Shown: piece by piece, positions 1 to 64,000 of the stretch | How the letters are laid out: each line of letters opens with the position of its first letter | Position numbering within the stretch: the stretch's first letter is position 1 | DNA from: Chloroflexota bacterium | GTDB taxonomy: Bacteria > Chloroflexota > Chloroflexia > Chloroflexales > Roseiflexaceae | Length of the DNA: 64,000 nt | NCBI GenBank assembly: GCA_013388755.1 | Contig: JACAEQ010000078.1 | Location: 1 to 64,000, forward strand | Direction: 5' to 3' | Translations under genes and position numbers: made by a program | The notes under the pieces: model-generated | What the model was told of the DNA's origin: nothing | The model's database searches: none | The model's input: the letters and a program-made list of their open reading frames with translations, nothing else

Positions 1-183
1 CTCCTATCGTGCCGGTCGATTGTGTCGCTCTGCTCGCAATGACATCCAATCCGTCATGCAGCCAGGCACGTCGACGCCGCCTGTCATTGCGAGGAGCGTG
101 AGCGACGAAGCAATCTCCTATCGTGCCGGTCGATTGTGTCGCTCTGCTCGCAATGACATCCAATCCGTCATGCAGCCAGGCAC
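1..183. repeat. Fold-back intergenic repeat with a 69-bp exact direct duplication
   Basis: Bases 1-69 and 115-183 are identical. Between them lies an arm reading TGTCATTGCGAG (82-93), whose exact reverse complement is at 147-158, so the second copy can fold back on itself. The duplication stops exactly at the stop codon of the acetyl-CoA synthetase gene (184-186). Related elements occur at about 41989-42043, 46143-46246 and 53364-53440, which share TGTCATTGCG, AGCAATCTCC-like and CCTRTCYGAA-like blocks. No coding potential is visible. It is best described as a MITE/REP-like dispersed element. Confidence 0.8.
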
Positions 184-2100
184 TTAGCCCTCCATAGTGC
201 TGAGATCACCCAGCGGCTCGCCCAGCGCCTGGGCCTTCAGCACCCGCCGCATGATCTTCCCCGAGCGGGTCTTTGGCAGGGTCGCCGGGAACGACACGGT
301 TTCCGGCTTGGCGATCGGCCCCATAACCTTGCCGACGTGCGTTCGCAACTCATCGGCCAGCACCTCCGAGGGCGACTGGCCCGCGCGCAGCAGTACGAAG
401 GCGTGAATCGCATTGCCACGCACCGGGTGTGGCAACCCGATCACTGCCGCTTCAGCGACCGCCGGGTGCGACACCAGCGCGCTCTCGACCTCGGCAGTAC
501 CCAGGCGATAGCCCGAGACCTTGATGACGTCGTCGGTACGGCCGATGATCCAGATATACCCATCGGCGTCACGTTTGGCCGCATCGCCGGTGAGATACAT
601 GCCGGGGTAGCGGCTCCAATACTGCTCCCGATACCGTTCATCGTCGCGATAGATGGTGCGGAGCATCGAAGGCCAGGGACGCTTGATCACCAGCGCGCCT
701 TCGACTCCCGGCGGTACGCTCTGGCCATGATCATCAACAACATCGAGGTCGACTCCAGGCACCGGAAAGCCACACGAGCCAGGCTTCATCGGCAGTGCAG
801 CGAAGTTCGAGATCATCGGGCGCGATGTTTCGGTCTGCCACCAGTCGTCGATAATCGGGCAGCGGCGATTGCCGATGACCTCATAGAACCAGCGCCAGGC
901 TTCAGGGTTGAGCGGTTCGCCAGCGCAGGCCAGCAAGCGTAGCGTGCTCAAGTCGCGGCGTCTGGGCCATGCATCGCCGTAGCGCATCAACCCGCGCACG
1001 CCAGTCGGGGCGGTAAACAGCACCGTGACGCCGTGGCGCTCCACCAGGTGCCACCAGCGATCCGGGTACGGGAACGCCGGCGCGCCCTCGTACATGACGG
1101 TGGTGATACCATGGAGCAGCGGCCCGTACAGCACTATCGAGTGACCGACGATCCAGCCGGCGTCGGAGGTGCAGAATAGCGTGTCTTCCTCTTTGAAGTC
1201 GAGCACATACTTGAGCGTTGTGTAGACGTCCACCATATAGCCGCCGAGCGTATGGACCACTCCCTTTGGCCGGCCGGTCGAGCCAGACGTATAAATAATG
1301 AAGAACGGGTCCTCGGCGTCGAGCGGTTCGCTTTCGCAGCGAGGGCTGGCGATCGGCAACGCCATGAGGTCGTGCCACCAGTAATCGCGACCGCTACGGA
1401 GGTCCACCGGCTGCCCCGTCCGTTTGATGACCACGCATGACTCGATCGAGGGTGCATGCTCGACGGCCTGGTCGGCAATCTCCTTCAGCTTGATGACCTT
1501 GCCATTGAGGAAACTGCCATCGGCAACGACCAGCACCTTGGCGTGGGCATCATCAATGCGGCTACGCAGTGCCTCGGTTGACAGGCCGCCGTACACCACG
1601 GTATGGACGGCGCCGATGCGGGAGCAGGCCAGCATGGCAATCGCCTGCTCCGGGCAGCGACCGGTATAGACCGCGACACGATCCCCCTTGCGCACACCGA
1701 GCGACTTGAGCACATTGGCGAATTTGTTGACCTCGCGATAGAGTTGCCAGTAGGTATAGGTACGGACCTCCCCCTGTTCACTTTCCCAGATCAACGCCAC
1801 CTTGTTCTTGCGCCAGGTCTGCACGTGGCGATCGAGGGCATTGTGGGCCATGTTCGTCTTTCCGCCGACGAACCACTTGTAGAAGGGGGCCTGACTCTCA
1901 TCGAGCACGGTATGGAACGGTGCGAACCAGTCGAGCGCCCGGGCGGCCTCGCTCCAGAAACCGTGCGGATCCTCGAGCGACCGACGATAGATGGCGGCAT
2001 AGTCGGTGAGATTGGCGGAACGCGCCGCGTCCTCCGGCGCGGGGATGAGGAGATCCGTCTGTTCGACATTGTTGGTGCCGATCACGGGGGCGAAGGTCAT
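184..2100 (-). CDS. acs: AMP-forming acetyl-CoA synthetase (638 aa)
   Basis: Activates acetate (possibly propionate) to acyl-CoA through an acyl-adenylate, in the cytoplasm. The ATP-binding loop YTSGSTGRPKG lies near residue 270. WWQTET is near residue 415, and its Trp pair is what restricts the family's pocket to short acids. The C-terminal TRSGKIMRR near residue 612 carries the lysine that protein acetyltransferases modify in Acs. The length is close to the usual 650. I chose the ATG at 2100 because AAGGAGGTGATC stands 4 nt before it; the longer frame upstream has no ribosome site. It has its own promoter (2239-2268), so it is a separate transcript from the neighbouring exonuclease gene. 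Propionyl-CoA synthetase is the main alternative. Confidence 0.88.
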   Translation of the reverse strand: MTFAPVIGTNNVEQTDLLIPAPEDAARSANLTDYAAIYRRSLEDPHGFWSEAARALDWFAPFHTVLDESQAPFYKWFVGGKTNMAHNALDRHVQTWRKNKVALIWESEQGEVRTYTYWQLYREVNKFANVLKSLGVRKGDRVAVYTGRCPEQAIAMLACSRIGAVHTVVYGGLSTEALRSRIDDAHAKVLVVADGSFLNGKVIKLKEIADQAVEHAPSIESCVVIKRTGQPVDLRSGRDYWWHDLMALPIASPRCESEPLDAEDPFFIIYTSGSTGRPKGVVHTLGGYMVDVYTTLKYVLDFKEEDTLFCTSDAGWIVGHSIVLYGPLLHGITTVMYEGAPAFPYPDRWWHLVERHGVTVLFTAPTGVRGLMRYGDAWPRRRDLSTLRLLACAGEPLNPEAWRWFYEVIGNRRCPIIDDWWQTETSRPMISNFAALPMKPGSCGFPVPGVDLDVVDDHGQSVPPGVEGALVIKRPWPSMLRTIYRDDERYREQYWSRYPGMYLTGDAAKRDADGYIWIIGRTDDVIKVSGYRLGTAEVESALVSHPAVAEAAVIGLPHPVRGNAIHAFVLLRAGQSPSEVLADELRTHVGKVMGPIAKPETVSFPATLPKTRSGKIMRRVLKAQALGEPLGDLSTMEG

Positions 2101-2238
2101 CCGATCACCTCCTTGTGACACTGTTCTGCGATCCGGACGAACCATGCGGCGCATGCCGATGGTCAGGCGAGACGCGCAAAGCGCGGCGCCATGCAGGCCA
2201 GTCAGGATACTACGCCAGCTTCGGGGAATGATGCCCTG

Positions 2239-2268
2239 ATTGTAAACAGTCTAGGGGGATGATGTCAA
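2239..2268 (-). promoter_or_regulatory. Sigma-70-type promoter of acs
   Basis: On the minus strand TTGACA (2268-2263) is followed after 18 nt by TACAAT (2244-2239). The transcript would have a leader of roughly 130 nt before the acs ATG. Confidence 0.6.
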
Positions 2269-2318
2269 GTCACGATAAGGCCAAGTTAAAAATAGCGTAA
2301 AAAAGTGTGCCGGGCATG

Positions 2319-3011
2319 TCAGCGCAGACATCCACCGGCGCGGAGTAGATCGCGCAGGCGGGTTGCGCCGTGCGACTCATACTCACTGGCCTGGGCCAGG
2401 AACAGTTGCGCAGTGGTCAGCGCGTCGTTGAGCGCATTGTGTTCGGCGTATACCGGCAATCCGGCGCGTTCGGCCAGCGCGCGCAACTGCAATGCGGGCT
2501 CCTGGTCAAAGCCGCTGAGTACGCGCTGGTCGTGGTGGAGGTGCAGCGCAAGCCGGGCGGTATCAATCGCCGGCCCGCGCGGATCGACGCCATACAGCCG
2601 GCGCAACGCTGCGCGCAGGAAGCCGATATCAACCGCCGCCACGTGCACAACCAGTACCCGCCCGCGCAGGCGTTCGAGTAGCATGGGCAGCACCTGTTCG
2701 GTGGGCGGCGCGTCGGCCACATCCTGCGGCAGCAGGCCATGAACGCGGATGGATTCGGGGTTGACCGGCGCGTCTTCAGGCGGGCGCACCAGTGTCTGCC
2801 AGCACCGATCCAGCCGCACCCGGCCCTCGTCAATATCAACCAGCCCAATGGCCAGCAGGGCATCACGGCGAGGGTTCAGGCCGGTTGTTTCGACATCAAT
2901 GACCGTATACGGCACGGCGCGCCAGGGAAGCGCCGGGTCGGGGCGCGGTGCATCGAGATAGGCGGCAACCGGCTCGGCAAGGTGAGCCGGGCGGCGGCGA
3001 AAGAGGAACAT
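2319..3011 (-). CDS. DnaQ-like 3'-5' exonuclease (230 aa)
   Basis: An RNase-T/DnaQ-fold exonuclease of the DEDDh type. The first motif is VIDVETTGLNP (Asp and Glu metal ligands, about residue 37), followed by the middle Asp motif, and HNALNDALTTAQ near residue 195 supplies the His and the last Asp. There is no polymerase or helicase domain, so it is not PolC; it is either an epsilon-like proofreading subunit or a stand-alone nuclease. It directly follows the DUF294 signalling gene, with 9 nt between the TGA and this ATG; a GTG at 3020 would touch the stop. DnaQ-like exonucleases often sit beside cNMP/CBS/DUF294 proteins, which suggests a shared but undefined role. Confidence 0.75.
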   Translation of the reverse strand: MFLFRRRPAHLAEPVAAYLDAPRPDPALPWRAVPYTVIDVETTGLNPRRDALLAIGLVDIDEGRVRLDRCWQTLVRPPEDAPVNPESIRVHGLLPQDVADAPPTEQVLPMLLERLRGRVLVVHVAAVDIGFLRAALRRLYGVDPRGPAIDTARLALHLHHDQRVLSGFDQEPALQLRALAERAGLPVYAEHNALNDALTTAQLFLAQASEYESHGATRLRDLLRAGGCLR

Positions 3012-3020
3012 CCCCGGCAC

Positions 3021-4892
3021 TCACGCAATCAACTGTGTCTGATACGTCACGGCGACGCCATGCTGGGCTGCGGCAACGGCGCGGAGCGCTTCTTTCAGCT
3101 CGCGGCGTTCCAGCGGCGTCAACTTTGCGACCTCAACCTGGTTGCCGGGCGTTTCGCCCTGGCTCAGTTGCCGATATTGCCAGCGCAGGCGCAGCAGGCC
3201 AAGCAACTCGAATGCCGCTACGAGTTCCTCGGCGCTGGTCTCACCCAGGCTGCTGATCTTCGCCGACTGGCGTAGACGCGCAATAGTATTGGTTTCAGGG
3301 ATACCGGCCTCCAGCGCAAACAGCCGCGCCAGGTCGACGATCATCGCCGTGCCGCGGTATTTCAGGTCAATCAGGCCACGTTGCTCGCCGCGGCGTTCAA
3401 GCACCAGCTGGCGGAAGAAATTGATGGGCGCCGTCTGGCGCAATGCCGCGCGCGCCAGCCGCCCGAGGAAGACGCGGCTCTCGCGCGTGCGGCGAATGAT
3501 CGGGCGCAACGACGCTTCCGTATCCAGCGTACCATACACCGGGCGATGGTCAAAGAAGATCGCCGTCTGCAACAGCGCCTCTTCGTTCGGCACCTCGATC
3601 CACTGGCGGAAATAGTTCTGCCAGACCGCACGCGGCTGGCGCCATTGTGGATTGGTCGCCATGACGTTGCCGGGGCAGCGTGGAAAGCCGCAGCGCACCA
3701 GTTGCTCAACAACGCGATCGGCCAGCGCCGCGAAATATGCTTCAGCATCGTCCGGCGCGTTATCGGCATAGATAAGCGCATTATCCTGGTCGGTGCGTAG
3801 CGTCTGCTCATAGCGCCCTTCGCTGCCGAGCACCAGCCAGGCATAGGGGCACGGGGGCGCGCCGAGTTCCGCCTCGGCTTCGCGAATAATGTGGATGAGC
3901 AGGGCATCGTGCGCTGCCGCCACGGCGCGGCCGATGTCACTCACACGCGCCCCTGCATCAAGCAACGCGCCAACCGTTGCGGTCACCTGATCGGTGTAGG
4001 CGCGCAGGTCGGCTTCGCTATGGGCGCGCACGAGGCGCTGCGGCAGCAGCAGCGGGTTGTTGCTTTGTAGCCGCAACATATCGCCGTAATTGACAATGCC
4101 GATAATCAGGCCACCCTCACTCAATGGCAGGTGATGGACACCGCGCTCCATCATCTGCAGCAACCCCTCGAACACCAGGCTATCCGCCGGCATCGTAATG
4201 GCCGGCGCACTCATCACCTGGGTGATTGGCGCGTTGTAATCGAGCCCTTCGGCAACGACGCGATTACGCAGGTCGCGGTCGGTGACGATGCCGCTGCTGG
4301 CATCGAGGATGCCGTAGGGAGGCAGGTCAACCAGCACCGCCGACACCTGGGCATCGCGCATTTTCCGGGCCGCCTCGCGCACCGTCGTATCCGGCGCAAT
4401 GGTCACAACCGGCTGGGTAATCAAGTCGCGCAGGCGGGTCTGGAACAGCTCGGGCGCCGCCGTCGCGTGGCGGTGCTGTAATGCCTGCTCCAGGCGCTCG
4501 CTGATCGAGCGCGCAAAGAACTGGGCAAAAGCCGGGTAGTCGCGCCGTAGTTGCTGGAAGGTTGCTGCGGGAATGAGATAGCAGAGGGTCGCTTCGCGCG
4601 CGCGAACGGTCGCGATCGGCGCTTTCCCCTGAATGAGTGACACATACCCGAAACTTTCGCCTTCGCCATACGTTTCGGTGACATCCTTCACGCCGTCGCG
4701 CTCGCGCACCATATCAACGCTACCGCGCCGGATGACGTACAGGAAGGTGGAGGGCTTGCCGCCCTGCACCAGGATCGGAACGCCCTGGCCAAAGTACTCG
4801 ATCTGCACCTGGCTCGCCAGGCGCTGAATCTGGAGCAACGGCAGCTGGCTGAACGGCGGATGTTCAAGCAAAAAACGAATGATTTCGTCCAT
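3021..4892 (-). CDS. cNMP-binding / CBS / DUF294 nucleotidyltransferase-like signalling protein (623 aa)
   Basis: A multidomain cytoplasmic signalling protein. Residues 1-125 form a cyclic-nucleotide-binding domain (FGQGVPILVQGG, then GEGESFGYVSLI). Two CBS repeats follow at about 155-285. A DUF294 nucleotidyltransferase-like domain contains GSEGRYEQTLRTDQDNAL near residue 355, resembling the GlnD/KNTase GS-x-D-x-D pattern. A helical DUF294 C-terminal domain fills 450-610. The family's substrate is not established; a nucleotidyl transfer reaction is inferred from the fold only. It lies between recJ and the DnaQ-like gene on the same strand, at the distal end of the rpsB-cdsA cluster. Confidence 0.82.
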   Translation of the reverse strand: MDEIIRFLLEHPPFSQLPLLQIQRLASQVQIEYFGQGVPILVQGGKPSTFLYVIRRGSVDMVRERDGVKDVTETYGEGESFGYVSLIQGKAPIATVRAREATLCYLIPAATFQQLRRDYPAFAQFFARSISERLEQALQHRHATAAPELFQTRLRDLITQPVVTIAPDTTVREAARKMRDAQVSAVLVDLPPYGILDASSGIVTDRDLRNRVVAEGLDYNAPITQVMSAPAITMPADSLVFEGLLQMMERGVHHLPLSEGGLIIGIVNYGDMLRLQSNNPLLLPQRLVRAHSEADLRAYTDQVTATVGALLDAGARVSDIGRAVAAAHDALLIHIIREAEAELGAPPCPYAWLVLGSEGRYEQTLRTDQDNALIYADNAPDDAEAYFAALADRVVEQLVRCGFPRCPGNVMATNPQWRQPRAVWQNYFRQWIEVPNEEALLQTAIFFDHRPVYGTLDTEASLRPIIRRTRESRVFLGRLARAALRQTAPINFFRQLVLERRGEQRGLIDLKYRGTAMIVDLARLFALEAGIPETNTIARLRQSAKISSLGETSAEELVAAFELLGLLRLRWQYRQLSQGETPGNQVEVAKLTPLERRELKEALRAVAAAQHGVAVTYQTQLIA

Positions 4893-4932
4893 GGTCGTTC
4901 CAGGATGCAGCCGGTTGCACTCCTCTGCAACC

Positions 4933-6663
4933 TCACTGCGCGCGTCTGAGATCTTTGATATTCAGTTGCAGCGTTCGATTCCCATTCCACTCATTGGCTT
5001 CGAGCGTATAGACAATATCGATCCAGGGGGAACGCTCGAAGTGCCGTGCCAGGTGGCCGAGGCGGAAGGCGATCGCGTCATAGGGCCCGGTACCCTCGGC
5101 ATCTTCCAGACGCAACTTGAGATGCTGCCCTTCCATGCCGCGTGGCCATGCGCCAGTCACACGCACACGCCGGCTTATCAATACCGGTTGCGGGTTCGCC
5201 TGGCCAAATGGTTCGAGTGTCGCAAGCTCGGCCAGCAAATCCCACGAGAGTGAACGGAGCGGTGTCTCGGCGTGAATCTCGATCTGCGGCACAGGCGCCG
5301 TTTCGGGTAGATGCAATTCGGCATGGCGCAGCAGCCGTGCCTCCAGTTCGGCAAGGCGCGCCGTTGCGATAGTGAAACCGGCGGCGGCGGCATGACCACC
5401 ATAGCGCTCGAACAGATCGGCGCAACTTGTCAGCGCATCAATGATGTTGAACGCAGCCGTCGAGCGCGCCGAGCCACGTGACACGCGCTCACCACGTTCC
5501 AGCAACAGGATCGGCCGGCCAAGCTCCTCGACCAGGCGCGCAGCCACCAGTCCAACGACGCCTGCCGGGTATTCTGCGCCATCAACAATAATGATACGGT
5601 GATTCTGCTTACCTTGCGCTTCGATCTGGGCGCGCGCCGCCTGTTGCACCGTTTTCGACAACTCCTGGCGCTGGCGGTTTTGCAGGTTCAGCTGGCTGGC
5701 CAGTTCCTGTGCGACGTCATACTCCTGGGCCAGCAAGAGCTGATAACTCAACTGTGCGTCGTCAATACGACCGGCGGCATTCAAACGCGGGCCAAGCCCG
5801 AAACTGATGTCGGTGGACGTGATTCTGCCGGGAGTGAGCCCGGCGGCGGCGATCAACGCGCGCAACCCGGGCCGGCTGGTGTCGTTAATGGCTGCCAGCC
5901 CATGTTTGACCAGTACGCGGTTTTCGCCGATGAGCGGCCCCATATCGGTGACGGTGCCCAGAGCCACGACGTCGAGCAAGTCATCTTTCTGGAGCGATGG
6001 GCGAAACCCGAGACGCAGCAGTGCGCGCACCAGTTGATAGGCAATGCCCACGCCAACCAGTTGCTTGAATGGATAGGAACATCCCGGCTGTCTGGGATTG
6101 ACGATCGCCAGCGCGTCAGGCAACGCTGGTGGCGGCGCATGGTGGTCGGTGATGATGACATCAATACCGATCGCGCGCGCGTGCACTGTCTCCTGCACAT
6201 TACTGATGCCGCAGTCCACCGTCAGCAACAGGCGGATCCCATCCGCTGCAAGGGTGTCGATCGCCTCGGTATTCAGGCCATACCCTTCGCGCAGGCGATG
6301 CGGGATGTAGGGCCGGATATTCCCGCCCATGGCGCCGATTGCCTGCACGAGCAACGTCACGGCGGTCACGCCGTCGGTATCGAAATCGCCATAGACCGCA
6401 ATCGGCTCGTGGTTATGAATGGCCGTAGCGATGCGCCGGGCCGCGACCTCCATACCGCGCAATCCGAACGGATCATGCAAACCGGCGCGGTAGTCGGCGG
6501 CAACGAAGGCCGCAATCTCGGCTGGCGTATGCAGGCCGCGCTGGTGCAGCAGCGTTGCGAGCAGCGGCGAGTACTGCGGGAATGCTGCAACGAACTCTGG
6601 CGATGGCGGCGGGCATACATTCCAGAGCCTGTTTCGTGCAGATAAACGGGGTGCAGAAGCCAT
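4933..6663 (-). CDS. recJ: Single-stranded-DNA-specific exonuclease RecJ (576 aa)
   Basis: Degrades single-stranded DNA 5' to 3' in recombination and repair. DHH-superfamily motifs are visible: AVYGDFDTDGVTAV near residue 87, the signature ITDHHAPPPALPDALAIVNP near 155, and the DHHA1 motif YGGHAAAAGF near 425. An OB-type C-terminal region follows. The size is normal. The ATG at 6663 is used; a TTG at 6696 that overlaps the cdsA stop in a TTGA arrangement would add 11 residues, and neither start has a good ribosome site. Its position after cdsA suggests co-transcription. Confidence 0.9.
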   Translation of the reverse strand: MASAPRLSARNRLWNVCPPPSPEFVAAFPQYSPLLATLLHQRGLHTPAEIAAFVAADYRAGLHDPFGLRGMEVAARRIATAIHNHEPIAVYGDFDTDGVTAVTLLVQAIGAMGGNIRPYIPHRLREGYGLNTEAIDTLAADGIRLLLTVDCGISNVQETVHARAIGIDVIITDHHAPPPALPDALAIVNPRQPGCSYPFKQLVGVGIAYQLVRALLRLGFRPSLQKDDLLDVVALGTVTDMGPLIGENRVLVKHGLAAINDTSRPGLRALIAAAGLTPGRITSTDISFGLGPRLNAAGRIDDAQLSYQLLLAQEYDVAQELASQLNLQNRQRQELSKTVQQAARAQIEAQGKQNHRIIIVDGAEYPAGVVGLVAARLVEELGRPILLLERGERVSRGSARSTAAFNIIDALTSCADLFERYGGHAAAAGFTIATARLAELEARLLRHAELHLPETAPVPQIEIHAETPLRSLSWDLLAELATLEPFGQANPQPVLISRRVRVTGAWPRGMEGQHLKLRLEDAEGTGPYDAIAFRLGHLARHFERSPWIDIVYTLEANEWNGNRTLQLNIKDLRRAQ

Positions 6664-6692
6664 CACAGATAGTCCATTCCGATGGTCCAGGT

Positions 6693-7589
6693 TCAAGCCA
6701 GACCAAGCAGGACCAGGAGCATATAGATCGCCGGTGCGCTGAACAGGACGCTGTCGACACGATCGAGCACGCCACCGTGACCGGGGATCAGGCTACTGGC
6801 ATCTTTCAATCCCACCTGTCGCTTGATGAACGACTCCGAAAGGTCGCCGGCCGGGCCTGCGATACCGGCGAGCATGCCGATCAGCAGCGTCTGCCAGAGG
6901 GGCAGAGGCAGGCCGAACAGGATCGTGGCCAGGATCGCGCCGGCCAGCGACCCGGCCATGCCGCCGGCGGCGCCTTCCCAGGTTTTCCTGGGGCTCAAGT
7001 GCGGTGCCATAGTGTGGCGGCCCCAGTGCCGCCCGACAAGATAGGCAAAGACATCCTGGCCCCATGTTGCCATCAGCACCAGAAACACCCAGGCACCCCC
7101 GGGTTGCGGTTGGAGCGCAGCGAGCAAGCCGCCGTGGAGCGATGCGTCCATTGCGCGCAGCAGCAGCAGAAAGCCAAGTAATCCGCCAATATAGAGTGCG
7201 CCGCCAACCGTCAGGGCCCATCCTGCCAGTGCGCCACGTTCAGCGTGGCGCGGCGCGCTGGCCGCCAGCCCGATCATGATAATGAGCGCAATCACCGGGG
7301 CGAGCAGATTGATCCCGGTAAGGGCAAGCAACGCCAGTGCGGCAATCATAAGGAGCGCCAGGGCGATTCCCAGGGGAGGCTGCGGGCGGAACCCGCCGTG
7401 GAAGAACGCCGCGTAGAGTTCACTGAGGCCAAACGCCGTTGCAGTAACCACGAGCACGGCAAACGGCCAGAAGCCCCACCACACGCAGACAATGACCAGC
7501 GGCAGCAGCACTGCCGCGCTCAATACACGCTGGCCCAACGCGCTAGGTTTCCTCTGAGAGTCCGCCGAAGCGGCGTTCGCGTTGTCCAT
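6693..7589 (-). CDS. cdsA: Phosphatidate cytidylyltransferase (298 aa)
   Basis: Makes CDP-diacylglycerol from CTP and phosphatidic acid at the membrane. The C-terminal family signature is intact ([20 protein letters not shown], then [10 protein letters not shown]), and [12 protein letters not shown] near residue 195 precedes it. About eight hydrophobic segments cover the rest. The start is uncertain: the ATG at 7589 gives a 47-bp overlap with uppS, and a TTG lies 9 nt further upstream. Close coupling to uppS is usual for this pair, which supplies phospholipid and undecaprenyl precursors. Confidence 0.9.
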
Positions 7590-8253
7590 AGTCGTCAATC
7601 GCCTGCCGCAAATGTTCGGGGCTAAAATCGGGCCAGTAGACGGGTGTCGTCCAGTACTCGCTATACGCTGCCTGCCAGATCAGGAAGTTCGAGAGGCGCC
7701 ACTCGCCGCTCGTACGGATAATCAAGTCCGGATCGGGCATCCCACGAGTGGACAGATGATCGCTGATAGATTCCTCGGTAATCTCCTCAGGCGTCGCGCC
7801 GCGTGCCACCAGTTCGCGCACCGCATCAACGATATCGGCGCGCCCACCATAGTTGAACGCCACCGCGAGCGTAATGCGCGTATTTGCGCTGGTCATCTCA
7901 ATCGCATCAGCAATTTTCTGCTGCAGGGTCGCCGAGATATTCTCAAGGCGACCGAGATGGCGCAGCCGCGCGCCCTCGCGATGCAGGTTCACCGTCTCGC
8001 GATCGATGAAATCGCTGAGGATATGCATCAGGCCATCGACCTCAGCCGACGGGCGCGACCAGTTTTCGGTCGAAAACGCGTACAGAGTCAGATACTGGAC
8101 GCCCTGTGCGGCACACTCGGTCACAATGCGCCGGATATTCTCCGTTCCGGCGCGATGGCCAGCCAGGCGCGGCAGGCGGCGCTGGCGCGCCCAGCGCCCG
8201 TTGCCGTCCATAATGATTGCAATATGCCGAGGGACGCGTGCGCGCTGCGACAT
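7543..8253 (-). CDS. uppS: Isoprenyl transferase / undecaprenyl diphosphate synthase (236 aa)
   Basis: A cis-prenyltransferase that extends farnesyl diphosphate with isopentenyl diphosphate to make the lipid carrier for cell-wall glycans. [15 protein letters not shown] near residue 12 holds the catalytic Asp and the phosphate-binding Gly-Arg. LAGHRAG follows, and [16 protein letters not shown] near 190 is the conserved C-terminal block, with a Trp inserted before RLSNF. The length matches the family. It sits between frr and cdsA in the common pyrH-frr-uppS-cdsA order. Confidence 0.93.
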
Positions 8254-8341
8254 CTCAACATCGTCCTATCACGAGTCTGGCTGCAACGTGGGGTAGCGCA
8301 GCCATCACCAATACCCGGGGCAGGGCGGAAGACGCGTGCCC

Positions 8342-8899
8342 TCAAATCTCCATGACCTCGGCTTCTTTGGTCGCGCCGATATGGTCGAGCTCACGCACGT
8401 GGCGATCGGTCACGTCCTGCAACCTTTCCTGGGCGCGGCGATGATCATCTTCCGAGATCATTTTCTCGTGCTCCAGATCACGCAGATCGTCGAGCGCTTC
8501 ACGCCGGATGTTCCGCAGCGAGACTTTCGCTTCCTCGACGCGTGAGCGCACCAGGCGGGTCAGTTCCTTGCGCCGTGCCTCGGTAAGTTGAGGGATCGCC
8601 AGGCGGATCATGCGCCCATCATCAGATGGCGTAATACCAAGTTCCGAGTTCATAATCGCCCTGGAGATCGCCTTGACCGTGTTGGCATCAAACGGCTGAA
8701 TCACCAGCATGCGCGGGTCAGGAACAGTAATGTTCGCCAGTTGATTCAGCGGCATGGTTGCGCCATACGCTTCCACCTGCAGATGTTCGACGAGCGCCGG
8801 CGAAGCGCGCCCCGTGCGGATAGTTGCCAGATTATTGCGCAGCGCCTCGGCCGTCTTCTTCATGCGGTTTTCAGCTTCACGCAGGACATCGTTGACCAT
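8342..8899 (-). CDS. frr: Ribosome recycling factor (185 aa)
   Basis: Splits post-termination ribosomes together with EF-G. The opening coiled-coil helix ([20 protein letters not shown]) followed by [17 protein letters not shown] is the family hallmark, and the length of 185 residues is canonical. It starts with ATG at 8899 and lies 75 nt downstream of pyrH on the same strand, in the standard translation/cell-envelope cluster. Confidence 0.96.
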
Positions 8900-8974
8900 A
8901 CGTCACCTCATTTTGACACGCTATGCGCTGCATGGTTCGCCGATCGCGCATGACGGGCGACACATCGGGGTGCA

Positions 8975-9724
8975 TCATCCAGCCTGTGATGCGAGCGCCG
9001 GATGATTACTGACCAGTGTGCCAACCTGCTCGCCCATCACGATCCGTTCGATGTTCCCCGGAGTCATGGGGTTAAACACGATAATCGGGATATTATTATC
9101 CATGCAGAACGTCAGCGCCGTGCTATCCATCACCGACAGGCCGCGACTCAGCGCATCCATATAGCTAATATACTCGAACCGTGTTGCGTCCGGGTAGCGG
9201 CGCGGATCGGCGCTATAGACGCCATCAACACCATTTTTGGCCATCAGGATGACCTCTGCGTGCACTTCGGCAGCGCGCAGCGCAGCGGCGCTATCGGTGG
9301 TGAAGTACGGATTGCCCGTACCGGCGGCCAGGATGATCACCCGGCCCTTCTCAAGGTGGCGCGTTGCGCGCCGCCGGATATACGGCTCGGCCACCTCGTC
9401 CATTTTGATCGCCGTCATGGCGCGGGTAAACACGCCGCGGCGCTCCAGTGCATCCTGGAGCGCCAGGGCATTGATGATCGTCGCCAGCATACCCATATAG
9501 TGCGATTGTGCCGCGTCCATGCCGCGTGCAATCGCCTGGTTGCCCCGCCAGATGTTCCCACCCCCCAGAACCACGGCAACCTGCACCCCATGGCGCAATA
9601 CCTGCTCGATTTCGTGTGCATAGTAATCGAGCACATTCGGGTCGATTGAGCGTGCGCCGTCGCCGGCGAGCGCCTCACCGCTCAGTTTCACAAGAATGCG
9701 GCGGTAACGAGGTTCGGCCATCAT
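8975..9724 (-). CDS. pyrH: UMP kinase (249 aa)
   Basis: Phosphorylates UMP to UDP with ATP. It belongs to the amino-acid-kinase fold: RILVKLSGEALAGD at the N-terminus, VAVVLGGGNIWRG near residue 52, and TGNPYFTTDSAAALRA near 130 are the expected nucleotide-binding segments. Two consecutive ATGs at 9724 and 9721 follow a CTGGAGGC ribosome site; the second has the better spacing. A longer GTG start at 9757 is less likely because it lacks a ribosome site. It lies between tsf and frr. Confidence 0.94.
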   Translation of the reverse strand: MMAEPRYRRILVKLSGEALAGDGARSIDPNVLDYYAHEIEQVLRHGVQVAVVLGGGNIWRGNQAIARGMDAAQSHYMGMLATIINALALQDALERRGVFTRAMTAIKMDEVAEPYIRRRATRHLEKGRVIILAAGTGNPYFTTDSAAALRAAEVHAEVILMAKNGVDGVYSADPRRYPDATRFEYISYMDALSRGLSVMDSTALTFCMDNNIPIIVFNPMTPGNIERIVMGEQVGTLVSNHPALASQAG

Positions 9725-9823
9725 GCCTCCAGCACCCGGCGTATACGAACCATACACCCTGGTCGAATGTCAGCTTGATGCGCAACGCCCGGAACCCGGC
9801 GCGCGGCACCCGGCCGGTCAATA

Positions 9824-10354
9824 TCAATGACCAAGCTCATAGCGCACGAAGCGCCGCACGACGATATTCTCGCGAATCCTGGCAACTGCCGCCTTGATCT
9901 TGTCTTCAATCGTCTGCGAGGGATCCTTAATGAACCCTTGCATCAACAGCACCGTCTCCTTATGGAACTGCTCGGGAGTCAGGCCACTGGCAGCGACATC
10001 TTCCGGCGGCACGTCCTCGAGCCGCAGGTAGCGCGGGCTCATCGCCGCCACCTGCATGGCAATATCCCGCGCAAGCTGGATGAAATCATCCGTACGCGCG
10101 ACGAAATCCGTCTCGCAATTGAGCTCGACCATCGCCGCGACGCGCGCGCCGTGATGGACATACACTTCGATCCGGCCCTCTTTCGCCTCACGACCGGCAA
10201 CTTTATCGCTCACGCGCAGGCCGCGCTTCCGCAATTCATCAATTGCCTGATCCAGGTTCCCACCCGTCTGCTCGAGAATATCCTTGCACTCTTTGATGCC
10301 AGCGCCGGTGCGCTCACGCAATTCCTTCACCATCTGGGCAGTGATTGCAGCCAC
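9824..10354 (-). CDS. tsf: Elongation factor Ts, short form (176 aa)
   Basis: Exchanges GDP for GTP on EF-Tu. The N-terminal UBA-like region VKELRERTGAGIKECKDILE and the EF-Tu-binding stretch MVELNCETDFVART are both present. At 176 residues it is the short type seen in Chloroflexi, Thermus and chloroplast lineages, lacking the extra C-terminal domain of the enterobacterial protein. I chose the GTG at 10354 because AAGAGGAGC precedes it at a suitable distance. The longer in-frame extension runs through the terminator-like hairpin that separates it from rpsB, so it is unlikely to be translated. Confidence 0.93.
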   Translation of the reverse strand: MAAITAQMVKELRERTGAGIKECKDILEQTGGNLDQAIDELRKRGLRVSDKVAGREAKEGRIEVYVHHGARVAAMVELNCETDFVARTDDFIQLARDIAMQVAAMSPRYLRLEDVPPEDVAASGLTPEQFHKETVLLMQGFIKDPSQTIEDKIKAAVARIRENIVVRRFVRYELGH

Positions 10355-10378
10355 AGTTGCTCCTCTTCTCTCTAACAT

Positions 10379-10424
10379 AAAAACAGGGAAGATCGAAGGC
10401 GACACCGTCGCCTTCAGTCTCCCT
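10379..10424 (-). terminator. Intrinsic terminator/attenuator between rpsB and tsf
   Basis: On the minus strand an uninterrupted GAAGGCGAC / GTCGCCTTC stem with a GGT loop is extended outward by AGGGAGA / TCTTCCCT pairing. Five T residues (10383-10379) follow after CTG. The tsf ribosome site begins only about 15 nt later. A partial terminator here would set the ratio of S2 to EF-Ts transcripts. Confidence 0.7.
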
Positions 10425-10449
10425 TGCGTGTCATCCGCCCACAAACAGG

Positions 10450-11241
10450 CTACTCGACCGCCTCTGCTTCCTCGGCGATCTCCTCTTCGACGTCGGGTTG
10501 ATCGTAGCGACCGCCACGCATCATATCGGCCTGCGACGACTCGCGCCGGTTCTGCCCCTCGATGGCGGCATCGGCAATCTTTGCGGCAATCAGGCGAATA
10601 CTGCGAATCGCATCGTCGTTACACGGAATGACATACTGAATCGGGTCGGGGTCACAATTTGTATCCACCATCGCGACGATCGGGATACCGACCTTGTTGG
10701 CTTCTTTGACCGCCAGGTCTTCCTTATGCGGATCGACGATGAACAGTGCGCCGGGCAGACGATCCATTGTTTTCATGCCGCCGAAGACTTTATTGAGCTT
10801 CTCGATCTCTTCGTCGCGCTTGAGTGCCTCCGCCTTGGTCAGTTTGTTGAACTCGCCGCGCGCACGCTGTTCCTCCAGGTCGTTCAGATAGCGCAGGCGC
10901 TTGCGCATGGTGGCATAGTTCGTCAGCGTGCCACCCAGCCAGCGTTGCGTCACCGCATACTGTCCGGCGCGCGCCGCTTCCTCGGCGATCGTCTCCTGTG
11001 CCTGTTTCTTTGTTCCGACGAACAGGACCTTCCCGCCTGCTGCCACTGTTTCAACCACAAACTGGTAGGCCGCCGTCAGGCCGATGATCGTCTTCTGCAG
11101 ATCGATGATGTGGATGCTGTTACGCGCTGTGAAGATGTACGGTCGCATCTTCGGGTTCCAGCGCTTGGTCTGGTGGCCGAAGTGTGCCCCTGACTCAAGC
11201 AGCGCCTTCATCGAGACGAGCCGCTGCATACCCTGGGTCAT
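10450..11241 (-). CDS. rpsB: 30S ribosomal protein S2 (263 aa)
   Basis: A structural protein of the small ribosomal subunit, with [19 protein letters not shown] near the N-terminus and [31 protein letters not shown] and [19 protein letters not shown] as the successive family blocks. The C-terminus ends in an acidic tail ([12 protein letters not shown]). The ATG at 11241 follows AAGGAGC at about 11 nt. It is the first gene of the leftward cluster and has a good promoter with a structured leader upstream. Confidence 0.97.
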
Positions 11242-11426
11242 AACCTGTGATGCTCCTTCATGGTCGTGGGCGAGGTTGCACTCGCCGCCCGGTTCCGCCA
11301 TGCCTGTTCACTTCACCGCGGAGCCGGCACAGCGCCGGCAGGGCCGCGATAATCGGGGCATGTGTGTAATGAAGCGCGCCAGAGCGCGCCGCCGGGTAGT
11401 ATAGCATACAAGCAGGGTGCGGGCAA
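11242..11426 (-). promoter_or_regulatory. rpsB operon promoter and structured leader
   Basis: Minus-strand TTGCCC (11426-11421), a 17-nt spacer and TATACT (11403-11398) make a good promoter. The leader of about 150 nt contains two strong hairpins, GCGCGC-TCTG-GCGCGC and GCCGGC-GCTGT-GCCGGC, before the rpsB ribosome site. S2 represses its own mRNA in many bacteria, so an autoregulatory leader is plausible. Whether this RNA matches a known rpsB motif was not tested. Confidence 0.6.
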
Positions 11427-11458
11427 ATCTGGTGCGGCTTGAACTGCGCCGTAGCGAG

Positions 11459-11487
11459 TTGACATGCTCCCGGCTTCCTGGTATACT
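11459..11487 (+). promoter_or_regulatory. Consensus promoter of the trpB2 T-box transcript
   Basis: TTGACA (11459-11464), a 17-nt spacer and TATACT (11482-11487) form a near-perfect sigma-70-type promoter. Transcription would begin near 11494, just before the T-box leader. Confidence 0.85.
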
Positions 11488-11493
11488 CCAGGC

Positions 11494-11806
11494 CACAGTC
11501 GAGTAGTGAACAGACGATGAACGGGAAGAGTACGCGCTGGCATGCGGCGCAGAGAGCCGGCGGCTGGTGAGAAGCCGGTGCTTGCGGTGGCGCGGAATGG
11601 GCCCGGGAGTTGCGGAGTGAACCGGTAGCCGTATCTGCTACCGTAGTAGTGGCCGCCGGCGACGCCACCGTTATCCGGGCGCGGGGTATCGCGCGCGTTG
11701 CGCGCCGTACTCGCAGAGGGCGTCATATCGTACGGTATGGCGAACCGGGGTGGCACCGCGGAGGTTTGCAGCCTCTCGTCCCTGGATGGGGATGAGAGGT
11801 TTTTTG
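11494..11806 (+). promoter_or_regulatory. Tryptophan-specific T-box riboswitch
   Basis: All parts of a T-box leader are visible in order. The k-turn-like GATGAACGGGAAGAGTA is at 11516-11532. The AGAGAG-bulge arm with the distal loop CGGCTGGTGAGAAGCCGG is at 11551-11578. The specifier loop GGAATGGGCCC has TGG (Trp codon) at 11598-11600. The T-box AACCGGGGTGGCACCGCGG is at 11743-11761. The terminator CCTCTCGTCCC / GGGATGAGAGG (11772-11799) is followed by six T. The T-box reads TGGC at 11751-11754, which pairs with a tRNA ending GCCA, as expected for bacterial tRNA-Trp with discriminator G73. Uncharged tRNA-Trp would favour the antiterminator and switch on trpB2. Confidence 0.95.
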
Positions 11807-11898
11807 ATTCCTGGCGCGTGTCGCAGGGTGCAGGGTGCGGCGCGTCGCCTGCGCTGCCGATCCTGCACCGCGCCAGTGCTTGCTGAGGAGGACGTTCC

Positions 11899-13260
11899 AT
11901 GGAGACCGTCAAGTATCTGCTCACTGAAGATCGCATGCCGACTGCCTGGTACAACATTCAGGCCGATCTGCCCGTGCCGGCGCCACCGGTGTTGCACCCC
12001 GGCACCGGCCAGCCGATTGGCCCGGCGGATCTTGCGCCGCTGTTTCCCATGGCGCTGATTATGCAGGAAGTCAGCACCGATCGCCTGATCGAGATTCCGG
12101 AAGAAGTGCAGGCAATCTATCGCCAGTGGCGTCCAACGCCATTGTATCGCGCGCGCCGGCTCGAAACGATGCTCGATACGCCGGCACGGATCTATTACAA
12201 GTACGAAGGTGTCAGCCCGGCCGGCAGTCACAAGCCGAATACCGCGGTTGCCCAGGCTTACTATAACAAACAGGAAGGGGTCAAACGTCTGGTCACCGAG
12301 ACCGGTGCCGGGCAGTGGGGCTCGTCGCTGGCCATGGCCGGCGCGTTCTTCGGCCTCGACGTCCTGGTCTATATGGTCAAGGTCAGTTATCAGCAGAAGC
12401 CCTATCGCCGGGCGTTGATGGAAGCCTATGGTGCGCGCGTGGTTGCCAGCCCCAGCGAGGAAACCCATGCCGGGCGCATGATCCTTGCCGCGCATCCCGA
12501 TAGTACCGGCAGCCTGGGTATTGCGATCTCCGAAGCGGTCGAGGTCGCGGCGCAGGACCCGGAGGCGAAATATTCACTCGGCAGCGTGCTGAACCATGTG
12601 CTGCTGCACCAGACGGTGATCGGCGAAGAGGCGCTGGCGCAACTGGAGATGGCCGGCGATTACCCGGACATCATTGTTGGTTGCACTGGCGGCGGCAGCA
12701 ACTTCAGCGGGATTGCGTTTCCTTTTATTGGTAAGAAGTTGCGCGGTGAGCGCGACGTGCGCGTGGTGGCAGTCGAACCGGCAGCATGCCCGAGTATGAC
12801 ACGCGGCAAGTATGCCTATGACTTCGGCGACACCGCCAGGATGACGCCACTGGTCAAAATGCATACCCTTGGCCACGATTTCGTGCCGCCCGGAATCCAC
12901 GCCGGCGGATTGCGCTACCACGGTATGGCGCCGCTGGTCAGTCACCTGCTGCAACTTGGCGCGATCGAGGCGATCAATGTGCAGCAACTCGAAACCTTTG
13001 GCGCCGGCATCCAGTTTGCCCGCGCCGAGGGGATCATTCCGGCGCCGGAAGCGAACCACGCCGTTGCCGGCGCGATCCGTGAGGCGCTGCGCTGCAAAGA
13101 AGAGGGCGTCAGCCGTGCGATCCTCTTCAATCTCTGCGGTCACGGCCACTTCGATATGCAGGCGTACACCGACTATATGGCCGGCAAACTACGCGACTAT
13201 GAGTATTCTGAGGAAGAAGTCGCCATGGCGCTGGCAGGCCTGCCGAGCGTTGGAGGGTAA
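11899..13260 (+). CDS. trpB2: Tryptophan synthase beta chain, TrpB2 type (453 aa)
   Basis: Condenses indole (or an indole-like acceptor) with L-serine on pyridoxal phosphate. The PLP lysine lies in [14 protein letters not shown] near residue 115, and the phosphate cup [11 protein letters not shown] is near 258. The length of about 450 and the N-terminal extension ([20 protein letters not shown]) mark the TrpB2 branch, which is long compared with the 400-residue TrpB1 that pairs with TrpA. No trpA is in the window. Control by a Trp T-box argues that it works in tryptophan synthesis or indole salvage rather than in another pathway. The ribosome site GAGGAGGACG precedes the ATG. Confidence 0.92.
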
Positions 13261-13344
13261 GCGTTGGAACCTGGGAATTGAGCATGAAGCACGCTGAGAG
13301 AGACTCACGATCATCATCCGCAATGCTCAGTTCGTCATTCCCGG

Positions 13345-15267
13345 TTACCAGCGTAGCTGAACATTAACAATGGTATCTGCTACGTCAACGACGACATACC
13401 GGCTGGCGCGCACGGTCTCGATGGCATGGCGTGCCGGCGCTCCATTGATGACGACGCTCGCGTCGCCACGCGCGTCGGCCGGTAGCAGCATACGCAGCCG
13501 CATGTGATTGAACGCGCCGCTGGCCTGGATCGTGATACTCCGCCCGTTCTGTTGCCAGATGTACGCCAGGTAACCGTCACTGCCGGGGTAGCGCGCCGAG
13601 ACGTAGGCGCCATTCACGCCAGCGGCGCTCCAGCGCGGGCTGACAATCACATCACGCAGCGCCGTCCCCTGGTCCTCGATTCCGGCGGCGCCCTCGATCA
13701 ATGCAGTGAACATCGCGGCCGTTCCCCACGCGTCCGTGGGAATGGTGTCGTCAGAACCTACGCCTTCCGCCCCGTCGGGGTGGTACCAGAGAAAGGTGCG
13801 ACCGCGGCTGAGCATGCGCAACCAGTAGTGTTCGAGGATCGCGAAGCCATAGGTTTCATTGCCATACCGGAAGGCGCCGCGCGCCAGTTCGCCGCCAGTG
13901 ATCGGCATGATGCCGCCATTGACATAACTTCCGGGAAGTTCGCCGCTGCGCCCGGCGAGGCCAAAGCTGCCCGGTGGGAACGGCGGATCAATGCTGAACC
14001 ATTCGGCAAAGGCACGCGTGGTTTTCGAACGCTCAATGTACTCATCAATGATCGCCTGGCCCTGCTGTGGTGTCAAGACGTTACGGTTGAGCGCGTATGC
14101 GTTCGAGAGGCTCAACTGGCGCGCTTCGTCCACGTCTGGCACGTCAACGGGTTGTGTCGGCACGTGATGGCGGAAGAAGCGCCCGTTCCAGCTGACGGCG
14201 TTCAGATTGCGCATCAGCCCATCCGCCAGATCGCGCCAGGTGCGGGCCAGTTGTACGTCGCCGCCGCGCTCTTCCATACGCGCCAGCATCTGCAATGCCT
14301 GCGCCATGCCAGTGTTGTCGCCATGGAAGACGCCCCAGATCGTGGCATTGTCGATCCGGTGGCGCGGCGCCGGCTTGCCGCTTTCCGGATCGATCGTCGT
14401 CGCGCCGTACTCGAAATCCCAGGTGTCAATCGTAAAGGGACGCTTGATCAGGCCACGGTCGGCATCCCAGCGCAGTGGATGTTGCAATGAGTAGGTCACG
14501 GCGCGGCGCATCGGTTCCAGATGGCTGCGCATCCAGCCGTCGTCGCCGGTCGCCTGCCATGCTTCATAGACCCCCTGGACGTACAGGTATTCGACGTCGG
14601 CTTCAACCGGCGTGCGGATGGCGCGGTCGGTCCAGGGCGGGCGCGGCAGGAAGTCAGGAAGACTGCCGTCAGCCTGCTGGTAACGGCGAAAATCGTCAAA
14701 TGTTGTCTTGAGATCGGGGTCGAAGTAGCGCACGCCACGCTGCGCATGCACATGGTCACGCAACCAGATCAGCGGGCTGTCCGGCGAGCGGTAGCCATGG
14801 AAGGCCGTATCACCGATCCGGTACGACAGCGAGGCGGCCGCGAAGATCGCGGCGGCGCCGGGTACGAAGCGGTCGAACCGCTCCTGGCCGGTCCAGATCT
14901 CGGTGCGCGCGTCGAGGGTGAAGAGCGCCGGATTGGCGGCGACTTGCTGCCCGGAGACGAACAGTGCTGCCCATTGCGGCCCGAGCGCGCCACGCGGTGT
15001 GACGGTCAGCGTTCCTTCGCCGTTCTCAGCTCGCCCTTCCGCGCTGCCGGCGAAGCGTTTGCGGCTGTCGAACAGGACCACCGCCGCCGGGCCGGTATAC
15101 CCTGGAATACGTACCGTGATGTCCACCGGCTGCAACGGCGCGACGACCGGGCGTGCCGCCGCCAGTGAGGCGCCTCCCTGCGCCAGCGCCGGACGAAGTG
15201 AAGCGAGCGCGGCAAGCGCCGCCCCGGCGGACAGGGCCGCGCGGCGTGACAGGCGTTTCGATCTCAT
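13345..15267 (-). CDS. Tat-exported six-hairpin glycosidase-like protein (640 aa)
   Basis: The N-terminus is a twin-arginine signal (KRLSRRAALSAGAALAAL, cleaved near RPALA). A beta-rich part follows to about residue 150. The rest looks like an (alpha/alpha)6 toroid of glycoside hydrolase type: repeated helices with W, D and E clusters (YFDPDLKTTFDDFRRYQQ, YVNGGIMPITGGELARGAF, DTIPTDAWGTAAMF). It probably cleaves an extracellular polysaccharide, but I cannot assign a family or substrate. It is transcribed against the trp genes that flank it, so it may be an insertion into that block. The ATG at 15267 is chosen because the signal peptide begins there. Confidence 0.6.
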   Translation of the reverse strand: MRSKRLSRRAALSAGAALAALASLRPALAQGGASLAAARPVVAPLQPVDITVRIPGYTGPAAVVLFDSRKRFAGSAEGRAENGEGTLTVTPRGALGPQWAALFVSGQQVAANPALFTLDARTEIWTGQERFDRFVPGAAAIFAAASLSYRIGDTAFHGYRSPDSPLIWLRDHVHAQRGVRYFDPDLKTTFDDFRRYQQADGSLPDFLPRPPWTDRAIRTPVEADVEYLYVQGVYEAWQATGDDGWMRSHLEPMRRAVTYSLQHPLRWDADRGLIKRPFTIDTWDFEYGATTIDPESGKPAPRHRIDNATIWGVFHGDNTGMAQALQMLARMEERGGDVQLARTWRDLADGLMRNLNAVSWNGRFFRHHVPTQPVDVPDVDEARQLSLSNAYALNRNVLTPQQGQAIIDEYIERSKTTRAFAEWFSIDPPFPPGSFGLAGRSGELPGSYVNGGIMPITGGELARGAFRYGNETYGFAILEHYWLRMLSRGRTFLWYHPDGAEGVGSDDTIPTDAWGTAAMFTALIEGAAGIEDQGTALRDVIVSPRWSAAGVNGAYVSARYPGSDGYLAYIWQQNGRSITIQASGAFNHMRLRMLLPADARGDASVVINGAPARHAIETVRASRYVVVDVADTIVNVQLRW

Positions 15268-15368
15268 GGCACCTGGTATTGTCTTCAGGAATGATACTGG
15301 ATTCGTGCGCACAAGCACTGGTGGTACGCCACTATACCATATTCTCGGCATAGCATTGGAGGTGTTCC

Positions 15369-16376
15369 ATGACGCCAGCAAAAAAGCGTATTCTCACCGG
15401 CGATCGCCCGACCGGCCGCATGCACCTGGGCCATTACGTCGGCACGATGGCCAACCGGGTGCGGCTCCAGGATGATTATGAGTGTTTCTTTCTGGTGGCC
15501 GACCTGCATATGCTCACCACGCGCACCGAACTGGAGCGGTTGCGCCTGACGAACCAGAATATCCGTGATGTCGTGCTCGACAATCTGAGCGTCGGGATTG
15601 ATCCTGAGCGATCGGTCTATTTCTTGCAGTCGCTGGTGCCGGCGATTTCGGAAATGGCACTGATTTTTGGCATGCTGACGACCGTGCCGCGCTTACAGCG
15701 TGTGCCGACCCTTAAGGAAGTCATGCAGGATCTTGAGATCGAGCAGCCGTCGTTCGGGTTACTCGGTTACCCGGTGTTGCAGGCTGCCGACATTCTCTGC
15801 GTGCGCGCCAACCTGGTGCCGGTCGGGAAGGACCAGGCGTCGCACCTTGAGGTGACCCGCGAGATTGCGCGGCGCTTCAATACCATGTATGGCGAAGTTC
15901 TGCCTGAACCTGATACGCTGATCGGCGACGTGCCGACGCTGGTTGGCACCGATGGCCAGGCCAAAATGTCGAAGAGTCTGGATAATGCGATCTACCTGAC
16001 CGACGACTCAAAAACCGTCGAGCAGAAAGTCCGTGGTATGTACACTGATCCGAACCGTATCCGCGCCGACATTCCCGGCCGGGTCGAAGGCAACCCGGTA
16101 TTTATTTATCACGATGCCTTCAATCCGAACGTAGAAGAAGTGAATGATCTCAAAGAACGCTATCGCCAGGGCAAAGTTGGCGATGTCGAGGTCAAGCGCA
16201 AACTGGCGGCGGCGATCAACGCCTTCCTCGACCCGATCCGTGAGCGACGTGCGCGGTATGAGCACAACCCGCGTATCGTAGAAGAGATCCTGAGTGCCGG
16301 ATCGGCCCGCGCCCGGCAGGAAGCCGGCGATACCCTCGATCGCATGAAAGAGGCGATGGGCCTCAAGTTCATCTAG
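15369..16376 (+). CDS. trpS: Tryptophanyl-tRNA synthetase (335 aa)
   Basis: A class I aminoacyl-tRNA synthetase charging tRNA-Trp. The HIGH-type motif is MHLGHYVG near residue 18, and the KMSKS loop [10 protein letters not shown] is near 199. The length is typical. TTGGAGGTG stands 5 nt before the ATG. It opens a tight group with trpE (9 nt downstream) and trpG, so charging and synthesis of tryptophan are probably expressed together. No second T-box is visible upstream of it. Confidence 0.96.
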
Positions 16377-16385
16377 GAGAGATCC

Positions 16386-17945
16386 ATGAAGCTCACGCCA
16401 TCGCTCGACGAGTTGCGCGCACTTGTGGGCCAGGGTAACCTCTGCCCGCTCTATGCCGAGGTGCTTGCCGATCTCGAAACACCCGTCTCGGCGTTTCTCA
16501 AGGTCGCGCGCGAACCCTGGAGCTTCTTGCTCGAATCGGTGGAGGGTGGCCAGCATATCGCGCGCTATTCGTTCATCGGCGCCGAACCATACCTCACGCT
16601 GCGCTTCGATCAGGGTGTCGCCAGCGCGGTGCAGGGTGGCTATAAGCAGACACTGCACTATACTGATCCATTGCTGGTGTTGCATTCATACCTGAGCGCG
16701 TATCGCCCGGTGCGCCTGCCTGACCTGCCGCGATTCGTCGGTGGCGCGGTCGGCTACTTCAGTTATGAAACCGTCAGTTGTTTCGAACGTCTGCCACGAC
16801 CGGAGAAGCGTGGCTACCTGATGCCCGATGGTCTGTGGCAGTTTGTTGATACGTTACTGGTTTTCGATCACCTGCGCCACAAAATCAAGGTGCTGACCCA
16901 CGTCCACCTGGATGAACCGGATCTGGAGAGCGCCTACCGGCGCGCTGTCACCAGGATCGAAGCGCTCGTCGCGCGTTTGCGGCAGCCGGTTCCATCAGCC
17001 GATCGTCGCTTCGTCGCGCCGGGTAACGGCCAGACGGACGATTCGCCTGAACGGCAACCATCGTTTGTGGCCAATTATGAACCCTGGCCACGCGATGAAC
17101 CGTCCCGGCCCTCTGCCGTGACGTCGAATGTCAGCCGCGAGGAGTACCAGCGGCGCGTGGATGTGGCCAGGGAGTATATCGCTGCCGGCGATATCTTTCA
17201 GGTCGTGCCGTCACAGCGATTCAGCCGGCCGGTACGCGCCCATCCCTTCGCCATCTACCGCGCACTGCGAACGATCAATCCGTCGCCCTACATGTTCTAC
17301 CTTCATACTCCCGAAGGCGACCTGGTCGGCGCCTCGCCGGAGTTGCTGGTGCGCGTCGAGGAAGGCATGGTGACCACCCACCCGATCGCCGGTACCCGGC
17401 GTCGTGGGCAGACTCCTGAAGAGGATGCGGCGCTGGCTGCGGAATTGCTGGCTGACGAGAAGGAACGCGCCGAACACCTGATGCTGGTGGATCTGGGGCG
17501 GAATGACCTGGGTCGCGTTTCACAGCCCGGAACCGTTCGCGTGCCGACGTTTATGACCGTCGAGAAGTTCAGCCATGTCATGCACCTGGTCAGCCATGTC
17601 ACAGGGCGGCTGCGTCGCGATATGAGTGCGCTTGATGCGCTGCGAGCGGTCTTTCCTGCGGGCACGGTCAGCGGCGCGCCGAAAATACGCGCGATGGAGA
17701 TTATCGCCGAGCTTGAAGGCGAACAACGTGGCGTCTATGCTGGCGCGGTCGGCCATGTCGGCTTCAATGGCGACCTTGATACCTGTATTGCGCTCCGGAC
17801 CATGGTGGTCAAAGATGGCGTGGCATATGTGCAGGCTGGTGGTGGCGTCGTCGCCGATAGCGACCCGGCGGCTGAATATGAGGAAAGCCGCAACAAAGCG
17901 GCGGCGCTGCTCCGCGCGATCGATGCGGCAGAAGAAGGAGATTAG
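16386..17945 (+). CDS. trpE: Anthranilate synthase component I (519 aa)
   Basis: Converts chorismate to anthranilate using ammonia delivered by TrpG. The N-terminal SFLLESVEGG near residue 45 holds the LLES tryptophan-feedback motif, so allosteric inhibition is probably retained. The chorismate-binding half shows HPIAGTRRRG, DLGRNDLGRVS, VFPAGTVSGAPKIRAMEI and GAVGHVGFNGDLDTCIALRT. An unusual Pro/Arg-rich linker at about residues 200-250 separates the halves. The stop is 12 nt before trpG. Confidence 0.97.
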   Translation: MKLTPSLDELRALVGQGNLCPLYAEVLADLETPVSAFLKVAREPWSFLLESVEGGQHIARYSFIGAEPYLTLRFDQGVASAVQGGYKQTLHYTDPLLVLHSYLSAYRPVRLPDLPRFVGGAVGYFSYETVSCFERLPRPEKRGYLMPDGLWQFVDTLLVFDHLRHKIKVLTHVHLDEPDLESAYRRAVTRIEALVARLRQPVPSADRRFVAPGNGQTDDSPERQPSFVANYEPWPRDEPSRPSAVTSNVSREEYQRRVDVAREYIAAGDIFQVVPSQRFSRPVRAHPFAIYRALRTINPSPYMFYLHTPEGDLVGASPELLVRVEEGMVTTHPIAGTRRRGQTPEEDAALAAELLADEKERAEHLMLVDLGRNDLGRVSQPGTVRVPTFMTVEKFSHVMHLVSHVTGRLRRDMSALDALRAVFPAGTVSGAPKIRAMEIIAELEGEQRGVYAGAVGHVGFNGDLDTCIALRTMVVKDGVAYVQAGGGVVADSDPAAEYEESRNKAAALLRAIDAAEEGD

Positions 17946-17957
17946 GAGTATACGATC

Positions 17958-18524
17958 ATGATCATGCTGCTCGACAACTATGACTCCTTCACCTACAATC
18001 TGTACCAGTATCTCAGCGAGCTTGGCGCACAGGTGCTGGTGAAGCGCAATGATGAGTTGACGGTTGGTGAGGTGGCAGCGCTGGCGCCCGAAAAAATCGT
18101 CATCTCGCCTGGCCCCTGTACGCCGAATGAAGCCGGCATCAGCGTTGCCCTGATACGTGCGCTTGGCGCCACTGTTCCGATCCTTGGCGTGTGTCTGGGG
18201 CACCAGGCGATCGGCGCGGCGTATGGCGGCGCGGTGGTGCGCGCACCGAACGTCATGCATGGCAAACTCTCCGCGATCCATCATATCCACCGCGGCGTCT
18301 TTTCCGGTCTACCTGAGCCGTTTCAGGCGACACGCTACCATTCGCTCATCGTTCGCCGCGATGACCTGCCGCCCTGCCTGGAAGTGACGGCATGGACCGA
18401 CGATGGCCTGATTATGGGTCTGCGCCATCGTGACCATCCGGTGCAGGGGGTGCAGTTCCATCCCGAATCGATAATGACCGAGGCCGGAAAGGACTTGCTG
18501 CACAATTTCCTGGTGCAGGCGTAG
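17958..18524 (+). CDS. trpG: Anthranilate synthase component II, glutamine amidotransferase (188 aa)
   Basis: The class I glutaminase that feeds ammonia to TrpE; it may also serve folate synthesis as Pab[21 protein letters not shown] opens the protein, the nucleophile Cys is in [11 protein letters not shown] near residue 80, and the His-Glu pair is in [11 protein letters not shown] near 172. ATTAGGAGTATACGATC precedes two possible ATGs (17958 and 17964). Confidence 0.96.
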
Positions 18525-18555
18525 ACGAAGGTGCAGGGCAGTCAGGTGAGACGCA

Positions 18556-19962
18556 ATGACCACCGACCTTGATGCCATCATCGCTCACTATCATGATCTG
18601 CTGGACGACGCGCAGGCACGCAGCATTGTTGCGGCGCTCGATGCCGGGTTGCGTGAACGTGGCATGCTCGTCGGGCCGAACCGCGATCGCCTGATCTGCA
18701 CCGTGCTCAGGCCGCGCCTGATCACCCCCGTACAATACGATACGCTTCTGCACGCCGCAACGCTCGTCGGGCGCGCCATTCGCGCCGTCGGCACCGCGGC
18801 TCTGTCCGATCCGACGCTCCTTGCGCCTTACCGTCTCACTCCAGCCGAGCGTGAACTGCTGGCGATCGATCCCGGCTATCAGGGCACTGCCATGGTTGGC
18901 CGTCTCGACGGCTTCCTGGCACCCGATGGCACCTGGTGCTGGTTCGTTGAGTCGAACCTGGAATCACCCGCCGGCATTGCTTACGACGAAGGTATCGCCG
19001 AAATCTTCGCGCAGATGGATGTCATGGTAGCGTTTCGCCGGACCTATCATGCTGAGGCTTTGCCGGTACGCCAGGGGCTGCAACAACTCCTGCTCGATAC
19101 CTACCACGCCTGGGGCGGCCAGGGAACGCCAGCCATTGCCATTGTTGATTTCCCCGAGGTTGTGACCCGGGCCGAGTTCGACCACCTGCAACGACGCTTC
19201 GCGGCTGATGAGATTCCCACCATTGTGTGCGGCCCCGACGACCTGCGTTACCAGGGTGGGCGGCTGTATGTCGAAACCCACAGGGCGGGCGGCGGTACCA
19301 TATGGACGCCTGTCAACCTGGTCTATCGCCGGCTCTTACAGCATGAATTTCTTGCCGCATACGATCTGCACCATCCACTCATCCGCGCCTATGCCGACCG
19401 CGCGGTCTGTGTCGTCAACCCCTTCCGCACCAAGCCGGTGCATACCAAGCTGATCATGTGGCTGCTCTCCGATGAGGATGGGCCGGCGGCTCATCTACTC
19501 GACGCCGAGTCGGCGATGGCGGTCGCGCGGCATGTTCCCTGGACCCGCCTGGTGCGGCGCGGCGCAACGCGCTACCGGGGTGAGCGAATTGATCTGCTCG
19601 AATTTGCGCGTCGCAACCGCGAGCGCCTGGTGTTGAAGCCGAATGACGATTATGGCGGCAAAGGTGTTCTGCTGGGCTGGGAAACATCCGCACACGACTG
19701 GGAAGGCGCGCTCGACGCCGCGCTTGGCCAGCCGCATGTGCTGCAGGAGCGCGTGCCCGTCCCGGAGGAACCGTACCCGACCTGGTCGGACGCAGATGGA
19801 CTGGCGATTACGCCACGGTTCGTCGACTCCGATCCGTGCCTGTATGGCGACCGTGCCGTCGGCTGCCTGACGCGAATCGCCGCGACTGCGAAACTCAACG
19901 TGTCGGCGGGTGGCGGGTCTGCACCGCCAACGTTCCTTGTGACGGCAAAGGAGAACCCATGA
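18556..19962 (+). CDS. Circularly permuted ATP-grasp family protein inside the trp block (468 aa)
   Basis: Resembles the circularly permuted ATP-grasp type 2 family: LVLKPNDDYGGKGVLLGWE near residue 355 is the nucleotide-binding loop and HVLQERVPVPEEPYPTW follows. The middle contains NLVYRRLL and VNPFRTKPVHTKLIMWLLSDE, also typical of that group. Such enzymes ligate a carboxylate to an amine with ATP; the substrate here is unknown. It lies on the same strand between trpG (31 nt upstream) and trpD (119 nt downstream), an unusual place for such a gene. Co-transcription suggests a link to tryptophan or anthranilate, but it may only share the operon. Confidence 0.72.
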   Translation: MTTDLDAIIAHYHDLLDDAQARSIVAALDAGLRERGMLVGPNRDRLICTVLRPRLITPVQYDTLLHAATLVGRAIRAVGTAALSDPTLLAPYRLTPAERELLAIDPGYQGTAMVGRLDGFLAPDGTWCWFVESNLESPAGIAYDEGIAEIFAQMDVMVAFRRTYHAEALPVRQGLQQLLLDTYHAWGGQGTPAIAIVDFPEVVTRAEFDHLQRRFAADEIPTIVCGPDDLRYQGGRLYVETHRAGGGTIWTPVNLVYRRLLQHEFLAAYDLHHPLIRAYADRAVCVVNPFRTKPVHTKLIMWLLSDEDGPAAHLLDAESAMAVARHVPWTRLVRRGATRYRGERIDLLEFARRNRERLVLKPNDDYGGKGVLLGWETSAHDWEGALDAALGQPHVLQERVPVPEEPYPTWSDADGLAITPRFVDSDPCLYGDRAVGCLTRIAATAKLNVSAGGGSAPPTFLVTAKENP

Positions 19963-20081
19963 CTCGTGCGCGCCGCGCGTGGACCGTACCGGCGAGAGCG
20001 TGGTGATCCGCGCAATGGCGCCATCTGACCGGAGCGTGTCTTCGGCGGCTATGATACATGTGGAGCAATTGGAGTACCACG

Positions 20082-21104
20082 ATGCCAATTCGCGACCAGA
20101 TCATCCAGCTCATCCGTGGCCGTGATCTGAGTGAAGATCAGGCGGCCGAGGCAATGGAAGAGATCATGACCGGCGTGGCGACGCCGGCGCAGGTAGCGGC
20201 CCTGCTGACCGCGTTGCATCTCAAAGGCGAAACCGACGCCGAGATCGCCGGCATGGCCCGTGTGATGCGCGAGAAAGCGATTCCGGTTCATTTCGATGGG
20301 CCATTGCTTGATACATGCGGCACCGGCGGCGATGGGGCGGGTACCTTCAATATTTCAACGACCGCCGCGCTGGTGGCTGCCGGCGCCGGTGCCACGGTGG
20401 CCAAGCACGGCAATCGCGCCATGTCCAGCATGTGCGGGTCGGCCGATGTGCTCGAAGGGCTGGGCGTGAACATTGAGCTTGATGCTGATGGTGTCGTGCG
20501 CTGCCTGCATGAAGCGGGCGTGGGATTCATGTTTGCGCAGAAGTTTCATCCAGCTATGCGCTTCGTCGGCCCGGTACGGCGCGAAATCGGCATTCGCACG
20601 GTGTTCAATGTGCTTGGCCCGCTGAGCAACCCGGCCCACGCCACCTACCAGGTGCTGGGTGTCGCCGACCCTACGCTGGCGGAGAAACTGGCGCGCGCGC
20701 TGATGTTGCTCGGCACGCGCCACGCACTGGTGGTTCACGGCCATGGCGGCCTTGATGAACTGACATTGAGCGGGCCGAACATGGTGATCGAGGTGCGCGC
20801 CGGGCAGCCCCCCCGGCGCTACGAGATTGACGCCGTTGATCTGGGCCTGGCCGCGGCGCCGGTTGAGGCGCTTGGCGGCGGTGACGTGGCGGCAAATGTC
20901 GCCATCGTGCGTGGCATCCTCGAAGGGCGTGATGCCGGGCCGCGGCGCGACGTCATAGTGCTCAACGCGGCTGCGGCGCTCGTGGCCGCTGACCGCGCCG
21001 CCGATCTGCGCGACGGGCTGCAGCAGGCGCGTGCCAGCCTTGAACAGGGAGCGGCCCGCGTCCGCCTTGAACGCCTGATCGCGGCCAGCGCGGCTGCGAC
21101 CTGA
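20082..21104 (+). CDS. trpD: Anthranilate phosphoribosyltransferase (340 aa)
   Basis: Transfers phosphoribose from PRPP to anthranilate, the second step of tryptophan synthesis. LLDTCGTGGDGAGTFNIST near residue 75 is the glycine-rich substrate loop; AKHGNRAMSSMCGSADVLE and GVGFMFAQKFHPAMRFVGPV follow in the expected order. I start at the ATG at 20082, with GGAG 7 nt upstream; the frame is open for another 8 codons. trpC, trpF and trpA are not in the window. Confidence 0.96.
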   Translation: MPIRDQIIQLIRGRDLSEDQAAEAMEEIMTGVATPAQVAALLTALHLKGETDAEIAGMARVMREKAIPVHFDGPLLDTCGTGGDGAGTFNISTTAALVAAGAGATVAKHGNRAMSSMCGSADVLEGLGVNIELDADGVVRCLHEAGVGFMFAQKFHPAMRFVGPVRREIGIRTVFNVLGPLSNPAHATYQVLGVADPTLAEKLARALMLLGTRHALVVHGHGGLDELTLSGPNMVIEVRAGQPPRRYEIDAVDLGLAAAPVEALGGGDVAANVAIVRGILEGRDAGPRRDVIVLNAAAALVAADRAADLRDGLQQARASLEQGAARVRLERLIAASAAAT

Positions 21105-21273
21105 TGCATTCGCATTGTCTCCCGATCCCTATGCAATTGCAATAAAAGCGTATCGCCCGGTGTTGCTCCAGCGTGTACAATAGTGTCGTGTCTTCGGGTA
21201 CGTGAGCAATCCACACGTGGCAGGCCTCCGGTGCCGCGTGCAGTGCGCGTCGTGCGCGTCCGCTGGGGACGCT

Positions 21274-23352
21274 ATGCGAGATAAGATTTCGGCGCTGATG
21301 CGCCCGCCCCGCTTCCACGACGAAGAACAGGCGCGAGTTGCCCACATTCAGCATGTGTTCCTACGATTGAGTCTTGCCGTTGCACTGGCAGGATCAGTGA
21401 TGTATTTCGCGCTTGGCCGCATGCTGGCGAGCGGTGCCATGGCCGTTGGCGCCGTGGTCGTGGGAATTGCCTTGCTGTTGCTGTACGCGGGCCGGCTGTA
21501 CCTCTCGGTCAACCTGCTGCTCGCCACCTTTGTGGTGTTTACGGGTGTGATGCAGATTCTTGGCATGGGCATCCACGATACGATTACCAGCCTGTACACG
21601 ACGGTGCTCGTGATTGGCAGCCTGCTTCTGAAACGGCGCGCCTTCATCGTGCTGGTTGTCTTTACGCTCCTGGTCGTCGCAATTGTTGTCGCCGCCGAAA
21701 TCCGGGGGTTCACCCGCTCGACATTCGTGAGTAGCTGGAGCCTCTGGCTCGATGTGGCGATCATCCTGGGGATCACGGCGATGGCGGCGCGCCTGCTTGC
21801 CGATAGTCTGCACCAGAGCCTGGCGCATGCACGTGCGAATGAGCAGGCGCTGGCGCGGCAGGCCGAGGAACTGCGCATTTCGGAAGCGCGCTACCGTATT
21901 CTCGCCGCCAATATTCCCGATAGCGTGTTCCTGGTGTACGATCACGATTTACGTTTCGTACTGGTTGATGGGCCGGAAGTTGAGGCGACCGGCTATTCCA
22001 GGGCCGCCCTCGAAGGCCGGACCGTCTATGAGACCCTGCCGCCACCATTCGTGGCACGGGTCGAGCCGAACATGCGCGCCGTGCTCGCGGGCCAGACTTT
22101 CACCGACGAGATACCATTCAACGATCAGATCCACGCCTATTACTACATTCCACTGCTGGATAGCACTGGACGCGTGATCTATGGTATGATCCTGGCACGT
22201 AACGTTACTGAACAGCGCCGCACCGAGGCGGCGCTCCTGGCCGGCCAGATGCACCTGCGCATGCTGACCGACAGCATGGTTGACACGATCATTCAGACCG
22301 ATGCCGATCTCCAGGTCGTGTATATCAGTCCATCGGCGCAGCGCGTGCTTGGGCTTGATCCGGCGGCATACATCGGGGAGCACGTCGGTGCGCTGGTGCA
22401 TGGCGACGACATGCCGGTGGTTACTTCGGCGATAACGGAAGCGATTGCGGCCGGTGACGCATCGGTTCGTGTCGAACATCGCATCCGCGCGGCAGCGAAT
22501 GCGAGCGCCTGGGTTGAGTCGGAGATTCGTCTGCTGTATGATGACGCGTCCCGGTTTTGCGGTGCGATTCTTGGTTCGCGCGACGTTACGGCGCGGAAGC
22601 AGATTGAAGCGGAGCGTGAGCGACTGATCGCCGAGCTGGCGGCGAAGAATGCCGAACTGGAGCGCTTTACCTACACCGTCTCGCACGATCTCAAGAGCCC
22701 GTTGATTACCATTCAGGGGTTTCTTGGCTACCTGGAGCGTGATGCGCGGGCTGGCGACATCAACCGGTTGCACAGCGATGTGAATCGTATCAGTCTGGCC
22801 GTGCGCAAGATGGAGCGCCTGCTCAACGAGTTACTGGAGTTGTCACGGGTTGGCAGGATTGTCAGCCCACCCCAGCAGATACCGTTCAACACGGTCGTGC
22901 GCGAGGCGCTCGAACTGGCTGCCGGGAGGATCGCCGAGTGTGGCGCCCATGTTTCAGTTGCACCGGAACTGCCCGTGATCTATGGCGACCGGACGCGGCT
23001 CGTCGAGGTTGTGCAGAACCTGATTGATAACGCTATCAAGTTCAGGAATCCTGACTCCATGCCGCGCATCGAAATCGGCGTGCGCTGTGACGCGAGCGGA
23101 TCGCCGCAGTTCTTCGTGCGTGATAACGGTATTGGCATCGAACCCGAATACCAGGAGCAGATCTTTGGCCTGTTCAACAAGCTCGATCCGCATAGTGACG
23201 GCACTGGCGTCGGGCTGGCCATCGCCCAGCGTATTATCGAAACCCATGGCGGGTGTATCTGGGTAGAGTCTGGCGGGCGTGGCGCCGGCGCGACATTCTA
23301 TTTCACGCTACCTGGTAAGCCGGATACAGTACGTGAACGAGGTATGCCGTGA
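21274..23352 (+). CDS. Membrane PAS-domain sensor histidine kinase (692 aa)
   Basis: About six membrane segments occupy residues 25-190 (no long periplasmic loop), so the sensed signal is probably in or at the membrane. Two PAS domains follow at about 205-325 and 330-450. The dimerisation/phosphoacceptor motif FTYTVSHDLKSPL has its His near residue 471, and an HATPase domain (NLIDNAIKF, DNGIGIEPEYQEQIFGLF, GTGVGLAIAQRI) ends the protein. The phytochrome-like VSHDLKSPL form of the H-box fits kinases that partner with Rcp1-like regulators, and one overlaps its stop codon. The ATG at 21274 is likely; the frame is open upstream to 21202. Confidence 0.85.
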   Translation: MRDKISALMRPPRFHDEEQARVAHIQHVFLRLSLAVALAGSVMYFALGRMLASGAMAVGAVVVGIALLLLYAGRLYLSVNLLLATFVVFTGVMQILGMGIHDTITSLYTTVLVIGSLLLKRRAFIVLVVFTLLVVAIVVAAEIRGFTRSTFVSSWSLWLDVAIILGITAMAARLLADSLHQSLAHARANEQALARQAEELRISEARYRILAANIPDSVFLVYDHDLRFVLVDGPEVEATGYSRAALEGRTVYETLPPPFVARVEPNMRAVLAGQTFTDEIPFNDQIHAYYYIPLLDSTGRVIYGMILARNVTEQRRTEAALLAGQMHLRMLTDSMVDTIIQTDADLQVVYISPSAQRVLGLDPAAYIGEHVGALVHGDDMPVVTSAITEAIAAGDASVRVEHRIRAAANASAWVESEIRLLYDDASRFCGAILGSRDVTARKQIEAERERLIAELAAKNAELERFTYTVSHDLKSPLITIQGFLGYLERDARAGDINRLHSDVNRISLAVRKMERLLNELLELSRVGRIVSPPQQIPFNTVVREALELAAGRIAECGAHVSVAPELPVIYGDRTRLVEVVQNLIDNAIKFRNPDSMPRIEIGVRCDASGSPQFFVRDNGIGIEPEYQEQIFGLFNKLDPHSDGTGVGLAIAQRIIETHGGCIWVESGGRGAGATFYFTLPGKPDTVRERGMP

Positions 23353-23792
23353 TGACCGATGCTTTCCTGGTGATGCTGATTGAGGATAATGACGATCACG
23401 CCGAGTTGATACAACGAACGTTGGCGCAACATAGCGTTTCCAATCGCGTCCTTCATGTCAGCGATGGCGAGGCGGCCCTCGACTACCTGTTTCGCCGCGG
23501 GCACTGGGCCGACCCCAGTCATAGCCCGCGACCGAGCGTCGTGTTGCTTGATCTGCGCCTGCCACGCATTGACGGCCTGGAAGTATTGAAGAGCATCAAA
23601 CAATCGGCAGATCTGCGCCGCATCCCCGTCGTGGTGCTGACCACCTCGGAGACGGAACGCGACGTGACACGCGCATACGATAACCACGCCAATAGCTATC
23701 TGGTCAAACCGATCGGATTCGAAGCCTTTGCCAGTCTTATGAACGACGTCGGGACATACTGGCTCTCCTGCAATACGCGACCGGTGGTCTGA
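23352..23792 (+). CDS. Rcp1-like single-domain response regulator (146 aa)
   Basis: A stand-alone receiver domain. LIEDNDDHAELIQRTL supplies the acidic pocket, VVLLDLRLPRIDGLEVL the phosphoacceptor Asp near residue 69, and SYLVKPIGF the conserved Lys. The insert FRRGHWADPSHSPRPS before the Asp strand is typical of the Rcp1/CheY-like family partnered with phytochrome-type kinases. The ATG overlaps the kinase stop in a TGATG arrangement, so the two are translationally coupled. There is no DNA-binding domain; phosphate probably passes on to another protein, perhaps the downstream hybrid kinase. Confidence 0.88.
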   Translation: MTDAFLVMLIEDNDDHAELIQRTLAQHSVSNRVLHVSDGEAALDYLFRRGHWADPSHSPRPSVVLLDLRLPRIDGLEVLKSIKQSADLRRIPVVVLTTSETERDVTRAYDNHANSYLVKPIGFEAFASLMNDVGTYWLSCNTRPVV

Positions 23793-23810
23793 TAACGCCG
23801 GGAGAATGCT

Positions 23811-25733
23811 GTGCCCGTTACCAACGCCGCGCATCTGCTGTTGATCGAAGACGATGATGCTCATGTCGAATTGATCCGGCGCGCCTTCGAGCCCTGGGCG
23901 GTGTACTTCCACCTGTCGGTGGCGAACACGCTGAGCGCCGCGCGCGCGGCGCTCGCAGCCGGCATGCCCGAGTATGATCTGATCATCAGTGACTGGCGTT
24001 TGCCCGATGGCGAAGGGCTGGATCTGCTCGACGGCGCGCGCCAGTTGCCTCTGGTGCTGATGACGAGCTACGGCAACGAGCGTGTGGCCGTCGAGGCAAT
24101 GCGTGCCGGTGCGCTGGATTACATCGTGAAAAGCGACGTGTCGTTCGCCGATCTACCACACGTGGCACAGCGCGCCGTGCGCCAGTGGCGCGCCGTGCGC
24201 GAGCAGCAACGCATGGAGCAGGCATTGCGCGAAAGTGAGGCGCGGTATCGCCTGATTACACAGAATACCTCCGATCTGATCGCAATTGTCGATGAGCAAC
24301 GCTGCTTTCGCTATGTCAGTCCGTCAATTACCGTACTCCTGGGATATGCGCCTGATGAGTTGATCGGTGTTGATGTGCTGGTCGGGCTCCATCCCGATGA
24401 TCGACCGCTCTCTGAACGTTACTGGCGCGAGGTGATGCATCAGATGCGCACAACGGCGACGTTTCGCTATCGCCACGCCAGTGGCTCGTGGCGCTGGTTC
24501 GAGTGCGATCTCAAGGCCGTGTTGCAGGATGGCACGTACTCGCTCATTGTGGTCGGGCGCGACATTACTGAGCGCCGCGAGCTCGAAGCCAGGTTGCTGC
24601 AGGCGCAAAAAATGGATGCCATCGGGCGCCTGGCAGGTGGTGTGGCGCACGATTTCAATAACTTGCTGGCAGTGATTACTGGCTGTACCGAACTGGCGCG
24701 CCAGACGCTTGATGCCGATCATCCGGCAACACCCGAACTGATCGAGATTCAAAAGGCCACCGTGCGCGCTGCCGCACTCACGCGCCAGTTGCTCGCCTTT
24801 GCACGGCGCCAGGCCTTTGAGCCACGGCTGGTGAACCTGAATACCTTGATCCTCGACATGGAAAAGTTGCTGCGCCGCCTCATCCGCGAAGATATCGTTC
24901 TGCGCACGCTGCCGGCACCTGGCCTGTGGCTGGTACACGCCGACCCCGGGCAGATCGAGCAAGTCATCGTCAACCTGGCGATCAATGCCCGTGACGCGAT
25001 GCCTCACGGCGGTTTCCTGACCATCGCGACCGCGAATATTGTCTCTGACGACGCCCTTACCCGGACGCTTCCTACGCTCAACCCGGGTCCATATGTGCAA
25101 CTCGCGGTCAGCGATACTGGTATCGGTATGACCGATGAGGTCAGGAGGCGTGCCTTTGAGCCATTCTTTACAACCAAGGAAGCCGGCGCCGGTACAGGGC
25201 TCGGGCTCGCAACCTGCTATGGGATCGTTGCGCAACATCAGGGGGTCATCGACCTGATAAGCTCGGAAGGGCACGGTACGACCGTGACGATCTACCTGCC
25301 GCGTGCTGAACGGCGGGTGGCGGATACACCGGCTGATGCGACGGCGACAGCGGATCCGGGTGGGACGGAAACGATTCTGCTGGTCGAGGATGACCCTGCG
25401 GTGCGGGATCTGACGGCGCGCGTATTGCGTGCGCATGGGTATACTGTGATCGAAGCCGCCGACGGTGACACAGCGATCAGGGTGGTGCGGTCGGGCAGCG
25501 TCAGTGTCCAGTTGCTCTTGAGCGATCACGTCATGCCGCACATGGGCGGCGTTCGCCTCGCCGAACACCTGGCAGGCATGTTTCCGCACCTGAAGGTCCT
25601 GATGATGTCCGGGTATGCTGACGAGAGCACGCCCACTCATGTGGCTGGCGCGCCAGGCGCGCCGCCGGTGCTGCAAAAGCCGTTTACGCCGACGATGCTG
25701 GTGCGCCAGGTGCGCGCAGTGCTTGACTCCTAA
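23811..25733 (+). CDS. Hybrid sensor kinase REC-PAS-HisKA-HATPase-REC (640 aa)
   Basis: Soluble hybrid kinase. The N-terminal receiver (LLIEDDDAHVELIRRAF, IISDWRLPDGEGLDLL) covers residues 1-120 and a PAS domain about 145-260. The H-box GGVAHDFNNLLAVITG has its His near 280, and an HATPase domain with DTGIGMTDEV and GTGLGLATCYGI runs to about 500. A second receiver (ILLVEDDPAVRDLTARVL, LLLSDHVMPHMGGVRLAEHL) occupies 520-635. The start is a GTG 18 nt after the Rcp1-like gene. With the two preceding genes it makes a membrane sensor, a shuttle regulator and a cytoplasmic phosphorelay hub. No output DNA-binding domain is present. Confidence 0.87.
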   Translation: MPVTNAAHLLLIEDDDAHVELIRRAFEPWAVYFHLSVANTLSAARAALAAGMPEYDLIISDWRLPDGEGLDLLDGARQLPLVLMTSYGNERVAVEAMRAGALDYIVKSDVSFADLPHVAQRAVRQWRAVREQQRMEQALRESEARYRLITQNTSDLIAIVDEQRCFRYVSPSITVLLGYAPDELIGVDVLVGLHPDDRPLSERYWREVMHQMRTTATFRYRHASGSWRWFECDLKAVLQDGTYSLIVVGRDITERRELEARLLQAQKMDAIGRLAGGVAHDFNNLLAVITGCTELARQTLDADHPATPELIEIQKATVRAAALTRQLLAFARRQAFEPRLVNLNTLILDMEKLLRRLIREDIVLRTLPAPGLWLVHADPGQIEQVIVNLAINARDAMPHGGFLTIATANIVSDDALTRTLPTLNPGPYVQLAVSDTGIGMTDEVRRRAFEPFFTTKEAGAGTGLGLATCYGIVAQHQGVIDLISSEGHGTTVTIYLPRAERRVADTPADATATADPGGTETILLVEDDPAVRDLTARVLRAHGYTVIEAADGDTAIRVVRSGSVSVQLLLSDHVMPHMGGVRLAEHLAGMFPHLKVLMMSGYADESTPTHVAGAPGAPPVLQKPFTPTMLVRQVRAVLDS

Positions 25734-25740
25734 ACGCTGA

Positions 25741-26124
25741 TCATGGTGCCGCAAGCCAGGCAATGACCAGTTCCGCCGTTGCTACATTGGTCGCCAGCGG
25801 CACGTTGTAGAGATTGCAGACACGCAGCAGCCCCTGGATGTCCGGCTCGTGCGGGTGAGCATACAGGGGATCGACCAGAAAGACGACCCCATCAATTTCG
25901 CCCTGCGCGACACGCGCAGCAATCTGCGCATCGCCTCCCATCGGTCCCGATAGCATCCGCTCGACCGCAAGCCGGGTCGCTGTTGCCACTCGTTCGCCGG
26001 TTGTGCCCGTACCTATCAGGTGGCAGTGAGCCAGGCGCTCGCGGTGACGCAGCGCAAATGTCACCATATCATCCTTCTTACGATCGTGCGCAATCAACGC
26101 CAGCACCGGTCGCCTGGTCGCCAC
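25741..26124 (-). CDS. mgsA: Methylglyoxal synthase (127 aa)
   Basis: Converts dihydroxyacetone phosphate to methylglyoxal and phosphate. LALIAHDRKKDDMVTFA at the N-terminus, LIGTGTTGERVA for phosphate binding, MLSGPMGGDAQIAARVAQG with the catalytic Asp, and FLVDPLYAHPHEPDIQGLLR are all diagnostic. I chose the GTG at 26124 because GGAGAGGAGGCAG lies just upstream; an earlier GTG at 26163 would add 13 residues without a ribosome site. It converges with the hybrid kinase gene, 7 nt apart. Confidence 0.93.
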   Translation of the reverse strand: MATRRPVLALIAHDRKKDDMVTFALRHRERLAHCHLIGTGTTGERVATATRLAVERMLSGPMGGDAQIAARVAQGEIDGVVFLVDPLYAHPHEPDIQGLLRVCNLYNVPLATNVATAELVIAWLAAP

Positions 26125-26307
26125 ACCTGCCTCCTCTCCACGCAGCAACACCCTGACATCCACGCGTATTCTACACGATGCCGCCCTCGCAGCGTATCAG
26201 CCAGCGTTCAGGTAACGGCAACGACGCCGTAATCCAGCCGGCTGGAATCCGGGCGATGCTTCGGGTATGCTCAAACCACACACTGTTACACACGGTAGGA
26301 AAGAGCC

Positions 26308-27204
26308 ATGGTCACGCGCCGACGCTTTCTGCATCTATCGTTCGCAACGCTGGCCGCATCCTCCATCGCCGCGCTTGCACACGCCACTGCCGGTCAGCCG
26401 TATCGGGCCTATCTGCCCGTGATCCTTGCTCCTGTGCCGACGCCGACCCCATCGCCGACACCGACCCCCTCGCCGACGCCAGCTCTGGCACCGACTGTCG
26501 TACTGCCCGCACCGACTCCGCCGGCGGCAGGCGAGCTGCCGCCAATTCTCGATAATGCGCCGATCGTTGGCCCTGCCACTGGCACCGAGACGATGGCCGT
26601 CGCCTGGTTCGCGCCACGCGCCGATCCCGGCTACACCGATTTCGATATCGGTGCAATCGTTGCAGCCTACCGCTCAACCGGCGAGTCCGTCGGAATGGAC
26701 TGGTTCCTTGCACTGGCGCAGATGGCCCACGAGACCGGCAGCCTGACCAGTTTCTGGAGCCAGCGACCACAGCGCAACCCGGCCGGCCTGGGCGTCACCG
26801 GCGAATGGCGCAGCGATCCCCCGCCCGATCCAACCGGCTGGGCCTACAATACCCAGCGACTACGCTGGGAACGCGGTATCAGCTTTGCCACATGGGCCGA
26901 CCATGCCGTACCCGCACACCTGGGTCGTTTGCTGGCCTATGCGCTGACCGATGCACAGGCCAGCCAGGCACAACGTGCCCTGATCGCATTCGCCCTCGCC
27001 GTCCGCCCGCTCGCGGAGAGCCGCCGTGGCATTGCGCCGACCATCCTCGGCCTGAATGGCGTCTGGGCCGTCCCCGGCACGACGTATGGCCAGTCAATCG
27101 TCGCGCTGGCACGGCGCATGCGCTCTGGCACAGCGGCCGCCGAGCTTATCGTTCCGGCGATTCCTGCCGATCAGGACGATGACGTGATGCCCGATGGCGC
27201 GTAG
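26308..27204 (+). CDS. Tat-exported glucosaminidase-like peptidoglycan hydrolase (298 aa)
   Basis: The signal VTRRRFLHLSFATLAASSIA is of twin-arginine type. A spacer of repeated TPTPSPTP units covers about residues 45-85, as in many surface proteins of filamentous Chloroflexi. The catalytic part contains FLALAQMAHETGSLTSFWSQ near residue 135, where the Glu matches the general acid of the glucosaminidase/lysozyme fold, then NPAGLGVTGEW. It probably cuts cell-wall glycan during growth or filament separation. GGAAAGAG precedes the ATG. Confidence 0.7.
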   Translation: MVTRRRFLHLSFATLAASSIAALAHATAGQPYRAYLPVILAPVPTPTPSPTPTPSPTPALAPTVVLPAPTPPAAGELPPILDNAPIVGPATGTETMAVAWFAPRADPGYTDFDIGAIVAAYRSTGESVGMDWFLALAQMAHETGSLTSFWSQRPQRNPAGLGVTGEWRSDPPPDPTGWAYNTQRLRWERGISFATWADHAVPAHLGRLLAYALTDAQASQAQRALIAFALAVRPLAESRRGIAPTILGLNGVWAVPGTTYGQSIVALARRMRSGTAAAELIVPAIPADQDDDVMPDGA

Positions 27205-27269
27205 GAGTTGACCCGAGCACGTTCAGGCAGTAGCATGGCGGCGCATCGCGCTGAGTCTGGAGTGCCGCC

Positions 27270-28379
27270 ATGACTGATGATTCTCTCCAACGTGAACTGG
27301 TTGAACTTACCTGCGACCTGATCGCCTACCCCTCAACGGCCGACCGCCCGGCGGATCTTGCCGCGATTGTGGATTACGTTGAGCGTTATGCGCGATCGAT
27401 CCGTGGTGTGTTCGTGCAACGCTTCGAGGTGCAGCAGATACCATGTTTGATGGTGACACTGCGCCCGACCAGGACACCCACCGTGATTCTCAATGGCCAT
27501 CTTGACGTGGTTGCCGCGCGCCCGGAGCAATACCAGCCCGTGATTCAGAATGGTCGCATTTATGGACGTGGAAGCCAGGATATGAAAGGCGCCTGTGCGG
27601 TATTGATGCGGCTGATGAAGGATCTTGCCGCCCGGCCGCAGCCACCCGACATCGGCTTCATGTTTGTCGCCGATGAAGAGATCGGCGGGTTTCAGGGAAC
27701 GAATTATCTGCTGGATCAGGGGTGGCGCAGTTCGCTCTTTATTGCTGCCGAGCCGACCGACCTGAACATCTGTTACGCCGCCAAAGGCATGGTAAGGCTT
27801 GACATAACAATCCATGGGCGCCCGGCCCACGGCTCACGGCCCTGGGAAGGAACCAATCCGATCGCTGCCCTGCGTGATGGTCTGGTTGCGCTTGAGCAGC
27901 GCTTTCCGACGCCGCGTGATGCCGTCTGGGCAACGACGGCGGTACCCACCGTCGTGCGCGGCGGCGAGACGCTCAACCGTATTCCTGAGGAGGTGACCCT
28001 CTCGCTCGATATCCGGCACGTGCCGGATGAAACGCCGGAGGCGATCGAAACCGTGGTGCGCGCCTGCTTTCCTGGGGCGACCGTGGTCAGGAACAGTACC
28101 GGCGGCATCCCGCTCGACACCGACCCGCAACATCCGTACCTGGCCCGGCTTGCTGCCTGCGCCGAGCGTGTCACCGGGCGCGCGCCGCAATTGTACCGTG
28201 AGCACTTTGGCTCCGATGCGCGCTTTTATAGCGGCGCAGGCATCCCGGCGATTTGCTTTGGTCCGGTGGGTGCAGGGCTGCACTCAGATGATGAATGGGT
28301 CGAAACGGCGAGCCTGGAGCAGTTGTATGCCATTCTGCTAGCCAGCATGGTGGAGCTGGCCACGTCAGGCGGTGCCTGA
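27270..28379 (+). CDS. M20-family metallopeptidase / deacylase (369 aa)
   Basis: An ArgE/DapE-type di-zinc hydrolase. NGHLDVVAARPEQY near residue 77 and GRGSQDMKGACAVL near 103 bring the first metal ligands. FVADEEIGGFQGT near 135 contains the catalytic Glu pair, AAEPTDLNICYAAKG the next ligand, and HFGSDARFYSGAGIP near 312 leads to the terminal His region (GLHSDDEWV). The lid domain is present (WATTAVPTVVRGGETLNRIP). The substrate cannot be told; succinyl-diaminopimelate, acetylornithine or a dipeptide are the usual options. It stands alone between an exported hydrolase and a sensor gene. Confidence 0.85.
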   Translation: MTDDSLQRELVELTCDLIAYPSTADRPADLAAIVDYVERYARSIRGVFVQRFEVQQIPCLMVTLRPTRTPTVILNGHLDVVAARPEQYQPVIQNGRIYGRGSQDMKGACAVLMRLMKDLAARPQPPDIGFMFVADEEIGGFQGTNYLLDQGWRSSLFIAAEPTDLNICYAAKGMVRLDITIHGRPAHGSRPWEGTNPIAALRDGLVALEQRFPTPRDAVWATTAVPTVVRGGETLNRIPEEVTLSLDIRHVPDETPEAIETVVRACFPGATVVRNSTGGIPLDTDPQHPYLARLAACAERVTGRAPQLYREHFGSDARFYSGAGIPAICFGPVGAGLHSDDEWVETASLEQLYAILLASMVELATSGGA

Positions 28380-28447
28380 CGAGGAGCGAGAGGTGAGGGC
28401 CGTGGGGCGTGGTGTGCCGGGGCTGCATGTGCGCTGGTACCGCTCCA

Positions 28448-29461
28448 TCAGGCATGCTCTCGGCCAGCGCGTTCATCGTAGCTGCGCCAGAACTCGAGCA
28501 TCGTGGCATCATCAGTGCGGGTTGTGCTGCGCCCGATCGCATAGGAATGGGAACGCCCGCTGGCATCATTCAAGCGCACCAGCGTTGTAGCGCCGTCCAT
28601 ATCCGTAAGGCGCTGCATGCCGCGTTCATTGAGCAGGCGTTGCACCTCCACATATGGCCGACCAACGAGATCACGCGGATGCATACCGGCGATACGCTCG
28701 GAGAAGAAGCGATTGGCCGCCAGGATCACGCCGTCGCCGTCGATCAGGAGGATGCCTTCCGGCAGATGGTCGAAGACCGTGCGCAGCAGATCGCGACTAT
28801 TCTGCACCTGGCGCGCCCGTTCGGCCAGCAAGGTCTCAAGCAGGCGCGCATCACGCCGCAACGCCTCGGCCTGGCGCATGCCGGCACAGATCGCCCCCAG
28901 CGTACCGGCATAGATCGTCAGGTTCGCCCACATTTCCGCCGAAAGTGCCGGTTCCTCCGCGGCCATGCGGTACATCACAACCACGCCGACATCCTGCCCC
29001 ATGCGCGAGAGCGGCAGCGCAATGCAGGCCGGCGTACCGGCGACATCGCCAGGGGCGCTGGTGATCGCTTCAGCATCGAGTGCCTGGTACGCAATTGCGG
29101 CTGCATGGTCAAGAATTGCCGGATCAGGAACGATCGTATCTGGCAGGGCGCTGGGGACCAGGAGACCAGATTCATCGAGCAAGAACAACACCCCGCCGTC
29201 CATACCGAAGATATCCACACTCTGCTGGCGCACCAGGGCCGCGAGGTCCTCATACGAGTGTTGCACCGCCAGGAACTGCCCGATCGCGTGGAGCGCACCG
29301 GTCGCGCCGGCCGGCGCAGGGCCCAGCGATTCTTGCAGGGCGACGGAGAGACGTGAGAGGGTCACGGCGCTGCCGTGCAACTGCTCGTTGGCGCGATGCA
29401 GCTGTGATACCAGGTCAATCGCATCGGCAGTTGAAAGTTTGCTGAGATCGGCGAGATCCAA
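28448..29461 (-). CDS. GAF-PAS sensory protein without an output domain (337 aa)
   Basis: An N-terminal helical stretch (VSQLHRANEQLHGSAVTLSR, about residues 15-40) precedes a GAF domain (about 60-210) and then a PAS domain (about 240-320) starting at LRTVFDHLPEGILLIDGDG. There is no kinase, cyclase or DNA-binding domain, so it probably acts by protein contact, for instance with one of the kinases 3 kb away. I chose the TTG at 29461 because AAGGAGG stands 7 nt upstream; the frame is open further but has no ribosome site. Confidence 0.72.
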   Translation of the reverse strand: MDLADLSKLSTADAIDLVSQLHRANEQLHGSAVTLSRLSVALQESLGPAPAGATGALHAIGQFLAVQHSYEDLAALVRQQSVDIFGMDGGVLFLLDESGLLVPSALPDTIVPDPAILDHAAAIAYQALDAEAITSAPGDVAGTPACIALPLSRMGQDVGVVVMYRMAAEEPALSAEMWANLTIYAGTLGAICAGMRQAEALRRDARLLETLLAERARQVQNSRDLLRTVFDHLPEGILLIDGDGVILAANRFFSERIAGMHPRDLVGRPYVEVQRLLNERGMQRLTDMDGATTLVRLNDASGRSHSYAIGRSTTRTDDATMLEFWRSYDERAGREHA

Positions 29462-29755
29462 TGCGCGCCTCCTTGCCCTGCTGGGTGCCAAGCCCGGGCG
29501 GCTCACGAGCCGCTGGTAACGTGAGTGTACCACCTGTCAGCAGCGTATTGTAGCACATGATATCAGCGCAGGATGACAGGCGCCGCGCTCCCGGTGGTAA
29601 GTGCAACGAACGCTGCACTCGTCTGCGTTGCATACTATATTATGTCAACTTATGCTCGATAAAAATACTTGAAAATGGTTATTTTCAATGACTGGCCAGG
29701 CGTGTTATACTGGCGACACAGAGTCTCGTTCGCCTCATTGATGCAATTGGTGACG
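29462..29755. other. AT-rich divergent intergenic region with a perfect palindrome
   Basis: The stretch 29625-29700 is much richer in A and T than its surroundings. TTGAAAAT-GGTT-ATTTTCAA at 29669-29688 is an exact inverted repeat. A possible promoter for the recombinase gene is TTGCAT (29629-29634), 17 nt, TATGCT (29652-29657); a second -10, TATACT, is at 29706-29711. The palindrome lies between the two -10 elements and could be an operator or a recombination site. No small gene is visible. Confidence 0.5.
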
Positions 29756-30886
29756 ATGTCAAGCAGTATGGTTCTACCCGTGACCACCGCGCTGACCCGC
29801 CTGGCGGATGCGATCGCGGCCGACGACGACAATCCGCAGGTTGACGATCTGGCGGCGACGCCACCGGCGACCAGTGATACCCGTACGCCGGCCGGGGCGT
29901 ACCTGGCGCGGCTGGGGCCCTCATCGCGGCGGGTCATGCATGCCTCGCTGGTGACGCTGGCGCATCTCAGCGGTGTGGGGCGGATTGCATCTATTGATAC
30001 AATGCAGCAATGGCCATTTATCTACCCCTGGCACCGCTTGCGGTATGCCCATACGCTGGCGCTGCGCGAACGATTGCAGCAGCCCATTTTCCGACCGCGC
30101 CCACCTGGCGCACGCGGTCGCCCGCCGGTCGATGTGCTGGCGCCGGCGACGATCCAGCGCCACCTGGCGGCGCTGACCGGCGTGCTCAAGGAATGCTGGC
30201 GACTCGCGTTGATGGGGGTCGAAGACTACCACCGGGCGATCGATCTGCCGCCGGTGCGCGGCGAACGCGCCCCCGCGGGTCGCGCCCTCACCCCCGGCGA
30301 GATCCATGCACTGCTGGCGACCTGCGCCGCCGACCCGCGGCCCATCGGCCGGCGTGACCAGGCGGTGATTGCCATACTCTACGGCGGAGGATTACGCCGC
30401 AGCGAGGTGACGGCGCTGGAGCTTGGCGACTATGACCCGGCGAGTGGCGCAGTGACGATACGCGCCGCGAAAGGGAACAAGGATCGCACGGCCTACCTGC
30501 CGCGTGGCGCGCGTGAGACGCTGGCGGTCTGGCTGAGCCTCCGGGCGAGCGCACCGCAACCGCAACTTCGGCCTGATCAGCCGCAGCGACCGCTGTTTGT
30601 ATCGTTCCACAACGAGGCGATGACCGGGCGACCATTTGATGAAGAGAGCCTGCATGCCATGCTCGCGCAGCGCTGCCTGCAGGCCGGTGTCGCACCCTGC
30701 CGGCCGCACGACTTACGCCGTACCTTCATTGGCGACCTGCTCACGGCGGGGGTGGATATCGCGATCGTCCAGCGCCTCGTCGGCCATGCCGATCCAGGGA
30801 CGACCACACGCTACGACCGGCGCCCCGACGCCGCGAAGGCCCGGGCGGTCGAGCGGCTGCACGTGCCGTTTATTGAGAGTCGTTGA
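29756..30886 (+). CDS. Tyrosine recombinase, XerC/D-like (376 aa)
   Basis: Catalytic residues are complete: Arg in LYGGGLRRSEVTAL, Lys in AAKGNKDRTAYL, HxxR in RPHDLRRTFIGDLL, His in LVGHADPGTTTRYDRR with the nucleophile Tyr at its end. The N-terminal SAM-like core-binding domain is long and divergent, with a Thr/Pro-rich opening. At about 376 residues it is longer than XerC or XerD (about 300) and may be a stand-alone integrase. No phage, IS or integron genes are adjacent. Starts at 29741 (ATG) or 29768 are also possible; none has a clear ribosome site. Its 3' end overlaps the convergent GNAT gene by 17 bp. Confidence 0.85.
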   Translation: MSSSMVLPVTTALTRLADAIAADDDNPQVDDLAATPPATSDTRTPAGAYLARLGPSSRRVMHASLVTLAHLSGVGRIASIDTMQQWPFIYPWHRLRYAHTLALRERLQQPIFRPRPPGARGRPPVDVLAPATIQRHLAALTGVLKECWRLALMGVEDYHRAIDLPPVRGERAPAGRALTPGEIHALLATCAADPRPIGRRDQAVIAILYGGGLRRSEVTALELGDYDPASGAVTIRAAKGNKDRTAYLPRGARETLAVWLSLRASAPQPQLRPDQPQRPLFVSFHNEAMTGRPFDEESLHAMLAQRCLQAGVAPCRPHDLRRTFIGDLLTAGVDIAIVQRLVGHADPGTTTRYDRRPDAAKARAVERLHVPFIESR

Positions 30887-31460
30887 TCCCCTGACGGACG
30901 CCTGTATGGACATTATGCTGTCCCCGGGCTCGCCATTCATGCGCCAGGATCGCGTAGCCATATTCGTCGTGCCAGGCTGTGCCATCCCAGATCGTCTCAC
31001 GGTAGTGCGCCTCTCGCCGCATGCCAAGCTTCTCCATGACGCGCACAGAAGCGATATTGCGCGCATCGCACGTGTCGGCGATCCGGTGCAGACCGAGCGT
31101 CTCAAAGCCGTAGGTGAACAATGCCCGCATGGCTTCGGTTGCGTAGCCATGCCCCCAGTAGGCACGGTGGAACAAATACGCAAATGTGGCATGGCGTGGC
31201 TCGTATTCCAGCAGCGCCAGCGTGCAACTACCAATCACCCGCTGTTCCGCGCGTAACACCACGGCCATGTCGTATACGTGACGCGGATGGGCGCGGGCCA
31301 GCGCAATGCAACGTGCGATGTGCTCCTTCGTTTGCTCGACGCTGCTCGGGCCAAACGGCAGATACCGCACCACATCGGGATCTGAGCTGTAGGCGTACAC
31401 ATCCGGCCAGTCGCCGGCCACAAAATCGCGCAGATGTAGCCGTTCGGTCTCAAGCCACAT
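30870..31460 (-). CDS. GNAT acetyltransferase, RimJ/RimL-like (196 aa)
   Basis: Acetylates an amine with acetyl-CoA. TERLHLRDFVAGDWPDVYAY opens the RimJ/L-type fold, VIGSCTLALLEYEPRHA gives the central strands, YWGHGYATEAMRALFTYGFE holds the acetyl-CoA pyrophosphate loop (residues about 113-132), and NIASVRVMEKLGMRREAHYR ends the core. The target could be a ribosomal protein or a small molecule. It is a single gene converging on the recombinase gene. Confidence 0.85.
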   Translation of the reverse strand: MWLETERLHLRDFVAGDWPDVYAYSSDPDVVRYLPFGPSSVEQTKEHIARCIALARAHPRHVYDMAVVLRAEQRVIGSCTLALLEYEPRHATFAYLFHRAYWGHGYATEAMRALFTYGFETLGLHRIADTCDARNIASVRVMEKLGMRREAHYRETIWDGTAWHDEYGYAILAHEWRARGQHNVHTGVRQGINDSQ

Positions 31461-31814
31461 ACGTAGTTATGTCAATCTATATCATGGACCAGGCAGACTT
31501 CGCACCGCGTTTCGTGGCATGGGCAGACCTGTGGAAGTATAGCACAGGCGGCCTGGATCCTATACTTTGCAAATGTTCAGGTTGTAATGCCGTAACCTGG
31601 CGTCGCCGTTTGTTTCCATCCCAGGCACAGGCAACGTGCTACTCTGGCGTAGAATCGGTGCCGGCGCCGCGTACCGTCACTGTCCACCGCTGCACTCAAC
31701 GATCCCGGCAATATGGTATGGGTCCGGGGTGGGTACATGGCCTGCGCGCCCGGCAGCAGGGTGAACTACTGCCATGACCTGGCGTCTGCGCCGCGGCGTA
31801 CTGAGGAGGATTGC
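31461..31814. other. Intergenic region upstream of the acyl-ACP-reductase-like gene
   Basis: This is 354 nt without a recognisable gene. TATACT at 31560-31565 and TAGAAT near 31650 could be -10 elements, but neither has a good -35 at the right distance. AGGTTGTAATGCCGTAACCT near 31580 is a loose inverted repeat. The ribosome site GAGGAGGA lies just before the ATG at 31815. Confidence 0.4.
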
Positions 31815-34001
31815 ATGAAGAAGGTGTTGATTATTCATCTCGGCGAAGGTGATGATGTTTCATCGGTGGCCTTTCTCGGCCAGGATGTCTCATTGCATCG
31901 TGTCGGTTGTGGTGGCGACGCGGGGCGCGCCCGCACCCTGATCGACGAGCACGATGGCACGGTTGACGCAATCGGCCTGGAATGCATGCCGGCATCGCTC
32001 CACCTGGGCGACACCCGGCTGCCGCATACCGTCGGCGCGACCCTATCGGGCGGTGCGCGCACCACGCCGGTGGTTGATGGCAGCGGCGTGCGGGCCGAAC
32101 TGGAGCGCTGGGGCATTATTCTCGCCGAGCGCGCGCACCCGCTGATCTTCAACCAGAAACGTGTCCTGATGACTCCCGGCGTCAACCACGAAGGGCTGGC
32201 GCAGGCGCTGGCACGGCGTAGTTCGGCAATGCGCTTCGCCGACCCGCAACTCTTTTTCGGCCTGCCGGATGCGCCGGGTGTTGGCAGCGCGCAGACGCTG
32301 GATCAGGTTGCCGGTGCGACGCTCGAGGCACTCAAGGATGCGCCGTTTGAGTTGCTCGCCGGCGCCGTGGGAACGCCACACCACCCTGGCATGTTCGTCT
32401 GGGCCGATGTCCTCGCCGGCGACATGGCCACCATCCGGCGATTTGCGCCGTCACGGCTCGATCACAAAATCGTGATTGTTGAGGCCGCCAGTGACGACGA
32501 TATCGCCGACCTGCGCCAGCGTGGCGTGACGATGCTGGTGACGCTGATGCCGTCGCTAGAGGGGAAGGGCAAAGTGGCGCGCCACTCTGCAGCAACCGTG
32601 GAGGCGTTGCTTGCTGCGCTGCGCCCCGACCCGGCCACCCCGCTGACCGAAGATACCTATCTCGACCTGCTGGCCGACCTTGACTGGGCGCCGGCGGTAA
32701 GCGTTCTGCAACAGGAGGAGGCGGGCATCAATAAGTTTGCCTTCGTCATCCACCCGCTGAGCACCAGGTTCATCCACGAATACCCACCATTCCACTGGAC
32801 ACGCTACGTTCCCGATGAGATCGTCGAAGCCGCCGCCGCCTACGTACCGCCGATTTTTGTCGGCAAGATCACCGGTGGGCGCTCACCGGTCACCGGCCAG
32901 CGTATCGAAGGCTACCTGATCTCGCTCGGCGCGACACCGCGCCAGATGATGAAGCATAGCCCGCGCTTCACCTACAACCTGCTCAACCAGGCGGCGCGCC
33001 TGGCGGAGCGCCTGGGTGCGCGGATCATGGGGCTGGGTGCGTTCACCAGTGTGGTTGGTGATGCCGGCATTACCGTCGCCCACGAGGCCGACATCGCAAT
33101 CACCAGTGGCAATAGCCTGACGGTGGCCGCGACCCTGGAGACCGCCAAGATTGCCGTGCGCGCCATGGGCCGCGACGATATGACCCGCGGCCGGATCATG
33201 ATCATCGGCGCGACCGGTTCGATCGGCTCGGCCTGCGCGCGCCTGGCGGCCCAGGCGACGAAAGACGTGGTGCTGGTGTCGATCGAACCGGAGAAGCTGA
33301 TCGACCTCAAGCGCAAGATCGAGCATGAAACGCCCGGTACGCGGGTTGTCATCTCAACCCACGCCAACAGCCTGGCCGGTGAATGCGACCTGATTCTGAC
33401 GGCAACCTCGGCGTTTGGCCAGCGCGTACTTGATGTGACCGAGTGCAAACCGGGCGCCGTCATTTGCGACGTGGCCCGCCCGCCCGATATCAGCGCGGCG
33501 GAAGCGGCGTTGCGCCCCGACGTGCTGGTGATCGAAAGCGGCGAGGTACTGATCCCCGGTGACGTCGAGGTGGGCTACGATATCGGCCTGCCACCCAGGA
33601 CAGTCTACGCCTGCCTGGCCGAGACCTCGCTGCTGGCCATGGAGGGCCGGTTCGAGGATTATACGCTGGGTCGCAATATCACTCCTGAGCGAGTGAAAGA
33701 GATCTACCGGCTGTATAAGAAACATGGCTACCAGCTGGCGCCGCTGCGCTCATTCGAGGAATACATCACCGAAGAGCAGCTCATGCACAAACGCGAACTG
33801 GCTGCCACGCTGCGCGCTGATCCGGAGTTGTTCGCGCGGCGCAAGGCTGAAGCCAAAGAACATCTCAAGTCAATCCCGGCGACCTCGAAGGGCGTAAGCG
33901 GGATACGGCGTGGCAAGGCGTCAGCAGCATGGGGATGGGCCGGTGTCGGCGCGGTTGCACTGAGCCTTGTGGCGCTGCGTCGGCAGGCCAGGGCGCGCTA
34001 A
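31815..34001 (+). CDS. Acyl-ACP-reductase-like protein with a large N-terminal extension and C-terminal membrane anchor (728 aa)
   Basis: Residues from about 320 to 670 follow the pattern of cyanobacterial long-chain acyl-ACP reductase. The order is [44 protein letters not shown], the dinucleotide loop [16 protein letters not shown] near 470, then [17 protein letters not shown] whose Cys aligns with the acyl-thioester Cys, and YTLGRN. The first 310 residues are an extra domain I do not recognise ([36 protein letters not shown]). Near residue 710, [16 protein letters not shown] is a single membrane anchor close to the C-terminus. It could reduce an acyl thioester to an aldehyde at the membrane. 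The stop overlaps the next ATG by one base. No aldehyde-deformylating oxygenase gene is present. Confidence 0.65.
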
Positions 34002-34423
34002 TGCCGATGCAGCGACTGATTCGCCTGGCGCTTGCCGTTACGCTTGTACTGGGGGCGCTGTTGCTGGCAGCCAATACGCTGGGCAGTCGCAGCAGCGCTC
34101 CGCCTGGCGGCCCGATCACCGGCGACGTCGATCGTGGCCGCCTCCTGTTTGAACGGGCCGGGTGCAGCGCATGCCATACCGTGACGACTGAGTTCCGCGT
34201 GGGCACGGGTATGGCAGGCGTGTTACAGCCGCAAGGGCCGGTCTACCCGTCCGGGATCGACTATGGTGGCGCATTACCGAATGGCGCGCCACGCACCGAA
34301 GAAAACGTCGCTGTTTTCATCCGTTCCACCAACCAGGGGAAGATCGGGTTGATGCCAGGACGCGCGCTCACCGACCAGCAGATGGCGGATCTCCTGGCGT
34401 ACCTGCGCACCCTGACCCGTTAA
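34001..34423 (+). CDS. Membrane-anchored class I cytochrome c (140 aa)
   Basis: An uncleaved or cleaved signal anchor (LIRLALAVTLVLGALLLAA) precedes a small c-type domain. CSACH near residue 53 binds haem covalently, and the Met in KIGLMPGRALTDQQM is the likely sixth ligand. Its ATG overlaps the stop of the reductase-like gene (TAATG), so the two are translationally coupled, which hints that it passes electrons to or from that membrane-tethered enzyme. Confidence 0.85.
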   Translation: MPMQRLIRLALAVTLVLGALLLAANTLGSRSSAPPGGPITGDVDRGRLLFERAGCSACHTVTTEFRVGTGMAGVLQPQGPVYPSGIDYGGALPNGAPRTEENVAVFIRSTNQGKIGLMPGRALTDQQMADLLAYLRTLTR

Positions 34424-34457
34424 CCAGGCGAACGGAGCCAGCCGTGGTTGAGCGCCT

Positions 34458-35540
34458 TCATGCAGCCTGGAGAAGAAAGGCACGCAGCGCCTGGTGATAC
34501 GCCTCGGGTTGTTCGATCATCGGGATGTGACCACACTGTTCGATCAATGCCAGGCGCGCGTCCGGCAGGAGCTGTACCGCTGCGTTCAGTGTGGGTGGCG
34601 GCATGATCTGATCGCCCGTGCCGCCGATCACCAGTGCTGGTTGCGGCGCGGTACGCAGCGCCTCGAAGACCGCCGGATCGCCGACGCTGGCGATGGCCAG
34701 CAGGTGCGCGCGCAGATCCATCTTCACCAGGTCAACGATCCCTTCCTGTAACATCCACTGCTCACGCGGGCCGTTCGCGATGAAGCGGGCTGCCATCATC
34801 TGCGGCAGTGGCGGCACACAGAGCAACGCCGTTGTCACCGGCTGCCAGATGCGTACCCAGGGCGCCAGCAGGTTGAGCCAGGGATACCCCAGGTGCAGCG
34901 TCAGGTCCAGCGGCACACGCGCCAGTGCGAACAGCATGCGTTCCAGTTCGTTCCCCGGCGCGCCAAATGCCGTCAGGATCAGGCGTTGCACGCGCGTCGG
35001 CCACAGCGCCGCCAGGTACGCGGCAATCCCGGCGCCGTACGAATGGCCGTTGACGGTGAAGGTTTCCAGCCCGAGCGCGTCGGCGAACTCCTCCACAACA
35101 CGCGCCTGGCGCGCGATCGTAGCTGGCTCGCTCAGCGCGGGCGAGTCGCCGAAACCGGGCAGGTCCGGTGCATAGACGCGGAAATCGGATGCAAGATCGG
35201 CAAGCGTCATCAGCCAGTATCGCGAAGATGCGGCCCAGCCGTGGAGCAGCAGCAGCGGCGGGCCATGGCCTGCCACGCGATAGGCCACGGGGCCGTGCGA
35301 CAATGCCACGACCTGCGGTGCGCCAAGCAACTCGCGCAGCATCGCGTTTGCCGGGCCGGTGGATGCGCCAGCGGTGGCGCTGGTGGAGAGGCGTAATCCC
35401 TGCCCACGGCGCAGCGGCTCGTCGGGGAGGAGAGGCGGCGGCGGAGGCGCATCGCCGGCGGGCGCGCTCACTGAGAGACGCAGCCCCTGACCGCGCCGGA
35501 TGGGTCGCTGCTGGTCATCGGCTGGTGGTTCAACGCTCAT
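34458..35540 (-). CDS. Alpha/beta hydrolase with a duplicated Arg-rich N-terminal peptide (360 aa)
   Basis: The catalytic fold occupies residues 90-360: oxyanion strand LLLLHGWAASSRYW, nucleophile elbow FTVNGHSYGAGIAAYL, acid in IGGTGDQIMPP, and His in EQCGHIPMIEQPEAYH. The first 60 residues are not part of the fold. They hold RRGQGLRLS twice (about residues 15-23 and 44-52) separated by a Pro run. The ATG at 35540 has GCAGGAGGCAGCC before it and lies inside the last codons of the ParA gene (11-bp overlap), so the two are coupled. The substrate is unknown; an esterase or lipase role is plausible. Confidence 0.8.
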   Translation of the reverse strand: MSVEPPADDQQRPIRRGQGLRLSVSAPAGDAPPPPPLLPDEPLRRGQGLRLSTSATAGASTGPANAMLRELLGAPQVVALSHGPVAYRVAGHGPPLLLLHGWAASSRYWLMTLADLASDFRVYAPDLPGFGDSPALSEPATIARQARVVEEFADALGLETFTVNGHSYGAGIAAYLAALWPTRVQRLILTAFGAPGNELERMLFALARVPLDLTLHLGYPWLNLLAPWVRIWQPVTTALLCVPPLPQMMAARFIANGPREQWMLQEGIVDLVKMDLRAHLLAIASVGDPAVFEALRTAPQPALVIGGTGDQIMPPPTLNAAVQLLPDARLALIEQCGHIPMIEQPEAYHQALRAFLLQAA

Positions 35541-36312
35541 GGCTGCCTCCTGGTGCAAGTCGCTGTTCAATTTCTTCGGCCAGCGCAACATACGCCTGCG
35601 CGCCGGCGCTGCCGGGCGCATAGCGGTTGATCGGCATACCGGCGATCGGCGCTTCCGCCAGCTTCACGTTCATTGGAATCACGGTCCGAAAGACGAGCGG
35701 ACCATAGCGCTCGCGTACCTGCTGTTCGATCTCGTGGCACAGGTTGGTGCGCCGGTCGGCCAGGGTACAGAGGACGCCGCCGATCGCCAGGCCGGGATTG
35801 ATCTCGCGCACCAGTTCGATTGTCTGTTCCAGTTGCGGCATCGCCTTGAGCGCATAGGCATGCAACTGCAGCGGTACCAGGACGTGGTGCGCCGCTGCAA
35901 GGGCATTCAGCGAGAAAATACCGAGTGAGGGCGGTGGATCGATCAGAATATAGTCATAAAACTCGCGGGCGGCGCGCAACGCCTTGCGCAGGAGCAACTC
36001 GCGTCCGACGCGCCCGGCGAGTTCAAGCTCGGCACCGGCCAGCAGCAGCGACGACGGGATCAGGTCAACCCCGGCGTCGGTACTGAGCGTGGCAAAGGCG
36101 CTGCCGCGCTCTGGATTGAGCAGCACTTCGTAGACACTATACTCAAGCTGTGACGGGTCGGCGCCGAGTCCCTGGGTCAGGTTGGCCTGCGGGTCAATGT
36201 CAATCAGCAGCACGCGCCAGCGCCGTTCGGCCAGCGCCACGCCCAGGCTCAATGCCGTCGTCGTCTTGCCGACGCCACCTTTCTGCATTGCCAGCGCAAG
36301 TACGTGGCCCAT
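35530..36312 (-). CDS. parA: ParA/Soj-family ATPase (260 aa)
   Basis: A Walker ATPase of the ParA type. MQKGGVGKTTTALSLGVAL carries the deviant Walker A with the signature lysine, LLIDIDPQANLTQGLG is the A' motif, and YILIDPPPSLGIFSLNAL is Walker B. Such proteins position chromosomes, plasmids or protein cargos along the nucleoid. There is no parB, dnaA or gidB nearby, so this is more likely an orphan cargo-positioning ParA than the chromosomal one. The partner may be the overlapping alpha/beta hydrolase, whose N-terminus has basic repeats. Upstream, TGGTATAAT on the minus strand (36359-36364 for the -10) is an extended -10 promoter. Confidence 0.85.
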   Translation of the reverse strand: MGHVLALAMQKGGVGKTTTALSLGVALAERRWRVLLIDIDPQANLTQGLGADPSQLEYSVYEVLLNPERGSAFATLSTDAGVDLIPSSLLLAGAELELAGRVGRELLLRKALRAAREFYDYILIDPPPSLGIFSLNALAAAHHVLVPLQLHAYALKAMPQLEQTIELVREINPGLAIGGVLCTLADRRTNLCHEIEQQVRERYGPLVFRTVIPMNVKLAEAPIAGMPINRYAPGSAGAQAYVALAEEIEQRLAPGGSHER

Positions 36313-36358
36313 ACGTTATGTCGCCCTGTACAGAGACTACTACACTGCTGCCGGGGGG

Positions 36359-36364
36359 ATTATA
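36359..36364 (-). promoter_or_regulatory. Extended -10 promoter of the parA-hydrolase pair
   Basis: Minus-strand TGGTATAAT is an exact -10 with the TG extension. No good -35 is visible 17 nt upstream. The leader would be about 40 nt. Confidence 0.45.
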
Positions 36365-36414
36365 CCACGCATAGCGCGGCGCGTTATGCGCCGGCTACGC
36401 TGGTATTGCAACGA

Positions 36415-37344
36415 TCAGGGCAACATAAGACGCTGAATGCGCCCGCTCGTATCGCCGACCACGAGCATACGATGGCCGGCCTGCCCCGGAGCCACGGTCA
36501 ATGCAGTGATACCATCAATTGGCCATTGTGCAACCACTCGCAGATAACCGGCGTTTGCGCCCTGCATGAGCACCAGCCGGTCAGCGAGCGCCACAACGAT
36601 CTCCGCCGGTGAGATGCAGGTGATGGCATTGACCGGTTGCGCGCCGGCAGCGACCGCCGTCACATGCTCCCAGTTCATCCCGCCGTCAGCCGAGCGATAC
36701 AGACCGGTCGTTTCCGTAGCGGCGTACACCAGGCCGTCCGTCGCATAGTCCGGCGAGATTGCCAGGCACAGGACCGGTTCGTCGCAATCGGGGATCATTG
36801 CCTCGCGCCAGGCGCGACCGCCATTGGTGCTCCGGAAGATCCCGGTCTCTGTCGCAGCAAATACCGTCTCATCAACTGCGAACGCCGGCGACAGCGCCAA
36901 TGCAAGAATACGGAGATCCAGCAACCCGAAGTTCCACGAAGCCCAGCGTTCACCACGATCGGCTGAGCGAAAAACGCCATCTTCGGCCGTGCCCACAAGA
37001 ACGACACGATCCGCAGCATAGGCAGGCGAGACGGCGATCGCCGTAACCAGTGGTGGTGGTGGCGGCAGCATGCAGACACGCCACTGTACGCCGCCATCAG
37101 TTGAGCGCACCAGGCCTCCCTGCCCGCCGGCGAAGAGCGTGGCCTGCGCCGTGTCACCCGGCGCAGCAGCTACCGCGGTAACCTCGGCCGGCAGCGGCGC
37201 TTCGGATCCGCCAATCAGTGGCCGCCACGAAACGGCGGCGTCATGCGAGCAATACAATCCCGAACGGCGACCGGCATATAGCGTTCCATCGCCGACCGCG
37301 ATCAACGCATGAACCGGATCGTGGCTGTCCAGACCATCTATCAT
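36415..37344 (-). CDS. BNR/Asp-box beta-propeller protein (309 aa)
   Basis: Repeated blocks of the form GL-x-RS-x-DGG-x-x-W are clear: GLYCSHDAAVSWRPL, GLVRSTDGGVQWRV, GVFRSADRGERWAS, GIFRSTNGGRAWRE and GLYRSADGGMNWEH. They are spaced by about 45 residues and separated by YAAT/FAAT strands, giving a six- or seven-bladed propeller of sortilin/sialidase-repeat type. There is no signal peptide or membrane segment, so it is cytoplasmic. Its ATG overlaps the stop of the GroEL-like gene in an ATGA arrangement, which makes the chaperonin paralogue its likely partner. No enzyme active site is visible. Confidence 0.8.
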   Translation of the reverse strand: MIDGLDSHDPVHALIAVGDGTLYAGRRSGLYCSHDAAVSWRPLIGGSEAPLPAEVTAVAAAPGDTAQATLFAGGQGGLVRSTDGGVQWRVCMLPPPPPLVTAIAVSPAYAADRVVLVGTAEDGVFRSADRGERWASWNFGLLDLRILALALSPAFAVDETVFAATETGIFRSTNGGRAWREAMIPDCDEPVLCLAISPDYATDGLVYAATETTGLYRSADGGMNWEHVTAVAAGAQPVNAITCISPAEIVVALADRLVLMQGANAGYLRVVAQWPIDGITALTVAPGQAGHRMLVVGDTSGRIQRLMLP

Positions 37345-38969
37345 GGTTCGATGGAAGTCTCCGGCATGGCGCGGTAGACCTGGGCATTGATGGTCAACGC
37401 AAGTGCGGCGGCGTGTGCAGCGGTACGCACCGCAGCGGCCATCACTGCGGCGGAGTCGAGGATACCGGCCCGGGCCATGTCAAGAATACGACCTGATTGT
37501 ACCTCAAGGCCATGGCCCGGTGGTAGATCGGCATATCTGCCGGTTGCGGTGCCGGGGTCATAGCCGGCATTGACGGCAATGGCGCGAGCCGGAGCCTCGA
37601 GCGCGTGCAGCCAGATATCACAGGCGGCACGTTCGTCGCGGAGGCGACTGGAGCGACGCGCGGCACGCATCGCCGGACGGCACGCCAGTAATGCACTGCC
37701 GCCGCCCGGCAGCACTCCTGTGCGGAGCGCGCCACGCAGGGTGCCGGCGGTACGTTGCGCCAGGCCCTTCCGCAACGCAATCTCGGTTTCCGTCGCGCCA
37801 CCGACCAGCACGGTCGCCATTCCACCCATCAGCCGTCCGAGACGCTGCTGGAGACGCTGTTGCGCCGCTGCATCGGTCGTGGCCGCATATGCCCGGCGGA
37901 GCATCGCGATCCGGGCGCGAAGCGCGCGTGGATCTCCCTTGCCACCGGCCAGACCAAAGTGGGCCGTATCGGCCCAGGCACGCCGCGCCTGTCCCAGGTC
38001 AGCAGCGGTAACGGCCCGCAGCGACGCGCCTGCGGTGCGATAGAGCGGGCGACCTCCGGTCAGTATCGCGATATCGTCAAGCGCCGCCACCTGTTCGGCA
38101 GGTGCCAGGCCCGGCGGGCGCACGGCAAACGTATGCAACGTCCCGGCACGCCGGTTGACGTCGAGGAGCCCCAGTGCCGCGTCGGAAAGGTGGTCAACGA
38201 TCACCACGAGTGCCCGCATGCCAAGCGCCAGCGCAGCCTCCATGGCAGGAACAAGATCGCGGGGATCATCAACCGCAAGGTCACTCAGCAAAAGTGCGGC
38301 ATGCTCAAGCTCCACGCGCTGCCGAACCGCATCGGTGTACATGAGCCGTGACAGCACGCCGCCCGCATACACCATACCCTCGACGTATTCACGCGACACA
38401 CCCGGCCGTTGATACGGCCGGATATCAAGCTGCCCGTCAGCACCAATAATATCGAAGACCTCACCGAGTAGCGTGGCCAGTTCGGTGTCGGCGCCGACGC
38501 TTTCGGCTGCACGCGCAATCTGAGCCAGGCCTGCGAGTGGTGTTGTCTGCCGTGCCAGTTCGGCGCACACGAGTTCAGCGCCTGCGACCAGCTGGCTTCG
38601 CAGGCGCCCCGGGTCGCATCCTGCAACCACAAAACGCAATCCCTGGTCGAACAGCTCCTCGAACAGGACAGCCGCCGTGACCGTTCCGTCACCAACCTCC
38701 TCGTGGAGCCGCCAGACCATGTGGCGCACATACATGGCCCCTGGATCGGCGCGAGCATCAGCCAGTTGCACCATTCGGCGCGCAATCAGGCCGCCGCTGT
38801 CCAGCAGTTCCGGAGCGTGCCCGACCCCGCGCTCCGGCATGACCAGCACACGGCGCGGCAACGGCCCCAGCGTCGGGCGCAGCGCCGCGACCATACGGCG
38901 CGCGCCGCGCTGGAAATGGAGATGCGCCGCTGGCTGGAAGAGGATGGACGGGCGATACCGTGATGACAT
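37341..38969 (-). CDS. Divergent GroEL/Cpn60 paralogue, probably without ATPase activity (542 aa)
   Basis: The length and block order follow group I chaperonins: TLGPLPRRVLV (for TLGPKGRNVVL), LLDSGGLIARRM (for TKDGVSVAREI), EEVGDGTVTAAVL (for AGDGTTTATVL), VLVGGATETEIALRK and RTGVLPGGGSALL. The Asp of the first two ATP-site motifs is kept. The position of the catalytic Asp398 (RVEDAL in E. coli) reads AQRTAG, with Arg or Thr instead. The usual GGM-rich tail is absent. The ATG at 38969 is used; the frame is open to 39032. It is coupled to the beta-propeller gene by an ATGA overlap. I infer a dedicated scaffold or inactive chaperonin rather than the housekeeping GroEL. Confidence 0.82.
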   Translation of the reverse strand: MSSRYRPSILFQPAAHLHFQRGARRMVAALRPTLGPLPRRVLVMPERGVGHAPELLDSGGLIARRMVQLADARADPGAMYVRHMVWRLHEEVGDGTVTAAVLFEELFDQGLRFVVAGCDPGRLRSQLVAGAELVCAELARQTTPLAGLAQIARAAESVGADTELATLLGEVFDIIGADGQLDIRPYQRPGVSREYVEGMVYAGGVLSRLMYTDAVRQRVELEHAALLLSDLAVDDPRDLVPAMEAALALGMRALVVIVDHLSDAALGLLDVNRRAGTLHTFAVRPPGLAPAEQVAALDDIAILTGGRPLYRTAGASLRAVTAADLGQARRAWADTAHFGLAGGKGDPRALRARIAMLRRAYAATTDAAAQQRLQQRLGRLMGGMATVLVGGATETEIALRKGLAQRTAGTLRGALRTGVLPGGGSALLACRPAMRAARRSSRLRDERAACDIWLHALEAPARAIAVNAGYDPGTATGRYADLPPGHGLEVQSGRILDMARAGILDSAAVMAAAVRTAAHAAALALTINAQVYRAMPETSIEP

Positions 38970-39065
38970 GACACACTTCCATACAGCCCTCGCGACCTCC
39001 CCCCGCTGGAAGGAGAAGCCGGACCCCCTCACCCTGCGGCGAGGGCCGGGGTGGGGGCGAAGGGC

Positions 39066-39944
39066 TCAGGTGAAACGTAGCGGCGGTGCACCATCCGGTG
39101 ATCCTGCAGTTGCTTCCCAGGTATGCTCCGCTTCCCAGCCAAGTACCTGCGCGGCGCGTGAACAATCGAGCGGAGACTGGCGCCCGCCAAAACCAGGAGC
39201 GATGCTTCCCGTACCGATACCGGCAAGCCGCATGAGTTCGAGCGTCGGCTCGCGCATCAGTGTGTCACGCGCAGCAATGTACAGCGTATGGAAGCCCTCC
39301 GGGCGCCGTTCGACCGCCAGCCGGCAGGCGCGCGCGACATCGCGCGCATCAACATAGGCCCAGAGATTGAAGGCATTCTGCAGTGGGCTGGACCATGCCT
39401 GTTTCAACTCGGTGGCGTACGCCGTCGGAGGCACAATGTAGGAAAACCGCAAGGCAACGATCGACATTGCCGGGTTACGCCGGGCAAAACCACGCCCCAG
39501 CTCTTCGCCCACGATTTTCGACAGGCCATACGCATCCTGCGCCAGCGACGGGTGCGTTTCATCAATGGGCAGACGTTCGGGCTGGATTGGCCGGAATGCG
39601 AACGGAAACCCGAGCACCGATTCGCTACTGGCTATGACGACGCTCCTGATGCCCAGCACACACGCTGCCTGCAGCACATTGAACGTCGCCATGGTATTGA
39701 TGCGGTACACCACCTCGGGCGTGTGCTCACCGGGCCAGGGAATGGCGGCAAGATGAATGACCGCGTCTTTCCCTTCGAGCATCCCAAAGGTCTGCCCCAG
39801 ATCGGTCAGATCCGCGCGGAACGTATGTACCTGATCGGAAGGGCGCAGGTCGGCATTGGTTACCTGATGGCCGTGTTCCAGCAGATCGGCAACGATCCAC
39901 CGCCCGGCTTTGCCGCTGCCCCCGGTGACAAGCACATGGCTCAT
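39066..39944 (-). CDS. Extended SDR, NAD-dependent epimerase/dehydratase family (292 aa)
   Basis: The dinucleotide loop VTGGSGKAGRWIVADLL is at the N-terminus, the catalytic Ser is in SVVIASSESVLGF near residue 105, and the Tyr-Lys pair is in DAYGLSKIVGEEL near 140. The general form (short, single-domain, PIDETHPSLAQDAYGLSK) resembles uronate or sugar dehydrogenases and UDP-sugar epimerases. TCAGGAGGTGAG precedes the ATG. It is the last gene of the leftward catabolic operon that begins at 45048, which fits oxidation of a sugar acid, but the substrate is not known. Confidence 0.8.
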   Translation of the reverse strand: MSHVLVTGGSGKAGRWIVADLLEHGHQVTNADLRPSDQVHTFRADLTDLGQTFGMLEGKDAVIHLAAIPWPGEHTPEVVYRINTMATFNVLQAACVLGIRSVVIASSESVLGFPFAFRPIQPERLPIDETHPSLAQDAYGLSKIVGEELGRGFARRNPAMSIVALRFSYIVPPTAYATELKQAWSSPLQNAFNLWAYVDARDVARACRLAVERRPEGFHTLYIAARDTLMREPTLELMRLAGIGTGSIAPGFGGRQSPLDCSRAAQVLGWEAEHTWEATAGSPDGAPPLRFT

Positions 39945-40028
39945 GGCGTTGACTCACCTCCTGATCGAGCGTGCACATCGGCCTGGTGGCTGATCACATC
40001 GGTTGGAGGGATCATGGTTATCGTGTCA

Positions 40029-41144
40029 TCAGACACATTCCGTCAATGTCGCAGGATATCCTGTGAGCGACTCGCACCCGTTGGCAGTGATGAGGTAGTT
40101 GCCTTCCAGGCGCATACCACCATGCACCGGATGGTAAATGCCGGGTTCGACGGCGAGCACCATACCGGCCTCGAGCCGGGTTGTATCGGCAGGAATGAGC
40201 CAGGGCGGTTCGGGCGCCAGCAAACCAAATCCGTGACCGGTATGATGCTGGTAACACCATGGCCCATATCCAGCCTCCTCGATCGAATGGCGGGCGATCC
40301 GGTCAATATCTGCTGCACTCACGCCCGGGCGCAACACCTGCTCAACCGCCGCCAGCGCGCGCTCCAATGCCATATGCTGTGCGCGCTGCGCGTCCGTCGC
40401 CGGGCCCACAACAAAGCAACGCGTATAATCGGCGACATAGCCACGCAAGGTTGGAAACAGGTCGATCAGTACAACATCACCAGGTTCCAGCACCCGATCC
40501 GATGGTTGCGGTTCGTCGAGCAAGGTACGCGGGCCGGATCCAAACACACACGCAAGCGCCGGTTGGGCACCGATCGCCAGCGCTATCTCGGCATAGATCG
40601 CCGTGAACACCTGCATCTCGCTGACACCAGGACGGATGGTTCGCGCCGCCACGGCGAAGGCGCGATCAAGGATCGCGACGCGTGCGCGGATTGCCTGTTG
40701 CGCCACGGCGTCTTTCACCATTGTTGCGCGAAAGAGCATATCACGTGCATCGTGCAATTGCGCCACCTGCGCCAGCGGCAGCGCATACGCCGCCGGCAAT
40801 GCCGCAAGCGCGACCCCGACCGGCAACCGGCGCAAGCCAGCATCGGCGACTGCCTGGAGGAGCGCCGCCACACCGTTGTCAAGCGCGGAGACCAGCCGGT
40901 CGCGCCGGAAGGTTTCGTAGACATACGTCTGGCGCCATGGAGCCACCGCCTCACCCGGCGCAAACGGCGCAACCAGCAAGGTATCGCGCGGCCCGATCAC
41001 GACGAACGCCGCAACATCGGCTGGCGGTAGCCAGCCGCTCAGGTAAAAGATATAGGCCGGCTGATTGATCACCAGCCCCTGGAACCCCGCCCGGGCCGCC
41101 GCATCACGTAGCACCGCCAGCCGTGCAGCAGAGATCGTCATCAT
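40029..41144 (-). CDS. M24-family metallohydrolase (Xaa-Pro peptidase fold), metal ligands intact (371 aa)
   Basis: A creatinase N-terminal domain (residues 1-130) precedes the pita-bread catalytic domain. All five ligands are seen: two Asp in VLIDLFPTLRGYVADYTR near residue 227, His in TGHGFGL near 293, Glu in AVEPGIYH near 325, and Glu in MRLEGNYLIT near 342. Its ATG overlaps the stop of the creatininase gene (ATGATGA), so the two are coupled. It is the only M24 protein in the window with a full metal site, so it is probably a true peptidase or C-N hydrolase. Confidence 0.85.
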   Translation of the reverse strand: MMTISAARLAVLRDAAARAGFQGLVINQPAYIFYLSGWLPPADVAAFVVIGPRDTLLVAPFAPGEAVAPWRQTYVYETFRRDRLVSALDNGVAALLQAVADAGLRRLPVGVALAALPAAYALPLAQVAQLHDARDMLFRATMVKDAVAQQAIRARVAILDRAFAVAARTIRPGVSEMQVFTAIYAEIALAIGAQPALACVFGSGPRTLLDEPQPSDRVLEPGDVVLIDLFPTLRGYVADYTRCFVVGPATDAQRAQHMALERALAAVEQVLRPGVSAADIDRIARHSIEEAGYGPWCYQHHTGHGFGLLAPEPPWLIPADTTRLEAGMVLAVEPGIYHPVHGGMRLEGNYLITANGCESLTGYPATLTECV

Positions 41145-41956
41145 ACGCTGTTCCTGAGCGCATGGACGGTATGATCAACGCGTGGCGGAAACTCAAGTGT
41201 TTTCCACCAGCGTCCAAATTCGATCAACTTCTCGATGGTCGCCTCGAGCAACTGGCGCCCCTTTTCAGGCGTCGCCAGCGATGGCTGGCCCTCGGCGCCG
41301 CTTTTCGAACGCTGGCTCCAGTATTCCATGAAATGCACCACGCCGCCACCGGCGAAATCATCGCTGCGCCAGGGGCGATAATCCGGGGCAAACTCGTCCT
41401 GGATCTTCTCGTGCCTGACCAGCTCCGGCCGCAGGTACATGTATTCTGATGTCTCAAACTCACAGGCGTGCGCAGTGCCACCGATCGGCGACTCGCGGAT
41501 CTCGGCCAGTTTTTCGCGCGCGAGGTTCCAGTGATCGAGTGTCGCACAGTAGGCACTCGTCTGGTTGGTGATCATGCGCGTCGCCACCTCACAGATCGAG
41601 CGGTTACTGCCATGGCCGTTCACCAGCACAAGCCGTTTGAAGCCCTGGCGCGCAAAGCTGTTGCCGATATCGAAGAGATATTCGATCAGGATCGGCGGGC
41701 GAATGGCGATCGTACCGGGAAAATCCATGACATGTTCGGAAAAGGCATAGTAAATCGGCGGTGCCGCCAGCAGATCCGCAGGCGCGCGCCGCGCCGCTTC
41801 TTCGCAGACATGGTTCACCTGCACAACATCAACATCGATCGGCAGGTGCGGGCCGTGTGTCTCCAGCTGCCCGACAGGAATGAGCACAACGCGCTGTTCG
41901 AGCACTGCGTCGTTGACCTCTTCATGGGTCATGCTGGCGTAGAGATGCTTGGGCAT
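41141..41956 (-). CDS. Creatininase-family amidohydrolase (271 aa)
   Basis: Family members open cyclic or linear amides with two metals. LIPVGQLETHGPHLPIDVD near residue 25 carries the Glu, His and Asp ligands, LVLVNGHGSNRSICEVA near 116 the next His, and CEFETSEYMYLRPELV near 170 the last Glu. The length is normal. The ATG at 41956 follows AAGGATCC; the frame is open back into the upstream repeat, but that extension is repeat sequence. Presence of an M24/creatinase-fold gene on each side suggests attack on a creatinine-like, lactam or amide compound; the specific substrate is unknown. Confidence 0.85.
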   Translation of the reverse strand: MPKHLYASMTHEEVNDAVLEQRVVLIPVGQLETHGPHLPIDVDVVQVNHVCEEAARRAPADLLAAPPIYYAFSEHVMDFPGTIAIRPPILIEYLFDIGNSFARQGFKRLVLVNGHGSNRSICEVATRMITNQTSAYCATLDHWNLAREKLAEIRESPIGGTAHACEFETSEYMYLRPELVRHEKIQDEFAPDYRPWRSDDFAGGGVVHFMEYWSQRSKSGAEGQPSLATPEKGRQLLEATIEKLIEFGRWWKTLEFPPRVDHTVHALRNSV

Positions 41957-41988
41957 GATGGATCCTTTCATCTTGCCTTCGGCAGAAA

Positions 41989-42043
41989 GGAGATTGCTTC
42001 GTTTCGCTTGCAATGACATCCAATCCGTTCTTCGGACAGGCTC
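41989..42043. repeat. Copy of the dispersed fold-back repeat
   Basis: Shares GGAGATTGCTTCG, TGCAATGACATCCAATCCGT and GGACAGGCTC with the elements at 1-183 and 46143-46246. As at position 183, it ends flush with the stop codon (42044) of the gene read leftward. Confidence 0.7.
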
Positions 42044-43174
42044 TTAGCCGAGAATGGCAAGTTCATGGGTATCACAGATGCTGGAGAGCAGGACCGGTTC
42101 GTCATCCGTCACGAGCACCCGGTCTTCAAGATGAAATGGCGCGCCAGCGGCATCGAGCACCAGGTAATCGTAGGCCAGCACCATGGCGGGCTGCAACTCG
42201 CGAGTATCGCCCGGCTCAAGAATTGGCGTCTCACGAAACATGAGCCCGGTACTGTGGCCGACCTTTTCCGAGATCAGTACCATCCCATGGCGCTCGACAT
42301 GACGCCGGCAGGCGGCATACACGTCGCAGGCGCGTGTTCCCGGGCGAATGAAGCGCAGGGTGCTGTGGTAAATGTCGGCAAAGCGGGCGTACGAATCACG
42401 CTGCTGCTCCGTTGCCTCACCCATCACCGCCATGCGGAGAATGATGCACCAGTACCCAAGGACACTGCACTTCAGGCCGTAGCGCAGCATCTCACCCCGC
42501 CCGATGGCGCGGTGACCACTCAGATGGTGCATCACCGGCGCATTCGGCCCGGCAGCCACGATACCATCAGGCCCGGCAACCTCATCATCGGCCAGTGCCA
42601 GCAGGTTGGCCACGATTCGCCCGGCGAAGGCGCGCTCCGTCTCACCGGGGCGCGCCAGGCCAGCCGCCAGGAACGCGGCCCGATCGACCGCCTGCGCGCT
42701 TCGGCGCAGTAGCGCAATTTCGTCTGCCGTCTTGATCATGCGGGCTTCGGCAAAGACGTCTTCTGCCGCGCTGAATTGCGCCGTCGGGAGCGCCCGACGC
42801 AGGTCGGCGAACGCGACCGCCGGAAACGAGTGCTGCTCGACGCCAATCGCGCCACGCGTGAGACCACGCTGCACCAGCACCTCCGCCAGTACGCTGACGG
42901 GTGGCTGGCCAAACTCGGCGTAATAATGGACCTCCGCCATGCGCGCGTCGCGTTCGACCTTGTCGCGCTCGCCACCCCAGATCACCAGCGCCGCACCGCC
43001 ACTTGCATCGATCACCGTCAGCACCATGCGGTCGGGAATCAGCGTCTGAGTATAGAGATCAAGCCCGCTGGTGTACGTAACATTTGCCGGCGTGTGCGCC
43101 ACCAGCGCGTCCAGCCCGCGGCGACGCATGGCATCGAGCAGCGCCGCCTGGTTCCAGAATCCTGTGGTCAGCAT
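42044..43174 (-). CDS. M24-fold protein lacking metal ligands (creatinase-like) (376 aa)
   Basis: The two-domain creatinase/prolidase fold is clear (AHTPANVTYTSGLDLYTQT near residue 27; VGHSTGLMFRETPILEPGD near 305). At the metal site the stretch equivalent to D-x10-D reads RYGLKCSVLGYWCIILR, so both Asp ligands are gone, and the first Glu is replaced in MVLAYDYLVL. His and the last Glu (FHLEDRVLVT) remain. Creatinase itself has this fold and works without metal, so the protein may hydrolyse a guanidino or amide compound by His catalysis rather than be dead. It stands between an SDR and the creatininase gene in one operon. Confidence 0.8.
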   Translation of the reverse strand: MLTTGFWNQAALLDAMRRRGLDALVAHTPANVTYTSGLDLYTQTLIPDRMVLTVIDASGGAALVIWGGERDKVERDARMAEVHYYAEFGQPPVSVLAEVLVQRGLTRGAIGVEQHSFPAVAFADLRRALPTAQFSAAEDVFAEARMIKTADEIALLRRSAQAVDRAAFLAAGLARPGETERAFAGRIVANLLALADDEVAGPDGIVAAGPNAPVMHHLSGHRAIGRGEMLRYGLKCSVLGYWCIILRMAVMGEATEQQRDSYARFADIYHSTLRFIRPGTRACDVYAACRRHVERHGMVLISEKVGHSTGLMFRETPILEPGDTRELQPAMVLAYDYLVLDAAGAPFHLEDRVLVTDDEPVLLSSICDTHELAILG

Positions 43175-43235
43175 ACCTTACACTCCACCGGGGCGGCTCG
43201 CGAGTTACCCCTACGACACCACCCGGCACGTTCTA

Positions 43236-44024
43236 TCAGTAGTTAGTAGCGATTCTGGCCAGCAGGCCACCGTCGGCGATCAGCACCGTGCCAGTGATCA
43301 GTGACGCAGCCGGGCTGGCGAGGAAGAGGACGGCAGTCGCGATCTCTTCGGGCGGCGCAACCCGTCCCATCGGCACGGCCTCGGCGGCTTCACGCTGGAT
43401 CGACGGCGGCACGTCGGAACGATCCTTCCCTTCCCACATCATCGGCGTATCTACACTGCCGGGGACGATACAATTCACCCGCACGCCGCGATCGGCCAGG
43501 TCGAGCGCCATGGCGCGGGTCAAGCCGATGATGCCGGCTTTCGAGGCGGTGTAGGCGGTCAGGCCGCGCATCGTTGCATACGCCAGCACCGACGCCATAT
43601 TGACGATCGCACCACCGCGCTCGAGCAGATGCGGCACGACTGCGCGCGCGCAGAGATAGTGGCCGATCAGGTTCACACCGATTGTCTGCTCCCACTGGTC
43701 AATCGGTTGCTCCCAGAACAGGCCGCCAGAGCTGATGCCAGCATTATTGAAGAGGAGGTCAACGCGCCCGAAACGTTGCAGGGTCGTATCAACCATATGT
43801 GCGACCTGCGCCCGATCCGACACATCCGCAGCAACGAAGGTCGCCGTCCCCCCGGCCGCGCGAATGGCCGCCGCCGCCTGTTCACCCGGCTCGGCGCGCC
43901 GCCCCACCAGAACGACGGCAGCGCCACGCTCGGCAAAGAGTTGCGCGGTTGCCCGGCCAATGCCCGATGTTGCGCCGGTAACGATCGCAACCTGGCCGTC
44001 GAACCGCAGCGAGACATCAACCAT
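43236..44024 (-). CDS. Classical SDR oxidoreductase (262 aa)
   Basis: An NAD(P)-dependent alcohol/keto reductase. IVTGATSGIGRATAQLFAE at residue 13, NNAGIS near 90, the active Ser in VNMASVLAYA near 143 and the Tyr-Lys pair in TAYTASKAGI near 156 are all intact, and the end ITGTVLIADGG is canonical. I chose the ATG at 44024, since GGAGAT lies 6 nt upstream; the frame is open 9 codons more. It follows the aspartoacylase-like gene in the FadR-controlled operon. Confidence 0.9.
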   Translation of the reverse strand: MVDVSLRFDGQVAIVTGATSGIGRATAQLFAERGAAVVLVGRRAEPGEQAAAAIRAAGGTATFVAADVSDRAQVAHMVDTTLQRFGRVDLLFNNAGISSGGLFWEQPIDQWEQTIGVNLIGHYLCARAVVPHLLERGGAIVNMASVLAYATMRGLTAYTASKAGIIGLTRAMALDLADRGVRVNCIVPGSVDTPMMWEGKDRSDVPPSIQREAAEAVPMGRVAPPEEIATAVLFLASPAASLITGTVLIADGGLLARIATNY

Positions 44025-44061
44025 ACATAAATCTCCGGCTATGGCAGCCATTCTGCCACGG

Positions 44062-45048
44062 TCATGATGTCGTGTTTACATGGCGTGGCCGCGAGCGGCG
44101 CCACACGAGGATGATCTGCTCGCCCGGGTAGACGGATGCAAAGGTCTGGTACGCTCCTATGACGCCGTCGCACGGCGTTACGACTTCTCCGATCACATCA
44201 CCGAACGGGTCGAGGATGATCCCGAGTGTCTGGCCACTGGCAACCTGTTCACCCAGCGCGACGCGTCGTTCGAAGAGACCACCCGCCGGCGCAGCGATCC
44301 AGTACAAATCCCAGAACCGCGGCGCCAACGCGGGCATGGTCGGGCCAGCAAGCATCCCCAGGTGGCGCATGACACCCATCACCCCGCTGACATAGCGCTG
44401 CCAGTTGGTGGCATCTATCATGCCCTGCCCGCCAATCTCGCCCTCAATTGCGGGAATACTGCGCGCTGCCAGCGCGGCGATCAGCACACCCGGCAAGAGC
44501 GGCAACGGCATCAGATCGGCAAAACCGAAGGCCCGGGCCGCGGCATAGGAAGCCTGGCCGACCGGGCCGGGAACATCTACAAACTCCATCCATGGCAGCA
44601 GCGTACCATATCCACCGAGACCGTGCAGCGACACGACAAGCTGCATCTCGGCAAAAAGGACATGGACGAGCGCGTGCGCCAGTTGTTCAGAAATCGAACC
44701 ACTGGCGCGCCCTGGAAATACGCGATTGAGGTCAACGCCATCAAGTGCACCGCGGCGGGTACGGGCCGTGTAGGCGGGAAGGTTCGCAATCGGCACCAGC
44801 AGCAGCGTTCCTGCCAGACCCTCGCAGGTAATGGCGGTACTGAGCGCCTGTATTGCGCGCACACCCTCGAGCTCATCGCCATGGACGCCGGCGACCACCG
44901 CCAGGTGCGGCCCGTCGCTGGCGCCACAGATAATCTCCAGGGGGATGGTAAGGGACGTACCATCAATCCCGGGAGCAAACGCATACCGTAGCCGTTCGCG
45001 TCGCAACGGTCTGTACCGCAGATCCGGCCCGGTCACGATGGCAGCCAT
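44062..45048 (-). CDS. Succinylglutamate desuccinylase / aspartoacylase family zinc hydrolase (328 aa)
   Basis: AVVAGVHGDELEGVRAIQ near residue 52 supplies the His and Glu zinc ligands, and LVVSLHGLGGYG near 140 the second His. DLNRVFPG near 110 is the substrate Asn-Arg motif. A C-terminal beta domain follows (EQVASGQTLGIILDPFGDVI). The family removes acyl groups from N-acylamino acids. The ATG at 45048 has GGAGATG upstream. It is the first gene of the leftward operon and has a strong promoter with an operator-like site. Confidence 0.85.
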   Translation of the reverse strand: MAAIVTGPDLRYRPLRRERLRYAFAPGIDGTSLTIPLEIICGASDGPHLAVVAGVHGDELEGVRAIQALSTAITCEGLAGTLLLVPIANLPAYTARTRRGALDGVDLNRVFPGRASGSISEQLAHALVHVLFAEMQLVVSLHGLGGYGTLLPWMEFVDVPGPVGQASYAAARAFGFADLMPLPLLPGVLIAALAARSIPAIEGEIGGQGMIDATNWQRYVSGVMGVMRHLGMLAGPTMPALAPRFWDLYWIAAPAGGLFERRVALGEQVASGQTLGIILDPFGDVIGEVVTPCDGVIGAYQTFASVYPGEQIILVWRRSRPRHVNTTS

Positions 45049-45101
45049 TGCATCTCCACTGGCCCATCCGGCCACCATACCTGAAGCTCCATGGCTGTAA
45101 A

Positions 45102-45157
45102 CGTCTGTTTGTCTGACGAATTGGCCGTAGTGTAACACGACCATTTCCGGGTGTCAA
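45102..45157 (-). promoter_or_regulatory. Promoter and putative FadR-type operator of the aspartoacylase/creatininase operon
   Basis: Minus-strand TTGACA (45157-45152), 17 nt, TACACT (45134-45129). Just downstream of the expected start lies CGTC-TGTTTGTCT-GACG (45102-45118), which contains TTGTCTGACGA. That matches the FadR-subfamily operator pattern TnGTnnnACnA. GTCTGTTTGTCTGA recurs, with one difference, at 45207-45220. Confidence 0.75.
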
Positions 45158-45168
45158 TGCCGGCTGGC

Positions 45169-45230
45169 TTGACAGTCTCCAGGCTCTATGCTACACTCCC
45201 GGAAAGGTCTATTTGTCTGATATTATGACA
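45169..45230 (+). promoter_or_regulatory. Promoter and putative operator of the FadR-family regulator gene
   Basis: TTGACA (45169-45174), 17 nt, TACACT (45192-45197). Within the leader, TTTGTCTGATATTATGACA (45212-45230) has TGTC/GACA arms and agrees with the site at 57005-57023 in 15 of 19 positions. The -35 hexamers of this promoter and the opposite one are only 11 bp apart. Autoregulation is likely. Confidence 0.75.
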
Positions 45231-45238
45231 GTACACAT

Positions 45239-45946
45239 ATGACATTCAAATCTGCGTCACGCAAGACGCTGTCAGAGTCCGTCGTTGAGCAATTCCTCGA
45301 GCAGTTTCGCCGTGGCGAGCTCAAGCCGGGTGATCGCTTACCGACAGAGCGCGAATTGATGGAGCAATTCGGCGTCGGTCGCTCAACCGTGCGCGAGGCG
45401 TTGCAGGGGCTTGCCCGTATGAACCTGATCGAAGGGCGGCCCGGTTCCGGCACCGTTGTGAAGCCCTTCGACCTGACGGCGTACCTCCGGCCCGATCTCT
45501 TTTCGGCGATGCTCGGCGGCAGTAGTGCCACGGAACTCCTCGAAGTGCGCGAGATCATCGAAGTAGCGGCCATCGGCCTGGCAGCGCAACGCGCCACCGC
45601 CGACGATCTGGCTGCGCTTGATGATATGTTGACCAGCGCAGCGGAGGCACTTGCGCGCAACGAACCAACCTATGAATTGTCGGCGCTGTTCCACGTGGGC
45701 CTGGCGCACGCTGCGCACAACGGGTTGCTGCTGAACATTATGCTGTCGCTGTATGAATTGCTGCGCGCCCGAGGTGAGCATACCGTTGACCTGTACAGCT
45801 ATCTGGAATGGGAAATCGAGTCGCACCGCGAGCTGTTCAACCTGGTGCGCGCTGGCGATGTCGCAGGTGCGCAGCGGGCCATGGATGCGCACCTGCGTCA
45901 CGCGGCCCATCGCCTGGGTGAGATCAGCGGCGACGATGCGGTCTGA
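45239..45946 (+). CDS. FadR-subfamily GntR transcriptional regulator (235 aa)
   Basis: The N-terminal winged helix-turn-helix reads GELKPGDRLPTERELMEQFG then VGRSTVREALQGLARMNLIE and GRPGSGTVV (residues about 27-78). The C-terminal all-helical FCD domain contains LLEVREIIEVAAIGLAAQRA, FHVGLAHAAHN and HRELFNLVRAGD, which carry the usual Asp/His metal-site pattern. Such regulators usually respond to carboxylic or sugar acids. It is divergent from the aspartoacylase/creatininase operon and precedes two enolase-superfamily genes, so it most likely represses this catabolic island and is relieved by its substrate. Confidence 0.9.
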   Translation: MTFKSASRKTLSESVVEQFLEQFRRGELKPGDRLPTERELMEQFGVGRSTVREALQGLARMNLIEGRPGSGTVVKPFDLTAYLRPDLFSAMLGGSSATELLEVREIIEVAAIGLAAQRATADDLAALDDMLTSAAEALARNEPTYELSALFHVGLAHAAHNGLLLNIMLSLYELLRARGEHTVDLYSYLEWEIESHRELFNLVRAGDVAGAQRAMDAHLRHAAHRLGEISGDDAV

Positions 45947-46039
45947 GACCATTCCATCCCGGACAGATCGCGCCGGTGACGCACGGGTGTCGCCGATCAA
46001 CCGTTGGCCATCATTCGCACTTCTGCGGTAGAGTATGCC

Positions 46040-46069
46040 ATTTCTGATGCGGCGCGCCGCATCAGAAAT
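46040..46069. repeat. 30-bp perfect palindrome
   Basis: Arms of 15 bp (ATTTCTGATGCGGCG and its exact complement) meet with no loop. It lies 94 nt after the regulator stop. No T-run follows, so it is not a standard terminator; cruciform, RNA 3'-end protection or a protein site are possible. Confidence 0.75.
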
Positions 46070-46142
46070 CAGAATCCCTATGGTCCGGCGGCCCGAGACG
46101 CCCGTACAAGCATGACTCTGCCAGCACTCCAGGCGCTTTGTA

Positions 46143-46246
46143 CCTATCCGAAAACCCATGGGCCTGCTGTCATTGCGCGGAGCGCCAGCTAGGAGATTGC
46201 TTCGCTCGCGCTCGCAATGACATTGACCATCTGGTTTTCGGATAGG
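46143..46246. repeat. MITE-like element with 14-bp terminal inverted repeats
   Basis: CCTATCCGAAAACC (46143-46156) and its exact complement (46233-46246) bound an inner pair TGTCATTGCG (46168-46177) / CGCAATGACA (46213-46222). The core matches the other dispersed copies. It ends 19 nt before the ATG of the enolase-family gene. Confidence 0.8.
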
Positions 46247-46265
46247 CTCTAATCGGAGGTTGCCT

Positions 46266-47423
46266 ATGAAGATCACCGATATGCGGATCTTTGTTGTCGA
46301 CGCCGACTGGCGCGACTGGATCTTCGTCAAACTCCTTACCAGCGACGGTCTGACCGGCGTTGGCGAGGCCGCGCTCACCGGTCAGGAACAGTCAATCGTA
46401 GCGGCGCTTCACGCCATCAAAAGCTACATCCTCGGCAAGGATCCCTTTCAGATCGAGAATCATTGGCGCAACCTCTATCACAGCAGCTTCTTCCGCGGTC
46501 CTGTCTTTCTTGCGGCGCTCGGCGCCGTCGAGATGGCATTGTGGGACATTGCCGGCAAGGCGTTGCACGTCCCGGTGCATACCCTGCTCGGCGGCCCCTG
46601 CCGTAGCCAGGTGCGCTGTTACACCCACATCAGCGAAGCGACCTCGGGCCACTCGGTCGGGCAGCGGGTTGAAGAGGCGCTGCAGGCCGTGGCCGAGGGG
46701 TGGACCGCGCTCAAATGGGATCCGCTGCCGGCCAACTTTCTTTCCTTGAGTCCGGCGCAGATGCGTGATGTCGTCGAGCAAATCCAGGCAGTACGCGAAG
46801 CCGTCGGCGATGATGTCGAGATCCTGGTTGAGTGCCACGGTCGCCTCGACCCGAACACCGCCATGCTGCTGGCACGTGAAATTGCGCCGCTGCGACCCTA
46901 CTTCATGGAGGAACCGGTTCCACCGGAGAACCTCGACGGGCTGGCGCGGGTCGCAGCCCACGCCCCGCTGCCGCTGGCGGTTGGTGAACGAGTCTATACC
47001 GCGGCTGAGTTCTGGCCGATCCTCGAGCGCCAGCTCGTCGGTTATATTCAGCCCGACGTTATCTTTGTCGGGGGGGTGCTGGCGTGCAAGAAGATCGCTG
47101 CGCTGGCCGAAGCCCGGTGCGTCGGCGTGGCGCCTCACAATCCACACGGGCCGGTCTGCACCGCGGCGACCCTGCACCTGGCGGCCAACCTGCCGAACTT
47201 CAGCATCCTGGAAATGCCCGCCGACGATTATCTCTGGTCGGCCCACTGGCGCGACGACTTCCTGATTGACCCGGAACCACTGCGCGTCAGGCAAGGGTAT
47301 CTTGCGTTGCCTATGGCCCCCGGTCTGGGCGTCGAACTCAATGAGGAGGGTATTCTGCGCCACCCGCCGCGCACCCGTGCCTGGGGCGTGTCATTCCAGG
47401 CCGAAAGCGCGATCATTGACTGA
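46266..47423 (+). CDS. Enolase-superfamily sugar-acid dehydratase, galactonate-dehydratase-like (385 aa)
   Basis: A mandelate-racemase-subgroup enzyme. The capping domain (residues 1-125) is followed by the barrel. Metal ligands appear as Glu in ILVECHGRLDP near 195, Glu in FMEEPVPPENL near 220 and Glu in AVGERVYT near 246. The base His is in VAPHNPHGPVCTAA near 295, and ECHGR resembles the His-containing motif of galactonate dehydratase. It probably removes water from an aldonic acid. GGAGGTTGCCT precedes the ATG at 46266, directly after the MITE-like repeat, so that element may supply or replace its promoter. Confidence 0.82.
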   Translation: MKITDMRIFVVDADWRDWIFVKLLTSDGLTGVGEAALTGQEQSIVAALHAIKSYILGKDPFQIENHWRNLYHSSFFRGPVFLAALGAVEMALWDIAGKALHVPVHTLLGGPCRSQVRCYTHISEATSGHSVGQRVEEALQAVAEGWTALKWDPLPANFLSLSPAQMRDVVEQIQAVREAVGDDVEILVECHGRLDPNTAMLLAREIAPLRPYFMEEPVPPENLDGLARVAAHAPLPLAVGERVYTAAEFWPILERQLVGYIQPDVIFVGGVLACKKIAALAEARCVGVAPHNPHGPVCTAATLHLAANLPNFSILEMPADDYLWSAHWRDDFLIDPEPLRVRQGYLALPMAPGLGVELNEEGILRHPPRTRAWGVSFQAESAIID

Positions 47424-47435
47424 TGGAGCAGGGCG

Positions 47436-48716
47436 ATGTTCGACTATGATGCGCTGGCGCACGCGCATGATGAGTGGCTCGAGTATCCGTCGTATGATCC
47501 TGGCCATGATATGCCTTACGAGGAATACAGGCTGCGCTGCGCGCGCGCGCGCGCCCTCATGGAACAGTATCACCTCGATGCGCTGGTGATTACCAGCAGC
47601 GCGGTCGGCTGGTGGTTCACGAGCCTGCACGAACCCCACGAATGGCATGACCGTTGCCAGGCGCGTGCGACCTGGTTCATTCTGACACACGACGGCGACT
47701 ACCTCTACATGCCGCCCACCGCCGCTGGCGAGCACTTCAACACGACCCGTCGCTCAACCTGGGTGAGCGAGATCCGTGCCATCGTTGAGCGTGTGGATCC
47801 GGCAGAACAGCCGCGCGCCGAGATCTGGGGGTTGTGGCAGATCCCTCGAATCTGCGCCGATCTCAACCTCAATCACGCGCGCCTTGGGTTTGAGCTTGGC
47901 GACTGCATGACACTCGGCATGTCCGTCAATGACTTTCTTCGCCTGCGCGACATGCTGCCGCACGCGCAACTGGTGGACGGATCACCGATCATCCGGCGGT
48001 TAATGCAGGTACATACCCCGCTTGAGATCGAACGTGTGCGCCTGGCATGTGAAGCCGGCGTCTGGATCCACGAACAGACGCCGCATGTGCTGCGCCCTGG
48101 CATAACCGAGCGTGAGTTCGTCACCCGCCTGGCGGAGCGCTTTGCCGAACGCTATGGCGCAGCGGCGTACCGTTACGATCCTGCCGGCGCCTGGGATGTG
48201 CGCAATCCGGATCGCGACGACTCTGCAATCTTTCATGCGGTGCTTACCGATCGCGTGTTTCAACCTGGCGACACCGTCGCGCGTTGCCTCAGCGGTGTGA
48301 GCTATGCCGGCTACTGGGGGGACGTTGACCGCGTCTGGCACATTGGCAAGCCACCTGCGCAGGTCGAGCACTGGTATCGCATCACGTGGGAATGCGTCCG
48401 CGCCATGGAAGAGGCGGTGCGACCCGGAGCACGCTGTTCCGACGTATATGCGGCATGCGCGCGTATGGAGCGGCGCTTCGGCCTGCCGGAACGAGTGGCT
48501 GGCCGGGTAGGGCACGGCCTGTTCAATACCGGTGGAATCTCGGTTCACCCCGATTGCCACCTGGTTCTGGAACCTGGCATGATCGTTTCGTGTGAACCGA
48601 TGTTTGCCAATGCCTGGGGCTGGTTCGATCTCGAGGACCAGTTTGTCGTCACTGCAACAGGTTGTGAACCGCTGCATCGCCGCGCCCCCGAAACCATACC
48701 GGCGATCCTCTCGTGA
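47436..48716 (+). CDS. M24-fold protein with first metal Asp replaced by Cys (426 aa)
   Basis: A creatinase/prolidase-type two-domain protein with a 30-residue N-terminal extension. The metal segment reads ARCLSGVSYAGYWGDVDR: the second Asp is kept, but Cys stands where the first belongs and the spacing is one residue longer. The His (GRVGHGLFNTG), Glu (VSCEPMF) and final Glu (FDLEDQFVVT) are present. Activity may be metal-free, single-metal or altered. It lies 12 nt after one enolase-family gene and 18 nt before another, so it is part of the rightward operon. Confidence 0.8.
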   Translation: MFDYDALAHAHDEWLEYPSYDPGHDMPYEEYRLRCARARALMEQYHLDALVITSSAVGWWFTSLHEPHEWHDRCQARATWFILTHDGDYLYMPPTAAGEHFNTTRRSTWVSEIRAIVERVDPAEQPRAEIWGLWQIPRICADLNLNHARLGFELGDCMTLGMSVNDFLRLRDMLPHAQLVDGSPIIRRLMQVHTPLEIERVRLACEAGVWIHEQTPHVLRPGITEREFVTRLAERFAERYGAAAYRYDPAGAWDVRNPDRDDSAIFHAVLTDRVFQPGDTVARCLSGVSYAGYWGDVDRVWHIGKPPAQVEHWYRITWECVRAMEEAVRPGARCSDVYAACARMERRFGLPERVAGRVGHGLFNTGGISVHPDCHLVLEPGMIVSCEPMFANAWGWFDLEDQFVVTATGCEPLHRRAPETIPAILS

Positions 48717-48734
48717 CGCTGACGGAGGCAACCC

Positions 48735-49907
48735 ATGAAGATCACGCATATTGACTACCATGTGCTGATTGTGCCGGATGTTGATACTGGCGCCAGTTCC
48801 TCGGCACAGGACAATCTGGTTGTCGAGATTCATACTGATGAAGGGATCGTTGGTATTGGCGAAACGGATGTCAATCCCTGGATCGCGCGCGAGTGCATTC
48901 GCGCCCGTGGTACACATTCGATGGGGCTGGGCCTGGAAGAGACCCTGATCGGCAAGGACCCGCTGCAGCCCGAGGCCCTGTGGCAGATGCTCTACAGTGG
49001 CTCGAAAATGAATGGGCGGCGCGGTGCACTGATCTGTGCCCTTGGCGCAATTGACATGGCACTGTGGGACGTCAAAGGCAAGGCGCTTGGCGTTCCCATT
49101 TACACGCTCCTTGGTGGCGCCGTGAAAGATCACATCGTGCCCTATGCATCCCTCTTGCCGACCGGCCGCACCCTGGGCGAATATACCCGATCGCTGGTCG
49201 AGAAGGTACGCCGCGCCAGGGAGGAGTTCGGTTACCGTGCGGCCAAGCTGGAAGTGTGCATCAATGGCCCGTATGCGCATAACGGCTTGAATGAGCGCGA
49301 TGAGCATGTCGTCGAGATTGTTGCTGCCTGCCGCGAAGCCGTCGGCGCCAGTTTCACGCTGATGGTTGACGTGGCCTATGCGTGGGCCGATGCCAAACGC
49401 GCGCTGCGTGTGCTGCGCCAGCTCGAGCCGTACGATGTCTTCTTCTTTGAGACGCCGCTCGATATTGACGACCTTGCAGGTTATGCGTTCCTGGCCGACC
49501 ACTCACCCATTCGGATCGCGGCCGGCGAGTGGCAGAACACCCACTGGGAGTTCCTCGACCTGGCCGATCGGGGGAACATTGATGTGCTTCAACCTGATAT
49601 CGGCCGGGTAGGCGGATTCACCGAGGCGCGGAAGGTCTGCCAGATCGCGGCTGATCGTGGGCGGCTGATCGTGCCGCACTGCTGGAAGAGCGGCATCGGC
49701 ATTGCCGCCAGTGCACACCTGGCGGCTGCGACGGCGTGTTGCCCCTATATCGAGTTCCTCCCCGCCGAGCTTTCGGAGTCGGCGCTGCGCCGGGACCTGG
49801 TGGCCGACGAATTGCGAATGGTCGATGGGGTCATTCCGTTACCGCAACAACCCGGCCTCGGTATCGAACTCAACCGCGAGGCGCTCCGCATGTACCGCGC
49901 CGAGTGA
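48735..49907 (+). CDS. Enolase-superfamily enzyme, mandelate racemase group (390 aa)
   Basis: The second enolase-fold enzyme of the island, not a close copy of the first. The barrel begins with RAAKLEVCINGP near 172, which has one catalytic-position Lys. Ligands follow as Asp in TLMVDVAYAWAD near 213, Glu in FFFETPLDIDDL near 239 and Glu in IAAGEWQNTHWE near 265. The His is in LIVPHCWKSGIGIAAS near 316. Members dehydrate or racemise hydroxy-acids. Two dehydratases with different active sites suggest either two substrates or two successive steps. Confidence 0.82.
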   Translation: MKITHIDYHVLIVPDVDTGASSSAQDNLVVEIHTDEGIVGIGETDVNPWIARECIRARGTHSMGLGLEETLIGKDPLQPEALWQMLYSGSKMNGRRGALICALGAIDMALWDVKGKALGVPIYTLLGGAVKDHIVPYASLLPTGRTLGEYTRSLVEKVRRAREEFGYRAAKLEVCINGPYAHNGLNERDEHVVEIVAACREAVGASFTLMVDVAYAWADAKRALRVLRQLEPYDVFFFETPLDIDDLAGYAFLADHSPIRIAAGEWQNTHWEFLDLADRGNIDVLQPDIGRVGGFTEARKVCQIAADRGRLIVPHCWKSGIGIAASAHLAAATACCPYIEFLPAELSESALRRDLVADELRMVDGVIPLPQQPGLGIELNREALRMYRAE

Positions 49908-49999
49908 CGGTGCGTGCGATGCGTTGCCACGACCCGGGTGGGCGCGAAGAGCAACGGTGTCCGTTCAGTGGAGCAACGCCGGGCGCGATCGCCTGATCC

Positions 50000-50215
50000 C
50001 TATCCCTCACGCGTGCGTCCGATCAACAGACATGATGGCACATAGCCGAATGAGGCATAGGTTGCGTGCGCGGCCGCGTTCCAGAGCTGGGTGCCGACGG
50101 AAGCGAACCGCGCGCCCTGCGCGTAGGCGCTGCGCAGGGCATCAGCAATCAACGCGGCGGCGATCCCTTTCCGCCGGTACTCTTCGCGCACCCCCAGCGC
50201 CCAGATGATAGCTCT
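50000..50215 (-). pseudogene. C-terminal remnant of a GNAT acetyltransferase
   Basis: About 70 codons encode the acetyl-CoA loop and end of a GNAT fold (IWALGVREEYRRKGIAAALI, then WNAAAHATYASFGYVPSC). The N-terminal half is missing: upstream of about 50215 the frame loses GNAT likeness and enters the 3' end of the neighbouring tandem-domain gene, which is itself cut short there. A simple deletion joining the two genes explains both. Confidence 0.75.
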
Positions 50216-51458
50216 GCAACCACGCGACGTTGCGATCGTCGGCGCCGCCGGCAGGAGCGATGCCCAGCCACCAGCGCCGTTCATCGCGCAGCGGCCCGGG
50301 GTAGAAGTTCACCGCCGACATGGCACCCGGGCACATCTGGCTCCACATCTCGAACTCGGCGCATGTCACCTCCGGAACAACCGGCTGATCGGCGTTGACG
50401 GTCATGCCAAAGGGACGATCGATGGCGGTATGCTCGCCAAGCCACGGTGGCAGGTGCAACCATTGCAGGTCCGACCTGAGTGGCGGGATCGTCAGGGGCG
50501 GCGATTGTGTCGGCGCCTGGCCGGGATGGTGGAAGAGGATCGTTGCCTGTGCCGGGTGCATCTCGTCGAGATTATGGGTGAACAACAGGTTCCATGTGAC
50601 ATCGAAGTTTGCCTCACGCGGTAACACCCCCCTGTCGACGATCATGCCGCCGGGATAGTGCCACATGGTGGGGCCCGGGGAACGGAGCGGAAAACCAATG
50701 AGGCTGCGCGCTCCCACGACTGATGGACGCAAGGTCCAGCGCGCCCGCCGCGTGGTCTGCGCGATCACGGGGGCGCTGGCATCAATCCGCACGGCATAAT
50801 CATGCTGAACACGGATGGGAGGACCGTTGACACTGCCAAGCAGGTGCGGGCCACGCTCCCAGATGTCGAGCCCGGCCACACGTTCTGCCGGAATCTCGAT
50901 CTGCTCTTCCGCGCCCGATTCGCGTGTGCGCAGAAAGTAGCGGATGCGCACGGTTACCGGCTCATAGCCGGGATTGAGGATACTGAGCAATTCACGCTCA
51001 TACCAGCTCTGCGGCCCCCCCTGGTAGCAATCGGGAAAGATCCAGACCGTCTCATCAGTCAGCGGGCCGGGATAGGGCGTCGGCGCGACCATCGCGTCGG
51101 GAACCGGGTCCCAGAACGTATAATCCTCATGGCGCGCCTGTGGCAGCACGGGCACATCCGACTCGACGACGATCCAGAATGGCTGCTTGTGCGGCACAAC
51201 GCTGAGGGATGCCAGTTCAAGGGTGGTGATCGCGCCAGGCGCCACATCAATGCCGGCAGATGTCGGTGGACGGTCGGTATGGTAGAAACGCGCGGTCACG
51301 TGGGCCGTTGCGGTATGAGGGTTGTAGACCAGCAACTGTGACGAACACTCGAGCGGCCGTCCCGGTAGTGTCCGGCAGGTTGCCGGCAGATCGTCCCAGA
51401 TGAATCCATCGCCAGCGTACCAGAGCGTACCGGCACGTTGATACTGTGGTGGTGGCAT
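50142..51458 (-). CDS. Tandem sensory-rhodopsin-transducer-like (DUF1362-type) protein, truncated at its 3' end (438 aa)
   Basis: Three repeats of about 120 residues each follow the plan of the Anabaena sensory rhodopsin transducer family: an opening Trp/Gly strand, a CNPG- or YNP-type turn (QLLVYNPHTATAHVTARFYH; LLSILNPGYEPVTVRIRYFL; LLFTHNLDEMHPAQATILFH), and a closing strand (VVESDVPVLPQARHED; RIDASAPVIAQTTR; VNADQPVVPEVTCAEFE). A linker YPGPLTDETVW leads into repeat 2; the same linker, YPGPLRDERRW near residue 386, should lead into a fourth repeat, but coding likeness stops by about residue 408 (near 50240). The last 30 residues are out-of-frame GNAT sequence. GGGAGGCG precedes the ATG. 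ASRT-like domains bind small ligands; a carbohydrate role is inferred from the neighbours. Confidence 0.7.
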   Translation of the reverse strand: MPPPQYQRAGTLWYAGDGFIWDDLPATCRTLPGRPLECSSQLLVYNPHTATAHVTARFYHTDRPPTSAGIDVAPGAITTLELASLSVVPHKQPFWIVVESDVPVLPQARHEDYTFWDPVPDAMVAPTPYPGPLTDETVWIFPDCYQGGPQSWYERELLSILNPGYEPVTVRIRYFLRTRESGAEEQIEIPAERVAGLDIWERGPHLLGSVNGPPIRVQHDYAVRIDASAPVIAQTTRRARWTLRPSVVGARSLIGFPLRSPGPTMWHYPGGMIVDRGVLPREANFDVTWNLLFTHNLDEMHPAQATILFHHPGQAPTQSPPLTIPPLRSDLQWLHLPPWLGEHTAIDRPFGMTVNADQPVVPEVTCAEFEMWSQMCPGAMSAVNFYPGPLRDERRWWLGIAPAGGADDRNVAWLQSYHLGAGGARRVPAERDRRRVDC

Positions 51459-51480
51459 GCACGCCTCCCGATGCTGCGTG

Positions 51481-52809
51481 TTATGGCGCGTCGAGCGCCG
51501 CAAGATCGCGTAGCGTACCATTGATGGCGGCAATTGTGCGATCGGCCTGCTCGCGTCGCGGAAGCGCAATCATTGCGAGGTCGGCGCGCAACTGCCGCAG
51601 ATCAGAAGCATAGCCAGCGCGCTGTGCGGCGGTCATGCGGTCGCGCAGATAGATCGGCGGGCCGGCAGCAGCCGGGTTCTCCGACCAGATCAGAGGTTCA
51701 AGCGATAACGGCCCGTTGCCGGGTATGAAATCCGAGCGTGTGAAATAGGCGTCTTCACCGCGGGCGAACCATGCCGTCAGTTGCTCCTGCGCCACACCCG
51801 ATACCCCATACACCGCGGCGACCGCTCTGCTGAGCGCCTCCTCGGGCGATGTGTCAGGTGCGCCAGGGATGGCCGCCCCGGTACGCCACGAGACTTCTTC
51901 CACCGGATTGGCAAATGGACGATAGAAGTATTCCACCGCCCGCCCGCCATCGTCCCACAGGCGACGCAGGGCGCGCGCCGAGCGCAGGCCACAGGGCACG
52001 AACCAGCGCAGCCGCTCATAATGCTGTGGTGGTTCAACGAAGACCCCGCCGACCGAGCCGTAAGCGCAGGCCAGACCACGGGCAATGTCGGCGCGACGCC
52101 CGGCTGTTGCTGAGCGTTCGCGTACTTCGACCATGTAGTCAACGACGCGCGAGATACGGCGCACATGCTCAAAATCCGCCGGATCGTCGAGCGCCAGGCC
52201 CCAGGACGCCTGGCCAATCGTCCAGTCCGGCCTGCCAGCGCGAACATACTCGGCGCAGCGTACCAGCAGATCGGCATGGTGCTCGGCAGCCGACCGCGCG
52301 CGACACTGGTCGCACGAACAGCGCCCCTGATCAGCCGACTGCATGCTGATACCATCGAGGCCCCAGCGTGGATCCATCAGAAAATCGAGCACACGGCGCT
52401 GCCACTCCCATGCCTGGGGGCTGAACGGGCACATACTGTGCGCATGACCGCGCGCCACCTCTGGATGCGCCCGAATGATGTCGTCAAAACCCCAGGAGTA
52501 GATACCGGTGCCGTGCAGGATCTTGAGGCCACGCTCATGAGCAGCAGCGACAAACGTGTGCAGCCGCGCCTCACGTTCAGCATCAATAATGTTCGCGAAA
52601 GGTACGGGCCAGGAACGATCAATAAACAGACCCCAGACCACGTTGTATGTCACATCCATCTCGGCCTGGACGTCGAGAAAGCGCAGCTGATCGGCGAGCA
52701 ATCTGTCGTCCCAGCGGATGCACGGCCATGGATCATGCGGCGCCGGTTCCGACGCCAGATCGCGCAACCAGCCGCACGTTACCCGATAGCGAAAACGATC
52801 TGCTGGCAT
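51481..52809 (-). CDS. Glycoside-hydrolase-like TIM-barrel protein with a Cys cluster (442 aa)
   Basis: The pattern of short strands with Trp/Asp (WGLFIDRSWPVPF; GLKILHGTGIYSWGFDDII; SPQAWEWQRRVLDFLMD) fits a TIM barrel of the type found in uncharacterised glycosidases. SADQGRCSCDQCRARS near residue 163 is a CxCxxC cluster like that in alpha-glucuronidase-type families, probably structural or metal-binding. No signal peptide is seen, so it acts in the cytoplasm on an imported sugar or glycoside. It is 22 nt upstream of the tandem ASRT-like gene on the same strand. The exact family could not be fixed. Confidence 0.55.
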   Translation of the reverse strand: MPADRFRYRVTCGWLRDLASEPAPHDPWPCIRWDDRLLADQLRFLDVQAEMDVTYNVVWGLFIDRSWPVPFANIIDAEREARLHTFVAAAHERGLKILHGTGIYSWGFDDIIRAHPEVARGHAHSMCPFSPQAWEWQRRVLDFLMDPRWGLDGISMQSADQGRCSCDQCRARSAAEHHADLLVRCAEYVRAGRPDWTIGQASWGLALDDPADFEHVRRISRVVDYMVEVRERSATAGRRADIARGLACAYGSVGGVFVEPPQHYERLRWFVPCGLRSARALRRLWDDGGRAVEYFYRPFANPVEEVSWRTGAAIPGAPDTSPEEALSRAVAAVYGVSGVAQEQLTAWFARGEDAYFTRSDFIPGNGPLSLEPLIWSENPAAAGPPIYLRDRMTAAQRAGYASDLRQLRADLAMIALPRREQADRTIAAINGTLRDLAALDAP

Positions 52810-52838
52810 GCGTTATCACGGTATACCTTGTGCCGGAC

Positions 52839-52856
52839 ATTCACACGATTGTGAAT
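52839..52856. promoter_or_regulatory. 18-bp perfect palindrome upstream of the glycosidase-like gene
   Basis: ATTCACA-CGAT-TGTGAAT is an exact inverted repeat, 29 bp before the gene start at 52809. It is a candidate operator, perhaps of a LacI-type regulator. The half-sites are in the opposite order to a CRP site. Confidence 0.5.
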
Positions 52857-52897
52857 TGCCGACTTCTGACGGCTACAGCGGCTCATAGCGCGGTGCT

Positions 52898-53347
52898 TCA
52901 CGGAATAGGCGCCAGACCGATACGTGTACCATCATAGGTAAGAATGCGCGACGGTGTGAGTTTAATAATCACGTGCGGATTGCTAATCATCGAGGCGGGC
53001 GTTGGCGAGCGAACTCCTTCCTCGCCAAGGTACTTTGTATAGACCCGCCGCGCCATATCGCGCGCATACACCGGATCATCGAGCAACTCAGCGCGCCCTT
53101 CCAGAATGACTGATTTGAAACGCAACCCTCCCTCAGTGATATCAACGGTGACAGCACAGAACGGATTGGAACGCAGATTGTTCGCCTTGACCGAATCAGG
53201 CGGCGTTTCCATATACATACTGGTGCCGTCCCACCAGAACCACATCGGTGCGATATGGGGCCGGCCGTCGGGCCGAACCGTGGCGATCCGTGCGAGCAAC
53301 GGTGCAGCAAGAAACAGATCGATCTCTGCACGTGAGAGTGTCGTCAC
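52898..53347 (-). CDS. PPOX-class (pyridoxamine-phosphate-oxidase-fold) flavin/F420 protein (149 aa)
   Basis: A split-barrel protein that binds FMN or F420. LARIATVRPDGRPHIAPMWF near residue 18 is the family opening, MYMETPPDSVKANNLRSNP near 44 the cofactor-phosphate region, and SVILEGRAELLDD the dimer strand. The length is typical of F420-dependent members. The start is GTG at 53347 with GGAGG 5 nt upstream. It separates the ABC transporter genes from the glycosidase-like gene and may be unrelated to them. Confidence 0.82.
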   Translation of the reverse strand: MTTLSRAEIDLFLAAPLLARIATVRPDGRPHIAPMWFWWDGTSMYMETPPDSVKANNLRSNPFCAVTVDITEGGLRFKSVILEGRAELLDDPVYARDMARRVYTKYLGEEGVRSPTPASMISNPHVIIKLTPSRILTYDGTRIGLAPIP

Positions 53348-53363
53348 ATATGCCTCCAGTCAA

Positions 53364-53440
53364 GTGCCTGTCTGAAACCACCATACGCCCCGTGTCATTG
53401 CGCGGAGCGCGAGCGGCGCGGGGCTGAAACAATCTCCTAC
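53364..53440. repeat. Copy of the dispersed fold-back repeat
   Basis: GTGCCTGTCTGAAACCA, TGTCATTGCGCGGAGCG and CAATCTCCTA follow in the same order as in the other copies. The outer right arm is not visible, so this copy is partial. It lies between the PPOX and the substrate-binding protein genes; the remaining bases to 53532 show no gene. Confidence 0.65.
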
Positions 53441-53532
53441 CACACCACTCGGCGGCTCGCGAGCCACCCATCCATAGACGCAGACATCCGATGCATCCGG
53501 GGTTATCCGCCGCTCCGGCGGCCAGCGCAGGG

Positions 53533-55008
53533 TCAACCCTTCAATTCGCTCAACTTCTGCATTGTCTCGGTCTTGACTTGCGCCATCGCCTCTTCGGGCG
53601 TACGATTGAGGCGGATAACGCCATCGATCGCTTCGCCGAGCAGATTGGAATACTCTGCAGCGACAGGATTCATCGGCATCATAGTCGTCAACTTGCGCTG
53701 ACCATTGACAATGTCACGGCCGGCTTTGATCCAGGGATGGCCCAGCCGCTCATCATTCATCATACTCTTGCGTACCAGCATTTCCTTGAACTTGGCGTGA
53801 ACATTGACCTGAAACTCTGTAGAGAGGTAGAAGCGCAGGAGCTCCCACGACCAGTCAGGATTCCGCGTACCGGCCGGAATGACCCAGGGCCACGACCACC
53901 AGGCGATGGCGCTCTCGCCGGCACGCTTGCCTTCCGGGGCCGGTGGCGGCGCCACGGCATGGTACTGCTCGCCAAATTTCCAGTCAGGGAAGAAGTCGAA
54001 GATCGCCTGGCCCGTCCAGTCGCCGCCGACCTGCATCACGGCGTTGCCCGCCAGCCATGGATTCTGCGCTCCTTCGCCGGCACCGATGCCCGATGACCAG
54101 CGCTGCAGGTTCTCGGCGCCATAGAGCCTGACCTGCTCGACCAGGTCATTGAGCGCCGCGAGCACGCCCGGATGATCCGGTGTCGGTTCGCCGGCGTTGA
54201 CGTCCCAGATCTCACCGCCGAAGACGGCAATCCAGGCAAAATACTCCCACAACCAGTTCGGCATACGTAACCCGAGCCGCTCGATGCCGCCACTCGCGTC
54301 CGTTCTGGTGAGTTCCCTGGCCCACTGCCACATCTCGTCGGTATCTTGCGGCACCGCATCAACGGGCTTGCCGATGTCAGCAAAGATCTGCGGGCGCATC
54401 CAGAGCAAGAAGACGCCGGCAGTGTCAACCATGCCCCAGATCTTACCATCCATCCGGCAGGTGTCCATAATACCCGGCGCATAATCATCGAGCGGGAACT
54501 TGCTTCTGGCGATATAGTCATCGAGAGGAATGATGACATTACGGCGCGCCCACGCCCCCATACGTTCGACGCAGTCCCACGTATGAAACAGGTCGGGCGG
54601 GGTGCCGGCGGCAGCGGCGGTGATGAAGGCGTCACAGTTCTGACCGGCCACCGGCTCGACGATCACATTGGGGTAGGCATTCGAGAAGCGTGCGATAATC
54701 TCATTGGTAAACTGGAGCGCCGGTTCGTAGTTGTTCCCCCACCAGTAGACCAGTTTGATCTGCTCCGAGGGATTCGCCATCAGGCTGGTGAACCCCTCGA
54801 TCGTCTCACCCTGTGGTAGTGGAATGGCCGTGGCGGTTGGACCGACCGGCGTGGCATTGACGGTCGGCTGGGTGACTGCCGTTGCCTCGCTCGCAGGCGT
54901 TGGCGCGGCACCCTGGGGTGCGCCGCCGCAGGCAGCGATCAGGGAGCCGGCAGCACCGGCTCCGGCCAGTCTCAGCAGTTGACGACGCGAGAGTCTGGGT
55001 GTGCTCAT
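53533..55008 (-). CDS. ABC transporter sugar-binding lipoprotein (491 aa)
   Basis: The signal has a twin-arginine pair (SRRQLLRLAGAGAAGSL) and the lipobox LIAACGG, so it is a Tat-type lipoprotein tethered outside the membrane. A Thr/Pro-rich spacer covers residues 30-70. The rest is a family 1 (MalE/UgpB-like) solute-binding fold: LVYWWGNNYEPALQFTNEII, NAYPNVIVEPVAG, then GNAVMQVGGDWTGQAIFDF. A tract of Trp residues suggests a carbohydrate ligand. AGGAGGT precedes the ATG. It is the last of three genes read from the promoter at 57040-57068. Confidence 0.88.
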   Translation of the reverse strand: MSTPRLSRRQLLRLAGAGAAGSLIAACGGAPQGAAPTPASEATAVTQPTVNATPVGPTATAIPLPQGETIEGFTSLMANPSEQIKLVYWWGNNYEPALQFTNEIIARFSNAYPNVIVEPVAGQNCDAFITAAAAGTPPDLFHTWDCVERMGAWARRNVIIPLDDYIARSKFPLDDYAPGIMDTCRMDGKIWGMVDTAGVFLLWMRPQIFADIGKPVDAVPQDTDEMWQWARELTRTDASGGIERLGLRMPNWLWEYFAWIAVFGGEIWDVNAGEPTPDHPGVLAALNDLVEQVRLYGAENLQRWSSGIGAGEGAQNPWLAGNAVMQVGGDWTGQAIFDFFPDWKFGEQYHAVAPPPAPEGKRAGESAIAWWSWPWVIPAGTRNPDWSWELLRFYLSTEFQVNVHAKFKEMLVRKSMMNDERLGHPWIKAGRDIVNGQRKLTTMMPMNPVAAEYSNLLGEAIDGVIRLNRTPEEAMAQVKTETMQKLSELKG

Positions 55009-55074
55009 AGGTCAGTACCTCCTGGAATCCGTAATCCCAATACGCCGCCCGCGCGAAAGGCGTCACCGGGCCCG

Positions 55075-55968
55075 CTATTTCAGGCCTGTGGTCACAATGC
55101 CACGAATGAACGTCTGCTGCGCCGCGAGGAAAAGCACGATCATCGGCAGTGTGTAGAGCGTCGCTGCCGCCATCATGGCCCCGAGAGCGGTGCCGCCTGC
55201 GCCGTACCGCTGGGTGAACCCTTGCATGCCCAGCGACAATGTCCAGAGATCACGATCCTTCAAATAGATCAGCGGCCCCATAAAATCGTTGTACGTCCAG
55301 ATGAACGTGAACGCCACAAGCGTCGCGAGCGCCGGGCGTGCCAGCGGCATCACCACTCGCAGATAGATATCGAAATGCGAGGCGCCATCCATGCGCGCTG
55401 CATCAACCAGATCCCTGGGAATCGTGACAAAGAACTGGCGCATCAGAAAGATGAAAAACGCATCACCAAACAGTGCCGGTAGAGTCAGCGGCAGGAACGT
55501 ATTGACCCAGCCCAGCCGGCTATAGATGATGAACAATGGAATAAGCGTCACCTGACCGGGCAGCATCATCGTTGCCAGCACCAGGGCGAACAGGATGGGC
55601 CTGCCGGGCCAGTCAACGATTGACAGCGCATACGCGACCAGGGTACAGGAAACGATCCGCGCGAGCATGACCGATGTGGCGATGATCAGCGTATTGAGCA
55701 TATAGCGGGGAAAATCGACGAATGTCACGCCGTAGTAGTAGTTGATCCACATCACCGGGTTGGGCAGAAGCTGCGGAGGAACGGCAATGATCTGCTCCGG
55801 CGACTTGAGCGAGGTAGAAATCAACCAGAGCCATGGAAAGAGGAACAGGACGCTGACCGCAGCTACAAGCAGATAGAGTGCCACCTGGCCCAGCGTGCGC
55901 TGGAGCAGCACCATTCGCCGCGCTCGCTGGCGCACAGCGATCCCGCTCTCGGACATCGTTGTGCTCAT
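55075..55968 (-). CDS. Sugar ABC transporter permease, MalG type (297 aa)
   Basis: Six membrane segments, the first after a basic start (RQRARRMVLLQRTLGQVALYLLV). The EAA loop that docks the ATPase is DAARMDGASHFDIYLRVVMPLARPAL near residue 205. TFIWTYNDFMGPLIYL follows as in MalG/UgpE. GGAGGCCCACCC precedes the ATG, 13 nt after the partner permease gene. No ATPase gene is present, so a shared MsmX-like ATPase elsewhere must energise it. Confidence 0.9.
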   Translation of the reverse strand: MSTTMSESGIAVRQRARRMVLLQRTLGQVALYLLVAAVSVLFLFPWLWLISTSLKSPEQIIAVPPQLLPNPVMWINYYYGVTFVDFPRYMLNTLIIATSVMLARIVSCTLVAYALSIVDWPGRPILFALVLATMMLPGQVTLIPLFIIYSRLGWVNTFLPLTLPALFGDAFFIFLMRQFFVTIPRDLVDAARMDGASHFDIYLRVVMPLARPALATLVAFTFIWTYNDFMGPLIYLKDRDLWTLSLGMQGFTQRYGAGGTALGAMMAAATLYTLPMIVLFLAAQQTFIRGIVTTGLK

Positions 55969-55981
55969 GGGTGGGCCTCCT

Positions 55982-56926
55982 TTACACCAGGTCGTACGAC
56001 GTCCAGCGTCGCGAGACGCGCAGGAGCAGCCATGTCACCAGCGCAGTGATTGCGAAGAGAATCCATGCCATGGCAGCCGCATAGCCCATGTTCAGATACT
56101 GGAACGCCTGAACATACAGGTACAGGCCATAGAACAACAGCGAGCCTTCGGGCGCTCCCGGCGACGTGCCGGCCCCGCCGATAATGTAGGCTTCGGTAAA
56201 GAACTGCAATGACCAGATCACGCCGGTGATGAGCTGAAACAGCGTGACCGGTGAGATCAGTGGGAGTGTGATGCTCCAGAATTGTTGCGTTGTACTCGCG
56301 CCGTCGATTTCGGCGGCCTCGTAGAGTTCTTGCGGCACGCCCTGTAACGCCGCCAGATAGATGATGGTCATTGCCCCGACGGCCCACATCTGCATAATGA
56401 TGATGCTGGGCTTCGACCAGAGCGGGCTGGCGAACCACAATGGGCCAGTGATGCCGATGGCTTTCAGCGCGTTGTTCACCAGGCCCAGTTCCGGGTTGAG
56501 GATCCAGCGCCAGAGCAGCGCCAGGGCAACTGGCGGCATCAGCGTCGGCAGAATATAGATTGTGCGCCAGATCACCTGACCGCGAACCTTCAAATTCAGC
56601 AGCAGCGCACACAGCAGCGCAAACACCAGTTGCGCCGGAATGCCGATGAAGGTCAGGAATGCGCTGTTATACAGCACCTTCGGAAAAAATCGATCGCCGG
56701 TAAACAGATCAACGTAGTTCTTCCAGCCAATCCAGCGCGGCTCCAGCGGGATCTCGTAGCGTGTCAAACTGTAGTACAGGGTTGTGATCATCGGGTAGGC
56801 AATAAAGACGACCAGCCCGATAAGCCACGGCGCCGAGAAGAGCAGACCAGCGATAAACTCGCGCTGCGCGCGTTTGCTCCAGCGAGGCCGGCGCAGGATC
56901 GGCGATGCTTCAACGCTCGTTGCCAT
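55982..56926 (-). CDS. Sugar ABC transporter permease, MalF type (314 aa)
   Basis: Six membrane segments beginning FIAGLLFSAPWLIGLVVFIA. The EAA loop is LYEAAEIDGASTTQQFWSITLP near residue 205. It pairs with the MalG-type permease downstream to form the heterodimeric channel. First gene of the operon, with a strong promoter and operator-like site in the 282-nt gap upstream. A GGGGGG run before the ATG acts as ribosome site. Confidence 0.9.
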   Translation of the reverse strand: MATSVEASPILRRPRWSKRAQREFIAGLLFSAPWLIGLVVFIAYPMITTLYYSLTRYEIPLEPRWIGWKNYVDLFTGDRFFPKVLYNSAFLTFIGIPAQLVFALLCALLLNLKVRGQVIWRTIYILPTLMPPVALALLWRWILNPELGLVNNALKAIGITGPLWFASPLWSKPSIIIMQMWAVGAMTIIYLAALQGVPQELYEAAEIDGASTTQQFWSITLPLISPVTLFQLITGVIWSLQFFTEAYIIGGAGTSPGAPEGSLLFYGLYLYVQAFQYLNMGYAAAMAWILFAITALVTWLLLRVSRRWTSYDLV

Positions 56927-57004
56927 ACAACCCCCCCGTCCGATGGCGGTTACACTGCCGATGGTCCAACCGCGCGTCGCCGGGTGATACCGGCGTTATC
57001 GCAT

Positions 57005-57068
57005 TGTAAGAATGTCAGACCAAGTGGAGGATTAGCGTCAGTTTAACCTATGGTTGTGGTGATGTCAA
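57005..57068 (-). promoter_or_regulatory. Promoter and putative FadR-type operator of the sugar ABC operon
   Basis: Minus-strand TTGACA (57068-57063), 17 nt, TAAACT (57045-57040). In the leader, TTGGTCTGACATTCTTACA (57023-57005) agrees with the regulator's own site at 45212-45230 in 15 of 19 positions and sits at the same distance from the -10. Confidence 0.72.
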
Positions 57069-57140
57069 GCATTTCTCAACAAAGAGTGGGAAGATTTCAA
57101 CCAGCGCATGCGTCCAGCGCAGCCGAGACGTGCGAACCGG

Positions 57141-57200
57141 TTGACACCTCCCGCAGAGCAGGCATATACTGGTGCCACATGTTCGTCTGATGATATGATG
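57141..57200 (+). promoter_or_regulatory. Promoter and putative FadR-type operator of the truncated SDR gene
   Basis: TTGACA (57141-57146), 18 nt, TATACT (57165-57170). TTCGTCTGATGATATGATG (57182-57200) follows at the usual distance and agrees with the 45212-45230 site in 14 of 19 positions. Confidence 0.65.
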
Positions 57201-57208
57201 AATGATTT

Positions 57209-58204
57209 ATGCCCGGGCGATTGCACGGCAAGACGGCGCTGATCACCGGTGGTGGTCGCGGCATCGGCCGCGGTATCGCGTTGCGTTTTGCGCAGGAGGG
57301 TGCCGCTGTCGCTATCGTGCAACGCGATGAACCATCGGCCAGGGCGACCGTTGATGCCGTGGTTGCGGCAGGGGGTATAGCAATCGCGCCGGGCGGAACC
57401 GATGTCAGTGTGCCGGAGCAGGTCGCGCGCGCGGTGAGCACGACGATCGCGCACTTCGGAACGATCGATATCCTGATCAACAATGCCGGCATCGCCGGCG
57501 CGAACGGCCCTTTTCTGGACGTGACCTTCAGCGCCTGGCAGCGGATCATTGACGTGAACCTGAGCGGCATGTTCCTTTGTGGTCAGGCGGTCGCGCGGCA
57601 CATGGTCGAGCACGCGATTCGCGGGCGCATTGTCAATGTCGGTTCGGTGAACTCATTCGCGGCCGAACGTGAAGCGGCGGCATATGTTGCTGCAAAGCAT
57701 GGTGTGCTGGGGCTGACGCAGGCAATGGCGATCGATCTGGCATCGTACGGCATTACGGTGAACTGCCTGGCGCCGGGGCCGATTACGGTCGAGCGCAATG
57801 CAGCAATGTTTGCATCGCTTCAGGAACAGATCGGTACGGGCGTACCGCTGGGCCGGCCCGGAACCATTGAGGAGGCGGCCGCCGCGGCACTGTTTCTCGC
57901 GTCCGATGAAGCTTCCTTTGTGACCGGTGCGACCCTATCAAGAAGTACGGGCCGGGGACCGGCTGTATACGCTGCTCGACCTGACCGGCACCGTGTGTTA
58001 CGAGCACTACGCGGCCCACGCGGGCCTGGTTTCGGCGATGCGCGCCTTCGCCGCGATTCAGGAAGGGGAGTGGGACATTGCCGTTCTCATGCCCGTTACG
58101 GATTGAACAGGTGCTGCCGGTCAATGCGCCTGCCCTATCGCCCCAGCGTCTCAAGAATGCCGCAGAGCGTCTCGATCCATGCCCCATCGCCGCCGGCATG
58201 GTAG
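57209..58204 (+). CDS. SDR oxidoreductase with a disrupted C-terminus (331-aa open frame)
   Basis: Residues 1-242 are a normal classical SDR: ALITGGGRGIGRGIALRFAQ, NNAGIAG, the active Ser in VNVGSVNSFA, Tyr-Lys in AAYVAAKHGV, and FVTGAT. A normal member ends here with a short VDGG segment. Instead, from about base 57937 the frame runs through 89 residues of Arg-rich, non-SDR sequence and overlaps the mfd 3' end. The sequence after the break codes well in another frame, so the gene appears fused by deletion to the tail of a lost neighbour. The catalytic residues remain, so partial function cannot be excluded. Confidence 0.75.
   Translation: MPGRLHGKTALITGGGRGIGRGIALRFAQEGAAVAIVQRDEPSARATVDAVVAAGGIAIAPGGTDVSVPEQVARAVSTTIAHFGTIDILINNAGIAGANGPFLDVTFSAWQRIIDVNLSGMFLCGQAVARHMVEHAIRGRIVNVGSVNSFAAEREAAAYVAAKHGVLGLTQAMAIDLASYGITVNCLAPGPITVERNAAMFASLQEQIGTGVPLGRPGTIEEAAAAALFLASDEASFVTGATLSRSTGRGPAVYAARPDRHRVLRALRGPRGPGFGDARLRRDSGRGVGHCRSHARYGLNRCCRSMRLPYRPSVSRMPQSVSIHAPSPPAW
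57939..58106 (+). pseudogene. 3' remnant of an unidentified gene
   Basis: In the frame starting at 57939, 55 codons read QEVRAGDRLYTLLDLTGTVC and on to WDIAVLMPVTD before a TGA. Third positions are almost all G or C here, as in real genes of this window, and not in the SDR frame. It has no start or ribosome site. I do not recognise the family. Confidence 0.55.
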
Positions 58205-61200
58205 ACTCGCCGGTCGAGGCGCACGAACTGCGGGCCGATGCGAATCCCCTTCTCGCGTGTATAGCGGCGCGCCAACCGTGCGCGTTGCACCTCGCCGCCT
58301 TCCGGCAAACGCACGACAAACTCCTCGTCGGTGGTCACAACCGATATGACTCCGGCGGCCAGCGCCAGCGCCTTGATGCGCAACCAGATCAGTAACTGCT
58401 CGGCAGGTTCGGGCAAGGCACCAAAGCGATCGCGCAGTTCCTGGCGCAACTCACGCACTGCCTGCGGCGTCTGTGCCTGCGCAATGCGCTGATAGACCGC
58501 CAGCCGCACCTGATCATCGGGAATGTAGTCAACCGGCAGATATGCATCGAGTGGGAGATCAAGCGTCACCAGCGGCGAGATCAATACTTTCTCGTCGACC
58601 TTGACCGGCGGTTGTTTCCGCGCCGCGTGTGGATGGATGGATACCGGCGCCGAATTCTCCGGCTCTCCGGTTCTCCCGCTCTCCCGTTCTTCCCCACTCC
58701 TCCTCTCCTCTCCTCGTCTTGCCTTCTCCCTTTCTCCATCGCTCACAAAATGGGTTGCAACCAGGCGCTGCTTGAGCGTCATCACCGCCTGCTCCAGCAG
58801 CCGCGAGTAGAGATCGAACCCGACCGCCGCAATATGGCCGCTCTGTTCAGCGCCGAGCAGATTACCGGCACCCCGTATTTCAAGATCGCGCATGGCAATC
58901 CGAAACCCGGCCCCCAGCTCGGTCGCCTCCTGGATTGCCTGCAGGCGCTCCTGCGCTTCCGGTGTCGCAGGGCGCTCCGATTTGTAGAAGAGATAGGCAT
59001 ATGCGCGCTGCGTGCTGCGCCCGACGCGCCCGCGCAACTGGTAGAGCTGGGCCAGGCCGAAGCTGGTTGCATCGTCAATAATGATTGTATTGGCATTCGG
59101 CACATCCAGCCCGCTCTCGATGATGGTCGTACACACCAGCACATCATCCTTGCCGGTGAAGAAATCGAGCATCACACGTTCCAGTTGATGCTCTTCGAGT
59201 TGCCCATGTCCGACGGCAATCTTCGCTTCCGGAACGAGCTGGCGCAGCCGATCCGCTACATAGTAGATGCTCTGTACCCGATTATGCACGAAGTAGATCT
59301 GGCCGCCGCGATCGAGTTCGCGCAGCACGGCCTCGCGCACCAGGTGTTCGTCGAAGGGAAGGACATAGGTCTTGATCGGTACGCGTTCTTCGGGAGGCGT
59401 GTCAATCACGCTCAGGTCGCGAATACCGGCCAGCGCCATGTGAAGTGTGCGCGGAATTGGCGTCGCCGTGAGCGTAATGACATCAACATTGGTACGCAAT
59501 TGCTTGATGCGTTCCTTGTGACGCACGCCGAAACGCTGCTCCTCATCAACCACCAGCAGGCCCAGATCCTTGAAGACGATATCTCTCGACAACAGACGAT
59601 GGGTGCCGATAATGACATCAATCTCGCCAGTTGCCAGCCGGCGCACAATGTCGCCCTGCTCCTTCGCCGAGCGAAACCGCGAGATCATGTCCACCTTGAT
59701 CGGGAAGGCCGCCATGCGCCGGGTGAAGGTGTCGTAATGCTGCTGGGCCAGTACGGTCGTCGGCACCAGCACAGCGACCTGCTTGCCATCCTGGACGGCC
59801 TTGAACGCAGCGCGTAACGCGACTTCGGTCTTACCGAACCCGACGTCGCCGCAGATCAACCGGTCCATCGGCTGGGGTTGCTCCATATCGTGCTTGACAT
59901 CAATAATGGCCTTGAGCTGGTCGGGTGTCTCAACATAGGGAAAGCTGGCCTCAAGGTCACGCTGCCACTCGGTATCGCCGCTGAATGCGTGCCCTGCAGC
60001 CATCTGGCGCTGTGCATAGAGACCGATCAATTCATCCGCCAGGTCCTGCACTGCGGCGCGCGCCTTACGCTTGGCGCGTTCCCATTCCTGGGTGCCGAGG
60101 CGGGTCAACTGTGGCTCGGCATCACCGGCACCAATGTAGCGCGAGACACGATCGATCTGATCAACCGGGACATAGAGCCGGTCGCCTTCGGCATACCGCA
60201 GATTCAGGTAGTCGCGCGCGATCCCGCCGACGCTGCGCCGCACCAGGCCCTCGTACAGGGCAATGCCATGTTCGATGTGCACCACGTAATCGCCCGGTTT
60301 GAGGCCACGCAGAAACGCGGCGCGATCTTCAATGCTGCGTTCGCGGCGGCGGCGCTCAGTTGGTACGCGGCGCTGGCGCCAGCCAAAGATCTCGGTATCG
60401 CTGTAGAGCGTCAGGTTCAGCACCGGCAGGCGAAACCCCTCGTCGAGCGAGCCGTGGATCGCGCTGAATGCCGGTAGCTCGTCATCACCGGGCGGCGGCT
60501 CACCGTTGCATGCTTCGGCCACCAGTTCCTGCAGGCGCGCCGCCTGGGTGGTGACGGCGACCACCTGATCGCCGGCACGCACCCGTTCGACAATATCGGC
60601 AACAACGCGCCGGATCTGGCCGCCGAACAACTCGGCAGGCACAAACAGGCGCTCAGGCAGAAGGTAGGCACGGAAACGCTCATCGGGCGGCGCCGGCGCA
60701 TGAAAGGGCCGGTACCCGGCAGGAGAGGAAGGCTCGCCGGCCGGCGGTGATTCAGCGTCTCGCTGCGGCGCAATGAACCCGGGTACCGGCAGCAAAACCT
60801 CCCAGAGCGGGCGTTCGTTGTTGCTGAAGTTGAGCAAGGTCAGGGCTTCGGCCTGTGCAATCATTTCATGCCAGCGCAGATACGGGCGTGGAAAGGCAGG
60901 CGGCAACTCACCCGCCTCCACTTGCTGGACACGCCGCGTCTCGGCCTGATGATCAAGCTCGGCGGCATGCTGGGCAAGCAGCAACGCCTCGCTGAACACG
61001 ACCGGCGCACCCGGCGGCAGGTGTTCCAGCAGCGTGCCGGCAGTACCCGCGCGCACCTCGCGAAAGAATGGCGCAAACAGCGCACGACCTTCGAAACGTT
61101 CGCCATGCTGAATATGATCGAACGCCAGTAACCACTCATCAAGCGCCTCGCGCCGCAACTCCGACACATCAATCGCGCGCAGCCGCGCCAGGGCCACGTC

Positions 61201-61995
61201 ACGCCGCCACAGCGGGAACTCGTGCGGTGGGCCAACCAGCGCCTCGTGCACCTGAGCCTCGCTCCGCTGGGTCAACGGGTCAAATCGGCGTAGACTATCA
61301 ATCTCATTGCCAAAGAACTCGATACGTAATGGCAAATCGTCACCGGGCGGATAGACATCCACGATTCCGCCGCGCCGGTTGATCTCGCCAGGCTCCTCAA
61401 CCGTCGGCGCATAACGATAGCCAAGCTCTACCAGGCGATCCATCAGATCATCAGGTGCATACTGCTCGCCACGGCGCAGAAGTATGGTTGCATCGCGCAA
61501 CTCGGCGGGGGTCAGCGCTGGCTGCATCAGTGCCTTGACAGGCGCGACAATCACGAGGGGCGCAACCGTCCCGGCAGCGCCCGGGCCATCCATACCGGGG
61601 CGTGTCAGCGTACCGGCTCCCGTGCGTCCGGCGGCGAGGCGGTGCACAACCCGCAGGCGCGCAGCAATAACGTCGGCGCCGGTGGACATGTGCTCGTAGG
61701 GAAGCGCGTCGCTGGCGGGAAACAGCACGACGTGGCCGCTGCCGAGCCACTGGCGCAGATCATCGTAGGCGCGCAACGCCGCATCGGTCGTACCGACCAG
61801 GTAGAGCAATGGCGCAGCGGTGTTGGCGGCGCAGGCTGCAACCAGGGGCACGCGCGCCGCGCCCGGTACCGCCGCGACATGGATGCGGGATCCGGGCCGC
61901 GCGCCTGGCAGCACCGCGAGCTCGCGGACCGGCGCAAGCGCGGCCAGGCGTTCACGCACGGCGGGAAGGTCAATGAATGTCTCGGTAGACGGCAT
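58135..61995 (-). CDS. mfd: Transcription-repair coupling factor (1286 aa)
   Basis: Removes RNA polymerase stalled at DNA damage and recruits UvrA. The UvrB-like N-terminal part ends near residue 400 and the RNA-polymerase-interacting domain is near 560-620 (PGDYVVHIEHGIALYEGL). The motor has Walker A LICGDVGFGKTEVALRA near 710 and the DEEQ box LVVDEEQRFGVRHKE near 817, with motif VI QLRGRVGRSTQRAYAYL near 985. The C-terminal TRCF domain is split by an insertion at about 1085-1128, rich in Glu, Arg, Ser and Gly. At 1286 residues it is about 100 longer than usual. The ATG at 61995 lacks a clear ribosome site; upstream frame extension is not plausible. Confidence 0.95.
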   Translation of the reverse strand: MPSTETFIDLPAVRERLAALAPVRELAVLPGARPGSRIHVAAVPGAARVPLVAACAANTAAPLLYLVGTTDAALRAYDDLRQWLGSGHVVLFPASDALPYEHMSTGADVIAARLRVVHRLAAGRTGAGTLTRPGMDGPGAAGTVAPLVIVAPVKALMQPALTPAELRDATILLRRGEQYAPDDLMDRLVELGYRYAPTVEEPGEINRRGGIVDVYPPGDDLPLRIEFFGNEIDSLRRFDPLTQRSEAQVHEALVGPPHEFPLWRRDVALARLRAIDVSELRREALDEWLLAFDHIQHGERFEGRALFAPFFREVRAGTAGTLLEHLPPGAPVVFSEALLLAQHAAELDHQAETRRVQQVEAGELPPAFPRPYLRWHEMIAQAEALTLLNFSNNERPLWEVLLPVPGFIAPQRDAESPPAGEPSSPAGYRPFHAPAPPDERFRAYLLPERLFVPAELFGGQIRRVVADIVERVRAGDQVVAVTTQAARLQELVAEACNGEPPPGDDELPAFSAIHGSLDEGFRLPVLNLTLYSDTEIFGWRQRRVPTERRRRERSIEDRAAFLRGLKPGDYVVHIEHGIALYEGLVRRSVGGIARDYLNLRYAEGDRLYVPVDQIDRVSRYIGAGDAEPQLTRLGTQEWERAKRKARAAVQDLADELIGLYAQRQMAAGHAFSGDTEWQRDLEASFPYVETPDQLKAIIDVKHDMEQPQPMDRLICGDVGFGKTEVALRAAFKAVQDGKQVAVLVPTTVLAQQHYDTFTRRMAAFPIKVDMISRFRSAKEQGDIVRRLATGEIDVIIGTHRLLSRDIVFKDLGLLVVDEEQRFGVRHKERIKQLRTNVDVITLTATPIPRTLHMALAGIRDLSVIDTPPEERVPIKTYVLPFDEHLVREAVLRELDRGGQIYFVHNRVQSIYYVADRLRQLVPEAKIAVGHGQLEEHQLERVMLDFFTGKDDVLVCTTIIESGLDVPNANTIIIDDATSFGLAQLYQLRGRVGRSTQRAYAYLFYKSERPATPEAQERLQAIQEATELGAGFRIAMRDLEIRGAGNLLGAEQSGHIAAVGFDLYSRLLEQAVMTLKQRLVATHFVSDGEREKARRGEERRSGEERESGRTGEPENSAPVSIHPHAARKQPPVKVDEKVLISPLVTLDLPLDAYLPVDYIPDDQVRLAVYQRIAQAQTPQAVRELRQELRDRFGALPEPAEQLLIWLRIKALALAAGVISVVTTDEEFVVRLPEGGEVQRARLARRYTREKGIRIGPQFVRLDRRVYHAGGDGAWIETLCGILETLGR
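58610..58745. repeat. Low-complexity polypyrimidine tract inside mfd
   Basis: The plus strand is almost pure C/T from about 58655 to 58738 (CTCTCC, TTCTCCC and TCCTCTCC units). On the coding strand it gives the EKARRGEERRSGEERESG insertion between the helicase and the TRCF domain. It keeps the frame open. It resembles expanded simple sequence. Confidence 0.7.
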
Positions 61996-62047
61996 GGCAA
62001 CACACAACCAGGACCGATCGCGCGATCGCCCCTGCAACTTACTGTAT

Positions 62048-62185
62048 GTGTTATAGCACGAAGCGCAGCGGTGCGCAAAACGTTGCCCTGCCGGCTGAAG
62101 CAGACGCGCGTGGCGGCGTGCCACCCGCGGGTGCAGGCAGGGAAACCGCGCATTATTGCGTATCCGCTCCTTCGTGCTATAATAC
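62048..62185. promoter_or_regulatory. Divergent mfd / tig promoters with a shared inverted -10 block
   Basis: For tig, TTGCGT (62156-62161), 16 nt, TATAAT (62178-62183). CTTCGTGCTATAAYAC occurs once on the plus strand (62170-62185) and once on the minus strand (62063-62048), so the two genes carry near-identical -10 regions facing away from each other about 110 bp apart. For mfd the -10 is TATAAC. Confidence 0.65.
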
Positions 62186-62228
62186 CCGCGCATTGTTGCA
62201 TTCTTGAGAAGAAGTTGGAGTTCCGTTG

Positions 62229-63719
62229 GTGAAGGTTACGACCGAGAAAAAACCGCGCAGCATCCTCGCGCTGACCGTCGAGCTCGAAAAGGAACAGATC
62301 GAGAAGGCGCTGGATCGCGCAGCACGCCGGATGTCGCAGAAATACAACATTCCAGGCTTCCGCAAAGGCAAGGCGCCGCGCTTCATTATTGAGAACTACT
62401 TCGGCCGGGCGGCCATCCTCGATGAGGCATCCGAGGATTTGATCAACCGGGCGTTCCGTGACGCGCTCGATCAGGAGCAGATCGAACCGTATGGCCAGCC
62501 GAGCCTGACGGAGGTCAGTCTTGCCGAGGCGCCATACCAGTTTACCGTCGAGGTGCCGGTGGCCCCGACCGTACGCCTGCCCGATTATCGCGCCATTCAC
62601 GTGCCGTTTACCTCCGTAGAGGTCACCGACGACATGCTGCAACGCGCGATGGATGTTCGCCGCGAACGGCATGTCGTCCTGCGCGCGCTCGAGACGCCGC
62701 GCCCGGCGCAACAGGGCGATCAACTTACCGTCGAACTGGAAACACTCGTGGATGGTAAGCCGCTTGATGAGCGCCCGGAAGGCACTGCTCCACCGCAATC
62801 AACGCTTGTGCTCGATCCAGATCGCCTGGTCCCTGGCCTGTACGAAGGGCTGCTCGGTATGAACGCCAATACGGTGGCCGACATTACCGCGCGCATGCCG
62901 GATGATCATAGCAACGAGGAAGTGCGCGGCAAGGATGTGCGCTTCGTCGTTAACATTCTGGACATTCAGGAGCGGTTGTTACCGGAATGGGACGAACTGC
63001 CGACGCTCGAGAACTTTGACGGTACACTCGAGGAGTTGCGCGAAAAGACGCGCGGCGAATTGATCGAGGTGGCGCGCCGGAACGCGGAGGACGAAACGAT
63101 TGATGAGTATGTGCGCCAGGTAGTGGCTGCAACTGAGTTTGACATTCCCGATGCGCTGATCGAGCGCGAAGCCGACCGGTTGCTGCGCCAGCGCGAAGCC
63201 GAATTCGAGCGGTATGGCGTGCGCCCCGAACAGGTCTACGAGATACAGGGGAAAAAACGGGAAGACCTGCTGGAAGAGTTGAAGCCGCAGGCCGAGGAGC
63301 GCAGCCGGACTAACCTGGTGTTGAGCAAGATCGTCAGCGCCGAAGGTCTGTCGCCCGACGAAGACGAGATCGATCAAGAAGTCGAGCGGCTTGCCGCGGC
63401 TTATGACGAAGCGCGGCGCGACAACGTGAAACTGACACTGCGCACCGATCTGCAATCGTTCGTGGCCAGCAGTGTCATTGACCGGAAATTGCGCCGTCGT
63501 TTGCTGGTCATTGCAACTGGCGATCCTTCATTTGAACAGCAGGCGCAGGAAGCGGCTGCGCCGGCGGAAACGATGGCCGGGCAATCACTGGAGGAACCGG
63601 TGAATGAAGAGATGACCGGTTCGCCAGATGCGACGGATCGCGCGAGCGAGCCAGCGGCCATCCTCGCAGACGCGACCGGCGAAGCTGGCACGTCTGAATC
63701 TAACACGAGAACGGAGTAA
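62229..63719 (+). CDS. tig: Trigger factor (496 aa)
   Basis: The ribosome-bound chaperone and peptidyl-prolyl isomerase for nascent chains. The ribosome-binding signature [20 protein letters not shown] near residue 38 is canonical. The FKBP-type domain follows at about 155-245 and the long helical arms fill 260-430. The last 65 residues are an acidic, Ala/Glu/Thr-rich tail not needed for the fold. The start is GTG at 62229, or TTG at 62226, both after TTGGAG. It is followed by clpP at 4 nt, the common tig-clpP order. Confidence 0.95.
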
Positions 63720-63723
63720 CACG

Positions 63724-64000
63724 ATGCGAGACTGGAGAACGGATCACCGGATCGACTGGGTCGCCCCGCGCCCCGAGGCGTTGATCCCGATGGTTGTTGA
63801 GAGCACGAACCGCGGTGAGCGGGCTTTCGATATCTACTCACGGTTGCTGAAGGAACGCATTATTCTGCTTGGCACACCGATTGAGGATCAGATTGCCAAC
63901 CTGATCGTCGCGCAGTTGCTGTTTCTGGAGCACGAAGATCCGGAGCGCGACATCTGGCTGTATATCAATAGTCCGGGTGGCTCGATCACGGCAGGTCTGG
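63724..64000 (+). CDS. clpP: ATP-dependent Clp protease proteolytic subunit, N-terminal part (window ends inside the gene)
   Basis: 92 codons are visible: the processed N-terminal region, then [20 protein letters not shown] and [19 protein letters not shown], and the strand [16 protein letters not shown] that precedes the active-site Ser block, which lies beyond the window. The ATG at 63724 follows ACGGAGTAACACG. ClpP degrades proteins unfolded by ClpX or ClpA; coupling to tig is the standard arrangement. Confidence 0.95.

Follow-up and report, generated by a model that had tools for sequence, protein, structure and literature searches.

GntR-type regulators of the FadR subfamily, such as FadR, PdhR, LldR, and GlcC, recognize operators with the consensus TKGT-N3-ACMA, and a survey of FadR motifs in 634 regulators included 6 from Chloroflexi (PMC4494728). 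E. coli NanR binds GGTATA repeats (PMC8012715, PMC4494728). The window analyzed here, a stretch of 64,000 nucleotides from a Chloroflexota bacterium, carries a catabolic island that resembles the FadR-subfamily systems in several respects: its regulator combines a GntR helix-turn-helix (HTH) with an FCD domain, the sites are palindromes in which three bases separate GT from AC, the regulator gene forms part of a divergon whose two sites each lie close to a separate operon, and extra half-sites adjoin the operators (GTCTG at 45104 here and ATCAGAT repeats in a related genome). The locus differs from the subfamily in that the second half-site is often GAT instead of GAC, and from NanR in that GGTATA-type repeats were not seen.

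Promoters, candidate operators, and regulator

The features of the island are listed in Table 1. When positions 44000 to 58500 were scanned, promoters 1 to 4 were the four best promoter-like matches. A sequence-only reading had placed four TTGACA promoters here, each with a GTCTGAY core after its −10; direct reading and measurement located all promoters and sites at the positions claimed. The presence of the core was thereby confirmed, but its orientation is not uniform, for at operator 1 GTCTGAY lies on the plus strand, antisense to its own transcript, and the minus strand reads GTCAGAC. The four sites have the shape of an imperfect palindrome, WTNGTC-N-GAYNWW, in which the core corresponds to GT-N3-AY in every case, AC being exact in two sites and AT standing in the other two.

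Table 1. Features of the island. Distances run from the operator centre to the last base of the −10; percentages are identities to genes of the G117 operon.
Feature	Position	Strand	Remarks
Promoter 1	45129-45157	-	TTGACA-17-TACACT; aspartoacylase-like operon
Operator 1 (candidate)	45108-45120	+	TTTGTCTGACGAA; 15 nt past −10 of promoter 1
Promoter 2 (regulator)	45169-45197	+	TTGACA-17-TACACT
Operator 2 (candidate, autoregulatory)	45212-45224	+	TTTGTCTGATATT; 21 nt past −10
Promoter 3 (ABC transporter unit)	57040-57068	-	TTGACA-17-TAAACT
Operator 3 (candidate)	57011-57023	-	TTGGTCTGACATT; 23 nt past −10
Promoter 4 (SDR2)	57141-57170	+	TTGACA-18-TATACT
Operator 4 (candidate)	57182-57194	+	TTCGTCTGATGAT; 18 nt past −10
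M24 family protein (M24a)	40029-41144	-	46%
Creatininase-family amidohydrolase	41141-42019	-	Pfam 6.9e-65
M24 family protein (M24b)	42044-43174	-	
SDR oxidoreductase 1	43236-44051	-	51% (SDR)
Aspartoacylase/AstE-like hydrolase	44062-45054	-	Pfam AstE_AspA_cat 2.1e-22; 39%; start near 45054 chosen, open frame extends to 45144, across the −10
FadR-subfamily GntR regulator, 235 aa	45239-45946	+	GntR HTH 11-74, FCD 99-220
Mandelate racemase/enolase-superfamily protein 1	46260-47423	+	downstream of regulator
M24 family protein (M24c)	47436-48716	+	
Mandelate racemase/enolase-superfamily protein 2	48735-49907	+	
PPOX/F420-class flavin oxidoreductase, 149 aa	52898-53347	-	TIGR03618 80.1 bits, above cut-off
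Solute-binding protein, SBP_bac_1 type	53533-55008	-	
ABC permease 2	55075-55968	-	Pfam BPD_transp_1
ABC permease 1	55982-56926	-	Pfam BPD_transp_1
SDR oxidoreductase 2 (SDR2)	57209-58204	+	

Each of the four sites follows its predicted start and is thus part of the transcribed leader, so GTCTGAY might be viewed as a leader-RNA element of the 5′ untranslated region instead of a DNA operator. This view is at odds with the orientation of site 1, which runs against its transcript whereas sites 2 to 4 are in the sense direction, with the absence of any Rfam match in 44000-58500, and with the palindromic, FadR-like form of the motif, and we regard it as very improbable.

The assignment of the regulator to the FadR type was sound. 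The protein contains an N-terminal GntR winged HTH (PF00392, 4.7e-21, 74.7 bits versus a cut-off of 27) and a C-terminal all-helical FCD domain (PF07729, 7.9e-24, 84.9 bits versus a cut-off of 24.3). With the HTH starting at residue 11, R38, S49, and G69 occupy contact positions 28, 39, and 59 (PMC4494728); Arg at position 28 and Gly at position 59, contact residues of the FadR subfamily, are both present, and the three residues are those that the subfamily pattern predicts for GT/AC half-sites. With the regulator as query, none of the named NCBIfam regulator models passed its cut-off (NanR 130/260, LldR 98.8/311, and PdhR 87.7/330 bits); E. coli NanR was the top-scoring named model by sequence and the second-best solved structure.

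Four FCD regulators are encoded in the genome, and the one described here is the only member whose gene has such a site next to it. Near the other three, TNGTCTGAYNW is absent, and the sequences before them are TATAAT-rich or of the GTATAC type, a result of the FCD family survey that argues against real operators bound also, or instead, by a regulator other than the product of the adjacent gene. It is true that FadR-like GT-N3-AC sites are common to many FadR-subfamily proteins (PMC4494728) and that relatives of the regulator at merely 35 to 40% identity bear TGGTCNGACCA too, but the motif accompanies the ortholog of the adjacent gene in one related genome (G117) and its relative in another (G175), and a different regulator appears quite unlikely.

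Motif frequency in the window and the genome

TNGTCTGAYNW occurred 5 times in the window versus 0.79 expected, and none of 100 shuffles reached 5; these within-window statistics are partly post hoc, because the four sites themselves supplied the operator consensus. On its own, the loose pattern TNGTNNNACNA from the literature was not enriched in the window (8 versus 6.2 expected). Genome-wide tests employed IUPAC patterns over the 5.08-Mb genome rather than the full matrix, and 48 TNGTCTGAYNW sites were found (about 1 per 106 kb), 4 of which fall within two intergenic gaps of about 470 bp combined. When the 48 were ranked by their upstream promoters, the island four took ranks 1 to 4 with scores of 6.85 to 7.25, the next one scoring 5.55, and the null fractions for the promoters upstream of the island sites were 0.0008 to 0.0016. 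Furthermore, the combined pattern TTGACA-N16-19-TAnnnT-N3-25-GTCNGAY was present exactly four times in 5.08 Mb, always in the island, and the reversed control gave 0. Since the genome contains 218 promoter-like sites and base composition predicts GTCNGAY by chance after about 2 to 3 of them, the argument rests on the concentration of promoter plus site, not on the number.

Matching inside unrelated genes had been named as a point against the regulon. The bare 11-mer does match there, most of the other 44 sites lying in plausible reading frames, whereas promoter plus site is restricted to the island four. A search for further regulon members among these 44 sites yielded none with a strong promoter upstream; six intergenic ones (L013, L199, L200, L002, L028, and L185) were unconvincing, L199 adjoining a simple repeat.

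The pairwise agreement reported for the 19-nt sites, 15/19 for 45212 versus 57005 and 14/19 for 45212 versus 57182, was correct in both figures. Between two intergenic regions, 15/19 was matched by 19 of 300 letter shuffles, and taken alone this agreement carries no significance; the significance of the sites comes from the four taken together and from the relatives. The shuffles, along with the 48 genomic copies of the 11-mer, mostly within genes, would fit short words agreeing by chance close to strong promoters. Such a coincidence is scarcely credible given that promoter plus site is confined to the island and that the top-scoring site sits in a held-out orthologous operon.

Conservation in related genomes

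That operon belongs to G117, a genome of another family, in which a 60%-identical regulator is divergent to one long operon with the same creatininase, M24, PPOX-class, aspartoacylase-like, and SDR genes; in this one linked cluster, identity reaches 71% for the creatininase, 66% for M24c, and 75% for enolase-superfamily protein 2. For the held-out test, a matrix trained on the window's four sites only was scanned over 59.7 kb of G117. The top score, 19.6, equaled those of the island sites, and the next best was 12.2. This candidate site, TGGTCTGACAA, lies 16 nt past the TTGACA-17-TATAAG of the creatininase operon and overlaps the regulator-side TTGTCA-17-TATACT, and the repeated ATCAGAT represents adjacent extra half-sites.

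In a third, distant genome (G175), a 36%-identical regulator adjoins a creatininase of 57 to 58% identity, and the exact motif is located 15 nt past TTGACA-17-TATAAT, such that regulator, motif, and creatininase make up one run. Two promoter-plus-GTCNGAY matches in G175 (C35 and C36) were rejected as regulon members, being away from homologs of island genes. The exact site was absent upstream of a 44 to 46% relative in G172 that has M24 and SDR genes nearby; the expectation that relatives retaining the regulator keep the sites was therefore borne out in G117 and G175 but not in G172. Among 400 genomes sampled from the phylum, 3 had the creatininase at E ≤ 1e-75, and each of these had a regulator of this type. 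TNGTCTGAYNW was found upstream of 6 of the 28 regulator relatives in the phylum versus 0.15 expected, and of 1 of 79 more distant relatives elsewhere, which was a Chloroflexi MAG. In same-family genomes, the search for an island ortholog returned distant regulator relatives (≤40%) and distant AstE-like matches only. G117 and G175 have PALP genes that do not resemble each other, so no shared pathway step follows from them.

The sequence-only reading had tied the operon, the regulator, a sugar ABC transporter, and an SDR into one 12-kb unit. The unit was supported, and the PPOX-class gene is added to it, but "sugar" goes no further than a guess from Pfam, since the transporter in the orthologous operon of G117 is of the oligopeptide type (SBP_bac_5/OppBC). 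In that operon, neither the SBP_bac_1-type transporter nor SDR2 of the window has a clear ortholog, as would be the case if the regulator owned only its two flanking sites and the 57-kb pair served unrelated genes via another factor. Yet the PPOX-class gene of the 57-kb minus-strand unit is 58% identical to a G117 operon gene, the G117 and G175 operons each include a transporter, and sites 3 and 4 match sites 1 and 2 in core, promoter type, and spacing; we consider a regulator limited to two sites unlikely. The predicted transporter type varies between lineages, and the comparison suggests that the control was kept even though the transporters are not the same.

Proposed regulation and comparison with known systems

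Taken together, the above-described results led us to propose, with a probability of roughly 0.86, that the FadR-subfamily regulator would act as a repressor of four units via palindromic operators past each −10. Its dimer would bind WTNGTC-N-GAYNWW over the predicted transcription start, centred 15 to 23 nt past the −10 of four sigma-70-type promoters, and would occlude initiation or block promoter escape. The units predicted to be silenced are the aspartoacylase-like/SDR/M24/creatininase operon, the regulator's own gene along with the enolase-superfamily and M24 genes that follow it, the ABC transporter unit, and the SDR gene. The inducer would probably be either the substrate, once imported, or an intermediate; a carboxylate resembling an amino acid is likely. 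We infer that substrate-induced derepression of the four transcription units, with autoregulation, is the best reading. Because the four promoters share one mark and the same mark accompanies the corresponding regulator in a bacterium only distantly related, a single FadR-type regulator very probably switches the whole 12-kb catabolic block. Hydrolases, oxidoreductases, and a transporter that had been annotated one by one would then belong to one co-regulated pathway, narrowing the search for its substrate, and the sites provide a clean candidate operator for a regulator type with few described sites in this bacterial group.

More tentatively, the creatininase-family, several M24, AstE-like, enolase-superfamily, and PPOX-class proteins might constitute an undescribed catabolic pathway, which would have spread among bacterial families in one piece, FadR-type regulator and operator included. 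One long operon in one lineage would correspond to several units elsewhere, each with an operator copy, and the transporter would have been exchanged for an unrelated one under the same control; we rate this as possible rather than probable. A literature search for a described cluster of creatininase, M24, GntR, and mandelate racemase genes gave no match.

Ectoine catabolism likewise has M24 (DoeA) and AstE/AspA (DoeB) proteins in one operon, and DoeB is the best NCBIfam match of the AstE-like protein. To our knowledge, creatininase and enolase-superfamily genes are no part of ectoine catabolism, and ectoine degradation was not established for the island, with scores far under the cut-offs (DoeB 94.8/402.7 bits; DoeA models at most 65.3/575 and 62.1/613 bits). 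Creatinine/creatine catabolism (creatininase, creatinase, and sarcosine oxidase) shares with the island the creatininase-family and M24/creatinase-fold proteins, and in G117 an FAD oxidoreductase of the DAO family adjoins the regulator. Creatinine degradation was not established either, the creatininase remaining under its cut-off (TIGR04448, 105.4/235 bits), and the island M24 proteins gave their best NCBIfam scores against dipeptidases/aminopeptidases, also below cut-off. The regulon is new, and the kind of regulation is known, that of the ordinary FadR type.

Promoter-site pairs of the catabolic island

The four promoters and four operator-like sites that the sequence-only reading had proposed were all found exactly where it placed them, and the promoters are the top four promoter-like matches within 44000-58500. 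Site 1 reads antisense to its own transcript, which is acceptable for an operator since the sites are near-palindromic; that orientation, together with an Rfam search of 44000-58500 without a match, disfavours the view that the sites form a leader-RNA element.

Promoters and operator-like sites in the island (site sequences in a common frame)
Feature	Position	Strand	Sequence	Centre past last base of -10 (nt)
Promoter 1	45157-45129	minus	TTGACA-17-TACACT	
Promoter 2	45169-45197	plus	TTGACA-17-TACACT	
Promoter 3	57068-57040	minus	TTGACA-17-TAAACT	
Promoter 4	57141-57170	plus	TTGACA-18-TATACT	
Site 1	45108	plus	TTTGTCTGACGAA	15
Site 2	45212	plus	TTTGTCTGATATT	21
Site 3	57023-57011	minus	TTGGTCTGACATT	23
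Site 4	57182	plus	TTCGTCTGATGAT	18

Taken by itself, the 11-mer TNGTCTGAYNW has 5 matches in the window versus 0.79 expected, and 48 across the 5.08-Mb genome. A crude codon-composition test flagged 38 of the 48 copies as lying in plausible reading frames, including two island sites that open frames happen to cross. When copies were ranked by a strong promoter immediately upstream, the island sites took ranks 1-4, with a gap before the remainder, and random positions matched their scores at a frequency of about 0.001. Independently of this ranking, the composite TTGACA-N16-19-TAnnnT-N3-25-GTCNGAY matched the genome exactly four times, always in the island. Base composition predicts 0.011-0.012 GTCNGAY per promoter, or 2-3 among the 218 promoter-like matches of the genome, so the number of matches is unremarkable; it is their clustering within 12 kb that is remarkable, the probability of four given promoters all carrying the site being about 2e-8. 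The 15/19 identity put forward earlier was reached by 19/300 shuffles and is not significant by itself.

The regulator and conservation of its candidate operator

The regulator combines a GntR HTH with an FCD domain, the definition of the FadR subfamily, which bears out its FadR-type assignment; none of the named regulator models reached its cut-off. Its R38, S49, and G69 coincide with specificity positions reported for FadR-subfamily proteins that bind TKGT/ACMA boxes (PMC4494728). The genome encodes four FCD proteins, and the motif was not found alongside the other three. An enolase-superfamily-like gene is transcribed divergently from another FCD regulator (L180, G000:C14:235-3585), and the locus has TATA-rich sequence and a divergent pair of TTGACA promoters; it is likely a second local regulon for that enzyme class.

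In the family to which the window belongs, relatives of the regulator are all distant, and a 60% ortholog is present in one genome of the class, G117, from another family. There, a plus-strand run divergent from it encodes creatininase (71% identity to the window protein), M24 (66%), a solute-binding protein, two permeases, PPOX-class (58%), AstE-like (39%), SDR (51%), M24 (46%), and another M24 protein; on the regulator side lie an FAD oxidoreductase, a PALP-family enzyme, and an enolase-superfamily protein (75%). A matrix trained on the window's four sites alone, run on this 59.7-kb contig, scored best (19.6) at the divergent promoter, the second best being 12.2. The site is 16 nt past the creatininase operon's TTGACA-17-TATAAG and overlaps with the -35 of a regulator-facing promoter, TTGTCA-17-TATACT; thus, both directions could be under the control of one site.

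In G175, a more distant member of the phylum, a 36% regulator is followed by creatininase of 57-58% identity, with ATTATCAGACAAT 15 nt past TTGACA-17-TATAAT. Upstream of regulator relatives in the phylum, TNGTCTGAYNW occurs in 6 of 28 (0.15 expected), in several directly past the -10; this arrangement seems common to the regulator subgroup. Of 79 relatives from genome_contigs, one carries the motif, itself a Chloroflexi MAG. The original observation and its co-regulation reading, in which the four promoters form one candidate regulon of the adjacent FadR-type regulator, are both supported.

Gene content and pathway

In G117 (C51:35696-52776; L163, L164) the island gene set is arranged as a single long operon and a divergent arm; an FAD oxidoreductase and an Opp-type transporter accompany it. 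Since the set recurs in a second family and the window's same-family genomes lack the regulator and a close creatininase, horizontal transfer is suggested. Of 400 genomes sampled from the phylum, three had a close creatininase (E <= 1e-75): the window's own, G117, and G175. In G175 (L178, 10255-19971), the regulator-creatininase pair is followed by a PALP enzyme, amidohydrolase, MTTB-type methyltransferase, URO-D, and an Opp transporter, possibly for catabolism of an N-methylated compound.

Against ectoine and creatinine pathway models, the M24, AstE-like, and creatininase-family proteins fell far short of the cut-offs. The "sugar ABC transporter" is of SBP_bac_1 type, but "sugar" is unfit to name the pathway because G117 and G175 have SBP_bac_5/Opp. 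Downstream in the transporter unit (50142-52809, minus) are two long frames, one of 475 aa and one of 442 aa that has no Pfam match. The stretch 46026-46250, situated between the regulator and the gene that follows, contains 'tcattgcgcggagcg' words, also present near 53400, and the inverted repeat CCTATCCGAAAACC ... GGTTTTCGGATAGG; similar sequence occurs in L181, and the stretch is a dispersed repeat element.

Proposed mechanism and known FadR systems

A regulator dimer on a site 15-23 nt past the -10 would cover the start and first transcribed bases; on the simplest reading, it would occlude RNA polymerase or block promoter escape. The candidate regulon would be new, with a regulatory type that is already known. 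In the FadR survey, 71 of 100 double-site divergons have each site near its own operon (PMC4494728), and the island's two-site divergons belong to this commoner class. The survey also describes extra half-sites (PMC4494728), and similar elements are present here: a GTCTG box lies about 9 nt away from the centre of site 1, and G117 carries repeated ATCAGAT boxes.
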